64,000 nucleotides of DNA from Pigmentiphaga kullae (GTDB taxonomy: Bacteria > Pseudomonadota > Gammaproteobacteria > Burkholderiales > Burkholderiaceae_B). Made by a program: the position numbers and the translations under genes. The stretch covers positions 1,364,001 to 1,428,000 of the forward strand of contig NZ_SGXC01000002.1 in assembly GCF_004216695.1 (NCBI RefSeq), given 5' to 3'. Numbering within the stretch: the first letter of the stretch is position 1; every line of letters begins with the position of its first letter. This document shows positions 1 to 64,000 of this stretch, piece after piece. The notes under the pieces are model-generated. The model was not told the DNA's origin and did no database searches. It saw nothing but the letters and a program-made list of their open reading frames with translations.

Positions 1-113
1 TCGTCGACCGCCGCGCTCAGGCGCAGCAACCCGGCCACCGCACAGCCGGCCACGACCGCGATCGCCACGATGCCGGCGGTCCCCAACGCGAACAATTTGC
101 TTCGTATCTTCAT
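1..113 (-). CDS. Probable methyl-accepting chemotaxis protein, N-terminal fragment
   Basis: Only the first 37 or so codons are inside the window; the gene runs off the left edge. The ATG at 113 is preceded by AGGA at a good distance. The visible protein begins MKIRSKL and continues into one hydrophobic segment (about residues 7-30), the usual first transmembrane helix of a chemoreceptor or similar signal transducer. A possible sigma-28 promoter upstream (192-219) supports a chemotaxis role. A sensor kinase or diguanylate cyclase with the same topology cannot be excluded, because no cytoplasmic domain is visible. Confidence 0.5.
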   Translation of the reverse strand, partial: MKIRSKLFALGTAGIVAIAVVAGCAVAGLLRLSAAVD

Positions 114-145
114 GACGTCCTGATGAAAACCCTAGGCCACAAACG

Positions 146-179
146 GCAACGGCGGGGTCCCGAAGAACCCCGCCGTTGC
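146..179. other. Strong GC-rich stem-loop in the leader of the chemoreceptor-like gene
   Basis: A 13-bp perfect stem (146-158 pairing with 167-179) encloses an 8-nt loop. Neither side has a U-tract, so it is not a standard intrinsic terminator. It would lie near the 5' end of the minus-strand transcript if the sigma-28-like promoter at 192-219 is real. Confidence 0.5.
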
Positions 180-191
180 GCGTCATGCTGT

Positions 192-219
192 TTAACGGCC
201 CGGGCAGGACGGCGCTTTA
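192..219 (-). promoter_or_regulatory. Possible sigma-28 (FliA) promoter for the chemoreceptor-like gene
   Basis: Read on the minus strand, TAAAG (-35-like) is followed, 16 nt after its TAAA, by GCCGTTAA, which differs by one base from the sigma-28 -10 consensus GCCGATAA. The enterobacterial consensus has 15 nt between TAAA and the -10, so spacing is one base long. It lies about 80 nt upstream of the ATG at 113. Confidence 0.45.
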
Positions 220-392
220 GCAGCGTTACATCAATGACGCCTCCGTGACATGCCGCCCCCTTGCGTGCGAGGCCAGTAAAAATCCTCATGCGCGCCATAA
301 GAACATTTCATTTGGCGGCCCCTCCCCCGGTCGGCACAATGCGCCGGACTTGAACAAGCCGGACGCAGATGATCCGGTACAGGGAGACGAAA

Positions 393-1355
393 ATGAAAGC
401 AGCAAGAATGCTGGCGTGCACCCTGCTCGCCGCCGTCTCGGGCGTGTCCCAGGCACAGGACTATCCGACTCGCCCGATACGCATGGTGGTCCCCTTCGCC
501 GCCGGCGGCGTGGTCGACGTGACGGCCCGCCTGCTGGCGCAGAAGCTGACCGAGCGCCTGGGCTGGAACGTCATCGTCGAGAACAAGCCCGGCGGCAACG
601 GCTTCATCGCCGTCACCAACGTGGCGCAGGCGCCGGCCGACGGCTACACGCTGCTGATGGCGCATACCGGCGAATTCTCGGTCAACCCGGCGCTGTTCAA
701 GCATGTGCCCTACGACCTCGAACGCGACTTCAAGCCCATCACCCTGGTCAGCGATACGCCGCTGCTGCTGGTGGCCAACGCCGCCACACCCTACAAGACC
801 TTCGATGACGTGATCAGGGCCGCCAAGGCCAAACCCGATTCGCTCGCGTTCTCGTCTCCTGGCGCCGGCAGCTACAACCACCTGGGCGGCGAATGGCTCG
901 CGCTGGAAGCCGGCATCAAGCTCATGCACGTTCCCTACAAGGGCGGCGCGCCGGCCATGGCGGCCGTGGCCGGCGGCGAAGTGCCGCTGGGCGTGGTGGC
1001 CGTGCCCGCCGTGCTGCCCCACGTCAAGACCGGCCGGGTCCACGTGATAGGCCTGCTGACCCGCAAGACCATGGCCGACCATCCCGACTGGAAGACCGCC
1101 CAGGGCGCGGGCGTGCCGCGCGTGGACGCCTCGAACTGGGTCGGCATGTTCGCTCCCAGGGGGACGCCCGAGGCCATCGTCGAAACCTTGCACCGCGAAG
1201 TCGCCAAGACCCTGGCCGCCCCCGACGTCATCCAGCGCTTCGCCGACAACGGCGCCACCGTGGGCGGCATGCCTCCCGCCGAATTCAAACAACGCATCGA
1301 ATTCGACCTGAAGAACGTCCGCGGCGTGATCGAACGTGCCCGGATCGAACCCTGA
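393..1355 (+). CDS. Bug/TctC-family periplasmic solute-binding protein (first of eight)
   Basis: A 320-residue protein of the Bug (Bordetella uptake gene) family, periplasmic receptors that bind carboxylates, amides or aromatic acids. A signal peptide is visible at residues 1-22 with cleavage after SQA, followed by the family hallmarks RPIRMVVPFAAGG and ENKPGG. The ATG at 393 is chosen because AGGGAG lies 7 nt upstream; an in-frame ATG at 369 has no such site. It opens a long plus-strand operon with a UbiD decarboxylase, a second Bug protein and a molybdenum hydroxylase, so it probably delivers the pathway substrate or reports on it. The ligand cannot be read from sequence. Confidence 0.93.
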   Translation: MKAARMLACTLLAAVSGVSQAQDYPTRPIRMVVPFAAGGVVDVTARLLAQKLTERLGWNVIVENKPGGNGFIAVTNVAQAPADGYTLLMAHTGEFSVNPALFKHVPYDLERDFKPITLVSDTPLLLVANAATPYKTFDDVIRAAKAKPDSLAFSSPGAGSYNHLGGEWLALEAGIKLMHVPYKGGAPAMAAVAGGEVPLGVVAVPAVLPHVKTGRVHVIGLLTRKTMADHPDWKTAQGAGVPRVDASNWVGMFAPRGTPEAIVETLHREVAKTLAAPDVIQRFADNGATVGGMPPAEFKQRIEFDLKNVRGVIERARIEP

Positions 1356-1394
1356 ACACCTGCGCGCCCGGCGCGACACACCTACGGAAACGGC

Positions 1395-2855
1395 ATGACG
1401 GTGAATACCAAGGCGAACGGACTGGACCTGCGGCAATGGCTTGCAGACATCGACGCCGGAAAGCAGCTCAAGCAGGTCTCGGGCGCGGACTGGAACCTGG
1501 AGCTGGGCGCCATCGCCGAGCTCAACGTCAAGAAGTCCGACCCCAAGGCACTGCTGTTCGATGACATTCCCGGCTATCCCGCCGGCCACCGCGTGCTGAC
1601 GTGCACCACCTCGAACGCGGCGCGGCTGGCCAACATCCTGCGCCTGGGCGAGATCGGCGGGCACCAGGATCTGGTGAGCCGGCTGCGGGGGCGGCCCAAC
1701 ACCTGGAAGAGCCGCGCCGCCGAATACGATCCGGTCGAAGTCGAGTCCGGGCCCGTGCTGGAACACGTGGCGGCGGGCAAGGACGTGGACGTATCGGCTT
1801 TCCCCGCCCCGCTCTGGCACGAGAAAGACGGCGGCCGCTACATCGGCACCGGCTGCATGGTGGTCACCAGGGACCTGGATACGGACTGGATCAACGTCGG
1901 CACCTATCGCGTCATGATCCACGACCGCAACCACGTCGGGCTGGACATGATTCCCGGCAAGCACGGCGCCATCCAGTACGACAAGCACATGGCGGCCGGC
2001 AAGCCTTTCCCCGTGGCCATCGTGCTGGGTTGCGATCCGCTGGGCTACACCATCTCGGGCATCGAGGTGCCCTATGGCATGTGCGAGTACAACTACATCG
2101 GCGCCATTCTCGGACAACCGGTGGAGGTCGTGCGGGGCCAGGCCACGGGCCTGCCGTTTCCGTCGGCCGCCGAGATCGTGATCGAGGGCTGGGCGCACCC
2201 GGGCGACCTGAAGGAAGAAGGCCCGTTCGGCGAATTCCACGGCTACTACCCGGGCAAGCAAGGGGTGTCGCCCGTGGTCACCATCGAGCGCGTCTACCAC
2301 CGCTCGCGTCCCATCCTGCTCGGCAGCCCGCCCGCCAAGCCGCCCAACGACTACTCCTACTCCAAGGCCGTGATGCGCTCGGCGTTGCTGATGGACGCGC
2401 TGCAGGCGTCGGGCGTGCCCGACGTGCAGGCGGTGTGGGCGCACGAGATCGGCGGGGCCCGCATGTTCAACGTGGTCTCGATCAGACAGCGCTATCCGGG
2501 CCATGCGCGCCAGGCCGGCCACCTGCTGCTCAATTGCGGCGTGGGCGCCTATATGTCGCGCTGGGCGGTGGTGGTGGACGAAGACATCGATCCGGCCAAT
2601 CTGCAGGAAGTGATGTGGGCGGTAGCCACGCGTTCGGACCCCGAACGCGACATCGACATCGTGCGCCGCGGCATGGGATCGAAGAACGACCCGCTGTTCG
2701 TCACCTTCGGCACCGATACGCCCTTCAACTCGAAGGCCGTCATCGATGCGTGCCGGCCGTATGACTACCTGGCCCGGTTCCCCGAAGTGGCCGAGGCAAG
2801 CAAAGCCCTGCAAGCCGCGACCCGCCGGAAGTGGGGCCACATTCTCGACGACTAA
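1395..2855 (+). CDS. UbiD-family (de)carboxylase
   Basis: A 486-residue protein that matches the UbiD family in length and motifs, including EEGPFGEFHGYYPG near residues 274-287, part of the prenylated-FMN active site. UbiD enzymes reversibly decarboxylate aromatic, heteroaromatic and unsaturated acids using prFMN made by a UbiX prenyltransferase; no ubiX is in this window. It sits 39 nt after a Bug receptor gene and 22 nt before a second one. The operon also encodes a molybdenum hydroxylase and a RidA protein, so catabolism of a carboxylated (hetero)aromatic is more likely than ubiquinone biosynthesis. Confidence 0.9.
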   Translation: MTVNTKANGLDLRQWLADIDAGKQLKQVSGADWNLELGAIAELNVKKSDPKALLFDDIPGYPAGHRVLTCTTSNAARLANILRLGEIGGHQDLVSRLRGRPNTWKSRAAEYDPVEVESGPVLEHVAAGKDVDVSAFPAPLWHEKDGGRYIGTGCMVVTRDLDTDWINVGTYRVMIHDRNHVGLDMIPGKHGAIQYDKHMAAGKPFPVAIVLGCDPLGYTISGIEVPYGMCEYNYIGAILGQPVEVVRGQATGLPFPSAAEIVIEGWAHPGDLKEEGPFGEFHGYYPGKQGVSPVVTIERVYHRSRPILLGSPPAKPPNDYSYSKAVMRSALLMDALQASGVPDVQAVWAHEIGGARMFNVVSIRQRYPGHARQAGHLLLNCGVGAYMSRWAVVVDEDIDPANLQEVMWAVATRSDPERDIDIVRRGMGSKNDPLFVTFGTDTPFNSKAVIDACRPYDYLARFPEVAEASKALQAATRRKWGHILDD

Positions 2856-2877
2856 GCAAGAACCAGGAGGAGCAGAC

Positions 2878-3840
2878 ATGAACCCATGCGTCATCGCCGC
2901 GGCCATCGCCGCCGGCTGCGCGGCCGGCACGGCCCAGGCCCAGCAGTGGCCCGCCCGCCCCATCACCATGATCGTGCCGTTCGCCCCCGGCGGCGTGACC
3001 GACGCCGTGGCCCGTCCGGTGGCCGAAGCCATGGGGCGCAAGCTGGGCCAGCCCGTCGTCGTGGAAAACAAGGTCGGGTCCGGAGGCGCGGTGGGCATCG
3101 CCCATACCGCGCGCGCCAAGCCGGACGGCTACACCATCCTGATGTCGCTGCCGGCGATCTCCAGCATGCCCACGGCCGACAAGCTCATCGGCCGCCAGCC
3201 GATGTACCAGGTCGACCAGTTCGCTCCCATCGCCCGCATCACGGCCGACCCCGCCGTGCTTGCCGTCCGCAGCGACAGCCCGTGGAAGACGGCGCAGGAG
3301 TTCATCGCCTACGCCCGCAAGGAACAGATCACCTACGGGTCGTCCGGCGTTTACGGCACGCTGCACATGTACATGGCCTCGCTGGCCAACACGGCCGGCA
3401 TGAAGACCCTGCACGTGCCCTACGGCGGAGCCGGTCCGGCCATGGTGGCCCTGATGGGCCGGCAGATCCAGGCGCTGGCCGTCTCGCCCGGTTCGGCCAA
3501 ACAGCACGTGGACAGCGGCGCGCTGCGCCTGCTGGCCCACTGGGGCAGCGAGCCCGTCGAAGCCTTCCCCAAGCTGCCCAGCCTGAAATCGCTCGGCTAC
3601 AACGTCGAGTTCTATCAGTGGAGCGGCCTGTTCGCCCCGGCCGGCACGCCGCCGGCGGTGCTCGAAAAACTGGGCGCGGCCGTCAAGTTCGCGGTGGAAG
3701 ACGCCCGCGTGCAGAAGGTCATCGAAGAAGGCGCGGGGTTGCCCATCAAATACCTGAACACCTCGGACTTCACCAAGTTCTGGAAGGAAGACGCCGAAGG
3801 ACAGATCCAGGCCGTGCAACGCATCGGCAAGGTCGATTGA
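2878..3840 (+). CDS. Bug/TctC-family periplasmic solute-binding protein
   Basis: A 320-residue Bug receptor, the second in this operon. The ATG at 2878 has a perfect AGGAGG seven bases upstream (2865-2870). A short signal peptide (about residues 1-20, ending TAQA) precedes the mature start QQWPARPITMIVPFAPGG, and ENKVGSGG follows. Two Bug genes flanking one ubiD is unusual and suggests two ligands, for example substrate and intermediate, or a recent duplication followed by divergence; the two sequences differ clearly over most of their length. The ligand is unknown. Confidence 0.92.
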   Translation: MNPCVIAAAIAAGCAAGTAQAQQWPARPITMIVPFAPGGVTDAVARPVAEAMGRKLGQPVVVENKVGSGGAVGIAHTARAKPDGYTILMSLPAISSMPTADKLIGRQPMYQVDQFAPIARITADPAVLAVRSDSPWKTAQEFIAYARKEQITYGSSGVYGTLHMYMASLANTAGMKTLHVPYGGAGPAMVALMGRQIQALAVSPGSAKQHVDSGALRLLAHWGSEPVEAFPKLPSLKSLGYNVEFYQWSGLFAPAGTPPAVLEKLGAAVKFAVEDARVQKVIEEGAGLPIKYLNTSDFTKFWKEDAEGQIQAVQRIGKVD

Positions 3841-3857
3841 CGCAAGCAGACAACGAG

Positions 3858-4667
3858 ATGCCCGACATGCAACTGCACCACACCCCCTCCGCCGACGGTA
3901 CCCGCATCGCCTACGCCGTGCACGGCAGGACCGACGCGAAGCATCGTTTCGCCCTGATCCATTCGCTGGCCATGGACCACAGCTTCTGGGACACGGTCGT
4001 GGACGAACTGGGCCCGGACGCCGCAGTGGCGGCCTTGGACGCGCGCGGCCACGGCCGGTCGGACAAGCCCGCCGGCCCCTATCGCATCGAGACCTTCGCC
4101 GACGACGTGGCAGGCGTGCTCGATGCGCTGGGCTGGGAACGCGCGGTGGTGGGCGGCGCATCGATGGGCGGCAGCGTCGCCCTGGCGTTCGGCATCCGCC
4201 ACCCCGACCGCACCATCGGCCTGGGCCTGTTCGACACCACGTCCTGGTATGGCGCGACCGCCCCGGCCGATTGGGAAGGCCGCGGCCAGAAGGCCGTACA
4301 GGAAGGCCTGGCAAGCCTGATCGCGTTCCAGGAAACGCGCTGGTTCACCGACGACTTCCGCCGCGGCCATCCCGACGTCGTCGAACGCAGCAAGCGGATC
4401 TTTCTTGCCAACGACGTGCCGGCCTACCTGGAAACCTGCCGCATGCTCGGCAACATGGACCTGCGCGCGGGCGTGGCCGGCATCCAGGCGCCCACCCGGA
4501 TCCTGGTCGGCGAAGAGGACTACGCGACGCCCGTGGCCATGGCCCAGGCGCTGGCCGACGCCATCGCCGGTTCGACGCTGCGGGTCCTGCCCCGGGCCCG
4601 GCACCTGTCGCCGCTCGAATACCCGCGCGAAGTGGCAGACAGCCTGCTGGCGCTGGCCCGGGCCTAG
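3858..4667 (+). CDS. Alpha/beta hydrolase, 3-oxoadipate enol-lactonase-like
   Basis: A 269-residue alpha/beta hydrolase. The nucleophile elbow GASMGG places Ser102, an acid is visible at about Asp221 (GEEDYATP) and the His at about 249 (RARHLSPLEYP), a complete catalytic triad. The ALDARGHGRSDKP stretch is typical of PcaD-like enol-lactonases and related C-N or C-C bond hydrolases. It starts 17 nt after the second Bug gene; ATG 3867 is an alternative start. In this operon it could open a lactone, lactam or ring-fission product. PcaD itself is unlikely because no other beta-ketoadipate genes are nearby. Confidence 0.85.
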   Translation: MPDMQLHHTPSADGTRIAYAVHGRTDAKHRFALIHSLAMDHSFWDTVVDELGPDAAVAALDARGHGRSDKPAGPYRIETFADDVAGVLDALGWERAVVGGASMGGSVALAFGIRHPDRTIGLGLFDTTSWYGATAPADWEGRGQKAVQEGLASLIAFQETRWFTDDFRRGHPDVVERSKRIFLANDVPAYLETCRMLGNMDLRAGVAGIQAPTRILVGEEDYATPVAMAQALADAIAGSTLRVLPRARHLSPLEYPREVADSLLALARA

Positions 4668-4683
4668 AAGCGAGGAATACGAC

Positions 4684-5562
4684 ATGTCCCCCTTTGAATT
4701 GCTGAAGCCGGCCACCCTGGACGAAGCGCTGAAGATCATCGCCGCGCCGGACTTCGCCGGCCGTCCGGTAAGCGGCGCGACCGCGATCTCGCTGATGCGG
4801 CGCGCGGGCATCCTGAACGTCGACAGCCTGCTCAGCCTGGAAGGCCTGCGCGCGGGCCTGCGCAGGATCCAGGTCACCGACGACGGCCAGGCCCGCATCG
4901 ACGGCCTGGCCACGCTGGGCGAGATGGAAGGGCACGCCGGCCTGTGCGCCTCGCATCCGCTGCTGCCGCAGGTGTTCTCCACCCTGGCCAATCCGCGCGT
5001 GCGCAACGTCGCGATGATAGGCGGCTACCTGTCGCATGGCGATCCGCACATGGACCTGCCGCCCGTGCTCAGCGCGCTGGGCGCCCGCGCCGTCGCACAA
5101 AGCGTGCGCGGCGTGCGCGAGATCGCCATCGACCAGCTCTACCAGGGTTACTACGAAACCGCGCTGGAGGCCGACGAACTGATCACCGGGCTGGCCATCC
5201 CGCGCCAACCCGCCTGTGCCTGCTACAAGAAGGTCACCACCCGCGCGCGCCACGACTGGCCCACGCTGGGCATCGCCGCCGCCTTCGACCTCGACGGCGG
5301 CCGCATCGCCCGGGTCCGGCTGTTCATCGGCGCCGCCACCGACCGGCCCTTGCGCCTGCGGCAGGCAGAAGCGGTGCTCGACGGCCAGGGCTGGTCGGCC
5401 GAACTGGGCCGGCGCGCCGCGCAGGCAGCCGTGGACGAGGCCACGCTGGTGCCCGACAGCCACGGCAGCATGGAATACAAGCAGGCCCTGTTGCGCGCCT
5501 ATCTTCCCGAGGCCGTCGAACAGGCCCTGCAAGCTCCCAAACCGGCAGCGAGACAAGCATGA
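4684..5562 (+). CDS. Molybdenum hydroxylase FAD subunit (CoxM/xanthine dehydrogenase type)
   Basis: A 292-residue FAD-binding subunit of a heterotrimeric xanthine-oxidase-family hydroxylase. The N-terminal FAD domain shows SGATAIS and the second FAD loop NVAMIGGYLSHGDP; the C-terminal CO-dehydrogenase-flavoprotein-type domain covers roughly residues 175-285. It passes electrons from the 2Fe-2S subunit to an acceptor. The stop overlaps the start of the molybdopterin subunit gene as ATGA, implying translational coupling. The gene order FAD, Mo, Fe-S differs from the FAD-FeS-Mo and Mo-first orders of several characterised CO dehydrogenase or nicotinate operons. Confidence 0.92.
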   Translation: MSPFELLKPATLDEALKIIAAPDFAGRPVSGATAISLMRRAGILNVDSLLSLEGLRAGLRRIQVTDDGQARIDGLATLGEMEGHAGLCASHPLLPQVFSTLANPRVRNVAMIGGYLSHGDPHMDLPPVLSALGARAVAQSVRGVREIAIDQLYQGYYETALEADELITGLAIPRQPACACYKKVTTRARHDWPTLGIAAAFDLDGGRIARVRLFIGAATDRPLRLRQAEAVLDGQGWSAELGRRAAQAAVDEATLVPDSHGSMEYKQALLRAYLPEAVEQALQAPKPAARQA

Positions 5563-7844
5563 CGACAGAACGCCCTCCCCTGAACCGGCTCGGCAAGGGC
5601 CTGCGCCGCCTCGAGGCGGTCGACAAGGTCACCGGCCGCGTCGATTACACCCACCACGTGGCGCTGCCCGGCATGCTGCATGCGAAGATCGTGCGCAGCC
5701 ACGTGGCCCACGGCCGCCTCGTCGGCATCGACACCGCCGATGCGAAGGCCGTGCCCGGCGTCTACGGCGTGTTCACCGGCGCCGACATCCTCAGGATCAT
5801 CCCCGAGCCCTATTACGGCCCGGCCTTCCACGACCAGCCCATCCTCGCCATCGACAAGGTGCGCTACGTGGGCGAGCCGGTCGCCGTCGTGGTGGCCGAA
5901 TCGCCCCACGTAGCCGAGGATGCCGCCGGCCTGGTCCAGGCCGAGATCGACGAGCTGCCCGCCGTCTTCGACGAGATCGAGGCCATGCACGCCGATGTCT
6001 ACGTGCACGACTCGCTGCGTCCGGCCGGCACCTTCGCCGATCTCAAGCACCTGAACGGCATACGCGACACCAACGTGGCGCTGACCTTCGGCGTCAAGAA
6101 AGGCAACGTCGAAGAAGCATTCAAGACCGCGCACCGCGTGTTCAGGAACACCTTCAAGACCCAGCAGGTCATGCACGTGCCGCTCGAGCCCATGGTGTCG
6201 GTGGCCGACGTGCGCAGCGGGCACGCCACCCTGTACACGGCCAGCCAGACGCCGTCGTTCGCCCGGACCGAGATCGCACGGCTGCTGGGCTGGCGCGAGA
6301 ACCAGGTCAAGGTCAAGACCGCCTTCCTGGGCGGCGGCTTCGGCTGCAAGCTCTACGTCAAGCTCGAACCCCTGGCCGTGGCGCTGAGCATGCTGTGCCG
6401 GCGCCCGGTGCGGGTCGCCCTGACCATGGCCGAGCAGTTCTACACCATCACCCGCCATCCCACCACGTTCAACATCGAATCGGCGGTGGACCGGAGCGGC
6501 CGCATCCTGGCGCGCCGCTGCGAGGTGATCTGGAACGGCGGCGCCTACGCCGACATCGGTCCGCGCGTCACGCAGAAATCCGGCTTCACCGCTCCCGGCC
6601 CCTACGACATCGAACACGTGGATGTCACTTCGGTGGCGGTCTATACCAACCGTCCGCCGGCTGGCGCCTTCCGTGGTTTCGGCATTCCGCAACTGGTGTG
6701 GGCCTACGAGAGCCAGGCCGACATCATTGCCCGCGAGATGGGCCTGGACCCGGTCGAGTTCCGACTGCGCAACGTGCTGGCCGACGGCAAGCGCCACGCT
6801 ACCGGCACCGTCATGAAGGATGCCGCGATCCCGCTGGTGCTGAACCGACTGGCCGAACGCTTCGGCTGGAACCAGCCCTTCGAGCACGGCAGCGGGCGCT
6901 ACCGCCGCGGCCGCGGCATAGGCGTGGGCATCAAGGCCTGCGTGTCCCCCACCACCTCGGTGGCGGCCGTCTCGGTGGCCGCCGACGGCAGTTGCAGCGT
7001 GCAGTGCAATACCGTGGACATGGGCCAGGGCTCGGACACGCTGATGGCCATGATCGTGTCCGAGGTGCTGGGCGTACCTGCCGAATCGGTCTCGGTGGTC
7101 AACCCGGACACCGATGCTTCCCCCTACGACATGGCCACGCTGGGTTCGCGCTCGACCTTCCACATGGGCCACGCCGTGCGGCTGGCCGCCGAAGACGCGC
7201 AGGCCAAGCTCGTCGCCATGGCCCGGGAGGTCGGCGTGGACCAGGTCGACCCCGGCGATCTGGGCACCTTGTTCGTCCGCAAGTTCGGCATGCAGGCCGG
7301 CACGATCATCGGCACCGGAATCTACAAACCCACCTATCAATCTCCCGACAAGGCCACCGGCCAGTCGGAGGACATCACGCCCAACTGGATGATAGGCGGC
7401 ACGGCGATCGAGGTCGAAGTCGACACAGAAACAGGCATGTACACCATCCTGCGGATGGAGAACGTGGTCGACTGCGGCACCGCGCTCAACCCGCTGGTGG
7501 TGCAGACCCAGATCAGCGGCGCGGCCCTCATGCAGCTGGGCACGGTCACGCTGGAGGAAATGGAGTTCGACGAACAGGGCCAGCTGCGCAACGCCGGCCT
7601 GTCGGAATACAAGATACCCGGCATCCAGGACATCCCCCGCGCCATCGGCCGCGAAACGGTGGACGCCTACCAGGCCAACGGTCCCTTCGGCGGCAAGGGC
7701 GTGGGCGAGAGCGCGACCTTCGGCGTCGCCTCGGCCCTGGCGGCCGCCATCGAAGACGCCGTCGGCGTCCGCATCACGCAACTGCCCATCCGCCCGGAAA
7801 AGATCTGGGAAGGAATGCGCGCCAGACAGGAACAGCACGCATGA
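5559..7844 (+). CDS. Molybdenum hydroxylase large (molybdopterin) subunit
   Basis: A 761-residue molybdopterin-binding subunit of the xanthine dehydrogenase family. An alpha/beta hammerhead domain covers about residues 20-130. The cofactor-binding motif GGGFGCK lies near residue 258, AFRGFG near 370, and the catalytic glutamate is Glu717 in GKGVGESA. The CO-dehydrogenase signature AYRCSFR is absent (AFRGFG instead), so this is not an aerobic CO dehydrogenase despite the Cox-like neighbours. Family members hydroxylate N-heteroaromatics, purines or aldehydes, or reduce hydroxybenzoyl-CoA. The flanking UbiD, hydrolase and RidA genes favour a nitrogen-containing ring. The start overlaps the preceding stop. 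Confidence 0.93.
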   Translation: MTTERPPLNRLGKGLRRLEAVDKVTGRVDYTHHVALPGMLHAKIVRSHVAHGRLVGIDTADAKAVPGVYGVFTGADILRIIPEPYYGPAFHDQPILAIDKVRYVGEPVAVVVAESPHVAEDAAGLVQAEIDELPAVFDEIEAMHADVYVHDSLRPAGTFADLKHLNGIRDTNVALTFGVKKGNVEEAFKTAHRVFRNTFKTQQVMHVPLEPMVSVADVRSGHATLYTASQTPSFARTEIARLLGWRENQVKVKTAFLGGGFGCKLYVKLEPLAVALSMLCRRPVRVALTMAEQFYTITRHPTTFNIESAVDRSGRILARRCEVIWNGGAYADIGPRVTQKSGFTAPGPYDIEHVDVTSVAVYTNRPPAGAFRGFGIPQLVWAYESQADIIAREMGLDPVEFRLRNVLADGKRHATGTVMKDAAIPLVLNRLAERFGWNQPFEHGSGRYRRGRGIGVGIKACVSPTTSVAAVSVAADGSCSVQCNTVDMGQGSDTLMAMIVSEVLGVPAESVSVVNPDTDASPYDMATLGSRSTFHMGHAVRLAAEDAQAKLVAMAREVGVDQVDPGDLGTLFVRKFGMQAGTIIGTGIYKPTYQSPDKATGQSEDITPNWMIGGTAIEVEVDTETGMYTILRMENVVDCGTALNPLVVQTQISGAALMQLGTVTLEEMEFDEQGQLRNAGLSEYKIPGIQDIPRAIGRETVDAYQANGPFGGKGVGESATFGVASALAAAIEDAVGVRITQLPIRPEKIWEGMRARQEQHA

Positions 7845-8317
7845 ACATCGACATCGAGTTCGAACTCAACGGACGCGCCGAGCGCCGCCACGTGGACGTG
7901 CGCGACAACGCCATCGACATGCTGGGGCGCTGCGGCCTGAAAGGTGCCCGCGAAAGCTGCGGCCAAGGCTTGTGCGGCTGCTGCACCATCTACGTGGACG
8001 GCGCGCCCGCCTCGGGCTGCCTTTACCCGGCATGGAAACTGCAAGGCAAACAGGTCGAGACCGTCGAGGCGCTCGATGCCGGGGACGGAGACCTCGACCC
8101 GATCCAGCAGGCCTTCATCGATTGCGGCGCCTTCCAGTGCGGCTTCTGCACGCCCGGCTTCGTGATGATGACGCGCAAGCTGCTCGAGGCCCATCCCGAC
8201 CCGACGATCGCCCAGATCGAACACTACCTGTCGGGCAACCTGTGCCGCTGCGGCACCTACCCCGAAATCATCGCCGCGGTGCGGCTGGCCGCCCAGCGCG
8301 CCGGTGCCCGCAACTAA
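7841..8317 (+). CDS. Molybdenum hydroxylase 2Fe-2S subunit (CoxS type)
   Basis: A 158-residue iron-sulfur subunit with two 2Fe-2S centres. The plant-ferredoxin-like N-terminal cluster uses Cys40, Cys45, Cys48 and Cys60 (CGQGLCGCC then SGC), and the helical C-terminal cluster uses Cys100, Cys103, Cys135 and Cys137 (CGFC and LCRC). It carries electrons from the molybdenum centre to FAD. The ATG overlaps the stop of the large subunit as ATGA, so all three subunits are translationally coupled. Length and cysteine pattern are those of an intact family member. Confidence 0.94.
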   Translation: MNIDIEFELNGRAERRHVDVRDNAIDMLGRCGLKGARESCGQGLCGCCTIYVDGAPASGCLYPAWKLQGKQVETVEALDAGDGDLDPIQQAFIDCGAFQCGFCTPGFVMMTRKLLEAHPDPTIAQIEHYLSGNLCRCGTYPEIIAAVRLAAQRAGARN

Positions 8318-8329
8318 GGAGGACACTGC

Positions 8330-8980
8330 ATGGAAATGGTCGCCGAGCGCCTCATCAAGGCCCCGCGCAATGAAGTCTGGCGCTGCCTGAACGACCCCGA
8401 GGTCCTCAAGGCCTGCATTCCGGGCTGCGAATCCATCGACGCCACCGGACCCGACACCTACAAGGTCGCCATGGTCGCGGCCGTGGGCTTCATCAGGGCC
8501 AGATTCGTGGGCGACCTCACGCTCCAGAACAAGATCGAGGACACCTCGTACGACCTGAGCTTCAACGGCACCGGCGGCGCAGCCGGCTTCGGCAAGGGCG
8601 CTGCCAGCGTCGCGCTGGGCGACGCCCCGGACGGCACCACCCTCGCCTATCAGGTCAAGGCACAGGTCGGCGGCAAGCTGGCCCAGGTGGGAGCGCGCGT
8701 GATCGACGGCGTCGCCAGGAAGATGGCGGACGAGTTTTTCCAGAGGCTGGACAAGGCCATCACCGGATCGGATGCGGAAAACGTCGACGATACACAGGCG
8801 GCACCGGGTGGATCGGCGATGGCCACGACGACCGTTCAAGCAACCGCCGCAGGGCCGGAATCCTCGCAAGCAACCGGCACTACGCCGGCTGCCGCGCCCT
8901 CGCGCACCTGGATCTACGTCGCGGCAGCCGTCGTGGTCGCGGTGGCCGCGGCATTCGCCTTCGGTGGAGGCGGCGCATGA
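8330..8980 (+). CDS. CoxG-like SRPBCC protein with C-terminal membrane anchor
   Basis: A 216-residue protein. Residues 1 to about 150 form a CoxG/SRPBCC domain. A Thr/Ala/Pro-rich linker follows, then a hydrophobic helix near residues 192-211 that would tether it to the inner membrane. In CO dehydrogenase operons CoxG helps recruit the enzyme to the membrane; by analogy this protein probably docks the upstream molybdenum hydroxylase at the cytoplasmic face, close to quinones. An AAGGAGG-type site precedes the ATG. Its last four bases are shared with the start of the next gene. Confidence 0.85.
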   Translation: MEMVAERLIKAPRNEVWRCLNDPEVLKACIPGCESIDATGPDTYKVAMVAAVGFIRARFVGDLTLQNKIEDTSYDLSFNGTGGAAGFGKGAASVALGDAPDGTTLAYQVKAQVGGKLAQVGARVIDGVARKMADEFFQRLDKAITGSDAENVDDTQAAPGGSAMATTTVQATAAGPESSQATGTTPAAAPSRTWIYVAAAVVVAVAAAFAFGGGGA

Positions 8981-9354
8981 ATTCCTGGCCTACTCCCCGC
9001 CTGCCCGCGCCAGTCGGCCATTATGTGCCCGCCATGCAGACCGGCCATCTCCTGTACCTGTCGGGCGTGCTGCCCGACCTGGCACGCGGCGACGACTTCG
9101 CCACGCAGTTCGGCACCTGCTTCGATCGCATCGAGGCCATCCTGGCCGAAGGCGGCCTGGGATTGAACAGCATCGTGCAATGCACGGTCTACCTGTCGGA
9201 TATCGGATTGTGGGACGAATTCAACCAGCTGTATCGTCGCCGCCTGGACCAACATCGTTGTGCGCGAACGGTGGTACCGGTCGGGCCGCTGCACTTCGGC
9301 GCGCAGATCGAGGTGCAAGTGGTGGCGGAAGCGACCCGGTCAGCCGCTGCCTGA
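8977..9354 (+). CDS. RidA (YjgF/YER057c/UK114) family protein, probable enamine/imine deaminase
   Basis: A 125-residue RidA-family protein whose ATG overlaps the CoxG-like stop (ATGA). The conserved Arg of the active site is present in CARTVVPVG and the following Glu in AQIEVQVVAE. RidA-like enzymes hydrolyse reactive enamines or imines, and several catabolic relatives deaminate ring-fission products such as 2-aminomuconate. Its place at the end of this operon is the best clue that the pathway handles a nitrogen-containing intermediate. Its last 134 nt overlap the 3' end of the convergent ligase gene. Confidence 0.88.
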   Translation: MNSWPTPRLPAPVGHYVPAMQTGHLLYLSGVLPDLARGDDFATQFGTCFDRIEAILAEGGLGLNSIVQCTVYLSDIGLWDEFNQLYRRRLDQHRCARTVVPVGPLHFGAQIEVQVVAEATRSAAA

Positions 9355-10741
9355 GCTGGCGGCGTGAAATCTTGCCGTTGGCTCCCAGCGGAATGCTGTC
9401 CAGCTTCCACCAGTAGACCGGCTGCCATGCGGCCGGCAATTGCGTCGCCAGGCGTATGGCCAGGTCGTCCGCCTGCACGCCGGGCGCGCCCGTGAAGGCA
9501 CAGCCCACCACGGCGCCGTACGTGGCGTCGTCCACGCCAAAGGCCACCGCCTGCCGTACCCCGGGCACCTGCTCGATGTAGCGTTCGACGTCGCCCGGAT
9601 GGATGTTCACGCCGCCGCGCAGGATCATGTCGTCCACCCGGCCCGCCAGCGCCAGCCGGCCGGTCGGGTCGAACGCGCCGAGGTCCTGCGTATCGACGGG
9701 CGCGTCGCCGGCGTACACGAAATCGCCGTCCACCGACCGCGTCGCCAGCGCCGCGCAAGGCGTCCCGACCAGGATGCGGCCGGGCTCGCCCGCCGCGTCC
9801 TCGGCGCCATGCCCGACCGTCACCCGCACTCCCTCGATAGGGAACCCGACCCGTCCTATCCGCCGCGCGCGCTCGTCCGAGCCGCAGATCCAGCCCAGCT
9901 CGGAACTGCCATACAAGTTGATGAGCGGCACGCGCCAGGTCTCTTCCGCGCGCTGCCACAGATCGGGTGCCAGTTCCGACGAACTGCATGAGTATCGCGT
10001 CAGAGGGGTGGGCAGCGCATCCGCCACGCCCAGCATGATGCGTACCATGCTGGGCACCATGGGCATGAAGCGGATCCCGCGCTCGTCCAGCCAGCCCGTC
10101 AGCCTGGAGGCGGAAAACCCCGGCGCCACGTGCAACTGCGTGCCGGCCGACAAGAACGGCATCAGGCTCAGGATCTGCGCCGAATACCAGTTCAACCCGC
10201 GCACTTCCAGGCAGGGCTCGCCCTCGCCCAGTCCCATCAGCCGCGCGGATACCTCGCCGTTGCGCCGCAGCGCCGCCGCGGACTGATAGACCAGCTTGGG
10301 CATGCCCGTGGTGCCCGAGGTGCAATTGACCAGCACCGTTCCGGCCGGCATCGACGCCGCGCCCGGCGCCTGCGCCAGCGGCAGGCAATCCGCGCCCGCG
10401 GGCGCGAGGGCCAGCCTGCCCGATGGCCGCGCGGTCGCCAGCAGCGTGCGCACCGTTTCGGCCGGCAGGTAATCCATATCGATATTGAGGACCGCCGCGC
10501 CCGCCATCCAGGCACCCAGCCAGAGCACCACTTTCTCGACGCCGTTGGCGGTCGGCAGCAAATAGAGGCGCTGCCCGCCCGTTGCCGCCGGCAGGGATCG
10601 CGCTACCGCGCGCACCCGCTCGTACAGGGCCCGGCCATCCAGTTCCGCGCCGCCGGTGTCCGCCAACGCCAGCCGGCCGGGATGGCGGCTCGCCCGCCGC
10701 GCCAGGCAGGATTCGACGAACTGCGCGAACTCGCTAGCCAT
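9221..10741 (-). CDS. AMP-dependent acyl-CoA synthetase/ligase family protein
   Basis: A 506-residue ANL-superfamily enzyme that adenylates a carboxylic acid and probably forms its CoA thioester. Visible motifs are the P-loop-like NCTSGTTGMPK, the aromatic motif NLYGSSELG, GRVDDMILRGG, and the C-terminal catalytic lysine in GANGKISRRQL. The family normally stops soon after that lysine. Here the frame continues about 39 codons with a proline/arginine-rich tail antisense to ridA, so the tail may be non-functional. The gene overlaps the LysR gene upstream by 8 nt and is probably co-transcribed with it. The substrate is unknown. Confidence 0.87.
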   Translation of the reverse strand: MASEFAQFVESCLARRASRHPGRLALADTGGAELDGRALYERVRAVARSLPAATGGQRLYLLPTANGVEKVVLWLGAWMAGAAVLNIDMDYLPAETVRTLLATARPSGRLALAPAGADCLPLAQAPGAASMPAGTVLVNCTSGTTGMPKLVYQSAAALRRNGEVSARLMGLGEGEPCLEVRGLNWYSAQILSLMPFLSAGTQLHVAPGFSASRLTGWLDERGIRFMPMVPSMVRIMLGVADALPTPLTRYSCSSSELAPDLWQRAEETWRVPLINLYGSSELGWICGSDERARRIGRVGFPIEGVRVTVGHGAEDAAGEPGRILVGTPCAALATRSVDGDFVYAGDAPVDTQDLGAFDPTGRLALAGRVDDMILRGGVNIHPGDVERYIEQVPGVRQAVAFGVDDATYGAVVGCAFTGAPGVQADDLAIRLATQLPAAWQPVYWWKLDSIPLGANGKISRRQLRQRLTGSLPPPLAPRSARRSAAARPVPPFAHNDVGPGGDDTAG

Positions 10742-11669
10742 GGCCGGTCAGCGCCTCGGGCTCCATGCGGAAATGCTCGGCCGCGCGTGCCAGCAACCAC
10801 GACCGGAAACAGGCTACTTTCTGATGCTCGTAGCGGCTCTCCGGGGTTGCCAGGTAATACGCCGACTTGGACTTGAGCCGCGGACCGAATGGCGATACCA
10901 GCGTCCCCGTGCGCAGCGCACGGTTGGCCAGCGGCGTGCGCGCGATCACCACGCCCAGTCCCTCCACCGCCCCCGCCAGCGAGGTCAGCTGCATGTGCAT
11001 GCCCAGTTCCATCGGCGGCTGTATCTTGCTCAAGCCGGCGGCGGCCAGCCATTCCGGCCAATCGTCTTCGTACAGCGACGTAAAGTATGTACGCAGCCAC
11101 GGCGTCCCGGCCAGGATCTCCCGCGCATCGCCCCAAGACTTGCCCGCCAGCAGGCGGGGCGATACCGCGGGGAAGAAGTATTCGTCGCACAGCCAATCGC
11201 ATCTCACCCCGTCCCACTTGCCCGAACCATAGCGGATCGCGACATCGTAGGCATTGATCTGGAAGGCATCGAAGACAGACGTGGTGGAAAGCTGGAGCCG
11301 CAGTTGCGGAAAAGCGGCCCGGAACTCGGGCAGCAACGGCAGCAGGCACTCCGTGGCGAACGTGGGCAGGCAACTGATCGACAAGGTATGTTCGTTGCCC
11401 CCCTGGCTGACCCGATCCGTCGCGGTCGACAGCCCCACCAGCAGGCTGCTGATGGCCTCCAGGTATTCCGAGCCCGGCGTGGTCAGCGAGATCCGGCCCT
11501 TGGCGCGCACGAACAGTGTGGTGCCCAGGCGATCCTCAAGCGAACGGATCTGATGGCTGATCGCCGCCTGGGTCAGATGCAGCTCATTGGCCGCCTTCGT
11601 GAAACTCAGGTGACGGGCTGTCGCCTCGAACGCAAGCAATGCATTCAGCGGCGGAATAAAAGAAGGCAT
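10734..11669 (-). CDS. LysR-family transcriptional regulator (GcvA-like)
   Basis: A 311-residue LysR regulator. The N-terminal winged helix-turn-helix includes FTKAANELHLTQAAISHQI, and the rest is a periplasmic-binding-protein-like effector domain. PPLNALLAFEATARHLSFT is typical of the GcvA/AmpR-like subgroup. It overlaps the downstream ligase gene by 8 nt on the same strand, an unusual arrangement since LysR genes mostly face their targets. It may autoregulate a two-gene operon or act on a distant locus. Confidence 0.9.
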   Translation of the reverse strand: MPSFIPPLNALLAFEATARHLSFTKAANELHLTQAAISHQIRSLEDRLGTTLFVRAKGRISLTTPGSEYLEAISSLLVGLSTATDRVSQGGNEHTLSISCLPTFATECLLPLLPEFRAAFPQLRLQLSTTSVFDAFQINAYDVAIRYGSGKWDGVRCDWLCDEYFFPAVSPRLLAGKSWGDAREILAGTPWLRTYFTSLYEDDWPEWLAAAGLSKIQPPMELGMHMQLTSLAGAVEGLGVVIARTPLANRALRTGTLVSPFGPRLKSKSAYYLATPESRYEHQKVACFRSWLLARAAEHFRMEPEALTGHG

Positions 11670-11762
11670 TCACGGATTCCGTCGTTGGAGAAAACCGGCG
11701 ACTTCCGATTATATCCGGCCGGTCCGCGTCAACTTGCGCCATGCATTGCCAAGCCGCCGGCC

Positions 11763-12650
11763 TCATGCGTAGCGGCGCACCAGCCCCGCCACATCCCCAC
11801 CGAAGACCTCCGGCTCCTGCTCGCGCATCCGTTCGTACAGGTCCGAGCAAAAAGCCGACACCGGTGTGCCGGCCCCGAACTCGGCCGCCATGCGCTGCGA
11901 AATGCCGATGTCCTTGGCCATCAGCTCGACCGCCGTGCGCGTGGGCTGGAAGCGGCCGGCGGCCATCGCCGGCCCGAATATCTGCAAGGGCTGCGAGTCC
12001 GCGAAGCCGCCCGCCAGCGCCGGCGCCAGGCGCTCGACGTCCACGCCGGCGCGCCGCGCGAGGCCGTAGGTTTCGGCGATCGTGAGCACGTTCACCGCGA
12101 CGATCATCTGGTTGCAGATCTTGGTGGTCTGGCCCGCGCCGGCCGGCCCCATGTGGGTCACGCGCGAGGTCAGCGGCGCCAGGAAGGAACCCGCGGCCTC
12201 CAGGTCCTCGGCCTCGCCGCCGACGAAGCAGATCAGCGTGCCGCCCTCGGCGCCCGGCACGCCGCCGGACACGGGTGCGTCCAGCCACGAGGCGCCGGTC
12301 CGCTCGCGCAGCCGCCGGCCGAGATCGCGCGCCTGCTCGGGCTCGATGGTGGAAAAATCGACCACCACCTTGCGCGAGCCCTGCAGGCCCGCGCCGGCCA
12401 GGCCGCCCGGACCGGATACCACCGACTCGACCGCCGCCCCGTCCTTGACGCATATCCCCACCACGTCCGCCGCCCGCAGCACCTGACCGGGCGTGCCTGC
12501 CAGATGCGCGCCGGCGGCGACCAGCTCGGCCGCCCTGCCGGCGCTGCGGTTCCATACCGTGAGCGCATGGCCCGCCGCGAGCAGGCGCCGCGCCATGGGC
12601 AGGCCCATGTTGCCCAGTCCGATGAAGCCGAAGTGCCGGGGTGTGTCCAT
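11763..12650 (-). CDS. 3-hydroxyisobutyrate dehydrogenase-family NAD(P) oxidoreductase
   Basis: A 295-residue beta-hydroxyacid dehydrogenase. The Rossmann motif GLGNMG covers residues 11-16, the substrate-binding segment DAPVSGG lies near residues 124-130, and the catalytic lysine is Lys177 in GAGQTTKICNQ. Family members oxidise 3-hydroxyisobutyrate or tartronate semialdehyde-related acids. It is a single gene between a LysR-ligase pair and a divergent SDR gene, so context does not settle the substrate; tartronate semialdehyde reductase and 2-(hydroxymethyl)glutarate dehydrogenase remain possible. Confidence 0.88.
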   Translation of the reverse strand: MDTPRHFGFIGLGNMGLPMARRLLAAGHALTVWNRSAGRAAELVAAGAHLAGTPGQVLRAADVVGICVKDGAAVESVVSGPGGLAGAGLQGSRKVVVDFSTIEPEQARDLGRRLRERTGASWLDAPVSGGVPGAEGGTLICFVGGEAEDLEAAGSFLAPLTSRVTHMGPAGAGQTTKICNQMIVAVNVLTIAETYGLARRAGVDVERLAPALAGGFADSQPLQIFGPAMAAGRFQPTRTAVELMAKDIGISQRMAAEFGAGTPVSAFCSDLYERMREQEPEVFGGDVAGLVRRYA

Positions 12651-12763
12651 GAAACGATGCTCCTGTCCGGGGCGGCCCGCGCCGCATGCGAGGCATCATA
12701 GCCGCCCCCTGGCAGGCACGCTTCGTGCGTAAGGGGAGCGACGAGCAAGCAAGGAGCGTCCCC

Positions 12764-13765
12764 ATGAAACATCGACTGAAGAAACTGTCCGACCAGGTCA
12801 TCGTCATCACCGGCGCCAGCAGCGGGATAGGCCTGGCCACGGCCCGCGAAGCTGCGCGGCGCGGCGCCCGCCTGGTACTGGCCTGCCGCGACCAGGAGCG
12901 CCTGGACCAACTGGCCGAGGAACTGCGCGCGGATGGCGGCCAGGCCATTGCCGTGCAGATGGACGTGGGCAAGCGGGAAGACCATGAACGGCTGCTACGG
13001 GTGGCGCTGGACACCCATGGCGCGGTGGATACCTGGATCAACAACGCCGGCGTCTCGATCTTCGGCCGCATCGAGGACGTACCGGTCGAAGACCAGCGCA
13101 AGCTCTTCGACACGAACTACTGGGGGGTGGTCTACGGCTCCATCGTGGCCGTTGGCCATCTGCGCCAGCATGGCGGCGCCCTGATCAACGTGGGCAGCGA
13201 AGTGTCGGATCGCGCCGTGCCGCTGCAAGGCGCCTATTCGGCGTCCAAGCACGCGGTCAAGGGCTTCACCGATGCGCTGCGCATGGAACTCGAGAGCGAA
13301 GGCGCGCCCGTCTCGGTCACCCTGATCAAGCCCGCCTCGATCGCGACGGGCTTCACCGCCCATGCGCGCAACTACATGGACGTCGAACCGCGCCTGCCGC
13401 CGCCGGTCTACGCCCCCGAGGTCGCCGCCCGCGCCATTCTGTACGCCGCCGAGCACCCGCGCCGCGACCTCTACGTGGGCAGCGCGGCCAAGGCGATCGG
13501 GCAACTCGGACAGCGCATGCCGCGGCTGTCCGACAGGATGGCGAACTGGCTGATCAGGCACCAGCGCACCGGCATCCCTTCCCGCTCGCGGGAAGATGCG
13601 CTGGAGTCCCCAGTCCGGGACGACACCCCAGCCTACCCGCAGCGGGGCCGGCGCCACAGCGCCTACACGCACATGGCGACGCGGGGCCGCGCGCCCATGC
13701 TGGCGGCCTGCGCGGTGGTGCTGGTGGGCGCGGCACTGGGCGTAGCCCATGCGCGGCGGTCCTGA
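12764..13765 (+). CDS. Short-chain dehydrogenase with C-terminal membrane segment
   Basis: A 333-residue classical SDR. The cofactor motif TGASSGIG covers residues 16-23, NNAG is present near residue 93, and the catalytic Tyr158 and Lys162 sit in YSASK. The protein is about 70 residues longer than a minimal SDR, with a basic linker and a terminal hydrophobic helix (MLAACAVVLVGAALG) that probably anchors it to the inner membrane. The ATG at 12764 has AAGGAG upstream. The gene diverges from the dehydrogenase at 12650. The substrate is unknown. Confidence 0.86.
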   Translation: MKHRLKKLSDQVIVITGASSGIGLATAREAARRGARLVLACRDQERLDQLAEELRADGGQAIAVQMDVGKREDHERLLRVALDTHGAVDTWINNAGVSIFGRIEDVPVEDQRKLFDTNYWGVVYGSIVAVGHLRQHGGALINVGSEVSDRAVPLQGAYSASKHAVKGFTDALRMELESEGAPVSVTLIKPASIATGFTAHARNYMDVEPRLPPPVYAPEVAARAILYAAEHPRRDLYVGSAAKAIGQLGQRMPRLSDRMANWLIRHQRTGIPSRSREDALESPVRDDTPAYPQRGRRHSAYTHMATRGRAPMLAACAVVLVGAALGVAHARRS

Positions 13766-13782
13766 ATCCGGCGGGCCCGTGG

Positions 13783-14421
13783 CTACGCGCCCCGGCCCTC
13801 GCGCATCAATCGGCCCGCCTGCCTGAGCGCGGCCACGATGGTGTCGTAGGCCTGCTTGCGGGCGTCCGCGTCGGGTGCCCGCAAGGCGTACGAAGGATGG
13901 TAGGTGGGCACGACCAGCCGCCCCTCCCACTTCAACACCTCGCCCAGCTTGTCCCGCAGGCCCGCACGGTAGTCATGCATGACCGACTTGAGCGCGGTCG
14001 CGCCCAGCGCCACCACGACGCGTGGATCGACCGCGTCATACTCCTTTTCCAGCCAATAGCGACAGGCCTCGATCTCGCGCTGCCCCGGCGTCTTGTGCAT
14101 GCGCCGCTTGCCTCGCTGCGACCATTTGAAGTGCTTGACCGCGTTGGTCACGAACACCTCGTCGCGGTCCACGTCCGCCTCGGCCAGCGCCGCGTCCAAC
14201 AGCGCGCCCGCCGGCCCCACGAAAGGCCGGCCCGCCAGGTCCTCCTTGTCGCCGGGCTGCTCGCCCACCATCATGATGCGCGCGCGCCGCGGACCTTCGC
14301 CGCCCACGCCCTGCGTGGCGTCGTGCCACAGCCGGCAGCGCCGGCAGGCCTCCAGGGTGGCCGGATGCTGGTCCGGCACCACCAATACCTCGGACAGGGC
14401 AGCTTCGGCGTGCGTGGTCAT
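13783..14421 (-). CDS. UdgX-type uracil-DNA glycosylase
   Basis: A 212-residue protein of the UdgX class, family 4-like uracil-DNA glycosylases that stay covalently bound to the abasic site they create. Motif A reads GEQPGD at residues 53-58, and the UdgX-specific loop KRRMHK at residues 105-110 places the crosslinking histidine at position 109, the same number as in the Mycobacterium smegmatis enzyme. YHPSYALR gives the C-terminal active-site motif. Cys26, Cys29 and Cys120 fit iron-sulfur ligands. The ATG at 14421 follows GGGAGCG; an upstream in-frame start at 14478 lacks one. It diverges from the ArsR operon. Confidence 0.88.
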   Translation of the reverse strand: MTTHAEAALSEVLVVPDQHPATLEACRRCRLWHDATQGVGGEGPRRARIMMVGEQPGDKEDLAGRPFVGPAGALLDAALAEADVDRDEVFVTNAVKHFKWSQRGKRRMHKTPGQREIEACRYWLEKEYDAVDPRVVVALGATALKSVMHDYRAGLRDKLGEVLKWEGRLVVPTYHPSYALRAPDADARKQAYDTIVAALRQAGRLMREGRGA

Positions 14422-14501
14422 CGTTCGCTCCCGGATCACTGGCTCGACCGCAGCAAGCCCTATGCCCGACGCAAGCAAGCGATTCGGCCATTGACCAATC
14501 C

Positions 14502-14547
14502 ATAACTCAATGGTTATTATTTATTCATAGCCAATCAGTTATTGATT
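14502..14547 (+). promoter_or_regulatory. Candidate operator/promoter of the ArsR operon
   Basis: An AT-rich stretch with two inverted repeats just before the ArsR start codon. ATAAC/GTTAT with a 6-nt spacer (14502-14517) overlaps a TATTAT -10-like sequence. AATCA/TGATT with a 5-nt spacer (14533-14547) ends 2 nt before the ATG. This layout suits ArsR autorepression. No Shine-Dalgarno sequence is visible, so a leaderless or near-leaderless transcript is possible. Confidence 0.4.
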
Positions 14548-14549
14548 TC

Positions 14550-14873
14550 ATGCCTTCTCCCCAAGACCTGCTCTTCAGGACGCTTGCCGATCCCACCCGC
14601 CGTGCCCTGTTCGAACACCTGTGCCGTGACGGGGAACAGACCGTCGTGGCCCTGACGGCCCGGGCCGGCGTCTCGCAGCCGGCCGTCTCGAAACACCTGA
14701 GGCTGCTCAAGCAGGCGGGTCTCGTGCTCGACCGGCATGAAGGACGCCAGACCCACTACAGCGCCCGGCGCCGCGCGCTTGTCCCCCTGCTCGACTGGAC
14801 CAGCCAGATGGCCGGATTCTGGGAACAGCGATTCGATGATCTTGAAAACCTACTCAACAGGATGGACCAATGA
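14550..14873 (+). CDS. ArsR/SmtB-family helix-turn-helix repressor
   Basis: A 107-residue winged-helix regulator. LADPTRRALFEHL, the helix-turn-helix VSQPAVSKHLRLLKQAGLV and the wing DRHEGRQTHYS are all typical. There is no ELCVC-type metal-binding site, so it belongs to the metal-independent subgroup usually paired with an AHSA1/SRPBCC protein, as here. The stop overlaps the start of the AHSA1 gene by 4 nt. It probably autoregulates the three-gene operon through the inverted repeats just upstream. Confidence 0.92.
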   Translation: MPSPQDLLFRTLADPTRRALFEHLCRDGEQTVVALTARAGVSQPAVSKHLRLLKQAGLVLDRHEGRQTHYSARRRALVPLLDWTSQMAGFWEQRFDDLENLLNRMDQ

Positions 14874-15301
14874 GCGATACCCCGACCGAAACCCGCTCCG
14901 TCGTCGTCGAGCGCGAGTTCCCCCACCCGCCGGACAGGCTCTGGCGCGCGTTGACCCAGCCGCACCTGATCGAGGAATGGCTGATGAAGAATGACTTCCA
15001 CCCCGCCGTGGGCCACCGCTTCAAGCTTCAAGGCGAATGGGGCGGCACGCTGGATTGCGAGGTACTGGTCGTCGAACCGGACAAGGCGTTGTCCTATACC
15101 TGGAACTTCACGCACGCCGATCCGGCCTTCGACCTGCGCAGTGTCGTAACCTTCACTCTCGCGCCCACCGGCGCGGGCACCCGCCTGCGCATGGAACAGA
15201 CGGGCTTCCGCCCGGACCAGAAACAGGCGTACGGCGGCGCCAGGGCCGGATGGCCGCAGTTCTTCGAGAAGCTGGAGCGGGTATTGGAGAAGTCGGCGTG
15301 A
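14870..15301 (+). CDS. AHSA1/SRPBCC-domain protein
   Basis: A 143-residue SRPBCC-fold protein related to the Aha1 C-terminal domain, with the usual REFPHPPDRLWRALT start, the WGGTLDCEVL strand and the long C-terminal helix (GWPQFFEKLERVL). The fold forms a hydrophobic ligand cavity. No enzyme activity can be assigned. It overlaps the ArsR gene by 4 nt and the DUF1801 gene by 4 nt (GTGA), forming the common ArsR-AHSA1-DUF1801 cassette. Confidence 0.9.
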   Translation: MSDTPTETRSVVVEREFPHPPDRLWRALTQPHLIEEWLMKNDFHPAVGHRFKLQGEWGGTLDCEVLVVEPDKALSYTWNFTHADPAFDLRSVVTFTLAPTGAGTRLRMEQTGFRPDQKQAYGGARAGWPQFFEKLERVLEKSA

Positions 15302-15720
15302 AGCCCACGGCGCGACCCGGCGAGCCCGTCCTGCTGTCAGGCGGCAACCCCCAGATTCCGAAGGGAGACGGCGACGCCCCGGTGCAGGCCTACATCGCTG
15401 CCATGCCGGGCTGGAAAAGCGACATCGGGCGCCGCATGGACGCCCTGATCGAGCGCACCGTGCCCGGCGTGAGCAAGGCGGTCAAGTGGAACTCGCCCTT
15501 CTATGGCGTCGAAGGCGAAGGCTGGTTCCTGAGCTTTCATTGCTTCACGAAGTACATCAAGGTCACCTTCTTCAGCGGCGCATCGCTGCATCCTCCGCCT
15601 ACGGGCAAATCCAAATACGAGCGGATTCGCTACCTGGACATCCACGAAGGCCAGTTCGACGAAGCGCAATTCGCCGACTGGGTGAAGCAAGCCAGCCGGT
15701 TGCCGGGGGAACGCATGTAG
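15298..15720 (+). CDS. DUF1801 family protein
   Basis: A 140-residue protein of the DUF1801 (YdhG-like) family, recognised from the PGWKSDIGRRMDALI helix, AVKWNSPFYG and SFHCFTKYIKVTFF. The start is the GTG at 15298, which overlaps the AHSA1 stop as GTGA; no ATG fits. The function of the family is not established; members are small cytosolic proteins often found with ArsR and AHSA1 genes, as here. It converges on the tRNA-Leu gene across a terminator. Confidence 0.87.
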   Translation: MKPTARPGEPVLLSGGNPQIPKGDGDAPVQAYIAAMPGWKSDIGRRMDALIERTVPGVSKAVKWNSPFYGVEGEGWFLSFHCFTKYIKVTFFSGASLHPPPTGKSKYERIRYLDIHEGQFDEAQFADWVKQASRLPGERM

Positions 15721-15752
15721 AAGCCCGCAGCCGCCTGCGATCTTCCCGGCAC

Positions 15753-15792
15753 AAAACAAAAAGCCCGCCATTCCTGCAGGAATTCGCGGGCT
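15753..15792 (-). terminator. Rho-independent terminator of the tRNA-Leu transcript
   Basis: On the minus strand, AGCCCGC pairs with GCGGGCT around an inner, nearly perfect hairpin (ATTCCTGCAGGAAT), followed directly by TTTTGTTTT. It lies 42 nt past the CCA end of the tRNA. Confidence 0.85.
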
Positions 15793-15833
15793 GTTCCAGC
15801 TTCCAGAAAAACATCGTCTGGAGGGCTGCATTC

Positions 15834-15918
15834 TGGTGCCGTCGGCGAGACTCGAACTCGCACAGCTTTCGCCACTACCCCCTCAAGATAGCGTGTCTAC
15901 CAATTTCACCACGACGGC
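15834..15918 (-). tRNA. tRNA-Leu(GAG)
   Basis: An 85-nt class II tRNA with encoded CCA. The acceptor arm GCCGTCG pairs with CGACGGC, the D-arm contains AAATTGGTAGACAC, the anticodon stem CTATC/GGTAG holds the loop TTGAGGG (anticodon GAG), a variable arm follows, and the T-arm reads GAGTTCGAGTCTC. A TATACT-like -10 sequence is visible just upstream on the minus strand. It lies downstream of tpiA and secG. Confidence 0.95.
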
Positions 15919-15971
15919 TTGCGTGAGCCCGCTAGTATATAACATTTGCGGGCCCATCAGCGGGGCTCCCT

Positions 15972-16394
15972 TCAGTTTTTCTGCGCGGGAGCCTCGGGCT
16001 GGGCAGGCGCGGCCGGCGGCGTGGCGGGCACGGACGGGACCGATGCGTCGGGCGCGGCCGGAGCCGGGGCCGGGGCCGGCGTGCTGCCGGGCACCGCGGG
16101 CACGGACAGATCGCTGGGATGGTTCTCCATGACGCCCCCTTGCGAGGCGGTGGGAGCCGGGCGGCCCAGGTAGGCCAGCGCGGCGGTGGAGATGAAGAAG
16201 ACGACCGCCGCCCACTTGGTGGTGCGCGACAGGAAGTTGGCCGCGCCAGCGGCGCCGAACAGGCTGCCGGCCGAACCGCCGCCGAAGGCGGAGCCCATGT
16301 CGGCGCCCTTGCCCTGTTGCAGGAGGACCAGGACGATGATCGTCAGGGCGGAAACAACCTGCACGATCAGCAGGACGGTAAGCATTACGGACAT
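15972..16394 (-). CDS. secG: Preprotein translocase subunit SecG
   Basis: A 140-residue SecG, the small membrane subunit of the SecYEG channel. Two transmembrane helices flank the conserved cytoplasmic segment LLQQGKGADMGSAFGGG and a SLFGAAGAANFLSRTT stretch. The C-terminal tail after residue 85 is long and rich in Pro, Ala and Ser, as in many betaproteobacterial SecG proteins. The ATG lies immediately after the tpiA stop, so the two are co-transcribed. Confidence 0.96.
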   Translation of the reverse strand: MSVMLTVLLIVQVVSALTIIVLVLLQQGKGADMGSAFGGGSAGSLFGAAGAANFLSRTTKWAAVVFFISTAALAYLGRPAPTASQGGVMENHPSDLSVPAVPGSTPAPAPAPAAPDASVPSVPATPPAAPAQPEAPAQKN

Positions 16395-17174
16395 TCAAGC
16401 ACTCCGGGTTGTTGCGCCCGCCTCGGCGATGCGCAGGAAGTCTTCGGCCACCAGCGAGGCGCCGCCTATCAGGCCGCCGTCGATGTCGGGCATGGCGAAC
16501 AGTTCGGCGGCGTTGGCCGCCTTGACGCTGCCGCCGTACAGCACCCGCACGCCGGCGCAGTCGACGCCCTGGAGCGCGGCACGGATGGCCGCATGCACTT
16601 CCTGGGCCTGTTCGGGGCTGGCGGTCTTGCCGGTGCCGATCGCCCAGACGGGTTCGTAGGCGATGACCATGGCGGCCACGGCTTCCCGGCCCAGGGCCAG
16701 CACGGGTTTGAGCTGTTCGTCGATGACGGCCAGGGTGCGGCCGGCTTCGCGCTCGGCCAGGGTCTCGCCCACGCAGACGACGGGAGTCAGGCCGGCGGCC
16801 AGCGCGGCCCGGGCCTTGTCGGCCACGAGCTGGCTGGTTTCGCCGTGCAGGCTGCGCCGCTCGGAATGGCCGGCCAGCACGTAGCGGCAGCCGAATTCGG
16901 CCAGCATCGCGCCTGACACCTCGCCAGTGTAGGCGCCCTGGGCATGGACGCTGATGTCCTGGGCGCCCCAGGCGATGTCGGAATCGGTCAGCGCCGACTC
17001 GGCCTGGGCCAGGTACGGAAACGGCACGCAGACGCCGACGTCGCAGGCGGCGGCGCCGGAGGACTGGTTCCAGGCGCTGCGTATGGCCGAGAGCAGCTGG
17101 CCGTTGGTGGCCAGCGCGCCGTGCATCTTCCAGTTGCCCAGCACCAGGCGGCGGATGTTCTGTTTAGTTGCCAT
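16395..17174 (-). CDS. tpiA: Triosephosphate isomerase
   Basis: A 259-residue TIM-barrel enzyme interconverting dihydroxyacetone phosphate and glyceraldehyde 3-phosphate in glycolysis and gluconeogenesis. The active-site Lys16 (GNWKMHG), His (AGHSERR), Glu ([14 protein letters not shown], which includes loop 6) and the phosphate-binding LYGGSVK are all present. The ATG at 17174 is used; an in-frame TTG two codons upstream is less likely. It is followed without a gap by secG, a common betaproteobacterial order. Confidence 0.97.
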
Positions 17175-17301
17175 CGACAAGAATCGAAAAATGCCCGCGT
17201 GGACAAAAATATGCGGGCAAAACCTCGATTGTATCGGCTCCGGCGAACCGCTGCAGCCAATGTCGTAAAAAATGCTGGGCGCGCGAAGCGCGTAGGGGAG
17301 G

Positions 17302-18279
17302 CTAAACCGTCAAGACGATCTTCCCGACGTGCTCGCCCGACTCCATCATGGCGTGGGCCTTGTCCGCCTCGCGCAGCGGGAAGGTGGCATAGACCACCGG
17401 CTTCAGCCGTCCGGACTCGAACAGCGGCCAGACGTTCCGGCGCAGCGCGGCCGCGACTTCGCCCTTGAACTGGGCCGAGCGCGGGCGCAGGGTGGAACCG
17501 GTGATGGTCAGGCGCCGGCTCAGCACCCGGGCAAAGTCGATCTCGCCTTTCGCGCCGCCCAGCAGCGCGATCAGCACGATGCGGCCGTCTTCGGCCAGGC
17601 AGTGGATGTCGCGGGCGACGTAGTCGCCGGCCACCATGTCCAGGATCACGTCCACGCCCCGGCCGTCCGTCAGGCGCTTGATCTCCTGCACGAAATCCTG
17701 GGTGCGGTAGTTGATCCCGGCGGTGGCGCCGAGTTTCTCGACGGCGGCGACGCGCTCGTCGTTGCCCACCGTGGCGTACACCCGGTGGCCCAGCGCCTTG
17801 GCCAACTGGACGGCCGTGGTGCCGATGCCGCTGGCGCCGCCGTGCACCAGCAGCGACTCCTGGCCCGACAGCCGGCCGCGCATGAAGACATTGCTCCAGA
17901 CGGTGAAGTAGGTTTCGGGCAGGCCGGCGGCCTCGACCATGCTCAGCCCCTTGGGCACGGGCAGGCACTGGGTGGCGGGCACGGTGCAATATTCGGCGTA
18001 GCCGCCGCCATTGACCAGCGCGCAGACCGCGTCGCCCACCGCGAAGCCGGATGCGCCCTCGCCCAGCGCGGCCACGGTGCCGGCCACTTCCAGCCCGGGC
18101 AGGTCGGAGGCGCCCGGGGGCGGCGGATAGGTCCCCCGGCGCTGGGCCACGTCCGGCCGGTTGACGCCGGCGGCGGCGACCTGGATCAGGACTTCGCCCG
18201 CGCCGGGCACCGGCGTGGGCCGCTCGGCGGCCTGCAGGACTTCAGGCCCGCCGGGGCGGGAGATTTCGATGACGATCAT
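17302..18279 (-). CDS. NAD(P)H-quinone oxidoreductase (PIG3/QorA type MDR family)
   Basis: A 325-residue zinc-free medium-chain reductase. The N-terminal GroES-like domain shows [16 protein letters not shown], and the Rossmann domain contains [22 protein letters not shown]. Length and motifs match TP53I3-like quinone oxidoreductases that reduce quinones with NADPH. The ATG at 18279 (MIVIEIS) follows GGGAAG; in-frame ATGs further upstream would add an unconserved leader. It is the gene upstream of tpiA on the same strand, 127 nt away. Confidence 0.9.
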
Positions 18280-18520
18280 AGCGCGGCTTCCCGTTTTTCT
18301 GGTCATGAAGGCGGTCATCATATACGGCTATGCCACCCCTGCTCCCATCAGGGTCTTGGGGATCGCGAACGGGCATGCGCCCTTCCTGGGGCCACCATAG
18401 CCAAGTTGAATACCGGCAACGGATAAATTCATTCTCTTTTCGGGGGCGGATTGCCTAGACTTGCACCGGTCAGCATTCCGCCCGCATCCCGTCCGGGCGC
18501 ATCCCCACAAGAGAGTAGAC

Positions 18521-18937
18521 ATGAGCACACAAGCCAAAGTCGTCGAAGGCAAGGCCACTCCCCGCGGCAAGTACCCCCACATCAAGCGCGCCGGCGATTT
18601 CCTGTTCGTCTCGGGCACCAGTTCGCGCCGTGCCGACAATACGCTGGCCGGCGTGGAAGTGGACGCCATGGGCACGACCAAGTTCGACATCCGCGCCCAG
18701 ACCCGCGCGGTGCTCGAGAACATCCGCGACATCCTGGGCACCGCCGGCGCCTCGCTGTCCGACGTCGTCGAGATCGGCACCTTCCTGGTCGACATGAGCG
18801 ACTTCGGTGGCTACAACGAAGTCTACGGGGAATTCTTCGACTACGACGGCCCGGCCCGCACCACGGTGGCCGTGCACCAGCTGCCCCACCCGCACCTGCG
18901 CATCGAGATCAAGGCGGTCGCCTACAAGCCCCTCTGA
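18521..18937 (+). CDS. 2-aminomuconate deaminase (RidA superfamily)
   Basis: A 138-residue RidA-superfamily protein with the features of 2-aminomuconate deaminase: [40 protein letters not shown] and a [14 protein letters not shown] active-site segment carrying the conserved Arg. It would convert 2-aminomuconate to 4-oxalocrotonate and ammonia. The next gene, 34 nt downstream, is an ACMS decarboxylase, the enzyme two steps earlier in 3-hydroxyanthranilate and 2-nitrobenzoate breakdown, which strengthens the call. GAGAG precedes the ATG. Confidence 0.88.
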
Positions 18938-18971
18938 TCCCGCCACGACAACACCAGACATCAAGCCCATC

Positions 18972-19979
18972 ATGAAAATCGACATGCACGCCCACCACTT
19001 CCCGCGCATCACGCGGGAAGAAGCCGCCGCCCTGAGCGTCGAGCGCGCGCCCTGGCTGCAGGTGGCGCCGGACGGCAAGACCGGCGACATCATGCGCGCC
19101 GACAAGCCCTTCCGCCCCGTCTACGACGCGCTGTGGGATCCGCAGGCGCGCCTGGCCGAGATGGATGCCCAAGGCGTGGACATCCAGATCACCTGCGCCA
19201 CGCCCATCATGTTCGGCTACGAGTTCACGCCGGAGAAGGTCCTGCCCTGGGCCCAGCGCATGAACGACCTGGCGCTGGAATTCTGTGCCGCCGCGCCCAA
19301 GCGCCTGGTGGCGCTGGCGCAGGTGCCGCTGCAGGACATCGACGCCGCCTGCCGCGAGGCCTCGCGCGCCAAGGCCACCGGCCACCACGGCGTGCAGATC
19401 GGCAATCACCTGGGCGACCGCGACCTCGACGACGAGGGCCTGGTCACCTTCCTGCAGCACTGCGCCAATGAAGGCATCCCGCTTCTGGTCCACCCGTGGG
19501 ACATGATGGGCGGCAACCGCATGAAGCAGTGGATGCTGCCCTGGCTGGTGGCCATGCCCGCCGAAACGCAGCTCGGCATCCTGTCGCTGATCCTGTCGGG
19601 CGCCTTCGAGCGCATCCCCGAATCGCTGAAGATCTGCTTCGCCCATGGCGGCGGTTCGTTCGCCTTCATGCTGGGCCGCGTGGACAATGCCTGGAAGCAT
19701 CGCGACATCATCCGCAAGGACTGCCCGCGCCTGCCCTCGGAATACGTCAAGCGCTTCTACGTCGATTCGGCCGTGTTCGATCCGGGCGCGCTGCGCCTGC
19801 TGGCCGACGTGATGGGCACCGACCGCATCATGCTGGGCTCGGACTACCCCTTCCCGCTGGGCGAACAATCCATCGGCAAGCTGGTGGCCGAACAGCCCGG
19901 CTTCAGCGACTCCGACAAACAAGCCATCTATGCCGGCAACGCGGTCGAATTCTTCGGCCTGCAAGCGCTGGTACGCTGA
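18972..19979 (+). CDS. 2-amino-3-carboxymuconate-6-semialdehyde decarboxylase (ACMSD)
   Basis: A 335-residue amidohydrolase-superfamily decarboxylase. The zinc ligands are visible as His6 and His8 (DMHAHHFP), the His of VHPWDMMGG or of CFAHGGG, and the Asp of [28 protein letters not shown] is a signature of ACMSD. The enzyme removes the ring-derived carboxyl from ACMS, made from 3-hydroxyanthranilate, to give 2-aminomuconate 6-semialdehyde. It pairs with the upstream 2-aminomuconate deaminase. The connecting dehydrogenase and the ring-cleaving dioxygenase are not in the window. Confidence 0.92.
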
Positions 19980-20007
19980 CCTCTTCCCACCCCCACAAGG
20001 AAATGCC

Positions 20008-20997
20008 ATGAGTTTCGTCACTGCGTTGCGGCGCACATCGGTCGCTATGGCCGCCGGCCTGACCCTGGCCGGCGCGAGTACGCATAGCGCCCATGCCGAA
20101 TACCCCGAGCGGCCGATCCGCCTGATCGTCCCCTCGCCCCCGGGCGACGGATCGGACGTCCTTGCCCGCAATGTAGGCAAGGCCATGGGCGATGTGTTGG
20201 GTCAGAGCCTGGTGATCGAAAACAAGCCAGGCGCAGGCGGCAGCATCGCCTCGGACATCACAGCCAAGGCAGCCGCCGACGGTTATACGGTGCTGCTGGG
20301 CAACGCCAGTACCCACGCCGTCACGCCGGGGCTCTATAGCAAGCTGCCCTATGATTCCGAGAAAGCCTTCAGCACCGTCTCGCTGCTGGCCAGCGCGCCC
20401 AATGTGCTGGTCGTCAACCCCGCGCTGCCGGTCAAGAACATCGGCGAGTTCATTGCCTACGCCAAGGCCAACCCCGGCAAGCTCAACGTCGGATCGGGCG
20501 GCAATGGTAGCCTGTCGCACCTCTCGGCCATTCTCTTCAACTCCATGGCCGGCATAGATATCCCGCACGTACCCTACAAAGGCGCTGCGCCTGCCGTCAC
20601 CGCCGTCATGGGCGGGGAAATCTCGGCGCTGATGATCAACATCCCGACCGTGTCGCAGCAAATCCAGGCCGGCAAGCTGCGGGCGCTGGCGGTCAGCAGC
20701 CTGGAGCGTTCACCGGCGTTGCCCGACGTGCCGACGCTGAACGAGTCGGGGCTCAAGGGCTACAACACCGAAGCCTGGTTCGGCCTGTTCGTGCCGGCCG
20801 GAACCCCGGCCCCGGCCATCGCCAAACTGCAATCGGCCGCCGCCGCGGCGCTCAAGAACGAAGCGGTGCTGACCAACATCCGCAACATGGGCGCGGTGCC
20901 CAAGGACCTGAAAGGTCAAGCCTTCGCCGATTTCGTCAAGGCCGAAGCCACCAAATACCGGGCCATCATCAAGCAGGCCGACGTCCGCATCGACTAA
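20008..20997 (+). CDS. Bug/TctC-family periplasmic solute-binding protein
   Basis: A 329-residue Bug receptor with a long signal peptide (about residues 1-30, ending AHA), then EYPERPIRLIVPSPPGDGSD and ENKPGAGG. It begins 28 nt after the ACMSD stop with AAGGA before the ATG, so it belongs to that operon and may bind an aminobenzoate or picolinate-like acid; this is inference from context. The SPPGDGSD variant of the usual PFAPGG loop is distinctive. Confidence 0.93.
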   Translation: MSFVTALRRTSVAMAAGLTLAGASTHSAHAEYPERPIRLIVPSPPGDGSDVLARNVGKAMGDVLGQSLVIENKPGAGGSIASDITAKAAADGYTVLLGNASTHAVTPGLYSKLPYDSEKAFSTVSLLASAPNVLVVNPALPVKNIGEFIAYAKANPGKLNVGSGGNGSLSHLSAILFNSMAGIDIPHVPYKGAAPAVTAVMGGEISALMINIPTVSQQIQAGKLRALAVSSLERSPALPDVPTLNESGLKGYNTEAWFGLFVPAGTPAPAIAKLQSAAAAALKNEAVLTNIRNMGAVPKDLKGQAFADFVKAEATKYRAIIKQADVRID

Positions 20998-21006
20998 AGC
21001 CAGTCC

Positions 21007-21032
21007 CGCGCACCGGTCAGAACCGGTGCGCG
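21007..21032. terminator. Stem-loop between convergent Bug and porin genes
   Basis: An 11-bp perfect stem (CGCGCACCGGT pairing with ACCGGTGCGCG) with a 4-nt loop spans the porin stop codon, 10 nt after the Bug stop. There is no clear U-run on either strand, so it may only assist termination or shield the 3' ends. Confidence 0.45.
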
Positions 21033-22078
21033 ATCCCCATCGCGATCTGCCTGCGCCAGGCATCGCCCACCGTTGCCCCCGCCGTGGAGAACAGCCGGAA
21101 TTCGGTCCGGTTGGCGTACACGTACAGCCAGGTCCGCCTGGACAGATCGTAGACATAGGCCAGGCCGTAGTTCTCGATCTTCGAACCGGTCGTCCACTGG
21201 TATCCCAGCAGCACCCTCCCCGCTCCCACCGGCACCTTCACGCCAACCTGATAGGCATGGTCGCGATCGTGCGTGGCCGCGAAACGGGTCGCCCCGTTGG
21301 CCCCCGGATCCACCGTCGGATCGTTCAGCCGGCCGTATCCGCCGTAGAGCGTGAACGTGCCGAAGTCATGGTTCACACCCACCTGCAGGTTGCTGGGCTT
21401 GCCCCGCGCGCCGGCCGTGCTGGCGGGCATGACGTACTGGTAGCTGACCGCCGCCTTGAAGCGGCCGCCGTCGTAGCGCAGGCCCAGGTCCGCCATCCTG
21501 TTGTTGCGGTTGCCGCCGGCAACTTCCGCATCGGCCGTCTGCACGCTATAGCCCAGGCCGGCCTGCACGCCCGCCCAGCGGGGCGAGAAATAATAGGCGG
21601 CGTTGTTGACGCGGGACGTGGTGCCGAAATCGCCGGTGTTGTAGGCGGCCGTCGTGGTCACCGCCGCTTGCTGGAAGCTGGGTCCGAACGGGCTCATCAT
21701 GCCGGCGGTGAACAGCAGCCCGAGATTGGCCATCCGCCCGAGCTGGATCTCGCCAAGCTCCCGGCTCGACAGGCCCACGTAGCTGGCCCGGCCGAACAGC
21801 CGCCCGAAGGCCTGCTGCCCGTTGTCGCCCGTGAAGCCGTTCTCCAGCACGAAACTGGCCTTCCAGCCGTTGCCCAGGTCCTCGGCGCCACGCAGCCCCC
21901 AGCGCGAGGCCACGCTGAGCGAGGGATTGATCGCGTTGATCGTGCCCTTGCCCTGTGTCTTGTCGGACAGGTAGCCGTTGTCGAGAATCCCGTACATCGT
22001 CACGCTGCCCTGCGCGAGCGCGGCCGCGCAGGGAACGAGCGCCAGCGCGACGCCGGCAAGAGACCGGATCGTGGTCAT
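21017..22078 (-). CDS. Gram-negative general porin
   Basis: A 353-residue outer-membrane porin of the betaproteobacterial trimeric type. A signal peptide (about residues 1-22) precedes QGSVTMYGILDNGY, the usual first strand. SRWGLRGAEDLGNGWKA and the loop-3 region follow, and the chain ends in IAHRF with the terminal Phe needed for outer-membrane assembly. It lies 52 nt downstream of a Bug gene on the same strand and probably admits the same small anionic substrate to the periplasm. Confidence 0.93.
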   Translation of the reverse strand: MTTIRSLAGVALALVPCAAALAQGSVTMYGILDNGYLSDKTQGKGTINAINPSLSVASRWGLRGAEDLGNGWKASFVLENGFTGDNGQQAFGRLFGRASYVGLSSRELGEIQLGRMANLGLLFTAGMMSPFGPSFQQAAVTTTAAYNTGDFGTTSRVNNAAYYFSPRWAGVQAGLGYSVQTADAEVAGGNRNNRMADLGLRYDGGRFKAAVSYQYVMPASTAGARGKPSNLQVGVNHDFGTFTLYGGYGRLNDPTVDPGANGATRFAATHDRDHAYQVGVKVPVGAGRVLLGYQWTTGSKIENYGLAYVYDLSRRTWLYVYANRTEFRLFSTAGATVGDAWRRQIAMGIAHRF

Positions 22079-22130
22079 CGATTTCTCCAGTAGGAAGTGG
22101 CGGCGCGGGCCAGCCGCGCCGGAAACGCCG

Positions 22131-23087
22131 CTATTGCGCCTGCAGCCCCGCGATCTCGACCAGGCGGCGGACCTTGGCCTTGTCCGCCGCGATGAAGGCC
22201 CGGTATTCCTCGGGCGAGCCCTTGTAGAGCTGGGTGCCGTAATCGGCCAGCCTGGCCTTCAGCTCGGCCGAGGCGACGACCTTCTGCAATGCGCGGCTCA
22301 AGGTTTCCTGTATGGCCGCGGGCGTTCCCGCCGCCACATACAGCGCGGTCCAGTTGCCCGCCTTCAGGTCCGGCAGGCCGAGCTGCGCGGTCGTCGGCAC
22401 GCCGGGTACCGAAGCCAGCGGCTGGTCGGACATGACGGCCAGCGCGCGCAGCTTGCCGGCGGCCACTTGCGGGCCGACCACCTGGCTGCTGTCCATCAGC
22501 ACGTCGATCTGGCCCCCCGCGACCGCCGTGACCGACTCGCCGCTGCCCTTGTACGGGACCTTGACGATGTCCAGGCCGTAGCTCGCCTTCAGCGTTTCCA
22601 TGCCCAGGTGCAGGGTGCCCGCGGCGCCATAATTGAGAACGCCGGGCCGGGCCCGCGCATAGGCGATCAGTTCATCCAGCGTCCTGACCGCCAGGCTGGA
22701 TCTGACCACCAGCACCGACGGCGTGTTGGTGGCCAGCCCCACCGGCGCGAGCTGCTTGTCCGGATCGTAGGGCAGGTGCTTGTACAACAGGGTATTGACG
22801 ATCTGGGTGCCCACGGTGCCCAGCAGCAGCGTGTAGCCGTCGGCCGGATAGCCCAGCATTTCCTTAACGCCCAGCACGCCGCCCGCGCCCCCGCGGTTCT
22901 CCACGACCACCGTCTGGCCCAGCACGTCGCCCAGGCTCTTGCCGATCTGCCGGGCGGCAAAATCCGAATTGCCGCCCGCCCCGAAAGGCACGATCAGGCG
23001 CAAGGGCCGGTCCGGATACGTCTGGGCCTGCGACGCGCCGGCACAGGAAAACAGTACGACCATCCACCACAATCTCGACAAGCGCAC
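22131..23087 (-). CDS. Bug/TctC-family periplasmic solute-binding protein
   Basis: A 318-residue Bug receptor. The start is the GTG at 23087 with AAGGAG eight bases upstream; no ATG fits. A signal peptide (about residues 1-22, ending SQA) precedes TYPDRPLRLIVPFGAGGNSD and ENRGGAGG. It is the middle gene of an operon with an upstream 2-oxoglutarate-type oxygenase and a downstream porin, so it probably captures the oxygenase substrate. Confidence 0.93.
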   Translation of the reverse strand: MRLSRLWWMVVLFSCAGASQAQTYPDRPLRLIVPFGAGGNSDFAARQIGKSLGDVLGQTVVVENRGGAGGVLGVKEMLGYPADGYTLLLGTVGTQIVNTLLYKHLPYDPDKQLAPVGLATNTPSVLVVRSSLAVRTLDELIAYARARPGVLNYGAAGTLHLGMETLKASYGLDIVKVPYKGSGESVTAVAGGQIDVLMDSSQVVGPQVAAGKLRALAVMSDQPLASVPGVPTTAQLGLPDLKAGNWTALYVAAGTPAAIQETLSRALQKVVASAELKARLADYGTQLYKGSPEEYRAFIAADKAKVRRLVEIAGLQAQ

Positions 23088-23138
23088 GGGAATCTCCTTG
23101 ACTGACCACGATGAGGTGTCTCCTCCCCCGCCTCGGCC

Positions 23139-24179
23139 CTAATCCGCCATGGCGCGCTCCGGGGCGGTGGGATTGATGCGCGCGTAGTTGGCCTTCTTGA
23201 ACTCGCCCCAGACGAAGGGCTTGTCCCGCGGCATCGAGGTATGGAAATCCTCGGGCGCCACATTGGACGGATCGGGGTTGCGGATCTTCGGCGCGATCAC
23301 TTCGTCGTAGGTCGGAAACATGAAGAATGGCACCGAATAGCGTTCCTTCCCATAGCGGTTGATGACCCGGTGTGGCGTGGACGAGAAGACCCCATCGGTC
23401 CAGACCTTCATCACCTCGCCGATGTTCAGCACATAGGTGCCGGGAATCGGCGGCACGCCTATCCACTCGCCGTCCCGGTTGCGGATCTCCAGCCCGCCGG
23501 TCGCGTCCTGGTAGACGAAGGTGAACGCATCCGTGTCGGTATGGGCGCGCGTCCCCAGGTTGGCGCCGGACTCGTCCACCTGTTGCGGCGGATAGTGGAT
23601 GATGCGCAGGGCGTTCATGTCCTTGCGGAAATGCTGGCGGATGGCGTCCCTGGGCAGGTCCAGGCCCAGCTCGAACAACTCGATCATGCTTTCGCCGAAC
23701 CGGCACATGCGCGCGTGATAGGCCAGCAGTACTTCCTTGAGCGCGGGCAGTTCCCGGGGCCAGGGAATCGTCCCGGCCAGGCGCTCCCCCGTCAGCAGGT
23801 CCGGATCGTCGGCAGCCAGCGGCCGGCGGAACTGGAAGGCCTCCTGCTTGTTGGCGGTGATCGTCCCGCCGCGCTCGGCATTGCCCGTTCCCTTGGTAAG
23901 CATGGGCAGGTAGCCCTGGAAGTGGCGGTTTTTGGCCATCGACACGGCATCCTTGGCCTCTTGCGGCAGCGCGAAAAACGCCTTGACCGCCTCGAACACC
24001 CCGTCGATCTGCGCCTGCGGAATGGGATGGTTCTTCAGGTAAAGAAAGCCGACGGTCGCGCAGGCCTCGGCCAGTTCGTCGGCCAGCCTCTTCCTGGACT
24101 CCGGCGTGGCGAATCGCTCGGGCGACATGTCGATGACGGGCACTTCGGAAAAATCCAGCTTGCGGGTGGCAGGCAGCAT
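23139..24179 (-). CDS. Isopenicillin-N-synthase-like Fe(II) oxygenase
   Basis: About 346 residues of the IPNS-like 2-oxoglutarate/Fe(II) oxygenase family. The DIOX_N domain begins at VPVIDMSPE and contains GFLYLKNHPI. The iron facial triad is visible as HxD in RAHTDTDAF and His in STPHRVINR, followed by the Arg of RYSVPFF that contacts the co-substrate. The ATG at 24179 has GGAGAAG immediately upstream and is preferred; an ATG at 24227 would add 16 residues without a ribosome site. It heads a Bug-porin operon and diverges from a LysR gene. Family members hydroxylate or desaturate diverse small molecules. Confidence 0.87.
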   Translation of the reverse strand: MLPATRKLDFSEVPVIDMSPERFATPESRKRLADELAEACATVGFLYLKNHPIPQAQIDGVFEAVKAFFALPQEAKDAVSMAKNRHFQGYLPMLTKGTGNAERGGTITANKQEAFQFRRPLAADDPDLLTGERLAGTIPWPRELPALKEVLLAYHARMCRFGESMIELFELGLDLPRDAIRQHFRKDMNALRIIHYPPQQVDESGANLGTRAHTDTDAFTFVYQDATGGLEIRNRDGEWIGVPPIPGTYVLNIGEVMKVWTDGVFSSTPHRVINRYGKERYSVPFFMFPTYDEVIAPKIRNPDPSNVAPEDFHTSMPRDKPFVWGEFKKANYARINPTAPERAMAD

Positions 24180-24282
24180 GTTCTTCTCCACGGTTGGCGC
24201 CCCGGTGGCGCCGGGTTCGATGTCCATGCGAAGAACTTTAAGATCGTGGAGATATATTGAAAAATTAAAAAATAAGTTCGTC

Positions 24283-24302
24283 CCATAGGTTATCTTCTAT
24301 GG
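24283..24302. promoter_or_regulatory. Inverted repeat, candidate LysR operator
   Basis: CCATAG and CTATGG form a perfect 6-bp inverted repeat with an 8-nt spacer, 21 nt before the LysR start and in the AT-rich gap between divergent genes. Position and symmetry fit autoregulation by the LysR protein and control of the oxygenase-Bug-porin operon. Confidence 0.5.
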
Positions 24303-24323
24303 AAAACCAGCCGGGGCCCAGCG

Positions 24324-25316
24324 ATGTACAAGACCACGACATTCCGCCAGCTCACCGCCATCGACGCCGTCGCCCGCCTGGGCGGCGTCTCGCGCGCCGC
24401 CCAGGCCCTGCACCTGACCCAGCCCACGGTGTCGCTGCAGTTGCGCCTGCTCGAGGAAGCCACCGGCGCCGCGCTGGTCCAGCGGTCCGGGCGCGGCCTG
24501 CTTCTTACGCCCGCCGGCGAAGTCGTGGCCGGCTACGCGAGCCAGATCCTCGAGCTCTGGCGCCACGCCTCGGACGAAGTCGCCAGCCTGAAGGGCCGAT
24601 TGGCCGGCACGCTGCGCGTGGGAGCGCTGATCACGGCCGAGTACCTGCTACCCCCGCTGCTGGTGGCCTTCAACACCGACCGGCCCGACGTGAAGGTCAA
24701 GCTCAGCGTGGGCAATCGCGAAGAGGTCGTGCGCATGCTGACCCGCCATGAAATCGACATCGCCATCATGGGCAAGCCGCCCGGCGACGTGCGCACGGAA
24801 TCGCGGGCCTTCGCCAAGCATCCGATGGCCTTCATCGCCTCGCCCCATCATCCGCTGATGGCCAGACGGGACCTGGCATTGCGCGACCTGGCGGGCGAGA
24901 ACATCCTGGTGCGCGAACACGGCTCGGGGGCCCACAACACGGCCGAGCGGCTGTTCAAGGATGCGGGGCTGCGGTTCTCTCCCGGTTCTGAGCTGTCCAG
25001 CAACGAAGCCATCAAGCAGATGGTGGCCGCGGGACTGGGCATAGGTTTCCTGTCCCTGCACGCCTGCGCCCTGGAGTTTCAGGCGGGCCTGATCGGCCTC
25101 CTGCCGCTGCCCGGCAACCCGGTCGAACACGACTGGTACGTGCTGCACCTGTCCACCGCCCGCCTCCCGCCCGTGGCGTCGGCCTTCCAGGACTTCCTGG
25201 CCGACCACGGCCAGGCGGAGATACGCCGGCAGTTGCAGGCCTTCGACGCGGTGGTGGACCGCCTGCGCGCGAAAGGGCCGCGCCGGCGCGGCGGAAACGC
25301 GCGCCCCAAACCATGA
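24324..25316 (+). CDS. LysR-family transcriptional regulator (CbbR/CysL-like)
   Basis: A 330-residue LysR regulator. The helix-turn-helix segment is GVSRAAQALHLTQPTVSLQLRLLEE, followed by an effector domain with GTLRVGALITAEYLLPPLL, typical of the CbbR/CysL branch. A basic C-terminal tail (RAKGPRRRGGNARPKP) is an addition. It is divergent from the oxygenase-Bug-porin operon and probably controls it in response to the operon's substrate, through the palindrome just upstream. Confidence 0.92.
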   Translation: MYKTTTFRQLTAIDAVARLGGVSRAAQALHLTQPTVSLQLRLLEEATGAALVQRSGRGLLLTPAGEVVAGYASQILELWRHASDEVASLKGRLAGTLRVGALITAEYLLPPLLVAFNTDRPDVKVKLSVGNREEVVRMLTRHEIDIAIMGKPPGDVRTESRAFAKHPMAFIASPHHPLMARRDLALRDLAGENILVREHGSGAHNTAERLFKDAGLRFSPGSELSSNEAIKQMVAAGLGIGFLSLHACALEFQAGLIGLLPLPGNPVEHDWYVLHLSTARLPPVASAFQDFLADHGQAEIRRQLQAFDAVVDRLRAKGPRRRGGNARPKP

Positions 25317-25322
25317 GACTCC

Positions 25323-25339
25323 ACCGCCCGGGCGGTTTT
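25323..25339 (+). terminator. Weak intrinsic terminator after the LysR gene
   Basis: A perfect 14-nt palindrome (ACCGCCCGGGCGGT), able to fold into a 5-bp stem with a 4-nt loop, is followed by a run of four T counting the palindrome's last base, just past the LysR stop. The stem is short. Confidence 0.35.
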
Positions 25340-25487
25340 CCGGCGTACAGACGGATACGGATGGACTAAGCTAGAGCCTTTGCATCCGCACAGGCGGCGG
25401 TCCCCTTGCCGGCATGACACCACACGCAACGCACCCGTTACTTCTTCCCATCGTTCCCCCGCGGGCAGCCACCCCGCGCCAGACGGC

Positions 25488-25934
25488 ATGACCCGGCCCG
25501 CCATCCGCCTCGTCGTCGGCGCCTGGGACGACCTGCGGCACGACGCCTCGTCCATACGCCAGGCCGTCTTCGTCCACGAACAGTCGGTCCCGCTGGAACT
25601 CGAATACGACGATGCCGACGCGGTCTCGCTGCACGCGGTGGCCTATGACGCCGACGGCACGCCCCTGGGCACGGGCCGGCTCCTGCCCGACGGACACATC
25701 GGCCGCATGGCGGTCCACCGCCATGGGCGCGGGCTGGGCGTGGGCGGCGCCATCCTGGACGCCTTGATCGACGAGGCGCGGCGGCGCGGGCACGGCCGGC
25801 TGCTGCTGCACGCGCAGACGCGGGCCCGGGCGTTCTACGAAACACGCGGCTTCGAGGCCGAAGGCGAGGAATTCATGGAGGCCGGCATCGTGCACGTGCT
25901 GATGAGCCGGCGCCTGAAGAACGCCGCTTCATGA
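25488..25934 (+). CDS. GNAT-family N-acetyltransferase
   Basis: A 148-residue GNAT acetyltransferase of the ElaA/YjdJ-like type. RQAVFVHEQSVP is near the N-terminus, the acetyl-CoA pyrophosphate loop is RHGRGLGVGGAIL, and FYETRGFEAEGEEFMEAGIVH is the C-terminal signature. The ATG at 25488 starts at the conserved region; the in-frame upstream extension looks non-coding. The stop overlaps the MFS start by 4 nt, so the two are translationally coupled. The acceptor substrate is unknown. Confidence 0.87.
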   Translation: MTRPAIRLVVGAWDDLRHDASSIRQAVFVHEQSVPLELEYDDADAVSLHAVAYDADGTPLGTGRLLPDGHIGRMAVHRHGRGLGVGGAILDALIDEARRRGHGRLLLHAQTRARAFYETRGFEAEGEEFMEAGIVHVLMSRRLKNAAS

Positions 25935-27142
25935 CCACCGAAACCCACCCGGGCCTTGCCCGCGCCGTCACACCCGCCATGGCCCTGCTGGGCATCCTGC
26001 TGGTGGCGGCGACGCTGCGCTCGCCGTTGACCGGCGTCGGCCCCCTGCTTGGCCATATCCGCGCCTCCACCGGCCTGGACGCGGGCAGCGCCGGGCTGCT
26101 CAATACGCTGCCGCTGCTGGCTTTCGGCTTGTTCTCGGTGCTGGCGCCCGCGCTGGGCCGGCAACTGGGGCTGGAACGCGCGCTGTTCGCCGCCATGGTC
26201 GCGTTGTGCGTCGGCATCGCCGTGCGCTCGATGCCCGGCATCGCTTCGCTGTTCATCGGCACGGCCATAGGCGGCATCGCCATCGCCGTCGGCAACGTGA
26301 TGCTGCCGGCGCTGGTCAAGCGCGAGTTCCCGCAGCGCATCGGTCCGCTCACCGGCCTGTATTCGGTGGTGATGACGCTCGTGTCCGGCACCGCGGCGGG
26401 CGTGGCGGTGCCGCTGGCCGACAACCTGCCCGGCGGCTGGCGTACGTCGCTGGCCTGCGTGCTCGTCATCACGGTCCCCGCCGCGCTGGTCTGGCTGGCC
26501 CGTTCGCGCAACCAGGGCGCGGCGCCCGTGGCCGCCCCGGCCCACGCAACCCAGGCCGCCAATGTCTGGCGCTCGTGGCTGGCCTGGCAGGTCACGCTGT
26601 TCACCGGCATCCAGGCCTTCAACTTCTACATTCTCGTGGCCTGGCTGCCCTCGATGCTGCACGAGACCGGCATGACCCCCGGCCAGGCCGGCTGGATGGT
26701 ATCGCTGATGCAGCTGGCGGCGCTGCTCGGCAACATCGCGACGTCGTGGGTGTCGGGCCGCGTGCGCGACCAGAAGGTTCTCGGCCTGGCGGTCTCGCTG
26801 CTGTGCGTGGCCGGCTTCGCCGGCATGGCGCTGCTGCCGGCCTGGACTTTCGTCTGGATATGCGTGGCCGGCGCCGGGCTGGGCAGCAGCCTGATGCTGT
26901 CGCTGGCCTATATCAGCCTGCGCGCGGCCACCACGCAGCAGGCGGCCTCGCTGTCGGGCATGGCGCAAAGCCTGGGCTACCTGATCGGCGCGACCGGCCC
27001 GGTGGTGTGCGGCGTGCTGCGCGACCGGACCGACAGCTGGCTGCCGGCGCTGGGCCTGATGGTGGCGATGGCCGGCGCGCAGGCATGGGTGGCCTACGGC
27101 GCGGGCCGCTCGCGCACCGTGGGAGACCGCCAGGACGCCTAG
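25931..27142 (+). CDS. MFS transporter, CynX/NimT family
   Basis: A 403-residue major-facilitator protein with about 12 hydrophobic segments. RSPLTGVGPLLGHIR near residue 30 is characteristic of the CynX/NimT (YeaN) branch, which includes cyanate and 2-nitroimidazole transporters. The start overlaps the acetyltransferase stop (ATGA); an acetyltransferase-exporter pair could modify and expel a toxic amine or drug, but this is inference. The last 4 nt overlap the end of the convergent receiver gene. Confidence 0.9.
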   Translation: MTTETHPGLARAVTPAMALLGILLVAATLRSPLTGVGPLLGHIRASTGLDAGSAGLLNTLPLLAFGLFSVLAPALGRQLGLERALFAAMVALCVGIAVRSMPGIASLFIGTAIGGIAIAVGNVMLPALVKREFPQRIGPLTGLYSVVMTLVSGTAAGVAVPLADNLPGGWRTSLACVLVITVPAALVWLARSRNQGAAPVAAPAHATQAANVWRSWLAWQVTLFTGIQAFNFYILVAWLPSMLHETGMTPGQAGWMVSLMQLAALLGNIATSWVSGRVRDQKVLGLAVSLLCVAGFAGMALLPAWTFVWICVAGAGLGSSLMLSLAYISLRAATTQQAASLSGMAQSLGYLIGATGPVVCGVLRDRTDSWLPALGLMVAMAGAQAWVAYGAGRSRTVGDRQDA

Positions 27143-27519
27143 GGCAGCCGGCGGGCCGCGGCGATCAGCGATAGCAGCCTGTCGACGTCCACCGGCTTGG
27201 TCATGTAGTCGTCGAAACCGTGCGCGATCGCCTCTTCCTGCCCGAAGGCCGCGCTGCGGCCCGTCACCGCGATCAGCGTGACCGGCTTCAGGTGCGAGAT
27301 GTCGCGGATCATGGTGGCCACTTCCAGTCCGTTGGGCGGCGGCATGTCGATGTCCAGGACCATGACGTCGGGCCGCCAGTCCAGCGCCACTTCCATCGCG
27401 GCCGAACCGCCATCGGCGTACCTGACGTCGTGAAACCGGCCGCAGGCTTCGGCCAGCGCTTCGGCGGCGCTGACGTAGTTGTCCACGACCAGCACCCGGC
27501 AAGGCGTAATCTGTCCCAC
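27139..27519 (-). CDS. Single-domain response regulator
   Basis: A 126-residue lone receiver domain with no output domain. The phosphoacceptor is Asp56 (VMVLDIDMP), with Thr86 and Lys108 (MTKPV) completing the active site. The acidic pair is reduced to one Asp (VVDN), which may alter metal binding. The GTG start at 27519 has AGGAGG nearby; the reading frame upstream is not coding. Such proteins act in phosphorelays or bind a partner kinase. It lies 44 nt downstream of a small unknown gene on the same strand, which may be its partner. Confidence 0.86.
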   Translation of the reverse strand: MGQITPCRVLVVDNYVSAAEALAEACGRFHDVRYADGGSAAMEVALDWRPDVMVLDIDMPPPNGLEVATMIRDISHLKPVTLIAVTGRSAAFGQEEAIAHGFDDYMTKPVDVDRLLSLIAAARRLP

Positions 27520-27563
27520 TCCGTCCTCCTGACGTACTTGCGGACGGGCGCGCCGCCGGCCTC

Positions 27564-27923
27564 TTACTCGGCGGCGCTGCCAGCCGGCGGATATTCGCCG
27601 GGCTCCTCGTTCTCCAATAGCAGGCATGGCAGATCCGCCTCGCCCTCGTGGATCGGCGTGGCCGCGGCCGTACCGAAGAACCGGTGCAGCGAGGCATAGG
27701 CCAGTTTGGCCGCCACGTCCTGCAAGAGCTTTTCCGAGGTCAGGAACCCCTCGGCCTGCAGATCGTCCACCTCCAGCCGGTAGCCCAGCACGCCGTCCCG
27801 CTCGGACACGGCGCCCAGGCGAACCGCCTTGCCGGCGCCGTCCCGCGCATACACCCCGTATCCCGCCGTGTAGAGCCGATAGGCGTGATGCGGGGCCGAC
27901 CCGTCGTGGGGAGTGGTAGACAT
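27564..27923 (-). CDS. Hypothetical protein, 119 residues
   Basis: A small acidic protein of unknown function with a good GGAGA ribosome site before the ATG at 27923. It has no signal peptide or membrane segment. Visible stretches are YRLYTAGYGVYARD at the N-terminus and a Glu/Pro-rich C-terminus. The first half reads like beta strands with a YGVYARD turn. It shares a strand with the lone receiver gene and may be co-transcribed with it. I do not recognise a family. Confidence 0.65.
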   Translation of the reverse strand: MSTTPHDGSAPHHAYRLYTAGYGVYARDGAGKAVRLGAVSERDGVLGYRLEVDDLQAEGFLTSEKLLQDVAAKLAYASLHRFFGTAAATPIHEGEADLPCLLLENEEPGEYPPAGSAAE

Positions 27924-28087
27924 GCGGTATCTCCTGTCCGGGTGCCTCGCTCAGCAAGCCGCATACCCGGGGCGCGCCCGGGAAAACCGCGGCGCCCGCG
28001 CTAGCCAGCCCGGCCGAAAGCGTCTATAACGCAGGGAGCATAGCGCATCGTGTCCAGGCGGTTCGCGGGACCGCAACGTATCCTGTC

Positions 28088-28288
28088 ATGAAAAATATTC
28101 TTCAATACATGCGCCAGCTCCGGCAGCGCCGCCTTGCCGTATTCGAACTGCCGCTGAACGACGCGGCGGACAACGATCCCTACGACGGCGAGCTGCGCCA
28201 GCTGCCGCTGAACTACCACGCCACCGAAGTCGATGCCCGCGCGCTGCGGCGCCGGCTGTCCGAACTCGAATACGACGACGAGGCCTGA
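28088..28288 (+). CDS. Hypothetical small protein, 66 residues
   Basis: A 66-residue charged protein starting MKNILQYMRQLRQRRLAVFELP and ending in an acidic tail (SELEYDDEA). There is no membrane segment or known motif. Predicted mostly helical at both ends. No strong ribosome site is visible before the ATG (TCCTGTC). Codon use matches neighbours, which supports a real gene, but no family is recognised. Confidence 0.5.
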   Translation: MKNILQYMRQLRQRRLAVFELPLNDAADNDPYDGELRQLPLNYHATEVDARALRRRLSELEYDDEA

Positions 28289-28392
28289 CGAGCGCGGCGC
28301 CGCGTTCCGCGCGCCTGCGCGTTTGAATACAATCGACGCATTCCCCCGCGAGACGGGCCACGCCCCAGGGGCCTCCAACGGAACAGAACATC

Positions 28393-28680
28393 ATGAACAA
28401 GAATCCCGCCGCCCTGCTTTGCGTGCTGGCGCTGACCGCGTGCGCCTCCGGCACCTCCTCGTCCTGGTACCGGGAAACCTCGTCGGCCGACCAGGCCGAG
28501 CGCGACCGCATCCAGTGCGAACGGCAGGCGCGCATCAATTCGCCGGGCACGAGCACGCCCTCGTACCGCGGCATCAATGCCGGCGGCGGCTCCGGCGTAA
28601 GCGACGGCCTGGCCAACGCCGAGCGCCAGTCGGGCATGGCCAACGACTGCATGCGCGCCAAGGGTTACTCGCTGCGCTGA
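28393..28680 (+). CDS. Small lipoprotein, 95 residues
   Basis: A 95-residue predicted lipoprotein. The signal ends LALTAC with the lipid-modified Cys at residue 17, followed by a Ser-rich linker. The mature part has two further cysteines (IQCERQ, NDCMRAKGY) that may form a disulfide, and a Gly-rich middle. The NDCMRAKGY ending resembles small Gram-negative outer-membrane-associated lipoproteins of unknown function. A TACAAT -10-like sequence lies about 65 nt upstream. Confidence 0.72.
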   Translation: MNKNPAALLCVLALTACASGTSSSWYRETSSADQAERDRIQCERQARINSPGTSTPSYRGINAGGGSGVSDGLANAERQSGMANDCMRAKGYSLR

Positions 28681-28776
28681 CGGCCCGCCGGCCGGGCGCC
28701 TCCGGCCGTCTCGAAAATATGGCATGATGCGCGCACGCCCCCCAGGGGTACTGGAATCCATGTCCGGAGGTACGCC

Positions 28777-29031
28777 ATGCTGTCTCTTCTCGGAAGTCTT
28801 CTGGTGGGCCTGGTCGTCGGCCTGCTTGCACGTGCGGTCAAGCCGGGCGACGACAGCATGGGGTGGCTCATGACCATCGTGCTCGGCATCGCCGGCTCGC
28901 TCATCGCCGGGTATGCCGGCCGCGCGATGGGCTGGTACCAGCCGGGCGAACCGGCCGGATGGATCGCCTCGGTGGTCGGCGCCGTCGTGCTGCTGCTGAT
29001 CTACGGCATGATCAGGAAAAAATCCGCCTGA
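28777..29031 (+). CDS. GlsB/YeaQ/YmgE-family stress-response membrane protein
   Basis: An 84-residue inner-membrane protein with three hydrophobic segments (about residues 3-20, 30-50 and 58-78). The Gly-rich pattern GLVVGLLARAVKPGDD, then GIAGSLIAGYAGRAMGWY and a short basic tail RKKSA, is typical of the transglycosylase-associated GlsB/YeaQ family. CGGAGG precedes the ATG. Homologues are linked to envelope or osmotic stress, but their molecular role is not known. Confidence 0.88.
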   Translation: MLSLLGSLLVGLVVGLLARAVKPGDDSMGWLMTIVLGIAGSLIAGYAGRAMGWYQPGEPAGWIASVVGAVVLLLIYGMIRKKSA

Positions 29032-29094
29032 ATCCCGCGCCGGCATCGCCGGCCCCCTTTCTTCCCCGCCTCCGCTCGTCGTAACAAAACGTGT

Positions 29095-29113
29095 CCGCAT
29101 GTGACGAATGCGG
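29095..29113 (+). promoter_or_regulatory. Inverted repeat upstream of the TAP-like hydrolase
   Basis: CCGCAT and ATGCGG form a perfect 6-bp inverted repeat with a 7-nt spacer, 47 nt before the ATG at 29161. It may be an operator; no regulator gene is adjacent. Confidence 0.3.
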
Positions 29114-29160
29114 CTATGCTTGCGCCTCCATAAAAGACATTCTCAAGAATGGGGGGATGC

Positions 29161-30924
29161 ATGCATATCCGTGGCCGATCGGCATGGCGATACGGCGCCG
29201 CCGTCCTATTGACCGGTCTCGCTTCCTGCGGCGGCGGGGGCGACGCCCCCGCTCCGGACGACCCGCTGGCCGCCTACAAGTCCCAGACGGTGGCGTGGGC
29301 GCCCTGCGATCCGAACGTTCTGGGGCCGAACAGCGACCTCATCCAGCAACTGGGCGACAAGGTGTCGTGCGCGACCATCCGCGCGCCGCTGGACTACACG
29401 CGGACGGACCGCGGCGACATCCGCGTCGCGCTGCTGAAGGTCGCCACCGCCGACCCCAAGGTCCGCAAGGGCGCCATCGTCTTCAATCCGGGCGGACCCG
29501 GCGGCGACGGGCTCGAGCTCGCGGCCAACTTCGGCGCGCTGTTCGCCCAGCCCCCCAGCGACTCGCCCACGCGCGCGGCGCTGCAGGACCTGGCACGGCA
29601 CTATGACATGGTGGGCTTCTCGCCGCGCGGCACCGGCGCCGGCACCACCCTGACCTGCACCGCCAACGAATCCTCGCGCGAGGTGAACTTCCCGTCCGAC
29701 GACCGCAGTCCGGCCAACGTCGAGGCCATGCTGTACAACGTGCGGCTGGCGACCAAGGCGTGCCGGAACAACCCCCTCACGCCCTACATCAACACCGAAC
29801 AGACGGCCTGGGACCTGGACCTGATCCGCCACCTGCTCGGCGACACCAAGCTCAACTACATCGGCTATTCGTACGGAACCTGGCTGGGCGCCTGGTATGC
29901 CGCCCGCTTCCCCGGGCAGGCCGGCCACATGGTGCTGGACAGCGCCGTCGACTTCACCGCCGGCTTCGACGAGGCCATGATCGGCCAGTCCGTCGGCAAG
30001 CAGCGCGTGCTGGACGAGGTCATGAGCCCCTATTTCGCCCGCCATCCGGACCTGTTCCGGCTCGGCACCGACGAAAGCCGGATCCGCGCGCTGTTCGGCA
30101 CCCTGCCTTCGCCCCTGAAAGCGGCCGTGGGCGCGACGCTGGCGTTCAACAAGAGCCGCGGCCTGGTGCCGTCGGGCTTCGTCCTGCTGGCAGCCGGCAT
30201 CGTCAGGGACCAGTTGGCCGTCGATCCCGACATGAGCGACGCCGACCTGCGCACCGCGGTGGACACCGCGATCCGCGACCAGGCCCCGTTCAACATCGAA
30301 GTCGCCCTGGCCGCGGCGACGCGCCTGCTCGACCAGTTCGCCACGATCCGCTTCCCCGAGCCGCGGTCCCTCTTGATGCCGCCCGAAGAAGCCACCTACG
30401 TCGCCGTCGTCTGCAACGACGTGGCGACCCGGATCGATCCCCGGTACTGGATCGACCTCGGCAACGAAATGGCGATCAGCCATCCGGTGACCGGCGGCTC
30501 GATGACCGAGGCGCCCTGCCTGTACTGGGGCGGCCCGACCACGGCCAAGCCCTCCGTGCAGGACACGGCCAAGGCGGGACCGCTGATGGTCGTGCAAAGC
30601 CAGTTCGACGCGCTGACCCTGACCGAGAACGCGCTGCGCTTCGTCGATGCCCTGCCCACGGCCCGGCTGCTGTACGTGAAGGGGGAGTACTCGCATGGCG
30701 TGTTCCCCTACATGAGCACGTGCGTGGACCATCGGGTGACGGCGTTCTTCCTTGACGACGCGCTGCCCGCCCGCCGCACCGACTGCGACCAGGTGCCGTT
30801 CTATGGCGACGTGGCGGCCTCGGGCAGCCTGAAGCGGATGGCGGCGCCCGACCAGGCGCGCACCGACGCCTTGCTGGACCGGATCCAGGACATCCTGGGC
30901 GGGGCGGGCAAGAAGGAGCTCTGA
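29161..30924 (+). CDS. Secreted alpha/beta hydrolase, TAP-like lipoprotein
   Basis: A 587-residue exported hydrolase related to tripeptidyl aminopeptidases (Slp/TAP family). The signal ends LASC with a lipobox Cys at residue 23 and a Gly-rich linker. The nucleophile is Ser237 in GYSYGTWLG. The C-terminal TAP domain supplies the likely Asp (QSQFDALT) and His (EYSHGVFPY). The ATG at 29161 follows GGGGGG at 4 nt; an ATG at 29149 in frame is possible. It probably cleaves peptides or amides in the periplasm or at the outer membrane. A strong terminator follows, so it is monocistronic. Confidence 0.85.
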
Positions 30925-30931
30925 TCCGAAA

Positions 30932-30972
30932 GCATGCATCGTTCCAAAAAAAGAACGATGCATGCCATTTTT
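30932..30972 (+). terminator. Rho-independent terminator
   Basis: A perfect 13-bp stem (30932-30944 with 30953-30965) with an A-rich 8-nt loop is followed by CATTTTTG. It lies 7 nt after the hydrolase stop. Confidence 0.88.
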
Positions 30973-30977
30973 GCCTA

Positions 30978-30992
30978 CTAAAATTCTTTTAG
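30978..30992 (+). promoter_or_regulatory. Short palindrome, candidate operator of the isochorismatase-family gene
   Basis: CTAAAA and TTTTAG flank TTC, a perfect 6-bp inverted repeat directly after the terminator and 68 nt before the ATG at 31061. Its AT-rich character and position suggest a promoter-overlapping operator. Confidence 0.35.
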
Positions 30993-31060
30993 CACCATGG
31001 ATATGCTCTTTCCCACGGCATAAGCATCCGCTGCCCGCCGACCACCAAGGAGAGAGCACC

Positions 31061-31741
31061 ATGAGCACCCCCGCCAATTTCCAGGGCCAACGTCCCGTCA
31101 TCGATCCCGCAGACGCGGTCATGCTGCTGATCGATCACCAGAGCGGCCTGTTCCAGACCGTGGGCGACATGCCCATGCCCGAACTGCGCGCCCGCGCCGC
31201 GGCGCTGGCCAAGATGGCCACACTGAGCAAGCTGCCCGTCATTACCACCGCCTCGGTTCCGCAAGGCCCCAACGGCCCGCTCATCCCGGAGATCCACGCC
31301 AACGCGCCGCATGCCCAATACGTGGCGCGCAAGGGCGAGATCAACGCCTGGGACAACCCCGAGTTCGTGGCCGCGGTCAAGGCCACCGGACGCAAGACCC
31401 TCATCATCGCCGGCACCATCACCAGCGTGTGCATGGCCTTTCCCGCCATCAGCGCGGTCGCCGACGGCTACAAGGTGTTCGCGGTGGTCGACGCCTCCGG
31501 CACCTACAGCAAGATGGCGCAGGAGATCACCCTGGCGCGCGTGGTGCAGGCGGGCGTGGTGCCCATGGACACCGCGGCGGTGGCCTCCGAACTGCAGAAG
31601 ACCTGGAATCGCGACGACGCCCAGCAGTGGGCCGAGGTCTACACCAGGATCTTCCCCGCCTACCAGTTGCTGATCGAAAGCTACACGAAGGCGCAGGAAG
31701 TGGTGAAGAACAACGAGGTGCTCGACTCGCAGCGCGCGTGA
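31061..31741 (+). CDS. Isochorismatase-family hydrolase (YcaC-like)
   Basis: A 226-residue cysteine hydrolase of the isochorismatase superfamily. The catalytic triad is visible as Asp25 (LLIDHQSG), Lys91 (ARKGEIN) and Cys124 (TSVCMAFPA). [12 protein letters not shown] and NNEVLDS are typical of the YcaC-like branch, whose members hydrolyse amides or imides with uncertain physiological substrates. AAGGAGAG lies before the ATG. It converges on the meta-cleavage operon and is not obviously part of it. Confidence 0.89.
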
Positions 31742-31761
31742 CCGCCCCCCTGGCGGCCCCC

Positions 31762-32631
31762 TCAGGCCGCCAGGAAATCCAGCACCATCCGGTTGAACTT
31801 CTGCGCGTGCTCCCACTGCGCCCAATGGCCGCAACGGCTGAACACGTGCAGCTCGGCGTCCTGCAGGCCGGCCAGCAGCCGCAGCCCGGTGTCCATCGGC
31901 ACGAAGCGGTCGTCCCGGCCCCATATCACCAGGGTCCGGGCCGCGACCTCTCCCAGCCGTGCCCCCACGTCGGGAAACTGCCGGGGATGGGCCTGGCTGC
32001 TCTTGACGAAGTTCTCCAGGTGATCGCGGCGCGACAGCATGTTGTCCAGCCGTGCCTGGAACAATTCCTCGGTCAGGCTGGCGGCGTCGTAGACGAACAC
32101 GTTCATCATCCGCTTCAGGTTCTCGATGGTCGGATCGCGGTACAGCGCGCCGATCAGCTTGATGCCTTCGGTGGGCATGGGAACGACCGGGCTGACCCCG
32201 CCCGTCCCGCCGCCCATCAGGACCAGACGCCCCACGCGCGCCGGATGCGCCAGGGCGAAGGCGACGGCGCTGTGCGCGCCCATGGAGTTGCCGACCAGGT
32301 GCGCCCGTTCCAGTCCGATCGCATCCATCAGGCCGGCCAGCGCGCGCGCGTTCAGGTCCGAGCGCGAACCGGCGCAGACGATGGCATCGCTCTTGCTCCA
32401 GCCCGGGAAGTCCAGCAGGATGACCCGGTAGCCGGCATCGGCGAAAGGCTGGACGTTGCGGTGGAAATTGGCCCAGCCGCTGGCGCCCGGGCCCGAGCCG
32501 TGCAGCATGATCACGGCCTCGCCGCCCGCGCCCGTGTCGTTGTAGTGCAGGCGCAGCGGCTGGCCGTTCTCGGTGATCCGCACGTAGCGGCTGGTGGCGG
32601 CTTCGGTCAGCGGGGAAATCGTTTGCGTCAT
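31762..32631 (-). CDS. mhpC: Meta-cleavage product C-C hydrolase (MhpC-like)
   Basis: A 289-residue alpha/beta hydrolase very close to E. coli MhpC along its whole length, with shared blocks [32 protein letters not shown] and [15 protein letters not shown]. The nucleophile is Ser116 (GNSMGA), with Asp in WGRDDRFVP and His in CGHWAQWEH. It hydrolyses the dienone-carboxylate made by the extradiol dioxygenase encoded just upstream, giving 2-hydroxypenta-2,4-dienoate and an acid. It is the last gene of the operon; mhpD, E and F are absent. Confidence 0.92.
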
Positions 32632-32671
32632 GGTTGTCTCTCGTTCGTGGGCAATGCAATGAAAGGTCCTG

Positions 32672-33631
32672 TCATCCCGCCCCGCCCTGCTGCGTCATCA
32701 GCATCAGGCCGAAGCCGGCGATGTATTCGGGAATGGCCCGGTAGTACCGGAAAACCGGCTCCTGGACGCGCCCGGTCAGCGCCGCGCGCGCAATCAGCCA
32801 GGTCTTGGACTCGTGCGCCGACGCGCCCGCTTCGCGGGCGATGGCGTCCTCCGGCCACGCGCACAATGCGTCCAGGCCGCCGGCCGGCCCGGCCAGCGCA
32901 TCCATCCAGCGGCGGTCCCAGTCGGGCGCCAGGGGCTTGAGCGTCCCGGCGCCCGCTGCCAATGCCTGTCCCGCGGCCATCACGCGCCGGGTCTTGGCCT
33001 CGCGCTCGCCGGGCGTGGCCGCGCGCGGCACGGTGATCCGTTCGCGCACCTCGGGATCGGGATGATCCAGCGTCGGGACCGGCGGCTCGTGCGACAGTCC
33101 GCCCGAACCGATCAGCAGCGTGCGCCGCGGCACGCCGTCCAGGAAATCGCCGATGGCCCGGCCCAGGTCCCGGCACCGGAACAGGCGCGGAATGCCGGGC
33201 GGCGCGACGGCATTGACGAACACCGGCACCACGGGCGGCGTATCCAGCCCTCCCCACAGCAACTGCAGCGGCTGGGCAAAACCGTGGTCCACCTCCATGC
33301 GCCGCGAGACGGCCGCGTCGAACCCCCGGTCCATCAGGGCATCGGCCATCTCCAGCGCCAGCGGCGCATCCACCCGCAACGGCCCCGCCGGAGACAGGTA
33401 GTCGCCCACGGCGCGGGCCTGCGTGCCTATGCAGAACGGCGGCATCAATCGGTTGAAGAAGCCGTTGTAGTGGTCCGGCGCGATCAGCACGACCAGCTCC
33501 GGCGCATAGGCCAGGACCTGGTCGCGCACTCGCGCGATGGCCGCCTGCAACTCGGCCCCGGCCTGCGCCGGCACGGGGCTCAGCCCCATCAACGGGGAAT
33601 GCGACATACCCAGGAAGGCCCGCTCGCCCAT
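32672..33631 (-). CDS. mhpB: 2,3-dihydroxyphenylpropionate-type extradiol dioxygenase (MhpB-like)
   Basis: A 319-residue class III (LigB-type) extradiol dioxygenase that aligns along its length with E. coli MhpB. The catalytic histidines are His116 (VDHGFAQP) and His181 ([12 protein letters not shown]), and [10 protein letters not shown] and [12 protein letters not shown] match the family core. It opens a catechol ring next to the hydroxyls with O2 and Fe(II). It sits between a TfdB-like hydroxylase and mhpC. The upstream hydroxylase is not MhpA-like, so the catechol may carry a different side chain from 3-phenylpropionate. Confidence 0.92.
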
Positions 33632-33645
33632 GGCATCCGTCCTCG

Positions 33646-35403
33646 TCACCGCGCGCGGTCCAGGAGCTTCGCCAGGGCCGCCTCGAGAACGGCGCCCGCC
33701 CCCGCGGCGTCCAGCCCTTCGCCGCTGTGCCGGCGCCACGCCACGATGCCGTCCGGGCGCACCAGCAGCGCCCCGGACTCTTCGATCTCGCGCAGCGCCT
33801 GCCACGTGCAGTAGGAATCGAGCGCGCCCGGCTCGCCGATCACGACCGTTCTCAGGAACGGCAGGTCCATCGCGGCGGCCGCCGCTTTCCACGCCTGGCC
33901 CGCCAGGCCGGTGACCAGGGTGAACTTGCCCCGGCCCACGACATCCAGCGTCGATACCCGGCGTCCGTCGCTTCCCACCAGCCAGGCATGGGGCAGCTTG
34001 GCGCCGGGACGCGTGCTCGCCTGCGCGTGCAGTTGCGGATCGCGCTTCCAGGTTTCCTCGCCCGCGTCCGGTCCGGCAACGATCGCCGCCGACGCATAGC
34101 GCTGGTTCAACTCCACGCCCTGCGCATTGAACTCGTAGTTCTTCAGCCTGAGCGCCTCGGCCAGGGCCGCGCGCCGCGCCACGCCTTCGGCATCGGGCGA
34201 CGCCAGCCGCGCCAGGCCCGCCGCGACCGGATCGGCGGCGCCGGGCTCCCGGAAGCACCGGTTCAGCGGACCGTAGTCCAGCCTGGACTGGTTCGCCCGG
34301 GCAACGATCTGCGCCCCCACCGGCGCGCGTTCCAGCGAATAGGAATCCAGCAAGCCCGCCCCGGCGTGGCCGCGCAGCACGAATGCGAGCTTCCAGGCAA
34401 GGTTGAAGGCATCCTGCATGCAAGTGTTCGATCCCAGCCCGCTGGAGGGCGGATGGCGATGCACCGCATCTCCGCCGCAGAACACGCGCCCTTTCGAATA
34501 GACCGGCGCGTGCGCCTGGTTCACGTACCAGACCGAGGCATTGTCGATCTCGATCTCCAGCTCCGGATCGCCCACCAGGATGCGGACCTTCCGGCGGATT
34601 TCCTCGGGCGAGAAATCGGGCTCCCCCTTCTCCATGTCGAAGCCCCAGCCCGCTATCCACTGGTTCCACGGCTCGATCGCGCGCAGCAGGCCCAGGCCGA
34701 TTTCGCCGAACGCCGCGTCGGACGTGGCGATCCAGTACAGGATGCTGGGCCGGTGGGCCGCGTAGCGGGACAGGTCGGCCCGGAACAATACGTAGGCAGT
34801 GGCCGCCCGGGCCAATTGCCCCCGCAGTTCCAGCCCGGCATCGTCCATGACCTTGGAGCGGGCGCCATCCGCGCCCACCAGGTACCGCGCGCGAACGGCA
34901 TACTCCCGGCCCGAGGGCACATCCCGCAGGCTGACCGTCACGCCGTCCTCGTCCTGCGCGTGGCCCAGGTACTCGGTGTTGAACGAGAAGACGGCGCCGC
35001 GCGCGGCGGCATGCCTGACCAGCATGGGCTCCATCTTGTTCTGCGGCAGGTCCAGCATCGGGCAGGGGCTGGCCTGCAGATAGTCGCCGATCCGTTCATC
35101 GCCGGTCCCCCAGGTGCGCAGCCGCGCGATCTCGGGGCCGGCCAGGCTGGTGGTGAACAAGGTGTCGCCCATCCATTCCCAGGGCGTGGCCTGGCGGCGC
35201 GCGTCATCCTCCAGGCCCAGGTCGCGCAGCACTTCCATCGCGCGCTGGTTGGTGATGTGGGCGCGGGGCGTGTTGGCGGTCCAGTTGTATCGGTTCACCA
35301 CCTGGACGCGCACGCCGTAGGTGGCCAGCGCCAGCGCCGTGGTGGCTCCCATCGGGCCGGAGCCGACCACCAGCACGTCGGTCTGAAATGCTTCCTGCTT
35401 CAC
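33646..35403 (-). CDS. FAD-dependent phenol hydroxylase (TfdB/2,4-dichlorophenol hydroxylase-like)
   Basis: A 585-residue flavoprotein monooxygenase. The dinucleotide motif GSGPMGATTALALATYG is at residues 14-30, PRAHITNQRAMEVLRDLG is typical of TfdB-type phenol hydroxylases, the second FAD motif is GRVFCGGDAVHRHPPSSGLGSN, and a thioredoxin-like C-terminal domain follows from about residue 450. It would add a hydroxyl ortho to a phenolic OH using NAD(P)H and O2, making the catechol for the dioxygenase encoded next. The start is GTG at 35403. It follows a Bug gene by 19 nt. Confidence 0.9.
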   Translation of the reverse strand: MKQEAFQTDVLVVGSGPMGATTALALATYGVRVQVVNRYNWTANTPRAHITNQRAMEVLRDLGLEDDARRQATPWEWMGDTLFTTSLAGPEIARLRTWGTGDERIGDYLQASPCPMLDLPQNKMEPMLVRHAAARGAVFSFNTEYLGHAQDEDGVTVSLRDVPSGREYAVRARYLVGADGARSKVMDDAGLELRGQLARAATAYVLFRADLSRYAAHRPSILYWIATSDAAFGEIGLGLLRAIEPWNQWIAGWGFDMEKGEPDFSPEEIRRKVRILVGDPELEIEIDNASVWYVNQAHAPVYSKGRVFCGGDAVHRHPPSSGLGSNTCMQDAFNLAWKLAFVLRGHAGAGLLDSYSLERAPVGAQIVARANQSRLDYGPLNRCFREPGAADPVAAGLARLASPDAEGVARRAALAEALRLKNYEFNAQGVELNQRYASAAIVAGPDAGEETWKRDPQLHAQASTRPGAKLPHAWLVGSDGRRVSTLDVVGRGKFTLVTGLAGQAWKAAAAAMDLPFLRTVVIGEPGALDSYCTWQALREIEESGALLVRPDGIVAWRRHSGEGLDAAGAGAVLEAALAKLLDRAR

Positions 35404-35422
35404 TGTCGTTTCCCTTCCTGGG

Positions 35423-36409
35423 CTATTTGAGGGTGGCCTGCAGCACGTCGCCGTAGGCCTTGATGTCGCGGCGCAGCCGGGCGGCGAGTTCGGCCGGTTC
35501 CGCCGGATAGGGGTCGCCGGTCAGCGCGAACTTCTCTTTCATCGCCGGCTGGCGCAGCGCCGCGTTGAACTCGCGGGTCAGCCGCTCGACCACGGGCTGC
35601 GGCGTGCCCGTCGGCACGACGAACATGAAGTAGTTGGTGATCTCCAGGCCGGGATAGCCGCTCTCGGCCAGCGTGGGCACGTCCGGCAGCAGCGGATGGC
35701 GCTTGCCGCCCAGCGTCGCCAGCGGCACCAGCCTGCCCGACTTGATGTAGGGCTGGGCGAAATGCACGGGCATCAGCATGGTCTGGATCTGCCCGGCCAG
35801 CAGGTCCGTGTTCGCCGGCGCGAGCCCCTTGTAGGGCACGTCGACGAAATCCGCGCCGGTCAGCTTGCGCAGCTGGTGCAGGTGCACGAACCAGGGGCTG
35901 CCCGGACCCATGGTGCCGAAGTCGACGCCCTTGCCCGCGGTCGACAACCGCACCAGTTCCTTCACCGACCGCGCCGGCACCTTGGGATTGACCACCAGCA
36001 CCAGCGGCACCAGCGCTACGCCCGACACCGGCATGAAATCCTTCACCGCGTCGTACGGCACCTTGGCGCCCAGTACCTCGCTGGCATGCGGCAGATGGGC
36101 CATGGCCTCGTTGATGGCATGCGAGTCGGTGACCAGGCCGACGGTGTAGCCGTCGGCCTGCGCCCGGGCGACGGCATCCGTCCCGATGATCGTCGAGGCC
36201 CCGGGGCGGTTGTCGACGATGACCGTCTGCCTGAGGCTGGCGGACACCACCTCGGCCAGTGCCCGCGCCGCCGAATCCGCGTTGCCGCCCGCCGGATACG
36301 GCACCACGATGCGGATCGGCCTGGCCGGCCATTCCTGCGCGAACGCGGGCGTGAGGGTCGCGGCGGCCAGCGCCGCCATCGTGCAGAACGCACGTCGAAT
36401 GGCATTCAT
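35423..36409 (-). CDS. Bug/TctC-family periplasmic solute-binding protein
   Basis: A 328-residue Bug receptor and first gene of the phenol hydroxylase/meta-cleavage operon. The ATG at 36409 has AAGGAGA upstream; the frame extends further but without coding character. The signal peptide ends AFA, then QEWPARPIRIVVPYPAGGNADS and DNRPGAST follow. It probably binds the aromatic acid substrate of the pathway. The operon is divergent from the IclR gene, with the candidate operator about 85 nt upstream. Confidence 0.93.
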   Translation of the reverse strand: MNAIRRAFCTMAALAAATLTPAFAQEWPARPIRIVVPYPAGGNADSAARALAEVVSASLRQTVIVDNRPGASTIIGTDAVARAQADGYTVGLVTDSHAINEAMAHLPHASEVLGAKVPYDAVKDFMPVSGVALVPLVLVVNPKVPARSVKELVRLSTAGKGVDFGTMGPGSPWFVHLHQLRKLTGADFVDVPYKGLAPANTDLLAGQIQTMLMPVHFAQPYIKSGRLVPLATLGGKRHPLLPDVPTLAESGYPGLEITNYFMFVVPTGTPQPVVERLTREFNAALRQPAMKEKFALTGDPYPAEPAELAARLRRDIKAYGDVLQATLK

Positions 36410-36491
36410 GTCGTCTCCTTGGTTCTCGCCGGCGATGCCGCCGTGTCGAATGCGGGAGGAAGTCTGATGCCACCCCATACCCCTGTATAGT

Positions 36492-36510
36492 AGGTGCACC
36501 TGGTGCACCT
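36492..36510. promoter_or_regulatory. Perfect palindrome, candidate IclR operator
   Basis: AGGTGCACC, one T, then GGTGCACCT: a perfect 9-bp inverted repeat with a 1-nt spacer. Each arm contains the 8-bp palindrome GGTGCACC, giving two adjacent boxes. It lies 14 nt before the IclR ATG, with a TACTAT -10-like sequence beside it reading toward the Bug operon. Confidence 0.65.
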
Positions 36511-36524
36511 TCGAACGGAAAACC

Positions 36525-37352
36525 ATGTACCTGCTTACGGGAAAACCCGAGGACTCCGCCTACAAGGAAGTCCGTGGACTAAGCCGGGGGCTGGCGGTGT
36601 TGCGGGCGCTGAACGGCATGCCCGGGGGCATGGGCGGCGTGGTCGAGCTGGCCCGGCTGACCGGCCTGCATCGCACGACCGTCAAACGCCTGCTGGAGAC
36701 GCTCAGGCAGGAAGGCCTGGTCCACCACAAGGACGACGGCGCGCAGTACGCGCTCAGCTTCGAGGTGCGGCGGCTGGCCGAAGGCTATGTCGGCGCGGAC
36801 TGGATCGACAGGATCGCCTCGCCCGCCATGGCCGCGCACCTCAGCGCCCTGTCCTGGCCCAGCGACCTCGCCACGCCCGACGGCGGCTTCATGATCGTTC
36901 GGGAATCGACGCACCGCGCCAGCCTGCTGTCCCAGCACCGGGCCACCATCGGCACCCGCATCGCGATGCTGACCTCGGCCATCGGCCGGGCCTGGCTGGC
37001 CTATTGCTCGGACGAGGAAAGGGAAGCCACCCTGTCGCTGCTGCGGGAACGGAGCGACGCCATCGGCGCCGTCGCCCGCGACAAGGCATACGTCGGCCGC
37101 GTGCTGCGCGAAACCCGCCGGCGCGGCTACGCGGTCAACAAGGGGGAACTGGCGAACGAGGAAAGCGTCGCGGCGATCGCCTTTCCCATACGCCTGCGCG
37201 GCCACGCCATCGGCGCCATCAATCTCGTCCTGCAGCGCAACGTCGTCCCGGACCGGGAAATCTCGTCCCGCTACGTGCCGCTGCTGCGCATCCTGGCCGA
37301 AGAGATATCAGTCGGCGCGACGCGGCTGTCCCAGCGCGGCGATCCGTCTTAG
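36525..37352 (+). CDS. IclR-family transcriptional regulator (MhpR-like)
   Basis: A 275-residue IclR regulator. The winged helix-turn-helix covers about residues 18-75 (LARLTGLHRTTVKRLLETLRQEGLV). The effector domain includes RASLLSQHRATIGTRIAMLTSAIGRAWLA and SVAAIAFPIRL, in the style of MhpR and other aromatic-catabolism activators. It is divergent from the Bug-hydroxylase-mhpB-mhpC operon, which it probably activates in response to the aromatic inducer, and the palindrome between them is its likely site. Its 3' end overlaps the convergent GGDEF-EAL gene by 45 nt. Confidence 0.9.
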   Translation: MYLLTGKPEDSAYKEVRGLSRGLAVLRALNGMPGGMGGVVELARLTGLHRTTVKRLLETLRQEGLVHHKDDGAQYALSFEVRRLAEGYVGADWIDRIASPAMAAHLSALSWPSDLATPDGGFMIVRESTHRASLLSQHRATIGTRIAMLTSAIGRAWLAYCSDEEREATLSLLRERSDAIGAVARDKAYVGRVLRETRRRGYAVNKGELANEESVAAIAFPIRLRGHAIGAINLVLQRNVVPDREISSRYVPLLRILAEEISVGATRLSQRGDPS

Positions 37353-39413
37353 CGCGAACGAGGCCATCGGCTGCAGCAGGCCGCGGAAGGCCTCTTCGGA
37401 CAGGGGATGCGCCAGCAGGAAGCCCTGCGCCTCGTCGCATCCCAGTTCGATCAGGAAACGCATCTGCTTTTCGCTTTCCACGCCCTCTGCCACCACTTCC
37501 ATGTGCAGCGCGTGCGACAGCGTCACGATGGCCGACAGCAGCGCACGAGCCTCCGCCTCGTTGCGGTCCAGCTCCGAGGTGAACAGCCGGTCGACCTTGA
37601 TCTGCTTGACCTTGAACCGGTGCAGATAGGCCAGGCTCGAATAGCCCGCGCCGAAATCGTCGATCGCCATGTCGAAGCCGCGGGCGCGGAACCGGCTCAC
37701 GATCTCGGCCGTGCGTCCGGCGTTCAGCATGGCCACGGTCTCGGTGATCTCGAACATCACGAGGCGGCGCGGCACTTCCCGCTCGTCCAGGATGTCCTCG
37801 ACGCGCCCGATCAGGTCGGGCACGTTGAACTGTATGGGCGACAGATTGATCGAGATCTGGACCGGCTCCAGCCCGCGCCGCCGCCAGCCGTCGATGCAGC
37901 GGCACACTTCGCGTATCACCCAGTCGCCGATCTGGACGATCTGCCCGGAGCGTTCCGCGACGGTGATGAACTCCATGGGCGCCACGCTGCCGAAGGTCGG
38001 GTGGTGCCACCGTATCAGCGCCTCCGCGCCGCAGATCGCGCGCGTGGCCACGCTGAACTTGGGCTGGAACACCAGGCTGAACTGCCCTTCCTCGAGCGCG
38101 GCCTCCAGGTCCTGTTGCAGCATCAGCGTCCGCGCCGCGTTGGCATGCATGCCCGGCTCGAAGAAACAATAGGTGTTCCGGCCGGCCTGCTTGGCGCTAT
38201 ACATGGCGGCATCGGCGCAGTCCAGCAGCGCCTCGCTGTCGCGGGCATCCCCCGGGTGCATGGCGATCCCCATGCTCGCGCCGATCCTCAGGCGCGCCTG
38301 GCAGCCGACCATGTCGTCCCGCAGCACCCGCAGCAGCTTCTTGGCCACGGATGCCGCATCTCCCGGCGCCGATATGCCTCGCAGCAGTATGACGAACTCG
38401 TCGCCGCCTATGCGCGCGACCAGGTCGTCCTTGCGCACGTGCGACGACAGCAGCTGGGCACAGCCCTTGAGCAGGTCGTCCCCCACCGCGTGCCCGAGCG
38501 AATCGTTCACCGTCTTGAACCCATCCAGGTCCAGGAAGAAAACCGCGAATGCCGTCTTGTCTCGATCCGCGGCCTGGATCGCCTGGTTCATCTGCTCGAT
38601 CAGCATCAAGCGGTTCGGCAGCCCGGTCAGCGCATCGTGCATGCTGAGGTATTGCAACTGCCGGTTGGCCAGCCGCAGCGAGTCGGCCAGGCTGTTGGCG
38701 CGCCAGCCCAGCACCAGCAGGGTCCCCAGCAGCACGGCCAGCGACGAGCCGGACACCAGCATCGCCAGCCAGTTGGGGTCGATCTGGCTGGCCGACAGGC
38801 AGACGCTGCCAGGCGCGAACTGCGCCGCGCTCATGCCCGTATAGTGCATGCCGGTGATGGCGATGCCCATCACCAGCGCCGCGCCCAGGCGCTTGAAGGC
38901 GATGTAGGGTTCGTCCGAGCCGCGCAGCGCGACCCCCAGCCACAGCGCCACGACCGAGGCCGCGATGGCCAGGCCGACGGAAGCCAGCACGATCCATGGT
39001 ACGTAGCTGACCGCCGGCGCCATGTCCAGCGCCGCCATCCCCATGTAGTGCATGCCCGCGATGCCCATTCCCATGGCCACTCCGCCGGCCATGCAGCAGC
39101 GGAAACGGAAGCGGCCGCTGGCCGAGACGGCCAGCGCGAAGCCGGAGACCAGGACCGCGATCAACAGGGACAATACCGTGGGCCCGAGCGTGTACCCCAG
39201 CGGGATGGGCAGGGAAAAAGCCATCATCCCGATGAAATGCATCGACCAGATGCCCACCCCCATGGCGACGGCGCCGCCCACCAGCCAGGGCAGCCGGCGC
39301 TTCCACCCAGGCAGGGACGCGATCCGGCCGGTCAGCTCCAGCGCCGTATAGGCGGCCAGCGAGGCGACGACCAGGGAAAGAAACACCAGCAGGGGGTTAT
39401 AGACACCGTGCAT
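37308..39413 (-). CDS. MHYT-GGDEF-EAL membrane protein, c-di-GMP turnover
   Basis: A 701-residue protein. The N-terminal seven-helix MHYT sensor (about residues 1-240) has three motifs, MHFIGM, MHYMGM and MHYTGM, thought to bind copper and sense O2, CO or NO. An intact GGDEF sits at residues 336-340, preceded by an RKDD inhibitory site. An EAL domain (EAL at residues 464-466) retains DDFGAGYSSL and EVVAEGVE, so both synthesis and hydrolysis of c-di-GMP look possible. It resembles YkoW- and MucR-type proteins. It is on the minus strand 101 nt downstream of a second GGDEF gene. Confidence 0.93.
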   Translation of the reverse strand: MHGVYNPLLVFLSLVVASLAAYTALELTGRIASLPGWKRRLPWLVGGAVAMGVGIWSMHFIGMMAFSLPIPLGYTLGPTVLSLLIAVLVSGFALAVSASGRFRFRCCMAGGVAMGMGIAGMHYMGMAALDMAPAVSYVPWIVLASVGLAIAASVVALWLGVALRGSDEPYIAFKRLGAALVMGIAITGMHYTGMSAAQFAPGSVCLSASQIDPNWLAMLVSGSSLAVLLGTLLVLGWRANSLADSLRLANRQLQYLSMHDALTGLPNRLMLIEQMNQAIQAADRDKTAFAVFFLDLDGFKTVNDSLGHAVGDDLLKGCAQLLSSHVRKDDLVARIGGDEFVILLRGISAPGDAASVAKKLLRVLRDDMVGCQARLRIGASMGIAMHPGDARDSEALLDCADAAMYSAKQAGRNTYCFFEPGMHANAARTLMLQQDLEAALEEGQFSLVFQPKFSVATRAICGAEALIRWHHPTFGSVAPMEFITVAERSGQIVQIGDWVIREVCRCIDGWRRRGLEPVQISINLSPIQFNVPDLIGRVEDILDEREVPRRLVMFEITETVAMLNAGRTAEIVSRFRARGFDMAIDDFGAGYSSLAYLHRFKVKQIKVDRLFTSELDRNEAEARALLSAIVTLSHALHMEVVAEGVESEKQMRFLIELGCDEAQGFLLAHPLSEEAFRGLLQPMASFALRRIAALGQPRRAD

Positions 39414-39514
39414 GACCGTCGTCCCGGATGCGCATCCACCGTCGTTGTCGGGAGAACCCGCCCTTCTTATAGCAAAACATCCGTGGGCCAGTCACGCGTT
39501 TGCCCCCGGCAAGC

Positions 39515-40678
39515 TCAGGCTCCCGAACTGCGCCGGACGGCCCAGCCGGGCTCCTTGCCCACCACCCGATTCCGGCCCAGGCGCTTGGCCCGGGCCAGAC
39601 GCTCATCCACGGTCGCGTAGGCCTGCTCGAACGAGACGGCGTGCTCGAAGCTGCCCACGCCCAGGCTCACGGTGCATTGCAGCTCCGGCGCGATGTCCGA
39701 GAAATCCTGGGCCGCCGCCGCGGCGCGCAGCCGCTCGGCCACCCGCTTCGTCTCTTCTTCCGAGGCCTCGGGCAGCACCACCATGAACTCCTCGCCGCCG
39801 AACCTGCCCACCGCGTCGCCCGTGCGTATGCCCTGCTCCATGACCGCCGCCAGCCGCTTGAGCACCGCGTCCCCCACCGGATGGCCGTAGCGGTCGTTGA
39901 TCCGCTTGAAATGGTCCACGTCCGCCATGATCAGGCCATAGCTCTCGCACAGGGGCAGGCGCGCCGCCAGGAACTCGCCCAGCCCCGACCGGTTGTTCAT
40001 CCCCGTCAGCGGATCGCGGCGGCTGGCCTGGCTCAGGCTGGCGATGGTGCGCATCGACGTCAGCCCCAGCATCAGGAACGCCACGCCTATGCCGAAGAAA
40101 TAGAAGCTGGTCTGCGTGACCTCCCAGTAGAGCGAGTGCTCGTAGCCGTACCGGTCGCCCGGCTGCGTGCCAAGCATGGCCCGGGGGAACAGGCTGAGCG
40201 AGCAGGCGGCCACGCACCAGAACAGCAGCCGCTCCAGGGCGGTGCCCCGCGCCATGTGGCGGACCTGCCACAGCGCCAGCAGGAATACCAGGGCGGCGGC
40301 GATGTGCGTCGAAGCCACCCGCAGCCGGAACAGCGCCTCGTCATGCGCGCTGGCCATGCGGATGGTCAGCATGACCGCCAGCACGAGCGCGGCCGGCAGC
40401 CAGGGCAGCCGCCTGCCCTCCAGCGCCGTCAGGCCCCGCGCGAAGCAGAAGATCGCGCAGGCGTAGGCCGCGCCGGTCAACGCGATATTGGCCAGCCGCC
40501 AGGGCGGCCATGGCAGGATCTGCATGGAGATGCCGCTCGCGTAGCAGGCGAAGCCCGCGGCGAAGTACAGGAATTGCGGCTGGCGATGCGCGTAGCGCCA
40601 CGCGCCATAGAACATGGCCGCCAGCAGGAATGCGATCAGGGGATGGGCGAGCGCAAGCAAGGTGTCGTTGTTGTTCAT
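39515..40678 (-). CDS. Membrane-bound diguanylate cyclase
   Basis: A 387-residue protein. Six or seven hydrophobic helices cover about residues 8-215, without a recognised sensor motif. A GGDEF domain follows, with active site GGEEF at residues 294-298 and an RTGD allosteric inhibition site five residues before it. DPLTGMNNRSGL and ADVDHFKRINDRYGH are intact, so it should make c-di-GMP and be product-inhibited. It precedes the MHYT-GGDEF-EAL gene on the same strand. Confidence 0.92.
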   Translation of the reverse strand: MNNNDTLLALAHPLIAFLLAAMFYGAWRYAHRQPQFLYFAAGFACYASGISMQILPWPPWRLANIALTGAAYACAIFCFARGLTALEGRRLPWLPAALVLAVMLTIRMASAHDEALFRLRVASTHIAAALVFLLALWQVRHMARGTALERLLFWCVAACSLSLFPRAMLGTQPGDRYGYEHSLYWEVTQTSFYFFGIGVAFLMLGLTSMRTIASLSQASRRDPLTGMNNRSGLGEFLAARLPLCESYGLIMADVDHFKRINDRYGHPVGDAVLKRLAAVMEQGIRTGDAVGRFGGEEFMVVLPEASEEETKRVAERLRAAAAAQDFSDIAPELQCTVSLGVGSFEHAVSFEQAYATVDERLARAKRLGRNRVVGKEPGWAVRRSSGA

Positions 40679-40892
40679 GATGCCGCACTCGGTATGGAAC
40701 GGCTGCGGACCGGCCCACGCCGGTCTCCCGGGAGCATGGCCGGGTCGGTGCCCAATGCCGACGACCGGCCTCCTCGGAAGACATGATAGCGATACCGGAC
40801 AGGCCGCGGTTCAGCCAGTACCCCCGGCGCAACACCGGGGAAACTACGGGTAGAACAAGAAGCGCGGCCGCCCCGGCCATGCCCCGGCGTGC

Positions 40893-41108
40893 CTACCGCG
40901 CCGTCTTGTGCAGCGCCGATCCCTTATGCGCCGCGACATGGCTGGTCCTGTCGCTCTGGATCTCGTACTGCGGATCGTCCTTGCTGGCGCGGTGCGTGTG
41001 CCCCTTGTAATCGAAGTCCCTGGTGTGCACGCGGATGATGGTGCCGCTGACGATACCCGCCTCGGAATTCCAGCTTACGTGGTCGCCCACCTTGAATCGG
41101 TCCGCCAT
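40893..41108 (-). CDS. DUF2945 (hypervirulence-associated protein, TUDOR-like) protein
   Basis: A 71-residue basic protein of the DUF2945 family. KVGDHVSWNSEAGIVSGTIIRVHTRDFDYKG and DPQYEIQSDRTSHVAAHKGSALHK follow the standard pattern of this SH3/Tudor-like domain. Its function is unknown. An AGGAGG ribosome site precedes the ATG at 41108. It is 32 nt downstream of the DUF488 gene on the same strand, a common pairing. Confidence 0.88.
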   Translation of the reverse strand: MADRFKVGDHVSWNSEAGIVSGTIIRVHTRDFDYKGHTHRASKDDPQYEIQSDRTSHVAAHKGSALHKTAR

Positions 41109-41140
41109 GGAGGGTCCTCCTGTCAGCGAGCGCCGGCGGC

Positions 41141-41674
41141 TCAGGCGGCCGGCGCGTACGTCAATGCGCCGTCCCGGATCCGCGCCGCCGACGTGTACGG
41201 ATGGACTTCGCTCTTCCCCGTGCCCAGGATGTGCCTCACGCAGATACCCCGTACTTTCAGGTAGTCGGCGATCAGCGACCGGTGGCATCGCCACCACACG
41301 GCTTCCGCGCACATGATGGCGGTCCGCCGGCGGCGAGCCAATGCCAGCAGGCGCTCGATGCCTTCGCGAAAGGCATCGGTCTCCATGTAGTCCGCGTAGC
41401 CGCGGAACGACGAATTGCGCCAGACGGTGTTATGGGAGTCCGCAAGGGGCGGACGGCGGCCGCCCAGTTCCGGCAGCGGCACGTATTCCACCCCGGCCTG
41501 CGCGAGCGCATGGCGCAGCGCATCCGGATTGAAATGGGGATACTTGCGTGACCCCGCATGCCGCCGCACGTCGGCGATGGCCTCGATGTCATGGGCGGCC
41601 AGCATCGCCAGGAACACTTCCAGGGAATGCGTGGAATGCCCCACCGTCCACACTTCCAGCCCTGCCGTCTCCAT
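41141..41674 (-). CDS. DUF488 domain protein
   Basis: A 177-residue DUF488 protein, recognised from VWTVGHSTHSLEVFLAML, ADVRRHAGSRKYPHFN and the C-terminal AIMCAEAVWWRCHRSLIADYL. Its conserved Cys, Arg and His residues suggest an uncharacterised enzyme. The ATG at 41674 follows GGGAGCG; the frame upstream crosses the GGDEF remnant and is not coding. It is likely co-transcribed with the DUF2945 gene downstream. Confidence 0.89.
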   Translation of the reverse strand: METAGLEVWTVGHSTHSLEVFLAMLAAHDIEAIADVRRHAGSRKYPHFNPDALRHALAQAGVEYVPLPELGGRRPPLADSHNTVWRNSSFRGYADYMETDAFREGIERLLALARRRRTAIMCAEAVWWRCHRSLIADYLKVRGICVRHILGTGKSEVHPYTSAARIRDGALTYAPAA

Positions 41675-41705
41675 CGCCACGCTCCCTTCCGTTCGAATGA
41701 CTCCG

Positions 41706-41955
41706 CTACAAGGCCGCGCGCCGCAAAGTATTGCGCCCCTCGGCCTTGGCCTGATAAAGCGCGGCATCCACCTTGTCGAAGATCTCGGCGGTTATAGGCC
41801 TTGAAGTTGTCGACGTCGAGAATGGCCACGCACTTCAGCAACCCTTCGTCGGGCGCCTCGACGAAAGCGGGAAACTCCTGCGTATAGGCCCGGCGGTTGT
41901 GCACGCCCGACAACGGACAGGATCCAAAGATAGCGCACTCGCCGCGCCGGCGCAT
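41706..41955 (-). pseudogene. GGDEF-domain (diguanylate cyclase) remnant with internal deletion
   Basis: On the minus strand one frame encodes LSGVHNRRAYTQEF, then CVAILDVDNFKAYN, the first third of a GGDEF domain. It then shifts frame directly into EIFDKVDAALYQAKAEGRNTL and a stop at 41706, which is the last helix of a GGDEF domain. The middle of the domain, including the GG(D/E)EF active site, is missing, and the start has no initiator region, so the gene is 5'-truncated, internally deleted and frameshifted. It lies between the DUF488 and Bug genes. Confidence 0.8.
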
Positions 41956-41970
41956 CCCGGCCCGGCTCCG

Positions 41971-42933
41971 TCACTGGATCCGGATGTTCCGCTTGCGAAC
42001 GATCTCGCCCAGCTCGGCCTGGCTGCGCAGGAAGAACGCCCGGAACTGCTCGGGCGTACCGGGATCAGGAATGAAGCCCCGGTCACGCAGTTCCCGGTTC
42101 ACGTCGGGTTGTTGCAGCGTGTCGCGTATGGCCGCCGCCAGGGTATCCCGCACCTGCGGCGGCATGCCCTTGGGCGCCAGCACGCCCTGCCAGCTGTACA
42201 TGTCGAACCCCGGATAGCCGCTTTCGTCCACGGTGGGCACGTCGGGCAGGTACGGCAGGCGCTCCCGGGTGGACACCAGCAGGACCTTCAGCTTGCCCGT
42301 GCGCAGATAGGGCAGCGCCGTGGCCGGGTCGGAAAAATACAGATCGATCTGGCCGCCGAGGAGGTCGCGTATCGCCGGCGCGGCGCCCGGAAACGGCACA
42401 TGGGTCGGATGCACGCCCACCCGCGCGGCCAGGGCCTCCATGGTCAGGTGGTTCATCCCGCCCTGCCCCCAGCTTCCGTAGGTAAGCCGATCGCCTCGTT
42501 CCTTCATGTAGGCCAGAAGCCCCGCCGCGTCCGAAACCGGCAGGTCGCGGCGCGCCAGCAGGAGCAGCGGCGTGCGTACCAGCGGCGCCACGAAGTCCAG
42601 GTCGCGCTCGGCCGAGTATTTCAGGTCGGGATACAGCGCGGCGTTCACCGCGACCTGCTCGGCCGTGTTCATCACGGTGTAGCCGTCGCGGGCTGCCGAC
42701 AACAGCGCCTGCGTGCCGATGATGGTGTTGCCGCCCGGCCGGTTGTCCACCACGATCGCCTGGCCCAGCTTCTGCGACAGGCGCTGCGTGACGACCCGCG
42801 CCACGTTGTCGGCGCCGCCGCCGGCCGGATAGGGAACCAGCCATCTGATCGGATGCGCCGGGTAGGCCTGGGCAGCGGCAGCGCCGGCGGCCAGGCAGGA
42901 AAACAATGCGAACACCGCCGGAATGATCCGCAT
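41971..42933 (-). CDS. Bug/TctC-family periplasmic solute-binding protein
   Basis: A 320-residue Bug receptor with signal peptide cleavage near residue 21 (AAA), then QAYPAHPIRWLVPYPAGGGAD and DNRPGGNT. AGGAGG lies close before the ATG at 42933. It stands alone: no catabolic gene is adjacent on its strand. The upstream region is unusually AT-rich with paired ACGATCGT boxes, suggesting tight control by a TetR-like regulator encoded elsewhere. The ligand is unknown. Confidence 0.92.
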   Translation of the reverse strand: MRIIPAVFALFSCLAAGAAAAQAYPAHPIRWLVPYPAGGGADNVARVVTQRLSQKLGQAIVVDNRPGGNTIIGTQALLSAARDGYTVMNTAEQVAVNAALYPDLKYSAERDLDFVAPLVRTPLLLLARRDLPVSDAAGLLAYMKERGDRLTYGSWGQGGMNHLTMEALAARVGVHPTHVPFPGAAPAIRDLLGGQIDLYFSDPATALPYLRTGKLKVLLVSTRERLPYLPDVPTVDESGYPGFDMYSWQGVLAPKGMPPQVRDTLAAAIRDTLQQPDVNRELRDRGFIPDPGTPEQFRAFFLRSQAELGEIVRKRNIRIQ

Positions 42934-42949
42934 GGCGCCTCCTTTTATA

Positions 42950-43020
42950 AAACGATCGTTTAATTTTATTCAATATATCCCAAATATTGGGATACAAATC
43001 ATTATTTTTAATACGATCGT
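42950..43020 (-). promoter_or_regulatory. AT-rich promoter region with two ACGATCGT boxes and a central palindrome
   Basis: AAACGATCGTTT (42950-42961) is a perfect 12-bp palindrome 16 nt before the Bug start. A second ACGATCGT lies at 43013-43020 in TACGATCGTTT. Between them TATCCCAA and TTGGGATA form an 8-bp inverted repeat around ATA (42976-42994). The region is far richer in A+T than its surroundings. The spacing of 61 bp between boxes, about six helical turns, would let bound dimers face the same side. Confidence 0.6.
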
Positions 43021-43075
43021 TTCATAAAAAGGAAGCCGGCCGTGGCCGAGCGCCAGGTCGACGCGCGCTGCTTGC

Positions 43076-43495
43076 TTACTCGGGTATCCAGGCCGGATTG
43101 TGGACGGCTTCCCAGAGATGGCCGTCAGGGTCCTGGAAATAGCCGGCGTACCCGCCCCAGAACGTCGGCTGCGCCGGCTTCACCACGCGGGCGCCCGCCG
43201 CGGCGGCGCGGGCCATTACCGCATCGACCTCCTCGCGCGACGCGACGTTGTGGCCCAGGGTGAACTCGGTCGGACTGGGCCCGCTTCGTTCGATCCCGGC
43301 GTCGTGCGCGATGTCCGCCCGCGCGAACAGCGCCAGCCTGAGCCCCGGTTGCAGTTCGAAGAAGGCCACCGCGCCGTGTTCGAATTCCCTGCCTATGATG
43401 CCCTCGGTCGGCAGTCCCATGCCGTCGCGGTAGAACGCCACCGAGGCCTCCAGATCGTCCACGCCGATCGTGATCACGCTGATGCGTGGCTTCAT
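43076..43495 (-). CDS. VOC-family (glyoxalase-like) protein
   Basis: A 139-residue vicinal-oxygen-chelate protein. Two beta-alpha-beta-beta-beta modules are visible (ISVITIGVDDLEASVAFYRDG and the C-terminal FWGGYAGYFQDPDGHLWEAVHN). The closing FQDPDGHLWE provides a metal-ligand Glu and VAFFEL another. Members act as lyases, dioxygenases or resistance proteins; nothing here picks one. It lies between the isolated Bug gene and the divergent Crp-family regulator gene. Confidence 0.87.
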   Translation of the reverse strand: MKPRISVITIGVDDLEASVAFYRDGMGLPTEGIIGREFEHGAVAFFELQPGLRLALFARADIAHDAGIERSGPSPTEFTLGHNVASREEVDAVMARAAAAGARVVKPAQPTFWGGYAGYFQDPDGHLWEAVHNPAWIPE

Positions 43496-43660
43496 GTCCG
43501 CTCTCCTTTCGTCCCGTTCAATCCAGCATCATGCCGCAACGGAGCCGGGCCGGACCGCCGTACCAGGAAAACATGGGCGGCATCTGGATCAGCCAGCGGG
43601 CGAACCCATCGTGCTAGGATGGCCGCATCCCATTTTTCAGACCGGCCGCCGAAGCGAACA

Positions 43661-44359
43661 ATGACCTCCACGCTGGCGCGAGTCGCCATCTCGCAATCCG
43701 AGCTGTTCCGGGAATGGGCCGACGGCGACATCGCCCGGCTGGTCGAAGTCTCGGAGGTCCTGCGGCTCGAATCCGGCACGCTGCTCCATGGCCCGGGAGA
43801 AAACGTTCCCTTCCTGTACCTGATCGCATCCGGCTCGCTGCGCATGTCGCTGCGTACGGGGTCCAACCGCGAGTTCGCCTTCCGCCTGCGCTTTGCCGGC
43901 GACTTCCTGGGCCTGGGGCCGCTGCTGTCCGGCGAACCCTTCGTCTATACCGTCACGTGCCGCGGCCAGACCCATCTGGTCAGGATACCCGGCCCCTTTC
44001 TGAAAGACATGTTGGTACGCAACGGCCGCCTGGCCGTGGCCATGTTCGCGGGATTCAACCGGCGGCACAGGAACATGATCGCCCTGTATGCCGATGCATC
44101 GACAGGATCCCTGCGCGCGCGGCTCGCCTCGCTGCTGGGTCTCATCGCCAACGCGTCAGGCCACGCCACGAACGAAATAGAAGTCCTCCAGGACGAGTTG
44201 GCCGAATTGCTCGGCACCCGCAGGCAAGGGGTCAACCGCGAGTTGCGGGCGCTGGAGAAACTCGGCATGCTCGCCCTGGAGTACGGCCGCATCGTGATCG
44301 TCGACAGGGCCGCCTTGCAGGAGCTGGCCATCCTGCCGGCTCCCGCCCCGCTACCCTAG
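43661..44359 (+). CDS. Crp/Fnr-family transcriptional regulator
   Basis: A 232-residue regulator. A cyclic-nucleotide-binding-like domain covers about residues 20-120, and a winged helix-turn-helix lies near residues 170-215 (LAELLGTRRQGVNRELRALEKLGML). It lacks the N-terminal cysteines of FNR, and the cAMP-binding signature RExxRSxT is not conserved, so another effector or none is used. Its 3' end overlaps the convergent porin gene by 4 nt. It may control the neighbouring porin-Bug-Rieske operon; this is inference from position. Confidence 0.87.
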   Translation: MTSTLARVAISQSELFREWADGDIARLVEVSEVLRLESGTLLHGPGENVPFLYLIASGSLRMSLRTGSNREFAFRLRFAGDFLGLGPLLSGEPFVYTVTCRGQTHLVRIPGPFLKDMLVRNGRLAVAMFAGFNRRHRNMIALYADASTGSLRARLASLLGLIANASGHATNEIEVLQDELAELLGTRRQGVNRELRALEKLGMLALEYGRIVIVDRAALQELAILPAPAPLP

Positions 44360-45393
44360 AAGCGGTGCCTGATGCCGACGTCGAAGCCTTTCTGGCCGTA
44401 GACGGGAGTCGTCGCATCGCCTATCGCGTACACGGCGCCAGAACGGTTGCGGATGATACCGAACGACGTATACAGGTTCGTCCTCTTGGACAGGGCATAG
44501 GTATAGCCCACCGCGTACAACGTGGCCTTGGCGCCGGTGGCCGCGATCCGTCGCTGGTCGCGCGCATGGGTGATGACGCCAAGCACGGTATGCGGCCCGC
44601 TCGACCATCTCAGGCCGGCCATGTAGATGTTGACGCTGGTGTCGGCAAGCGTCGCCCCCGGCACCCCGTTCAACGTGGACCGGACCGCCTGGAACGCCGA
44701 GTACGCCGTCACCGCTCCGGCGCGGTAGCTTCCCGACAGCGCGACGGCGTGGCTGGTGGCCGTATCCGCGGCATTGCGCTGGTTGTAGTAGCCCAGCGCC
44801 ACGCGTGCAGGTCCCTCCTGGTAGCTCAGCGCGCCGTTGTAGGAACGCGCGGCCGAGCTGTTTCCGGCGACCTCGCCAAAACCGTACAGGAAACCCGCGG
44901 CCCATCCCCGCCACCTCGGCGTCGAGTAGGACACCGAATTGTTGACGCGGGAATGCGTGCTGAAGACGTTGTTCATCCTGCCCATCAATCCCATGCCGAA
45001 TGGATCCGCGGGCAGGATCGAATCCAGGTAGAACGGGCTGTACTGCCTGCCCAGCTTGACGTTCCCCAGCGGCGAGTCCAATCCGACGTGGGCCTTGCGC
45101 CCGAACAGCGCGCCCAGCGTCGACGTGCCGGTGTCCGTGTTGATCCCGGCCTCCAGGTCGAACGTGGCTTTCCATCCATTGCCCAGGTCTTCCACGCCCC
45201 GCAACCCGAAGCGCGACCCGGACTGCCCTCCTCCGGTCAGCGACGACACGCTTCCCTGCTTGGGCGCGATCGGATCGGACTGGTGCACGAAGCCCGAATC
45301 CACGATTCCGTACAAAGTCACCTGGGCCTGTGCGTTGGCGCAGTTCCAGGCTCCCAGGCAAAGCACTCCCCCGACGATGGTGATCGTCCTCAT
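44356..45393 (-). CDS. Gram-negative general porin
   Basis: A 345-residue outer-membrane porin. A signal peptide (about residues 1-23, ending ANA) precedes QVTLYGIVDSGFVHQ. SGSRFGLRGVEDLGNGWKA follows and the protein ends GIRHRF with the terminal Phe. It is the last gene of a minus-strand operon with Rieske oxygenase, fumarylacetoacetase, oxidoreductase and Bug genes, so it probably serves uptake of that pathway's substrate. Confidence 0.93.
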   Translation of the reverse strand: MRTITIVGGVLCLGAWNCANAQAQVTLYGIVDSGFVHQSDPIAPKQGSVSSLTGGGQSGSRFGLRGVEDLGNGWKATFDLEAGINTDTGTSTLGALFGRKAHVGLDSPLGNVKLGRQYSPFYLDSILPADPFGMGLMGRMNNVFSTHSRVNNSVSYSTPRWRGWAAGFLYGFGEVAGNSSAARSYNGALSYQEGPARVALGYYNQRNAADTATSHAVALSGSYRAGAVTAYSAFQAVRSTLNGVPGATLADTSVNIYMAGLRWSSGPHTVLGVITHARDQRRIAATGAKATLYAVGYTYALSKRTNLYTSFGIIRNRSGAVYAIGDATTPVYGQKGFDVGIRHRF

Positions 45394-45442
45394 TTCCCCT
45401 CCGTTGGTTTTGATTCGATAAAGCGACAGCCCAGCGGCCGTG

Positions 45443-46444
45443 CTATTGCGACTTGACGTTCGCCTGCTTCACGATGCCCTGCCAGCGTTCGATTTCCCTG
45501 GTCAGTTGCGTCCTGGTCTGGGCCGCCGAATACGGCTCGGGAATGCCCGAACCCCGCGAGCGGGAAGCCTGCTGCAGGTCGGGTTGGGCCAGGGCGCGCA
45601 GGATCTCGGCATTCAAGGTCTTGACGATGTTCGCCGGCGTTCCCGCCGGCGCGACGACGAAGGTGGAAGTCGTCACGTCGCTCCCGGGCAGGCCCACGTC
45701 TTTCATCGTGGGCACGCCTTTCATCCCGGGCAGATCCTGCAACTGGTTCGTGCCGCTGACCGCCAGGGCCCGCGCCTCGCCGTCGCGCAGCGAGCCGACG
45801 ATGCCCGGCACCAGCTCGAAGGCGGCATCGACCTCGCCCGCCCGCACGGCCGTCGTCAGCTTGGCGGCCGTGCCATAGGGCACGATGACGAAATCCCCCT
45901 TGAGCTCCTCGCGCACCAGGGCCGCGCCCAGGTACTGGATGCCTCCGGCCACGTCTCCCGTGGCCACCGTGACCCGCCCCGGCCTGGCCTTGATCTCCCG
46001 GATCAGGTCATCCATGGTCTTGAGCGGCGAATCGCGCTTGACGACAACGGCGAGCTGGCCGGTGCTGACCTGCGCGACGGGCTCGAAATCGCGCAGCACG
46101 CCGATGTTCTTGGCGGCGAAGATCGCATCGCCGATCGCCGCCTTGGTGCCCACGATCATCAGCGTGTAGCCGTCCGGTTCGGCGCGCTTGACCCGCTGCA
46201 TGGCGACGATGCCGCCGGCCGACGGTTCATTGATGACCACCACCTGCGTGTTCATGGCCACGGAAAGCTTCTGGGCCAGCACCCGCGCGGTGATGTCGGA
46301 CGAACCGCCAGGCGCCGCCTGGACGATCAGCGATATCGGACGGGACGGATAGCCCTCCATGGCCCACGCCGCCGCGTGGACCGTCAATGCCAGACAGGCG
46401 GCCCCCCGCAGCACGGCCCGCAAGTTTCTCGATCTGCTTTTCAT
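45443..46444 (-). CDS. Bug/TctC-family periplasmic solute-binding protein
   Basis: A 333-residue Bug receptor. The ATG at 46444 has AGGAGA upstream. The signal peptide ends around residue 28 (AAWA), followed by MEGYPSRPISLIVQAAPGGSSD and NEPSAGG. The variant VQAAPGG in place of VPFAPGG marks it as one of the more divergent receptors here. It lies between the oxidoreductase and porin genes of the Rieske operon, 47 nt from the former, and probably binds the substrate of that pathway. Confidence 0.92.
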   Translation of the reverse strand: MKSRSRNLRAVLRGAACLALTVHAAAWAMEGYPSRPISLIVQAAPGGSSDITARVLAQKLSVAMNTQVVVINEPSAGGIVAMQRVKRAEPDGYTLMIVGTKAAIGDAIFAAKNIGVLRDFEPVAQVSTGQLAVVVKRDSPLKTMDDLIREIKARPGRVTVATGDVAGGIQYLGAALVREELKGDFVIVPYGTAAKLTTAVRAGEVDAAFELVPGIVGSLRDGEARALAVSGTNQLQDLPGMKGVPTMKDVGLPGSDVTTSTFVVAPAGTPANIVKTLNAEILRALAQPDLQQASRSRGSGIPEPYSAAQTRTQLTREIERWQGIVKQANVKSQ

Positions 46445-46491
46445 GATGTCTCCTGTTGTTGTAGCCAACTCCTGGACTGCCTGCCCGGCCG

Positions 46492-47469
46492 CTAGGGCAC
46501 GAGCACCGAAACTCCCACCAGGCCGCCCGACTCCAGCGCACGGTGGGCTTGCGCACAGTCGGCCAGCGCCAGCCTCTGGTGCACGTGCACGCGTATCACG
46601 CCCGACTCGACCAACTGGAAGAACTCGCCCGCCAGTTCCATGCGCTCCTTCCTCGTCGACGCATAGTCGGCCAATGCGGGCCGGGTAAAGAACGGCGACC
46701 CCCGGCGCCCCAGCTCGATGGCATCGATCGGGGGCACCGGTCCGGACGAGGCGCCGAAGCTGACGAACAGCCCACGCCTGGACAGGACCCGCAGCGAAGC
46801 GTCGAAGGTGCTCCGGCCGACGCCGTCCAGCACCACGGGCACGCCGCGCCCGCCGGTAAGCGCCATCACTTTTTCCACGACCTCGTCGGCGTTCCCCCGC
46901 ACGATCACATGCTCGCAGCCATGCTCCAGCGCGATCTCGGCCTTCTCGTGGCTGGACACCGTTCCGATCACACGCAGCCCGAGATGCCGGGCCCACTGGC
47001 TGACGATCAGGCCGGTGCCGCCGGCCGCCGCGTGCAGCACCAGGGAATCGCCCGCCCGCCATGGATGGATGCGCCGCATCAGATAGGCCGCGGTCATGCC
47101 GCGCATGGTGCTGGCCGCGGCCACGTCCAGCCCGACACCGTCGGGTACCGGAACGAGATACCGCGTATCGACGATGCGTTCGCTGCTGTACGCGCCCAGC
47201 GGACTGCTGGCATAGGCCACGCGGTCGCCCACCCGGACGTCCGTCACGCCGGCTCCCAGCTCCTCGACGATGCCGGCGGCGGATCGTCCGAGCGGCGACG
47301 GCAAGGCGACGGGATACAGCCCCGAGCGGAAATAGATGTCGTTGAAATTGACGCCCACCGCGGCGTGCCGAACTCTTGCTTCGCCGTAGCCCGGCGGCGC
47401 GACGTCGTATTCCTCGCACCTCAGGACCTCGGGTCCCCCCGTCCGGTGGAACCTGATCACGCTTGCCAT
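46492..47469 (-). CDS. Quinone oxidoreductase-family MDR protein
   Basis: A 325-residue medium-chain reductase without zinc-site cysteines. AAVGVNFNDIYFRSGLYPV, PLGRSAAGIVEELG and the cofactor segment HAAAGGTGLIVSQWARHLG match bacterial QorA. It would reduce a quinone with NADPH. A GAGGAG site precedes the ATG at 47469, 23 nt after the fumarylacetoacetase stop. In this operon it may reduce a benzoquinone that arises by autoxidation of a hydroquinone such as homogentisate or gentisate; this is inference. Confidence 0.89.
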   Translation of the reverse strand: MASVIRFHRTGGPEVLRCEEYDVAPPGYGEARVRHAAVGVNFNDIYFRSGLYPVALPSPLGRSAAGIVEELGAGVTDVRVGDRVAYASSPLGAYSSERIVDTRYLVPVPDGVGLDVAAASTMRGMTAAYLMRRIHPWRAGDSLVLHAAAGGTGLIVSQWARHLGLRVIGTVSSHEKAEIALEHGCEHVIVRGNADEVVEKVMALTGGRGVPVVLDGVGRSTFDASLRVLSRRGLFVSFGASSGPVPPIDAIELGRRGSPFFTRPALADYASTRKERMELAGEFFQLVESGVIRVHVHQRLALADCAQAHRALESGGLVGVSVLVP

Positions 47470-47492
47470 CGCTGCTCCTCGTCCTGGCCGGC

Positions 47493-48842
47493 TCAGGCTT
47501 GCGGCCGGGCAGGCAGGACCGTGGCGACCGCCTCCCCGAATCCCAGCCTCGGCCGTCCGGCCTGCTGGCAATGCGCCCGCACGATCACGGTGTCCCCGTC
47601 CTGCACGAACGCGCGTTCTTCGCCGTTGGGCAGGGGGAAAGGCTGGCGTCCGCCGCGGCTCAGCTCGAACATGCAGCCGCAGGCGTCGTCGCCCGGCCCG
47701 GAGATCGTGCCCGTCCCGATCAGGTCTCCCGTCTCCAGGACGCAGCCGTTGAGCGTGTGATGGGCCACCATCTGCCCCGGCGTCCAGTAGGCGTCCGTCA
47801 GGCGGCTCGCGCCCAGCAATACCGGCCCCTCTCCCGCCGCGACCAGCCGCTCGGTCAGCAACAGCACCTCCATGCGCACGTCCGGCATGCCCCGTGCGCG
47901 GTTGGCGTCCGAATCCAGGCAGGCGGGCGCGGCCGGCTGGCCATCCGGCCTCGACATCGCCGCCCGGTAGGGCTCCAGGGCTTCGGTCGTCACGACCCAT
48001 GGCGAGACCGTGGTGGTGAAGCTCTTGGACTGGAACGGTCCCAACGGCTGGGACTCCCATCCCTGCATGTCCCGCGCCGTCCAGTCGTTCAACGCCGAAT
48101 AGCCGAAGATCGCCGCATCGGCGGCGTCCACGTCCAGCGGCTCGCCCCGCGCGTTCGAGGTGCCCACGTAGATGCCAAGCTCGACTTCGTAATCCAGCAT
48201 CCGCGTCGGATCCGTCAGGGGCCGGTCGTTCTCGAACCGCCCCGCCTGCCCCCGGGGGCGCGCGAAACCGTAGCCGCTGGCCCTGACCGTCGATGCCCGG
48301 CTGTGATAGGCGATCGGGCTCCAGACGAAACTCTGGGGAAGCTCGGGATGATCGGGACGCTTGACCCGGATCACCTTGGAGATGTGATGCATCGAGGCCA
48401 GGTAGTCCGAGAAATTGCCGATCTTCGCGGGAAGCAGGAACTCGGCATCGGCGATGGGATGGAGGTGCGGCTCCGCCTCCCGCCGGAACGCCGATCCTTC
48501 CCGCAACAGCCGCGACAACCCCAGCCGCAGGCGCGCCCAATGCGCCGGCCCGAGCTCCATCAGCGCCTTCATCGACGCTTCGCGGCAGGCCTGCACCGCC
48601 GGCCCGCATTCGGCGGCCAGGCAGGCCTCGATTGCGCCGATGTCCAGGACCAGGTCGCCGATGCCCGCGCCGACACGAAAGCCCCCTTGGCGCCTGGGCC
48701 TGAAGACCGCCAGCGGCAGGTTCTGGATGGGGAAATCGCCGTCGGGCCGGTTGGCCGAGGCCACGAACGAGCGCAGCGCCGGGTCATGGGTCTCGTTCAG
48801 GCGCGAGGCCCCCGGAGCCTGCATGAAGGAAGCATCACGCAT
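47493..48842 (-). CDS. Fumarylacetoacetase
   Basis: A 449-residue fumarylacetoacetase, full length with both the SH3-like N-terminal domain and the catalytic FAH domain. Metal and catalytic residues are visible in FSDYLASMHH, the ExE of DYEVELGIYVG and the Asp of ALNDWTARDMQGWE; LGPFQSKSFTTTVSPWVV is a family signature. It cleaves 4-fumarylacetoacetate into fumarate and acetoacetate, the last step of the homogentisate pathway. Its start overlaps the Rieske gene stop by 8 nt. Homogentisate dioxygenase and maleylacetoacetate isomerase genes are not in the window. Confidence 0.92.
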   Translation of the reverse strand: MRDASFMQAPGASRLNETHDPALRSFVASANRPDGDFPIQNLPLAVFRPRRQGGFRVGAGIGDLVLDIGAIEACLAAECGPAVQACREASMKALMELGPAHWARLRLGLSRLLREGSAFRREAEPHLHPIADAEFLLPAKIGNFSDYLASMHHISKVIRVKRPDHPELPQSFVWSPIAYHSRASTVRASGYGFARPRGQAGRFENDRPLTDPTRMLDYEVELGIYVGTSNARGEPLDVDAADAAIFGYSALNDWTARDMQGWESQPLGPFQSKSFTTTVSPWVVTTEALEPYRAAMSRPDGQPAAPACLDSDANRARGMPDVRMEVLLLTERLVAAGEGPVLLGASRLTDAYWTPGQMVAHHTLNGCVLETGDLIGTGTISGPGDDACGCMFELSRGGRQPFPLPNGEERAFVQDGDTVIVRAHCQQAGRPRLGFGEAVATVLPARPQA

Positions 48843-50166
48843 GTTGCCGCTCCTTGATGGCCGCGCCCGCGCCCTGCGCCTCCAGGAACGCCCTGCGCAA
48901 GGCCTTGCGCTCCTCGCGCAGTTCGACATTGTGGTATTCGATCTGGTCGATGTCGGGGGCGACCACCTCCGATGTGCCCCGCAGATCGGTATAGGCAATA
49001 CCGCTGCCATCGCCATTGGGTCCCAGCCCCAGCGGCTTTCCGCCGCGCTCGAATTCGTCCAGCCCCTGGAAGAAACGCTGGCGCATCTTGGCGATCACCA
49101 GGTCGCTGGCCCCCAGGTGCTCTTTCGTGCGATCGACGATGGGCACGCTTTCGGCCACTGCGGCGTCTTCGGCGCGCAGGTCCTTGAAACCCGACCAGTG
49201 TCCCAGCTTCATCGCCTCGCGGTTCTGGCCGAAGTCCTCCCTGCCGCGGTCCAGCGAGTTGTGCAGGAAGTCGTCATGGTCGACGAACTTCAGGCCCAGC
49301 GCTCCCCGCTCGATCGATTGCTTCTTCCACCATTCCTGGGTATGGACCATGTCCCACTCGAAACGCCAGAAGGCCGTACGCCGGTTGTTGATCGGGATCA
49401 TGAACAACACGCGCCCTTCATCGGTGCGCATGCTGCCGTTCAGGACCGTGAACGGCGCCAGGTACTCCGTCACGCGCAGGTAGACCTGGCCGTCCTCGCG
49501 CTCGCGCCGCGAATAGGCCTGGAACCCGTAGGGCGTATCGACCACCGACAGCTTGGGCGCATGCACGCCCTTGATCGCGACGACGCTTTCGTTGATCTCC
49601 GCCTTGACCGGCTGGGCATGCAGGAGCCCGATGTGGGCGGAATCCAGCAGCGTCTCCAGGTTCTGCGTCCAGTTCGAATCCGTGTACCCGACCCGGGCAC
49701 GGCGATGTTCGGGCGGCAGTAGACAGAACTCCCATTCGGGGAAGACAGGCGGCTCGCCCGGCCCCAGGTAGACCCATAGCGCACCGCCCGCTTCCCGGAC
49801 GGGAAAGGCAGGCACCTTGACCGTCGAACAGAAGCGGGGATTAGACTCCGACGGCGCGGCGATGCACGTACCCGACACATCGAACTTCCAGCCGTGGAAG
49901 ATGCAGGTCAGCGCGTTGTCGCCGGTCCGCCCCAGCGCCAGGGAAGCGCCACGGTGCGGGCATTGTTCCTCGAAGAAACCGACCTTCCCGCTGCCGTCGC
50001 GGAAGGACACGAATTTCTCGCCCAGCAGCTCGACCTTCTTCGGCGGGCCATTGGGTTCGAGCGCCTCGGATCTCAGGTAGGGCAGCCAGTAGCGGCGGGC
50101 CATGTCGTGCAGGGTGGAACCCGGCTCGACGTCGTTGTAGCGGTCATTGTCTGCTGCGGACAGCAT
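48835..50166 (-). CDS. Rieske aromatic-ring-hydroxylating oxygenase, large subunit
   Basis: A 443-residue Rieske oxygenase. The 2Fe-2S centre uses Cys69, His71, Cys88 and His91 (CPHRG and CIFHGWKFD). The mononuclear iron site is formed by His178 and His183, with bridging Asp175, in the block NWTQNLETLLDSAHIGLLHAQ. No small subunit gene is adjacent, as in the phthalate/vanillate-type group. Its electron donor is probably the divergently encoded reductase at 50384. It heads an operon with fumarylacetoacetase, quinone reductase, Bug and porin genes, and overlaps the next gene by 8 nt. Confidence 0.92.
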   Translation of the reverse strand: MLSAADNDRYNDVEPGSTLHDMARRYWLPYLRSEALEPNGPPKKVELLGEKFVSFRDGSGKVGFFEEQCPHRGASLALGRTGDNALTCIFHGWKFDVSGTCIAAPSESNPRFCSTVKVPAFPVREAGGALWVYLGPGEPPVFPEWEFCLLPPEHRRARVGYTDSNWTQNLETLLDSAHIGLLHAQPVKAEINESVVAIKGVHAPKLSVVDTPYGFQAYSRREREDGQVYLRVTEYLAPFTVLNGSMRTDEGRVLFMIPINNRRTAFWRFEWDMVHTQEWWKKQSIERGALGLKFVDHDDFLHNSLDRGREDFGQNREAMKLGHWSGFKDLRAEDAAVAESVPIVDRTKEHLGASDLVIAKMRQRFFQGLDEFERGGKPLGLGPNGDGSGIAYTDLRGTSEVVAPDIDQIEYHNVELREERKALRRAFLEAQGAGAAIKERQHA

Positions 50167-50257
50167 GGGGGTTCTCCAGGATCGTTCCGTAGTCGTGGAA
50201 CCGATTCTGGTGTGCCGCGCCCGGTTTGTTGAGCGCCGCACCGCCCGGAATGTCCGC

Positions 50258-50298
50258 TTTGTTTCAAACCCGGGCCTTGCCCCGCACATTGGAACAAA
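50258..50298. promoter_or_regulatory. Inverted repeat in the divergent Rieske oxygenase/reductase promoter region
   Basis: TTTGTTTCAA (50258-50267) and TTGGAACAAA (50289-50298) form a 10-bp inverted repeat with one mismatch and a 21-nt spacer. A further TTTGTT lies at 50225. The gap separates two divergent genes of one enzyme system and so should hold shared control sites. Confidence 0.4.
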
Positions 50299-50383
50299 CA
50301 CGACAATCGCGCATATTTGCCGCTCGTCCCCCTTGCGTCACCCCTCCAGAATGCGCCCTACCCTCTCATTCGAATCCTTTGCC

Positions 50384-51340
50384 ATGAACAGCAGCTCACT
50401 CCTTACGGTACTGGTTCACACCATTCGCCTCGAAGCGCAGGGCATCATCAGCGTCGAGTTCCGCTCGCCCACGGGCGAGGAACTGCCTGCCTTCGCCGCG
50501 GGCTCGCACATCGACCTGCATCTGCCCAACGGCCTGGTGCGCAGCTATTCGCTGTTCAACTCGCCCGAAGAGCGGCATCGCTACGTGGTGGGCGTGCTGA
50601 ACGACCGTAACAGCCGCGGCGGTTCGCGCTTCGTGCACGAACAGCTGCGGGTGGGCTCGACCATCAAGATCGCGCCGCCGCGCAACAACTTCGAGCTGGA
50701 CGAGTCGGCGGCCAAGTCGGTGCTGCTGGCCGGCGGCATCGGCGTGACGCCCATCTTCTGCATGGTCAACCGGTTGCGCGCGATTGCCAATCCGGTGGAA
50801 CTGCTCTACTGCGCCCGCACCAAGACCGAAGCGGCCTTCGTCGACGAACTGGTGGCCTCGGGCGGCCAGGTCACCACGCGCTTCGACGATGAAGCGGGTT
50901 GTCCGCCCAATCTGCGCGAGCTGCTGGCCGGCCATCCGGCCGATACGCATTTCTACTGCTGTGGGCCGACGCCCATGCTGGATGCCTTCGAGGCGGCCTG
51001 CAAGGAACTGGGCTACCGGAACGTGCACATCGAGCGCTTCGCCGCCGCCGGCGAAGTCACGGCCGCGCAGGAAGGCAGCTACCAGGTCGAACTGGCCAAG
51101 TCGGGCAAGACCATCGACGTGCCGGCCGGCATGGCGCTGCTCGACGCGCTGCTGGAAGCGGGCATCGATGCCGACTACAGCTGCCGCGAAGGCGTGTGCG
51201 GCGCGTGCGAGACCGCCGTGCTGGAAGGCACGCCCGACCATCGGGATTCGGTGCTGACCGAGCGCGAACGCGAGTCGAACAAGACCATGATGGTCTGCGT
51301 GTCCGGCTGCAAGGGTGCCAAGCTGGTATTGGGCCTCTGA
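50384..51340 (+). CDS. Phthalate dioxygenase reductase-type FMN/2Fe-2S oxidoreductase
   Basis: A 318-residue reductase in the class IA order FMN, NAD, 2Fe-2S. RSYSLFNSP binds FMN, the NAD-binding domain shows LLAGGIGVTPIFCMVNRL and YCCGPTPMLDAFE, and the C-terminal plant-type ferredoxin uses the cysteines of CREGVCGAC and VCVSGC. It moves electrons from NADH to the terminal Rieske oxygenase, here most likely the product of the divergent gene ending at 50166. ATG 50384 is used; the longer frame upstream is not coding. Confidence 0.93.
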   Translation: MNSSSLLTVLVHTIRLEAQGIISVEFRSPTGEELPAFAAGSHIDLHLPNGLVRSYSLFNSPEERHRYVVGVLNDRNSRGGSRFVHEQLRVGSTIKIAPPRNNFELDESAAKSVLLAGGIGVTPIFCMVNRLRAIANPVELLYCARTKTEAAFVDELVASGGQVTTRFDDEAGCPPNLRELLAGHPADTHFYCCGPTPMLDAFEAACKELGYRNVHIERFAAAGEVTAAQEGSYQVELAKSGKTIDVPAGMALLDALLEAGIDADYSCREGVCGACETAVLEGTPDHRDSVLTERERESNKTMMVCVSGCKGAKLVLGL

Positions 51341-51360
51341 CCCCGCTCGCGCCCCCGCTT

Positions 51361-52005
51361 TTACGACACTTTCAACGGCACGCCGGTCTTGGACTGGATC
51401 TCGTCGGCGCTGACGCCCTCGGCCAGTTCCACCAGCACCAGCCCGTCCGCGGTCACATCGATCACGCCCAGGTCGGTAATGATGCGATCCACGACGCCCA
51501 CGCCCGTCAGCGGCAGCGTGCACTCGGGCAGTATCTTCAGCTCGTAGCCCCCGTCCTTCTTCCTGGCCACGTGCTCCATCAGGATCACCACCCGCTCGAC
51601 GCCGGCCACGAGGTCCATCGCGCCCCCCATGCCCTTGACCATCTTGCCCGGGATCATCCAGTTGGCCAGGTCCCCCTTCCCGCTGACCTGCATGGCGCCC
51701 AGGATGGACAGGTTGATCTTGCCGCCGCGGATCATCGCGAAGCTCTGGTCGCTGCCGAAGATCGACGATCCCGGCAGCGTGGTCACCGTCTGCTTGCCGG
51801 CGTTGATCAGGTCCGCGTCCACCCGGTCTTCGGTCGGGAACGGGCCGATGCCCAGCATGCCGTTCTCGGACTGCAGCCAGACCTCGATATCGCCCGGCAC
51901 ATGGTTGGCCACCAGGGTCGGGATGCCGATCCCGAGATTCACATAGAAACCGTCGCGCAGTTCCCGGGCGGCCCGCGCCGCCATCTGGTCCTTGTTCCAT
52001 GCCAT
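51361..52005 (-). CDS. scoB: 3-oxoacid CoA-transferase subunit B
   Basis: A 214-residue class I CoA-transferase beta subunit. The catalytic glutamate lies in SENGMLGIG, and [18 protein letters not shown] and [19 protein letters not shown] are family signatures. With subunit A it moves CoA from succinyl-CoA to acetoacetate (or 3-oxoadipate). It starts 2 nt after the A-subunit stop. Next to a fumarylacetoacetase operon the natural substrate would be acetoacetate. Confidence 0.92.
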
Positions 52006-52007
52006 GA

Positions 52008-52712
52008 TCAATTCTCCGCCTTGGTCGTCGTACGCTGCTCGATCCGCTTTTCCGGGCTGCGGTTCTGAACGATGCGATGGATATAGATCCCGGGCAGGTG
52101 GATATCGTCGGGCGCCAGATCGCCGACCTCGACGATCTCCTCGACTTCGGCAATGGTGATCCTGCCCGCCGTAGCGGCCGCCGGATTGAAGTTGCGGGCC
52201 GTATAGCGGAAGCGCAGGTTGCCGGCACGGTCGGCCACATGCGCCTTGATCAAGGCCACGTCGGGTACCAGGGACCGTTCCATCACATAGGTTTCCCCGT
52301 CGAATTCCCGAAGCTCCTTGCCTTCGGCCACCAGGGTACCCACGCCCGTCTTGGTGAAGAAGGCCGGGATGCCGGCCCCGCCGGCGCGCAGCTTCTCGGC
52401 CAGCGTGCCCTGCGGCGTGAACTCCAGCTCCAGTTCTCCGCTCAGGTACTGGCGTTCGAACTCCTTGTTCTCGCCCACGTAGGACGAAATCATCTTCCGG
52501 ATCTGCCGGGTCTCCAGCAGCTTGCCCAGCCCGAAGCCGTCCACGCCGGCGTTGTTCGAGATCACGGTCAGACCCTTGACGCCCGACGCCCGCAGCGCCT
52601 CGATCAGCGCCTCCGGGATGCCGCACAGGCCGAAGCCGCCCACCGCGATCATCTGTTCATCTTTCACGACGCCCGCAATCGCATCGGGCGCGGATGGATA
52701 GATCTTGTTCAC
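52008..52712 (-). CDS. scoA: 3-oxoacid CoA-transferase subunit A
   Basis: A 234-residue class I CoA-transferase alpha subunit. [17 protein letters not shown] near the N-terminus is the CoA-binding motif, and [32 protein letters not shown] is typical of ScoA/PcaI. It pairs with the B subunit encoded 2 nt downstream. The closeness to ScoA favours acetoacetate activation. It is divergent from a PAS-LuxR regulator, with a striking repeated palindrome between them. Confidence 0.92.
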
Positions 52713-52789
52713 GACACCTCCTCCAAGGACTGGAACAACCGCTGCGCCTGCCCCGCCGGGGACTGGCGGACGGCGCGCGTTTGAAAGAT

Positions 52790-52811
52790 ACTACGTAGCT
52801 ATCTACGTAGT
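52790..52811. promoter_or_regulatory. Tandem CTACGTAG palindromes, candidate operator
   Basis: The 8-bp palindrome CTACGTAG occurs twice (52791-52798 and 52803-52810) with a 4-nt spacer; with the flanking A and T the whole forms 9-bp inverted arms. It lies 18 nt before the LuxR-type gene and 78 nt before the divergent CoA-transferase gene. Confidence 0.6.
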
Positions 52812-52829
52812 TTTGCTTAGGAGCCGCCG

Positions 52830-53381
52830 GTGTCCACCGACTCGGACTATCGCCTGGCCTTCGAGATGGCCCCCATCGGCCTCGTCCTCTCGAAGAACCG
52901 GATCATCGTCGACTGCAACGGCTATGTCTGCGACGTCTTCCACGCGTCCCGGGAAATCCTGCTGGGCGCCTCGTTCCGCGAGCTGTATCCGACGACCGAG
53001 GAATTCGAGCGCCTGGGCAAGCGCATCGCCCCCATCCTGAACAAGCATGGGCGCTACGCCGACACGCGTATCATGAAACGCGCCACCGGGCAGCACTTCT
53101 GGTGCCGCGTGACCGGCCGGGCCTTCAACCGGGAGCGGCCGCACGAGGCGGGGATCTGGACCTTCGAGGATGTCAGCGCCGAACGGCCGCACACGTCGGA
53201 GGCCCTGACGCCGCGCGAACGGGAAGTCGCGTCGCGGCTCCTGGACGGCAAGACGTCGAAGATGATCGCCCGGGAACTCGATATCAGTCCGCGCACGGTA
53301 GAGGTGTTCCGCGCGAGCCTGATGAAAAAATTTTCAGCGACGAATACGGCGGATCTGATTCATCGGATGCTGTCGGCGTGA
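52830..53381 (+). CDS. PAS-LuxR transcriptional regulator
   Basis: A 183-residue regulator. A PAS-like sensor (about residues 8-118, FEMAPIGLVLSKNRIIVDCN) is joined to a LuxR/FixJ helix-turn-helix (about residues 124-180, LTPREREVASRLLDGKTSKMIARELDISPRTVEV). It lacks a receiver domain, so it senses a ligand or redox state directly. The start is GTG at 52830 with TAGGAG upstream. It is divergent from scoAB and may control those genes or the nearby Rieske operon. Confidence 0.88.
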   Translation: MSTDSDYRLAFEMAPIGLVLSKNRIIVDCNGYVCDVFHASREILLGASFRELYPTTEEFERLGKRIAPILNKHGRYADTRIMKRATGQHFWCRVTGRAFNRERPHEAGIWTFEDVSAERPHTSEALTPREREVASRLLDGKTSKMIARELDISPRTVEVFRASLMKKFSATNTADLIHRMLSA

Positions 53382-53487
53382 ACGAGGATATGGCAAGACA
53401 TGAAAGGACTTCGCAAGACCGGCAATGCCACGCACCAGACCGGAGGCAGCCAGCGGTAGCTCACCGGCTCGAGCCGGAAACCGCGTG

Positions 53488-53967
53488 TCAGCCCCGCCGC
53501 GCGGCCACGATCGCGGCGACGTCGATTTTCCGCATGTCCATCATCACCTGGAATGCGCGCTTGGCCTCCCCTCCACCGGCGGCCAAGGCCTCGGTCAGCA
53601 CGCGCGGCGTGATCTGCCAGGAAACACCCCATTTGTCCTTGCACCAGCCGCATGCGCTTTCCTGGCCGCCGTTGCCGACGATGGCGTTCCAATAACGGTC
53701 GGTTTCTTCCTGGTCATCGGTGGCGATCTGGAACGAGAAGGCCTCGTTGTGCTTGAAGGCGGGCCCGCCGTTCAGGCCCAGGCAGGGAATGCCGGCGACG
53801 GTGAACTGGACCGTCAGCACGTCGCCGACCTTGCCGGAGGGATAGTCGCCGGGCGCGCGGTGGACGGCGTGCACCGCGCTGTCGGGAAAAGTCTTGGCGT
53901 AGAAACGGGCCGCCTCCTCGGCGTCCTTGTCGTACCACAGGCAGATCGTGTTCTTGGCGATGGTCAT
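53488..53967 (-). CDS. PhnB-like VOC protein (3-demethylubiquinone methyltransferase-domain annotated family)
   Basis: A 159-residue VOC-fold protein of the PhnB-like family, with TICLWYDKDAEEAARFYAKTFPDSAV, AFSFQIATDDQEETDRYWNAIVGNGG and CGWCKDKWGVSWQITP as signatures. Despite the historic family label it is not a methyltransferase; no S-adenosylmethionine motif is present. Function is unknown. The ATG at 53967 follows AGGAGAG; the open frame further upstream crosses a terminator and tRNA-Ser and is not coding. Confidence 0.88.
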   Translation of the reverse strand: MTIAKNTICLWYDKDAEEAARFYAKTFPDSAVHAVHRAPGDYPSGKVGDVLTVQFTVAGIPCLGLNGGPAFKHNEAFSFQIATDDQEETDRYWNAIVGNGGQESACGWCKDKWGVSWQITPRVLTEALAAGGGEAKRAFQVMMDMRKIDVAAIVAARRG

Positions 53968-54065
53968 GGCGGACTCTCCTGCTTGGGGAACATCCGGGAA
54001 GATTACGCCAGTCGGTAATGACAGGTGGGCCTTGCGAACAATTTGAAGCCAATTTCCATCGTCAA

Positions 54066-54105
54066 CAAAAACCCCTGGATTTCCAAACGAAATCCAGGGG
54101 TTTTT
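54066..54105 (-). terminator. Rho-independent terminator of the tRNA-Ser gene
   Basis: A 14-bp perfect stem (AACCCCTGGATTTC with GAAATCCAGGGGTT) around a 5-nt loop, followed on the minus strand by TTTGTTGAC. The opposite side also ends in a T-run, so it may work both ways. It lies 9-48 nt past the tRNA 3' end. Confidence 0.85.
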
Positions 54106-54113
54106 ACGTTCTT

Positions 54114-54201
54114 TGGCGGAAGCGGTGAGATTCGAACTCACGAACGGTTGCCCGTTGCCGGTTTTCAAGACCGGTGCAATCGACCACTCTGCCACGCTTC
54201 C
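54114..54201 (-). tRNA. tRNA-Ser(UGA)
   Basis: An 88-nt class II tRNA with encoded CCA. The acceptor GGAAGCG pairs with CGCTTCC and the discriminator is G. The D-arm reads GGCAGAGTGGTCGATTGC, the anticodon stem ACCGG/CCGGC region holds CTTGAAA (anticodon TGA), a long variable arm (ACGGGCAACCGT) follows, and the T-arm is GAGTTCGAATCTC. Confidence 0.95.
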
Positions 54202-54257
54202 CTATGCGGCGCCAGGAGCGGAATGATAATCCATTTTAGCCCCCCGCCCCTGCCGGC

Positions 54258-54608
54258 CTAGAAGCTGGCCCCATCCACCCGCTTGATCTGCAGGGCGTCC
54301 AGGTCGATGGACGGCACGCAGCGCAGGTTCACCGCCCGCATGGGCGTCCCGTCGGGCATGGCGCCCCGGGCGAAGGATTGCGTGCCGCAGGTCGCGCAGA
54401 ACATGTGTTCGATCTTGTGGGCGTGGAAAAAATAGGACCGCAACTGTTCCTGGCCCTGCTTCAGCCTGAACTGGCCTTCAGGCACGAAGCTCAGCAGGAA
54501 ACCCTTGCGGCGGCAATGAGAGCAATTGCAGCTCATGGCCTGGGTGGGCACGGGGGCGTCGACCTCGAACGCGACGGCCCCGCAATGGCAACTCCCTTCG
54601 TACGACAT
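54258..54608 (-). CDS. GFA-family (CENP-V-like) zinc protein
   Basis: A 116-residue GFA/CENP-V domain protein. Zinc-binding cysteines are seen in GSCHCGAVAFEV, SCNCSHCRRKG and FCATCGTQSF, in the order typical of glutathione-dependent formaldehyde-activating-like enzymes. Most members have no proven formaldehyde role. It lies between tRNA-Ser and the ABC transporter operon, 19 nt from the latter's last gene on the same strand. Confidence 0.91.
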   Translation of the reverse strand: MSYEGSCHCGAVAFEVDAPVPTQAMSCNCSHCRRKGFLLSFVPEGQFRLKQGQEQLRSYFFHAHKIEHMFCATCGTQSFARGAMPDGTPMRAVNLRCVPSIDLDALQIKRVDGASF

Positions 54609-54627
54609 GCTTGGTCTCCTTGTCCGT

Positions 54628-56531
<1,904 letters not shown>

Positions 56532-56532
<1 letters not shown>

Positions 56533-57995
56533 CAACGGTCCTCCAGCATCTTGGCCGACCGGGCCCGCGCCCATGCCGGCCGGTAGGCCCGGGCGCGCGG
56601 GTCGAAGGCCTCGCGCACGGCGTCGGCGAACAGGTTGGCGGACAGCACCAGGGCCAGCATGAAGACGAAGGCCGACAGCAGGCTCCACCAGATCATCGGG
56701 TCGCGCGACATTTCCAGCCGCGCCAGGTTGATCATGGACCCGAACGAGTTCATGGAGGGATCGACGCCCACGCCCAGGTAGGACAGCACGGCCTCGTACA
56801 GCACCAGGGTCGAGAAATCCAGCACCACGGTGATCAGCACGATGTGCATGACGTTGGGCAGCAGGTGGCGGGTCATGATGCGCACCGGCGAGGCGCCGAA
56901 GGCGCGCGCGGCCAGCACGTAGTCGAGTTCGCGCAGCTTGAGCGTCTCGGCCCGCAGCAGCCGGCACAGCCCCGCCCAGCCGGTCACGCCCAGGATGATG
57001 CACAGCAGGAACAGGCGCAGGTCGGCGCGTTCGGCGCCGGTCTCGAACAGGTCGGGATTGTTGTCGATGAAGACCTGCACCATGAGCACGCAGGCGGCGA
57101 TCAGCAGCACGCCCGGAATGGAGGTCAGCGTGGTGTAGACGTACTGGATGATGTCGTCGACCCAGCCCTTGAAATAGCCGGCCATGATGCCCAGCGCCAG
57201 GGCCAGCGGCAGGGTCGCCAGGGTGGTCAGGCTGCCGATCACCAGCGCGGTGCGGAAACTCTTGACGGTCTGCACGAGGACGTCGTTGCCGGTGCTGTCG
57301 GTGCCCATGACGTGATAGCCGGTGGACAGGGATACGGCCGCGCCCGCCAGGATGGCGATGATGCCGAAGGTCAGCAGCATGGGCGCCAGCGGCACGGCGG
57401 TGCGCCGGTGGACGATGTCGCGCCACGCCACGGCAAAGCCCTGCCCGCCGCGATGCGCCAGGGCGCCCGCCACCAGCAGGGCCACGGCGCCGGCAAGCAG
57501 GCCGCCGGCCACGACGCCCACGGCCGTGCGCCGCAGCACGTCCCCCAGCCATTGCGTGTCGGGGTCGGTCAGGTGCGCGCCGCCGTGGCGCAGGCGCGGA
57601 TAGTCCCGCACCGGCTTGCCGTCCACCAACATGGATTCCTTGGTGAACTGGCGCACCGCCAGCGGGGCCGAGTAGGTCTTCTCGCGCCCCGCCATGGGTT
57701 TTTCCAGCAAGGCGTCGAGCACCGAGCGCGTGACCGGGGAATAGGCGCGCGCGCCTTTCCCGCCGTTGACTTCCACCGATTCCAGCAAGGGCCGGTAGTG
57801 CAGGGAATCGAGCAAGCCGATCGTCACGAACACGCCCAGCACCACCACGGCGCACATGGCCGGCGTGTCGCGGGCCACCCGGGCCCAGGTGGCCCGCAGG
57901 TTGGGCGTGCGGCGGGCGTGCCAGGCGTAGCAGGCTACCCCCAGCACCAGCAGGAACAGCGCGACGTCGGTCCACAGAAAGACGATCTTGGGCAT
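56532..57995 (-). CDS. Peptide-type ABC transporter permease (DppC/YejE-like), extended
   Basis: A 487-residue inner-membrane permease. The binding-protein-dependent transport signature lies in the C-terminal half (ARAFGASPVRIMTRHLLPN, the EAA loop), with MGTDSTGNDVLVQTV before the core helices as in DppC and YejE. It is about 150-190 residues longer than DppC: extra helices near residues 8-25, 45-65 and 155-185 enclose a periplasmic stretch. It overlaps the ATPase gene by one base and follows the other permease gene by 4 nt. Confidence 0.91.
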
Positions 57996-57999
57996 GTTC

Positions 58000-58977
58000 T
58001 TACTCGAAACGCACGCGCGGATCCGCGATCGTGTAGGAGATGTCGGCCAGGATCAGGCCGATGATGTAGAGCACCGAACCGATGAACACCATGGCCCGCA
58101 CGATGGCGAAGTCCTGGGCGTTGATGGCGTCCATGGTGTAGCTGCCCAGGCCGGGGATGCCGAAGAAGGATTCGGCGATCAGGCTGCCCATGAACAGCAG
58201 CGGGATGGCCGAGATGGTGCTGGTCAGGATGGGCAGCATGGCGTTGCGCAGCACGTGGCGGAACAGCACCAGGCGCTCGGACAGCCCCTTGGAGCGGGCC
58301 GTGCGGACGTAGTCCTTGCCGATTTCCTCGAGGAACAGCGCACGGTAGAAACGTGCCTCGGGCCCCAGCTTGGCGATGATGGCCACCAGCACGGGCAGCA
58401 CCAGGAAGCGCATGGCGTCCAGCCCGCCGGCGAAGCCGGACAGCGGGACCAGGCGCAGGGTCTTGGAGAACAGATACTGCCCGGCGATGATGTAGAACAG
58501 CGCCGAGATGGATAGCATGGCCACGCACAGCACCACGCCCCAGAAATCCAGGTAGGTTCCCCGGAAGAACACCAGGAGCAGCGCGAACGCCACGCTGGCG
58601 AACAAACCCAGCAGGAAGGTCGGCACCGCCAGCGCCAGGCTGGGCCCCACCCGCTGCCGGATCTCGTAGCCGATGTCCCGGCCGGCGTCCGAGGCGCCGA
58701 AGTCGAACACGAACAGCCGGGCCGAGCGGTCGAAGAAGATGGTGTCGGTGTAGCGCCGCGCGCCCTCGGCCTGTGTGTTGACCAGCAGCGGCTTGTCGTA
58801 GCCGCGCTCGACCTTCCATTTCTCGATGGCGTCGGCGGTGACCCGGCGTCCGCCTATGGACAGGCGCGCCATGTCGTCCGGCGTGTTGACCGCGAAGAAC
58901 AGCATGAAGGTGAACAGGTTGACGCCGATCAGGATCAGGACCCCGTACAGGATCCGGCGCACGATGTAGGCGGTCAT
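58000..58977 (-). CDS. Peptide-type ABC transporter permease (DppB/YejB-like)
   Basis: A 325-residue permease of the DppB type. TAYIVRRILYGVLILIGVNLFTFMLFF is the standard first helix, the EAA loop is TARSKGLSERLVLFRHVLRN, and FGIPGLGSYTMDAINAQDFAIV is conserved near the C-terminus. It forms the channel with the DppC-like subunit. Its ATG overlaps the stop of the binding-protein gene by 4 nt, confirming one operon. Confidence 0.93.
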   Translation of the reverse strand: MTAYIVRRILYGVLILIGVNLFTFMLFFAVNTPDDMARLSIGGRRVTADAIEKWKVERGYDKPLLVNTQAEGARRYTDTIFFDRSARLFVFDFGASDAGRDIGYEIRQRVGPSLALAVPTFLLGLFASVAFALLLVFFRGTYLDFWGVVLCVAMLSISALFYIIAGQYLFSKTLRLVPLSGFAGGLDAMRFLVLPVLVAIIAKLGPEARFYRALFLEEIGKDYVRTARSKGLSERLVLFRHVLRNAMLPILTSTISAIPLLFMGSLIAESFFGIPGLGSYTMDAINAQDFAIVRAMVFIGSVLYIIGLILADISYTIADPRVRFE

Positions 58978-61271
58978 GCCGCATCTCCCGTCGGACGGTC
59001 GGTATGGACGGCCACGGCGCGGTCGCGGCGCCGGACCATGCGCCATGCGGGCACGGCCAGAAGGACCAGCAGCACCACCGCCAGCGCCACCGGCCACCAG
59101 ACCGGCTGGTTCCATTCGGCGATCTTGCGGGTCCGCAGGGCGGAATCGATCTTCATGAACTGGAGGTTGTTCCGTATCATCTGGGTCGGCTTGCCGTTGC
59201 CCACCCACTGCTGGTAGGCGCCGCCGGACTTGGGGAAATAGCCGAACATCCACGCGGCGTCGGTCTGCACGATCGCGACCATGCGGGCGATCAGGGCTTC
59301 CTTCTCGGGCCCGTCGTCCAGGTATTTCATGCGCTCGAACAGCTTGTCGAACTCGGGATTGACGTAGTTCGAGGCGTTCTCGCCGCCCTCCTTCGCCTTG
59401 CCGTTCGGGCCGTAGAGCAGGAACAGGAAGTTCTCGGCATCGGGATAGTCGGCGTTCCAGCCCCACAGGAAGATCTGCGCCACGCCGCGCCGCATCTTGT
59501 CCTGGAAGCGGTTGTAGTCGGTGGAGCGGACCTCGAGCTGGATGCCCAGCTTGCCGAACTGGCGCTGCAGCCAGTCGAACTGCGAACGCGCGCCGGGCGA
59601 CACGCCGCCCATCGCGTCGTAGTTCAGGACCAGGGGCTGGCCGGTCTGCGCGTTGCGGCCATCGGGGTAGCCGGCTTCAGCCAGCAGCCTCTTGGCCTCG
59701 GCCAGCGGCTTGCGGGTGACCTTGTCGCCGTCTATGTCGTAGACCACCGGGTTGGCGCCGGCGGGCGGATCGCGATAGCCCAGGAGGCCCGGAGGCAGCG
59801 GCCCGTGCGCGACCTGCGCCTGGCTGTTCTCGAAGATGGTGACGTATTCCTCCCAGTCCACCGCGATGCTGATGGCCTGGCGCAGCTTGCGGTTGCGCGC
59901 TTCCTGGTCGGGGTTGTCGCCCTTGCCCACCACGGGATCCAGCCAGTTGAACCCCATGTACCAGTTCTGGGTCTCGACCGTGGTCGGCAGCTTCAGCCCG
60001 CGCTCGGCGTACAGGGCCGCCTTCTCCTTGGAATCGCCGGCCGCCACCAGGTAGGCCACGCCGTACTCGCCGCGCTCGGCCTGGGGCACGTCGTAGTAGC
60101 CCTGCAGGAACTTGCCCTGCAGCGGCACGCTTTCCTTCTCGATGTTGAAGACGATGCGGTCGATGAAGGGGGTGGGCTTGCCGCAGTCCTCCAGCAGGCC
60201 GGCGGCGCGGTCCTCGTCCGTGCCCTCGCAGGGATAGGGGTCGCCGCGGAAATTGGGATTGCGCGACAGCACGTGGCGGCGGTTCTCGCGATACTCCGTC
60301 AGCATGTAGGGCCCCGTGCCCACCGGCCAGTAGTTCAGGGTCAGGTTGCGCTCGGCCATGCCGGCCTGGCTGTAGAACTGGTCCGCTTCCCACGGGATGG
60401 GCGAGAAGAAGGTCATGGCCAGCCAGTACTTGAACTGCGGGTACTTGCCCTTGATCCGTATGCGCAGCGTATGGGGGTCCAGCGCCTCCACGCCTTCGAA
60501 GGCGTACTTGCGGAAATCCAGCCACGGCAGGTCGCGCGTGGTCGGGGCCAGCCCCTTGCGCAGCTCGGCGTCGGCGGCGCGGATGCGGTCGCCGTACTCC
60601 TTGAAGCCGACGATGTAGTCGGTCATGTGCGCGTAGATGGGCGAGACCACGCGGGTGGTGGCCAGGCGGCGGATGCCGTAGACGTAGTCGTCGGCGGTCA
60701 GCTCGCGCGAGCCGGTTCGGGGAAAGTCCGGGATGGCGTACTTGCCTTCCAGGTCGGCCGGCGCCAGGTGCCGGTACAGGTCCCGGCCGGCCTCGTCCAC
60801 CGCGAACGCGGGGTGCGGCTGGAACCGGATGCCGGGCTTGATCGGGATGTCGTAGACGCTTTGCACCACCTGTTCGCCCGGCACGCTGTCCGGCAGGCGG
60901 TTGCCCTGCGCGTCCAGGTAGACCGGATCGACCACCCGGACGGCGGCCCGGGGCACGAGCTGGTAGGGGCGCTTCAGGTAGTCGTAGCCATACAGCGGCT
61001 CGTAGATCTGGTAGGTGTAGGGGGTCTCGTCGACCGAATAGGAGCTGGCCGGGTCCAGGTACTTGGGCGAGCGCTGGGTGAACGCCGTGTACATCACGTT
61101 CTCGCGCTCGGCGCCGGCCGCGTAGGGGCTGTTCAGCGGCGTGCCGCCGTCGGGGCCGCCGGGCGAGCAGCCAGCCGCGACGACCGCCGCCACCGCCAGG
61201 AGGAAGGTTCCGGCCCAACCGCGCGCGCCCTGTGCGCCCTGTCTCAAACCCGCAGCGCACGTCAGGCGCAT
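58974..61271 (-). CDS. ABC transporter substrate-binding lipoprotein (SBP family 5) with C-terminal membrane helix
   Basis: A 765-residue periplasmic receptor for peptides or similar solutes. The lipobox VVAAGC places the lipidated Cys at residue 35. The family 5 body includes YWPVGTGPYMLTEYRENR and YNRFQDKMRRGVAQIFLWGWNADYPDAENF. After about residue 725 a second hydrophobic helix (WWPVALAVVLLVLLAVPAW) and a basic tail follow, so the protein seems anchored at both ends. It is larger than DppA (about 535) or YejA (about 600). It heads the four-gene operon. Confidence 0.91.
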   Translation of the reverse strand: MRLTCAAGLRQGAQGARGWAGTFLLAVAAVVAAGCSPGGPDGGTPLNSPYAAGAERENVMYTAFTQRSPKYLDPASSYSVDETPYTYQIYEPLYGYDYLKRPYQLVPRAAVRVVDPVYLDAQGNRLPDSVPGEQVVQSVYDIPIKPGIRFQPHPAFAVDEAGRDLYRHLAPADLEGKYAIPDFPRTGSRELTADDYVYGIRRLATTRVVSPIYAHMTDYIVGFKEYGDRIRAADAELRKGLAPTTRDLPWLDFRKYAFEGVEALDPHTLRIRIKGKYPQFKYWLAMTFFSPIPWEADQFYSQAGMAERNLTLNYWPVGTGPYMLTEYRENRRHVLSRNPNFRGDPYPCEGTDEDRAAGLLEDCGKPTPFIDRIVFNIEKESVPLQGKFLQGYYDVPQAERGEYGVAYLVAAGDSKEKAALYAERGLKLPTTVETQNWYMGFNWLDPVVGKGDNPDQEARNRKLRQAISIAVDWEEYVTIFENSQAQVAHGPLPPGLLGYRDPPAGANPVVYDIDGDKVTRKPLAEAKRLLAEAGYPDGRNAQTGQPLVLNYDAMGGVSPGARSQFDWLQRQFGKLGIQLEVRSTDYNRFQDKMRRGVAQIFLWGWNADYPDAENFLFLLYGPNGKAKEGGENASNYVNPEFDKLFERMKYLDDGPEKEALIARMVAIVQTDAAWMFGYFPKSGGAYQQWVGNGKPTQMIRNNLQFMKIDSALRTRKIAEWNQPVWWPVALAVVLLVLLAVPAWRMVRRRDRAVAVHTDRPTGDAA

Positions 61272-61473
61272 CGACCACCTCCCCGGAGTAGCGTCCTCTC
61301 GAGGATAGCAAAAACCGTACCGTTGCCCACACCGGTTTCGTTAAGGAATACCCCGAAACTTCCCGTGCCAGGCATGTCGATATAGGCAACCGGCATATCC
61401 CGGGCGGGGATTTTCATTACCCGGCGCGGCGCACCGCCCTTAGGATGGGGGGTTCGCAGCAAAGAGGGAAATC

Positions 61474-62439
61474 ATGTTCCGCCACGCCATCCTGACGATC
61501 TCCTGCCTGCTCGCGGCCACCGCCGCGCAGGCCGACACCTATCCTTCGCGCCCCATCACCCTGGTGGTGCCGGGCCCGGCGGGCGGCACGCCCGACGTCG
61601 TCGCCCGCATGGTCGCCGACAAGCTGCGCACCCGCCTGGGGCAGCCCGTCATCGTCGAGAACAAGGCCGGCGCCAACGGCTTCATCGGCTCGGCCGCCGC
61701 CGCCAAGGCCCCGGCCGACGGCTACACGCTGCTGATGGGCTTTGCCCAGACCATGGCGGTCAACCCCGTCACCTTCAAGAAACTGCCCTACGACCCCGTC
61801 AAGGACTTCACCGCCGTGGCGCGGCTGGTGGATTTCGAGCTGGCCCTGGCCACTCCGGCCAGCGTGCCGGCGGCCTCGCTGGGCGAGCTGGTGTCCTGGC
61901 TGCGGGCCGGACGCGGCAAGTACTCGTATGGATCGTTCGGCGCCGCCTCGCCGTCGCAGTTCGCCGGCGACATGTTCAACCGCAAGGCGCAGCTGGACAT
62001 GCAGCACGTCCCCTACAAGGGCTCGGCGCCCCTGGTGACCGATCTCGTGGGCGGCCAGGTGCAGTTCGGTTTCGTGGTCCTGCAGGTCGCGCAGCAGCTG
62101 GCCCAGGGCGGCAAGCTGAAGATCCTGGCCGTGACCGGAGAGCGCAGGCAACCCGCCGCCCCCGGCGTCCCGACCATGGCCGAAGCCGGCTACCCCGACG
62201 TGAACGCCACCGGCTGGTACGGGCTGTATGCGCCCCAGGGCACGCCCGCCGCCGTGGTGAACAAGCTGGACGAGGCCGTGGGCCAGGTGATGAAGGACGC
62301 CGACGTCCAGCGCAAGCTGATCGAGCAAGGCGTGAATCCGGCCTACGCCGGGCACGACGCGCTGGCCGCCTACACGCGCAGCGAAATCGCGCGCTGGCGC
62401 GACATCGTGGCCCAGACCGGCTTCAGCGCGCAGGACTGA
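61474..62439 (+). CDS. Bug/TctC-family periplasmic solute-binding protein (last of eight)
   Basis: A 321-residue Bug receptor with a short signal peptide (ending AQA at about residue 20), then DTYPSRPITLVVPGPAGGTPDVV and ENKAGANG. AGAGGGA precedes the ATG. It stands alone, divergent from the ABC transporter operon and convergent with an OmpW-like gene, so no pathway can be tied to it. Confidence 0.93.
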   Translation: MFRHAILTISCLLAATAAQADTYPSRPITLVVPGPAGGTPDVVARMVADKLRTRLGQPVIVENKAGANGFIGSAAAAKAPADGYTLLMGFAQTMAVNPVTFKKLPYDPVKDFTAVARLVDFELALATPASVPAASLGELVSWLRAGRGKYSYGSFGAASPSQFAGDMFNRKAQLDMQHVPYKGSAPLVTDLVGGQVQFGFVVLQVAQQLAQGGKLKILAVTGERRQPAAPGVPTMAEAGYPDVNATGWYGLYAPQGTPAAVVNKLDEAVGQVMKDADVQRKLIEQGVNPAYAGHDALAAYTRSEIARWRDIVAQTGFSAQD

Positions 62440-62451
62440 CGCCGGCGCCGT

Positions 62452-63180
62452 TCAAAAACGGTAGGTGACGGCCAGCATGCCCACGATGGGGTTGATCTTC
62501 AGGTCCGCCTGGCTTTCGATCGTACCCGCCGGCGTGCCATGGGTACGCAGGCGGGCACGGGTCTTGACCGGCAGGTAGGACACCGACAGCAGCGCCCCCC
62601 AGTTCCTGTCGATCTGATAGGCGGCGCCGGCATTGAGCACCGGCGCCCATTTGCTGTCGACCTCGGCCTCGGTCTTCAAGCCGGGATTGGTGTTCCGGGT
62701 GACGGTGGCCGACACCGCGCGCTGGAAGCCATCGGTCAGGCGCACGTCCGAATACCAGATGTAGCTCAGACCGGCTCCGACGAAAGGCCGGAAAGCGCTG
62801 TCGGCCGGGCCGAAGAAATACTTGAACACCACGGCCGGACTCCACTGGCGGGCGGAGCCAAGCAGCCCCACCGGCGCCAATGCCTGTTCGCCATTCAGCT
62901 TGAACCGGGGCGGCACGCCCAGGACCAGTTCGGCCGCGACGTGGTCGGTCAGGAAACGCGTATAGGTCAGCCCCAGGGTATCCGCGCTTTCCAGGGACGA
63001 TCCGGTGTCGGGTACGGGCCCCGCCACCGCGCCGGGCGCAACGATGGTCAACGGCTTGCTCGTATCCTGCGGGGCGAGATGCATCCAGCCCACGCCGAAG
63101 ACGTTGGATCCGGCGCCTTGCGCGTGAACCGCCGCGGCGCACAGGGTTCCCAGCATGGCCAACAGGATTCGATGCTTCAT
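62452..63180 (-). CDS. OmpW-family outer-membrane protein
   Basis: A 242-residue eight-stranded beta-barrel of the OmpW family. A signal peptide (about residues 1-21, ending VHA) precedes SNVFGVGWMHLAPQD. TLGLTYTRFLTDHVAAELVLGVPP and PFVGAGLSYIWYSD are conserved, and the chain ends MLAVTYRF with the terminal Phe. OmpW proteins form hydrophobic channels thought to admit small non-polar compounds. GAAAGGAC precedes the ATG at 63180. Its 3' end is 12 nt from the convergent Bug gene. Confidence 0.91.
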   Translation of the reverse strand: MKHRILLAMLGTLCAAAVHAQGAGSNVFGVGWMHLAPQDTSKPLTIVAPGAVAGPVPDTGSSLESADTLGLTYTRFLTDHVAAELVLGVPPRFKLNGEQALAPVGLLGSARQWSPAVVFKYFFGPADSAFRPFVGAGLSYIWYSDVRLTDGFQRAVSATVTRNTNPGLKTEAEVDSKWAPVLNAGAAYQIDRNWGALLSVSYLPVKTRARLRTHGTPAGTIESQADLKINPIVGMLAVTYRF

Positions 63181-63358
63181 GAATGTCCTTTCCGAATGTT
63201 CCGGGTCGCGCCTCGATGCACATTTAACCTGCCGATGGTCGCATATCGGTAACGCGTTAGCAAAATCTACATTTGCGTCGGTTTGTGTTCGGATACTGAC
63301 GCTGCGCCGCCCCACGCCCAGAATGGAGCCATGCCGTTCCCGCGGAGGTTGCGCCGCC

Positions 63359-64000
63359 ATGCCCCTGGGCCCTTACCTGGACCGTCTGCGCCGCGTGCTC
63401 ATCGTCGCACTGCTGTGGGACACCGCGCGCCGGTGGTCCGATCACCGCGCCGCCAGCAAGGGTGCGGCGCTGGCCCTGTACATGGTGTTCTCGCTGGCGC
63501 CCATCCTGCTGCTGGTCATCGCCATCGCCGGCGCATTCTTCGGCGAAGATGCCGTGCGCAACCAGCTCGTCAGCCAGATCGGCTCGCTGACGGGGCGCCA
63601 GGGAGCCGAGGCCATCCAGACCGTCCTGGCCAGCGCCCAGCAATCGGACAAGGGCTGGGCCGCCGCCCTGATCTCGACCGTGCTGCTGATGTTCAGCGCG
63701 ACCACGGCCTTCTCGGAACTGAAAGAGAGCCTGGACGAGCTGTGGGACGTGCCATCGTCCAGGACGTCCGGCATCTGGGCCTTGGTCCGCGGCCGGCTGC
63801 TGTCGTTCGGGCTGGTGCTGGTGCTGGCCCTGTTCCTGCTGATCTCGCTGGCCATCAACGCCGCGCTGGCCGCACTGCAGGAATACTGGCACGCGTACTG
63901 GGCCGAGTCGGTGTTCTCGACCGCGGCGCTGCTGGTGTCCAACCTGTTTTCGTTCGCCGTGGTCACGGCGCTGTTCGCGGTGGTGTTCAAGCTGCTGCCC
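63359..64000 (+). CDS. YihY/BrkB-family inner-membrane protein, 5' part
   Basis: The first 214 codons of a gene that runs off the right edge. The ATG at 63359 has CGGAGG upstream. LWDTARRWSDHRAASKGAALALYMVFSLAPILLLVIAIAG, TTAFSELKESLDELWDV and several long hydrophobic helices identify the YihY/BrkB family, once misnamed ribonuclease BN. It was linked to serum resistance in Bordetella (BrkB); its biochemical role is unsettled. Confidence 0.9.
   Translation, partial: MPLGPYLDRLRRVLIVALLWDTARRWSDHRAASKGAALALYMVFSLAPILLLVIAIAGAFFGEDAVRNQLVSQIGSLTGRQGAEAIQTVLASAQQSDKGWAAALISTVLLMFSATTAFSELKESLDELWDVPSSRTSGIWALVRGRLLSFGLVLVLALFLLISLAINAALAALQEYWHAYWAESVFSTAALLVSNLFSFAVVTALFAVVFKLLP

What the first reader, a model, noticed from the sequence alone, without database searches (positions are those of the whole stretch)
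393..9354. Undescribed nine-gene pathway: two Bug receptors, UbiD, lactonase-like hydrolase, molybdenum hydroxylase, CoxG and RidA
The genes are tightly packed, mostly with ATGA overlaps from the FAD subunit through CoxS and again from CoxG to RidA. The large subunit lacks the CO dehydrogenase Cys motif, so CoxG probably docks a heteroaromatic hydroxylase at the membrane. UbiD suggests decarboxylation of a ring acid and RidA suggests an enamine or imine intermediate. Together they point to breakdown of a carboxylated N-heterocycle. I do not recognise this gene set from described nicotinate, quinoline or pyrrole pathways.
Basis: partly seen in the sequence, partly recalled or inferred. Interest (0 to 1): 0.75.

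Follow-up and report, generated by a model that had tools for sequence, protein, structure and literature searches.

The report
Uncharted ring-acid breakdown gene cluster
A soil bacterium carries a compact set of genes that probably takes apart a small ring-shaped acid, most likely one containing nitrogen, without a ring-cutting oxygenase; related sets occur in distant bacteria and I found no account of what they eat.

Summary
The nine genes are real and intact at the stated coordinates, with the ATGA overlaps described. The cluster lies in a Pigmentiphaga-like genome. Two convergent genes, an AMP ligase and a LysR regulator, belong with it. UbiD and the three-subunit molybdenum hydroxylase are linked in Betaproteobacteria, Acidobacteriota and Bacillota: of 47 UbiD loci with long flanks, 40 carry the hydroxylase. 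CoxG, a hydrolase and RidA recur, but not everywhere.

In sister genera the hydroxylase, CoxG and hydrolase occur without the close UbiD, often beside a VanA-like Rieske gene, so UbiD is probably one of several entry enzymes to a common core.

UbiD is closest to heteroaromatic-acid decarboxylases (PhdA, HudA, HmfF). The large subunit lies apart from the 4-hydroxybenzoyl-CoA reductase, CO dehydrogenase and HMF-type references tested. The layout works like the HMF/furoate pathway, with a different hydrolase and with RidA.

Best reading: decarboxylation, Mo hydroxylation to a lactam, hydrolytic opening, RidA release of ammonia. This favours a five-membered N-ring such as a pyrrole carboxylate. 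A plasmid relative in a pyridine-like cluster speaks against it. The substrate is inferred, not shown. New variant of a known kind, moderately interesting.

The parts
393..1355 (+). Bug1, periplasmic TctC-family receptor (uptake)
   Evidence: PF03401 213 bits; 88-96% identical in L005, L006, L008, L009
1395..2855 (+). UbiD-family prFMN decarboxylase; R172, E275, E280, K324, R328 invariant in the 41 aligned rows
   Evidence: PF01977 etc.; TIGR00148 271 bits over cut-off 244.85; alignment A2; fold nearest PhdA, HudA, HmfF
2878..3840 (+). Bug2, second TctC-family receptor
   Evidence: PF03401 210 bits
3858..4667 (+). alpha/beta hydrolase of the PcaD (enol-lactonase) type with Ser-Asp-His triad; proposed ring-opening hydrolase
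   Evidence: PF00561; TIGR02427 203.9 bits, under its cut-off 255.85; triad kept in 11 rows, 10 distinct
4684..5562 (+). FAD subunit of the Mo hydroxylase
   Evidence: PF00941, PF03450
5559..7844 (+). Mo-cofactor large subunit; Glu E717 (catalytic by recalled position) invariant in 35 rows
   Evidence: PF01315, PF02738, PF20256; A1; tree
7841..8317 (+). [2Fe-2S] subunit
   Evidence: PF01799
8330..8980 (+). CoxG (SRPBCC) with a hydrophobic C-terminal tail; proposed membrane/quinone docking of the hydroxylase
   Evidence: PF06240 113.5 bits; tail read from the translation
8977..9354 (+). RidA enamine/imine deaminase
   Evidence: PF01042; Arg and Glu kept in 18 of 18 aligned rows, 17 distinct
9221..10741 (-). 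AMP-dependent acyl/aryl-CoA ligase, convergent; its 3' end overlaps RidA by 134 bases
   Evidence: PF00501 118 bits; relatives in 13 of 80 UbiD loci
10734..11669 (-). LysR regulator, overlaps the ligase start; probable regulator of the cluster
   Evidence: relatives beside the ligase in Pigmentiphaga and Paraburkholderia loci; fused LysR-ligase frame in L121

Best explanation
The cluster is a catabolic operon for a heteroaromatic carboxylic acid. Inferred order: (1) Bug receptors help uptake; (2) UbiD, with prFMN made by the genome's UbiX, removes one ring carboxylate; (3) the FAD/Mo/2Fe-2S hydroxylase adds oxygen from water at a ring carbon next to the heteroatom and passes electrons through CoxG to the membrane; (4) the hydroxylated ring, as its lactam tautomer, is opened by the PcaD-type hydrolase (Bacillota with this cluster have a Cyclase-family hydrolase gene in its place); (5) the resulting enamine/imine is hydrolysed by RidA, releasing ammonia. 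The chemistry needs no ring-cleaving oxygenase and works like the furoate (Hmf) route. It fits a five-membered N-ring best, for example a pyrrole dicarboxylate going through pyrrole-2-carboxylate to 2-oxoglutarate plus ammonia. Where present, the AMP ligase may activate the remaining carboxylate. Shown here: gene content, conservation, folds, conserved residues. Inferred: step order, ring size, substrate and products.
Against: No substrate evidence of any kind. RidA was found in only 17 of 80 loci and the alpha/beta hydrolase (at least 45% identity) in 12 of 80; the short betaproteobacterial clusters have neither beside UbiD. In 4 of 8 regions read around the unlinked hydrolase it sits beside a different Mo hydroxylase (L148, L150, L151, L152), so its link to this UbiD is not shown there. 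A large subunit inside the same clade (59% identity, L089) lies in a plasmid cluster with TcuA/TcuB, an amidase and a second Mo hydroxylase and without hydrolase, CoxG or RidA matches, which looks more like a pyridine-acid pathway. Seven of 47 UbiD loci lack the hydroxylase, and 7 of 11 hydroxylase-bearing family genomes lack the close UbiD. RidA is missing in 5 of 7 of those sister loci. No ligase match was found in the 10 Bacillota loci. The Cyclase-bearing genomes were chosen from loci already seen to carry it, and the hydrolase split follows phylum. Genes present in fewer than 4 loci were not all examined. The role of HmfF R304 is recalled.
Confidence: 0.48

Rival explanations
1. Six-membered N-ring pathway: a pyridine mono- or dicarboxylate is decarboxylated and hydroxylated once or more, and later ring cleavage uses enzymes elsewhere in the genome.
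For: Large-subunit PDB relatives include 6-hydroxypseudooxynicotine dehydrogenase and quinoline oxidoreductase. A member of the same large-subunit clade (L089, 59% identity) and an outlying relative (L092, 36%) lie in plasmid clusters with TcuA, amidase or asparaginase and XdhC, L092 also with a ligase and a PaaI-type thioesterase; that these look like pyridine-acid clusters is my recalled reading.
Against: A pyridone is too stable for simple hydrolytic opening (chemistry knowledge), and no ring-cleaving dioxygenase was recognised among the gene families shared by at least 4 UbiD loci.
Confidence: 0.24
2. Furan-type pathway: a furan (di)carboxylate is decarboxylated by UbiD, hydroxylated at C5 as acid or CoA ester, and the enol-lactone is opened by the PcaD-like hydrolase to 2-oxoglutarate; RidA is an accessory.
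For: Gene logic of the clusters that I read as HMF clusters, L123 and L124 (UbiD, Mo hydroxylase with CoxG domain; AMP ligase in L124). The hydrolase scores best against 3-oxoadipate enol-lactonase. R328 aligns with HmfF R304. GMC oxidoreductase and aldehyde dehydrogenase beside the core in L118. RidA is absent beside the core in several loci.
Against: UbiD is 31% and the large subunit 28-30% identical to the HMF-type proteins and the tree separates them. RidA has no obvious role in furan opening, yet it lies with the core in Pigmentiphaga, Paraburkholderia, Ottowia, Ancylobacter, two sister genera and three Bacillota loci.
Confidence: 0.15
3. Two or more part-pathways that merely share a transcript: UbiD and the Mo hydroxylase act on different substrates.
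For: UbiD occurs without the hydroxylase in 7 of 47 long loci and the hydroxylase without the close UbiD in sister genera.
Against: UbiD and hydroxylase remain linked in three phyla in different gene orders; internal promoter- and terminator-like sites are not above the shuffled expectation.
Confidence: 0.08

Closest known systems
HMF/furoate pathway clusters (hmfABCDEFGH type, named by me from gene order; L124, Paraburkholderia aromaticivorans pBN1)
   Same: UbiD and UbiX, three-part Mo hydroxylase with a CoxG domain, AMP ligase, a crotonase-type enzyme and a GMC oxidoreductase in L124; GMC oxidoreductase also beside the core in L118
   Different: 31% (UbiD) and 28-30% (Mo subunit) identity; CoxG is a separate gene; PcaD-type hydrolase in place of the crotonase; RidA added
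PhdA, phenazine-1-carboxylate decarboxylase (7pda)
   Different: lacks the K324/R328 pair; described operon is decarboxylase, prenyltransferase and maturase phdABC (PMC13040415, passages)
HudA, pyrrole-2-carboxylate decarboxylase (7abn)
   Different: ligand-contact residues N318 and W322 (PMC7976604, passages) correspond to Y320 and K324 here
4-hydroxybenzoyl-CoA reductase and other three-subunit Mo hydroxylases
   Different: 457 bits against an equivalog cut-off of 994.55; separate clade in the tree
RutC/RutD of uracil breakdown
   Same: an alpha/beta hydrolase next to a RidA-type protein
   Different: both far below the NCBIfam cut-offs (51.5 of 238.5; 32 of 169.1); no RutA or RutB among the genes described here

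Membership tests
UbiD family (prFMN decarboxylases) | UbiD domains and the catalytic Arg-Glu-Glu network | tested here: met
   PF01977/PF20695/PF20696 over cut-off; TIGR00148 over cut-off; R172, E275, E280 invariant in 41 rows
UbiD family (prFMN decarboxylases) | UbiX flavin prenyltransferase in the same genome | tested here: met
   G000:C1:2301411-2301905; its 199-aa frame scores 225.9 bits on TIGR00421, cut-off 108.9
HMF furan-2,5-dicarboxylate decarboxylase HmfF | close sequence relation to HmfF-type UbiD | tested here: not met
   31% identity to two HmfF-type proteins; Y320 where HmfF has His
Furoyl-CoA dehydrogenase HmfABC | large subunit inside the HmfA clade, with C-terminal CoxG domain | tested here: not met
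   28-30% identity, CoxG a separate gene, separate clade; the HmfA label of the two reference rows is mine, from gene order
CO dehydrogenase (form I CoxL) | AYxCSFR motif (recalled) and TIGR02416 score | tested here: not met
   motif absent; 289 bits against 991.15; separate clade
4-hydroxybenzoyl-CoA reductase | TIGR03194 score and clade | tested here: not met
   457.4 bits against 994.55; separate clade
Xanthine dehydrogenase XdhABC | NF043082 equivalog score | tested here: not met
   478.4 bits against 780
Nicotinate or isoquinoline dehydrogenases | large subunit inside their clade | not tested
   no reference rows obtained for the tree; only PDB sequence similarity, 3hrd E 9e-61
3-oxoadipate enol-lactonase PcaD | TIGR02427 equivalog score | tested here: not met
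   203.9 bits against 255.85; catalytic triad present
RidA enamine/imine deaminases | conserved Arg and Glu of active RidA (identity of residues recalled) | tested here: met
   present in 18 of 18 aligned rows
RidA enamine/imine deaminases | TIGR00004 subfamily score | tested here: not met
   73.6 bits against 106.25; Pfam PF01042 is met

The most novel reading that the evidence does not exclude
A previously undescribed route, free of ring-cleaving oxygenases, by which bacteria of at least three phyla mineralise pyrrole-type (five-membered N-heteroaromatic) carboxylates: UbiD decarboxylation, Mo hydroxylation to a lactam, hydrolysis by either of two unrelated hydrolases, and RidA deamination to a 2-oxo acid. 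It would be the nitrogen counterpart of the furoate pathway, with exchangeable entry enzymes (UbiD, Rieske, GMC plus aldehyde dehydrogenase).
Probability: 0.28. Interest if true: 0.7.

Novelty: new variant of a known kind. Interest (0 to 1): 0.52.

Why it matters
The hydroxylase-UbiD pair occurs from Bacillota to Betaproteobacteria, though sparsely (the large subunit was in 2 of 299 Pseudomonadota genomes drawn evenly, the window's own included). It probably serves a natural compound for which no gene set is known to me. If the reading holds, it gives a second genetic route for five-membered heteroaromatic acids, assigns a catabolic role to a RidA, and supplies a UbiD with an unusual basic pocket as a possible carboxylation biocatalyst. 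It also makes a testable prediction: the same core should be fed by different entry enzymes in different genera.

Tried and rejected
Considered and set aside: CO dehydrogenase (motif and score); 4-hydroxybenzoyl-CoA reductase (score and tree); membership of the HMF pathway.

Led nowhere: literature. One search (UbiD + molybdenum hydroxylase + decarboxylase + gene cluster) found 0 papers; (three of UbiD, xanthine dehydrogenase family, RidA, CoxG) 0 papers; (three of six terms) 17 papers, of which the 12 listed have no occurrence of 'xanthine dehydrogenase'; searches showed nothing on this gene set in their listings (titles and abstract starts). The library holds open-licence PMC papers only, so absence there is weak. 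The HmfF structure paper was not held. Papers PMC7976604, PMC10176493, PMC13040415, PMC8988006 and PMC8379154 were seen as passages only; all others as search listings only.

The tree is a quick search with SH-aLRT only and long-branch warnings. Its UbiD-linked rows other than the window, L113 and L114 came from a scan with UbiD, so being UbiD-linked is partly a matter of how they were found; Bacillota and Acidobacteriota were not searched for the hydroxylase alone. L068's large subunit (30% identity) was labelled UbiD-linked there but is not of the clade and is counted as lacking it elsewhere. The alignments of RidA and hydrolase hold only called genes; the RidA proteins of L005, L006, L008 and L009 were not in it. 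The promoter/terminator scan was near or below chance, so it neither proves nor disproves one transcript. Tandem repeats: nothing relevant. Plasmid records L085/L093 carried no annotation. Outputs were cut at 20,000 characters; L112 and L113 were re-read and matches in L112-L121; L114's gene list was seen only in part.

After checking against the calls I lowered the best explanation from 0.50 to 0.48 and the novel case from 0.30 to 0.28 and raised the pyridine rival from 0.22 to 0.24, because of the L089 context.
Full report
OBSERVATION. The ATGA overlaps at 5559-5562, 7841-7844 and 8977-8980 are real. On the other strand an AMP-dependent ligase (10741-9221) and a LysR gene (11669-10734) converge on the operon; the ligase's end overlaps the end of RidA by 134 bases. 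Upstream lie a gene that reads as a chemoreceptor (reaching window position 113) and genes that read as nuo. The genome is 6.2 Mb in 5 contigs; its nearest named relatives for this locus are Pigmentiphaga and related Alcaligenaceae or Burkholderiales records.

CONSERVATION. One scan of named genomes with UbiD gave 80 loci, the best of 94 relatives. A hydroxylase large subunit of at least 45% identity lies in 59 of the 80; among the 47 loci with at least 8 kb before and 4 kb after UbiD it lies in 40. The seven without are L015, L054, L056, L062, L068, L073 and L075. All nine genes keep the window's order in L005, L006, L008 and L009; L007 ends inside the cluster. In Paraburkholderia the same parts are split and rearranged: hydrolase, FAD, Mo, 2Fe-2S, MFS transporter, RidA, then ligase and LysR on the other strand, then in most a PaaI-type thioesterase, UbiD, CoxG, in some UbiX, and a second transporter. 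In seven Bacillota loci the order is IclR, Cyclase-family hydrolase (one checked by Pfam), CoxG, FAD, Mo, 2Fe-2S, UbiD, with transporters, RidA, UbiX or an RraA-like protein nearby in some. Many betaproteobacterial MAGs have only Bug, CoxG, FAD, Mo, 2Fe-2S, UbiD, Bug. The unit is sparse: the large subunit (E at most 1e-170) was in 2 of 299 Pseudomonadota genomes, the window's own included.

CORE AND ENTRY ENZYMES. In 151 genomes of the window's family the large subunit (E at most 1e-170) is in 11 and the close UbiD (at least 73% identity) in 4 of those 11, all of the window's genus. In G000, G096 and G116 the two are a few kilobases apart; in G043 they sit on different contigs. The other seven carry the hydroxylase without it. 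Around these seven (L115-L121) CoxG is next to the hydroxylase in 7 of 7, the hydrolase in 6 of 7 (L120 starts at a contig edge), RidA in 2 of 7 (L117, L118). A gene reading as a VanA-like Rieske oxygenase is nearby in 5 (L115, L116, L117, L119, L121; L115 and L117 checked by Pfam), and L118 has a GMC oxidoreductase and an aldehyde dehydrogenase. An Ancylobacter plasmid shows RidA, LysR, hydrolase, CoxG-like, FAD, Mo, 2Fe-2S and MFS genes with no UbiD in the 25 kb read. G437 (63%) has hydrolase, CoxG-like, FAD, Mo and 2Fe-2S and no RidA or UbiD match in 20 kb. Salipiger L090 (54%) has a CoxG-like gene but no match to the window's hydrolase, and only a 25% RidA-like gene further off. Alicycliphilus L089 (59%) has none of hydrolase, CoxG or RidA and instead TcuA/TcuB, an amidase and a second Mo hydroxylase. 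I therefore read the hydroxylase, CoxG and hydrolase, often with RidA, as a core, and UbiD as one of several entries to it, with L089 as an exception. On the large-subunit tree the UbiD-less rows are nested among UbiD-linked ones from three phyla, which suggests that the UbiD link is old and was later replaced; but most rows were found through UbiD and the tree is a quick one.

HYDROXYLASE. No NCBIfam equivalog cut-off is met by any of the three subunits. E717, by position the catalytic Glu (recalled), is invariant in 35 rows. The tree puts the window's protein with 37 other rows (SH-aLRT 94), apart from three HcrA rows, two CoxL rows and two HmfA-type rows. The HmfA-type rows come from plasmid clusters that I name HMF clusters from their gene order; in L124 the 1009-aa Mo subunit carries a C-terminal CoxG domain. 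So CoxG as a partner of a ring-acid hydroxylase has a parallel there.

HYDROLASES AND RidA. The window's hydrolase is PcaD-like but under the PcaD cut-off; its triad is kept in 11 rows, 10 of them distinct. Of 12 non-Bacillota genomes with the UbiD-hydroxylase cluster, 11 have a hydrolase 48-52% identical to the window's, while the 2 Bacillota genomes searched have none. The Cyclase protein is in none of the 12; it is in 6 of 6 Bacillota genomes, which were chosen from loci already seen to carry it. This looks like replacement of one ring-opening hydrolase by another, though the split follows phylum. Against the simple story, the unlinked hydrolase sits beside a different, 1080-1090-aa Mo hydroxylase in 4 of the 8 regions read (L148, L150, L151, L152); in one acidobacterial genome (L153) it sits instead beside an MFS gene 63% identical to one of the Paraburkholderia cluster. 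RidA keeps its Arg and Glu in 18 of 18 rows (17 distinct proteins), but was found in only 17 of the 80 loci.

MECHANISM. Among gene families shared by at least 4 UbiD loci, read by eye from one representative each, I recognised no ring-cleaving dioxygenase; rarer genes were not all examined. A ring opened by hydrolysis after one hydroxylation is chemically reasonable for a pyrrole or furan, whose hydroxylated form is a lactam or lactone, and not for a simple pyridone. RidA points to nitrogen. Together these favour a five-membered N-ring; pyrrole-2-carboxylate to 2-oxoglutarate and ammonia would need no further enzymes. A known pyrrole-2-carboxylate route with a flavin oxygenase, ending in 2-oxoglutarate, is recalled, not looked up. 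I give the general scheme 0.48 and the pyrrole-type reading 0.28.

VERDICT. Real, conserved and apparently unassigned; a new variant of a known kind (it works like the furoate pathway but is not a member of it). Interest 0.52.

Noticed in passing
window 9221-9354: RidA and the convergent AMP ligase overlap at their 3' ends by 134 bases; the tblastn matches also overlap, by 101-128 bases, in L005, L006, L008 and L009 and in L112, but not in L028.
   Followed up: yes
L121:5402-7930 (-): LysR and AMP ligase form one 842-aa open frame (both domains found by Pfam); in the window the two genes overlap at 10734-10741. A ligase fused to a regulator could be a sensor of the activated acid.
   Followed up: partly
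L003 8449-10113 (-), ending at window position 113: A gene that reads as a methyl-accepting chemotaxis protein is divergent from the operon and also precedes it in L005 and L006 (cluster c47); it could sense the substrate.
   Followed up: no
L135 8336-9796 (G000:C1:527335-528795): A second UbiD (47-48% identity) in the same genome, beside a Bug gene, with a protein of 437 aa that reads as a Rieske oxygenase downstream.
   Followed up: partly
L148 6173-9415, L150 5832-9074, L151 10360-13617, L152 6444-9716: A different Mo hydroxylase (1080-1090 aa, 31-32% identity) paired with a relative of the window's hydrolase, with a second UbiD type nearby: perhaps a parallel pathway.
   Followed up: partly
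L117 14068-14826 (-); also L011, L017, L115, L116, L121: A short SBP_bac_3-type protein (L117 checked by Pfam) whose start shows no obvious signal peptide recurs beside or near the core; it may be an enzyme rather than a receptor.
   Followed up: no
L089 and L092: Plasmid clusters with related Mo hydroxylases, TcuA, amidase or asparaginase, XdhC and a polysaccharide-deacetylase-family gene resemble each other; possibly a pyridine-acid pathway.
   Followed up: no
L065 and L082: The same UbiD type without the Mo hydroxylase follows genes that look like hydantoinase A/B and a two-part TPP dehydrogenase (read by eye).
   Followed up: no
L020, L025, L026, L027, L037, L058, L061, L066: Record titles name these MAGs Bordetella parapertussis, but their loci resemble other betaproteobacterial MAGs; the name may be an automatic error.
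   Followed up: no
window 18.8-24.2 kb: Further uptake and catabolic genes by eye: amidohydrolase, two more Bug receptors (19930-20997 +, 22131-23087 -) and a 2-oxoglutarate-type oxygenase (23139-24227 -).
   Followed up: no
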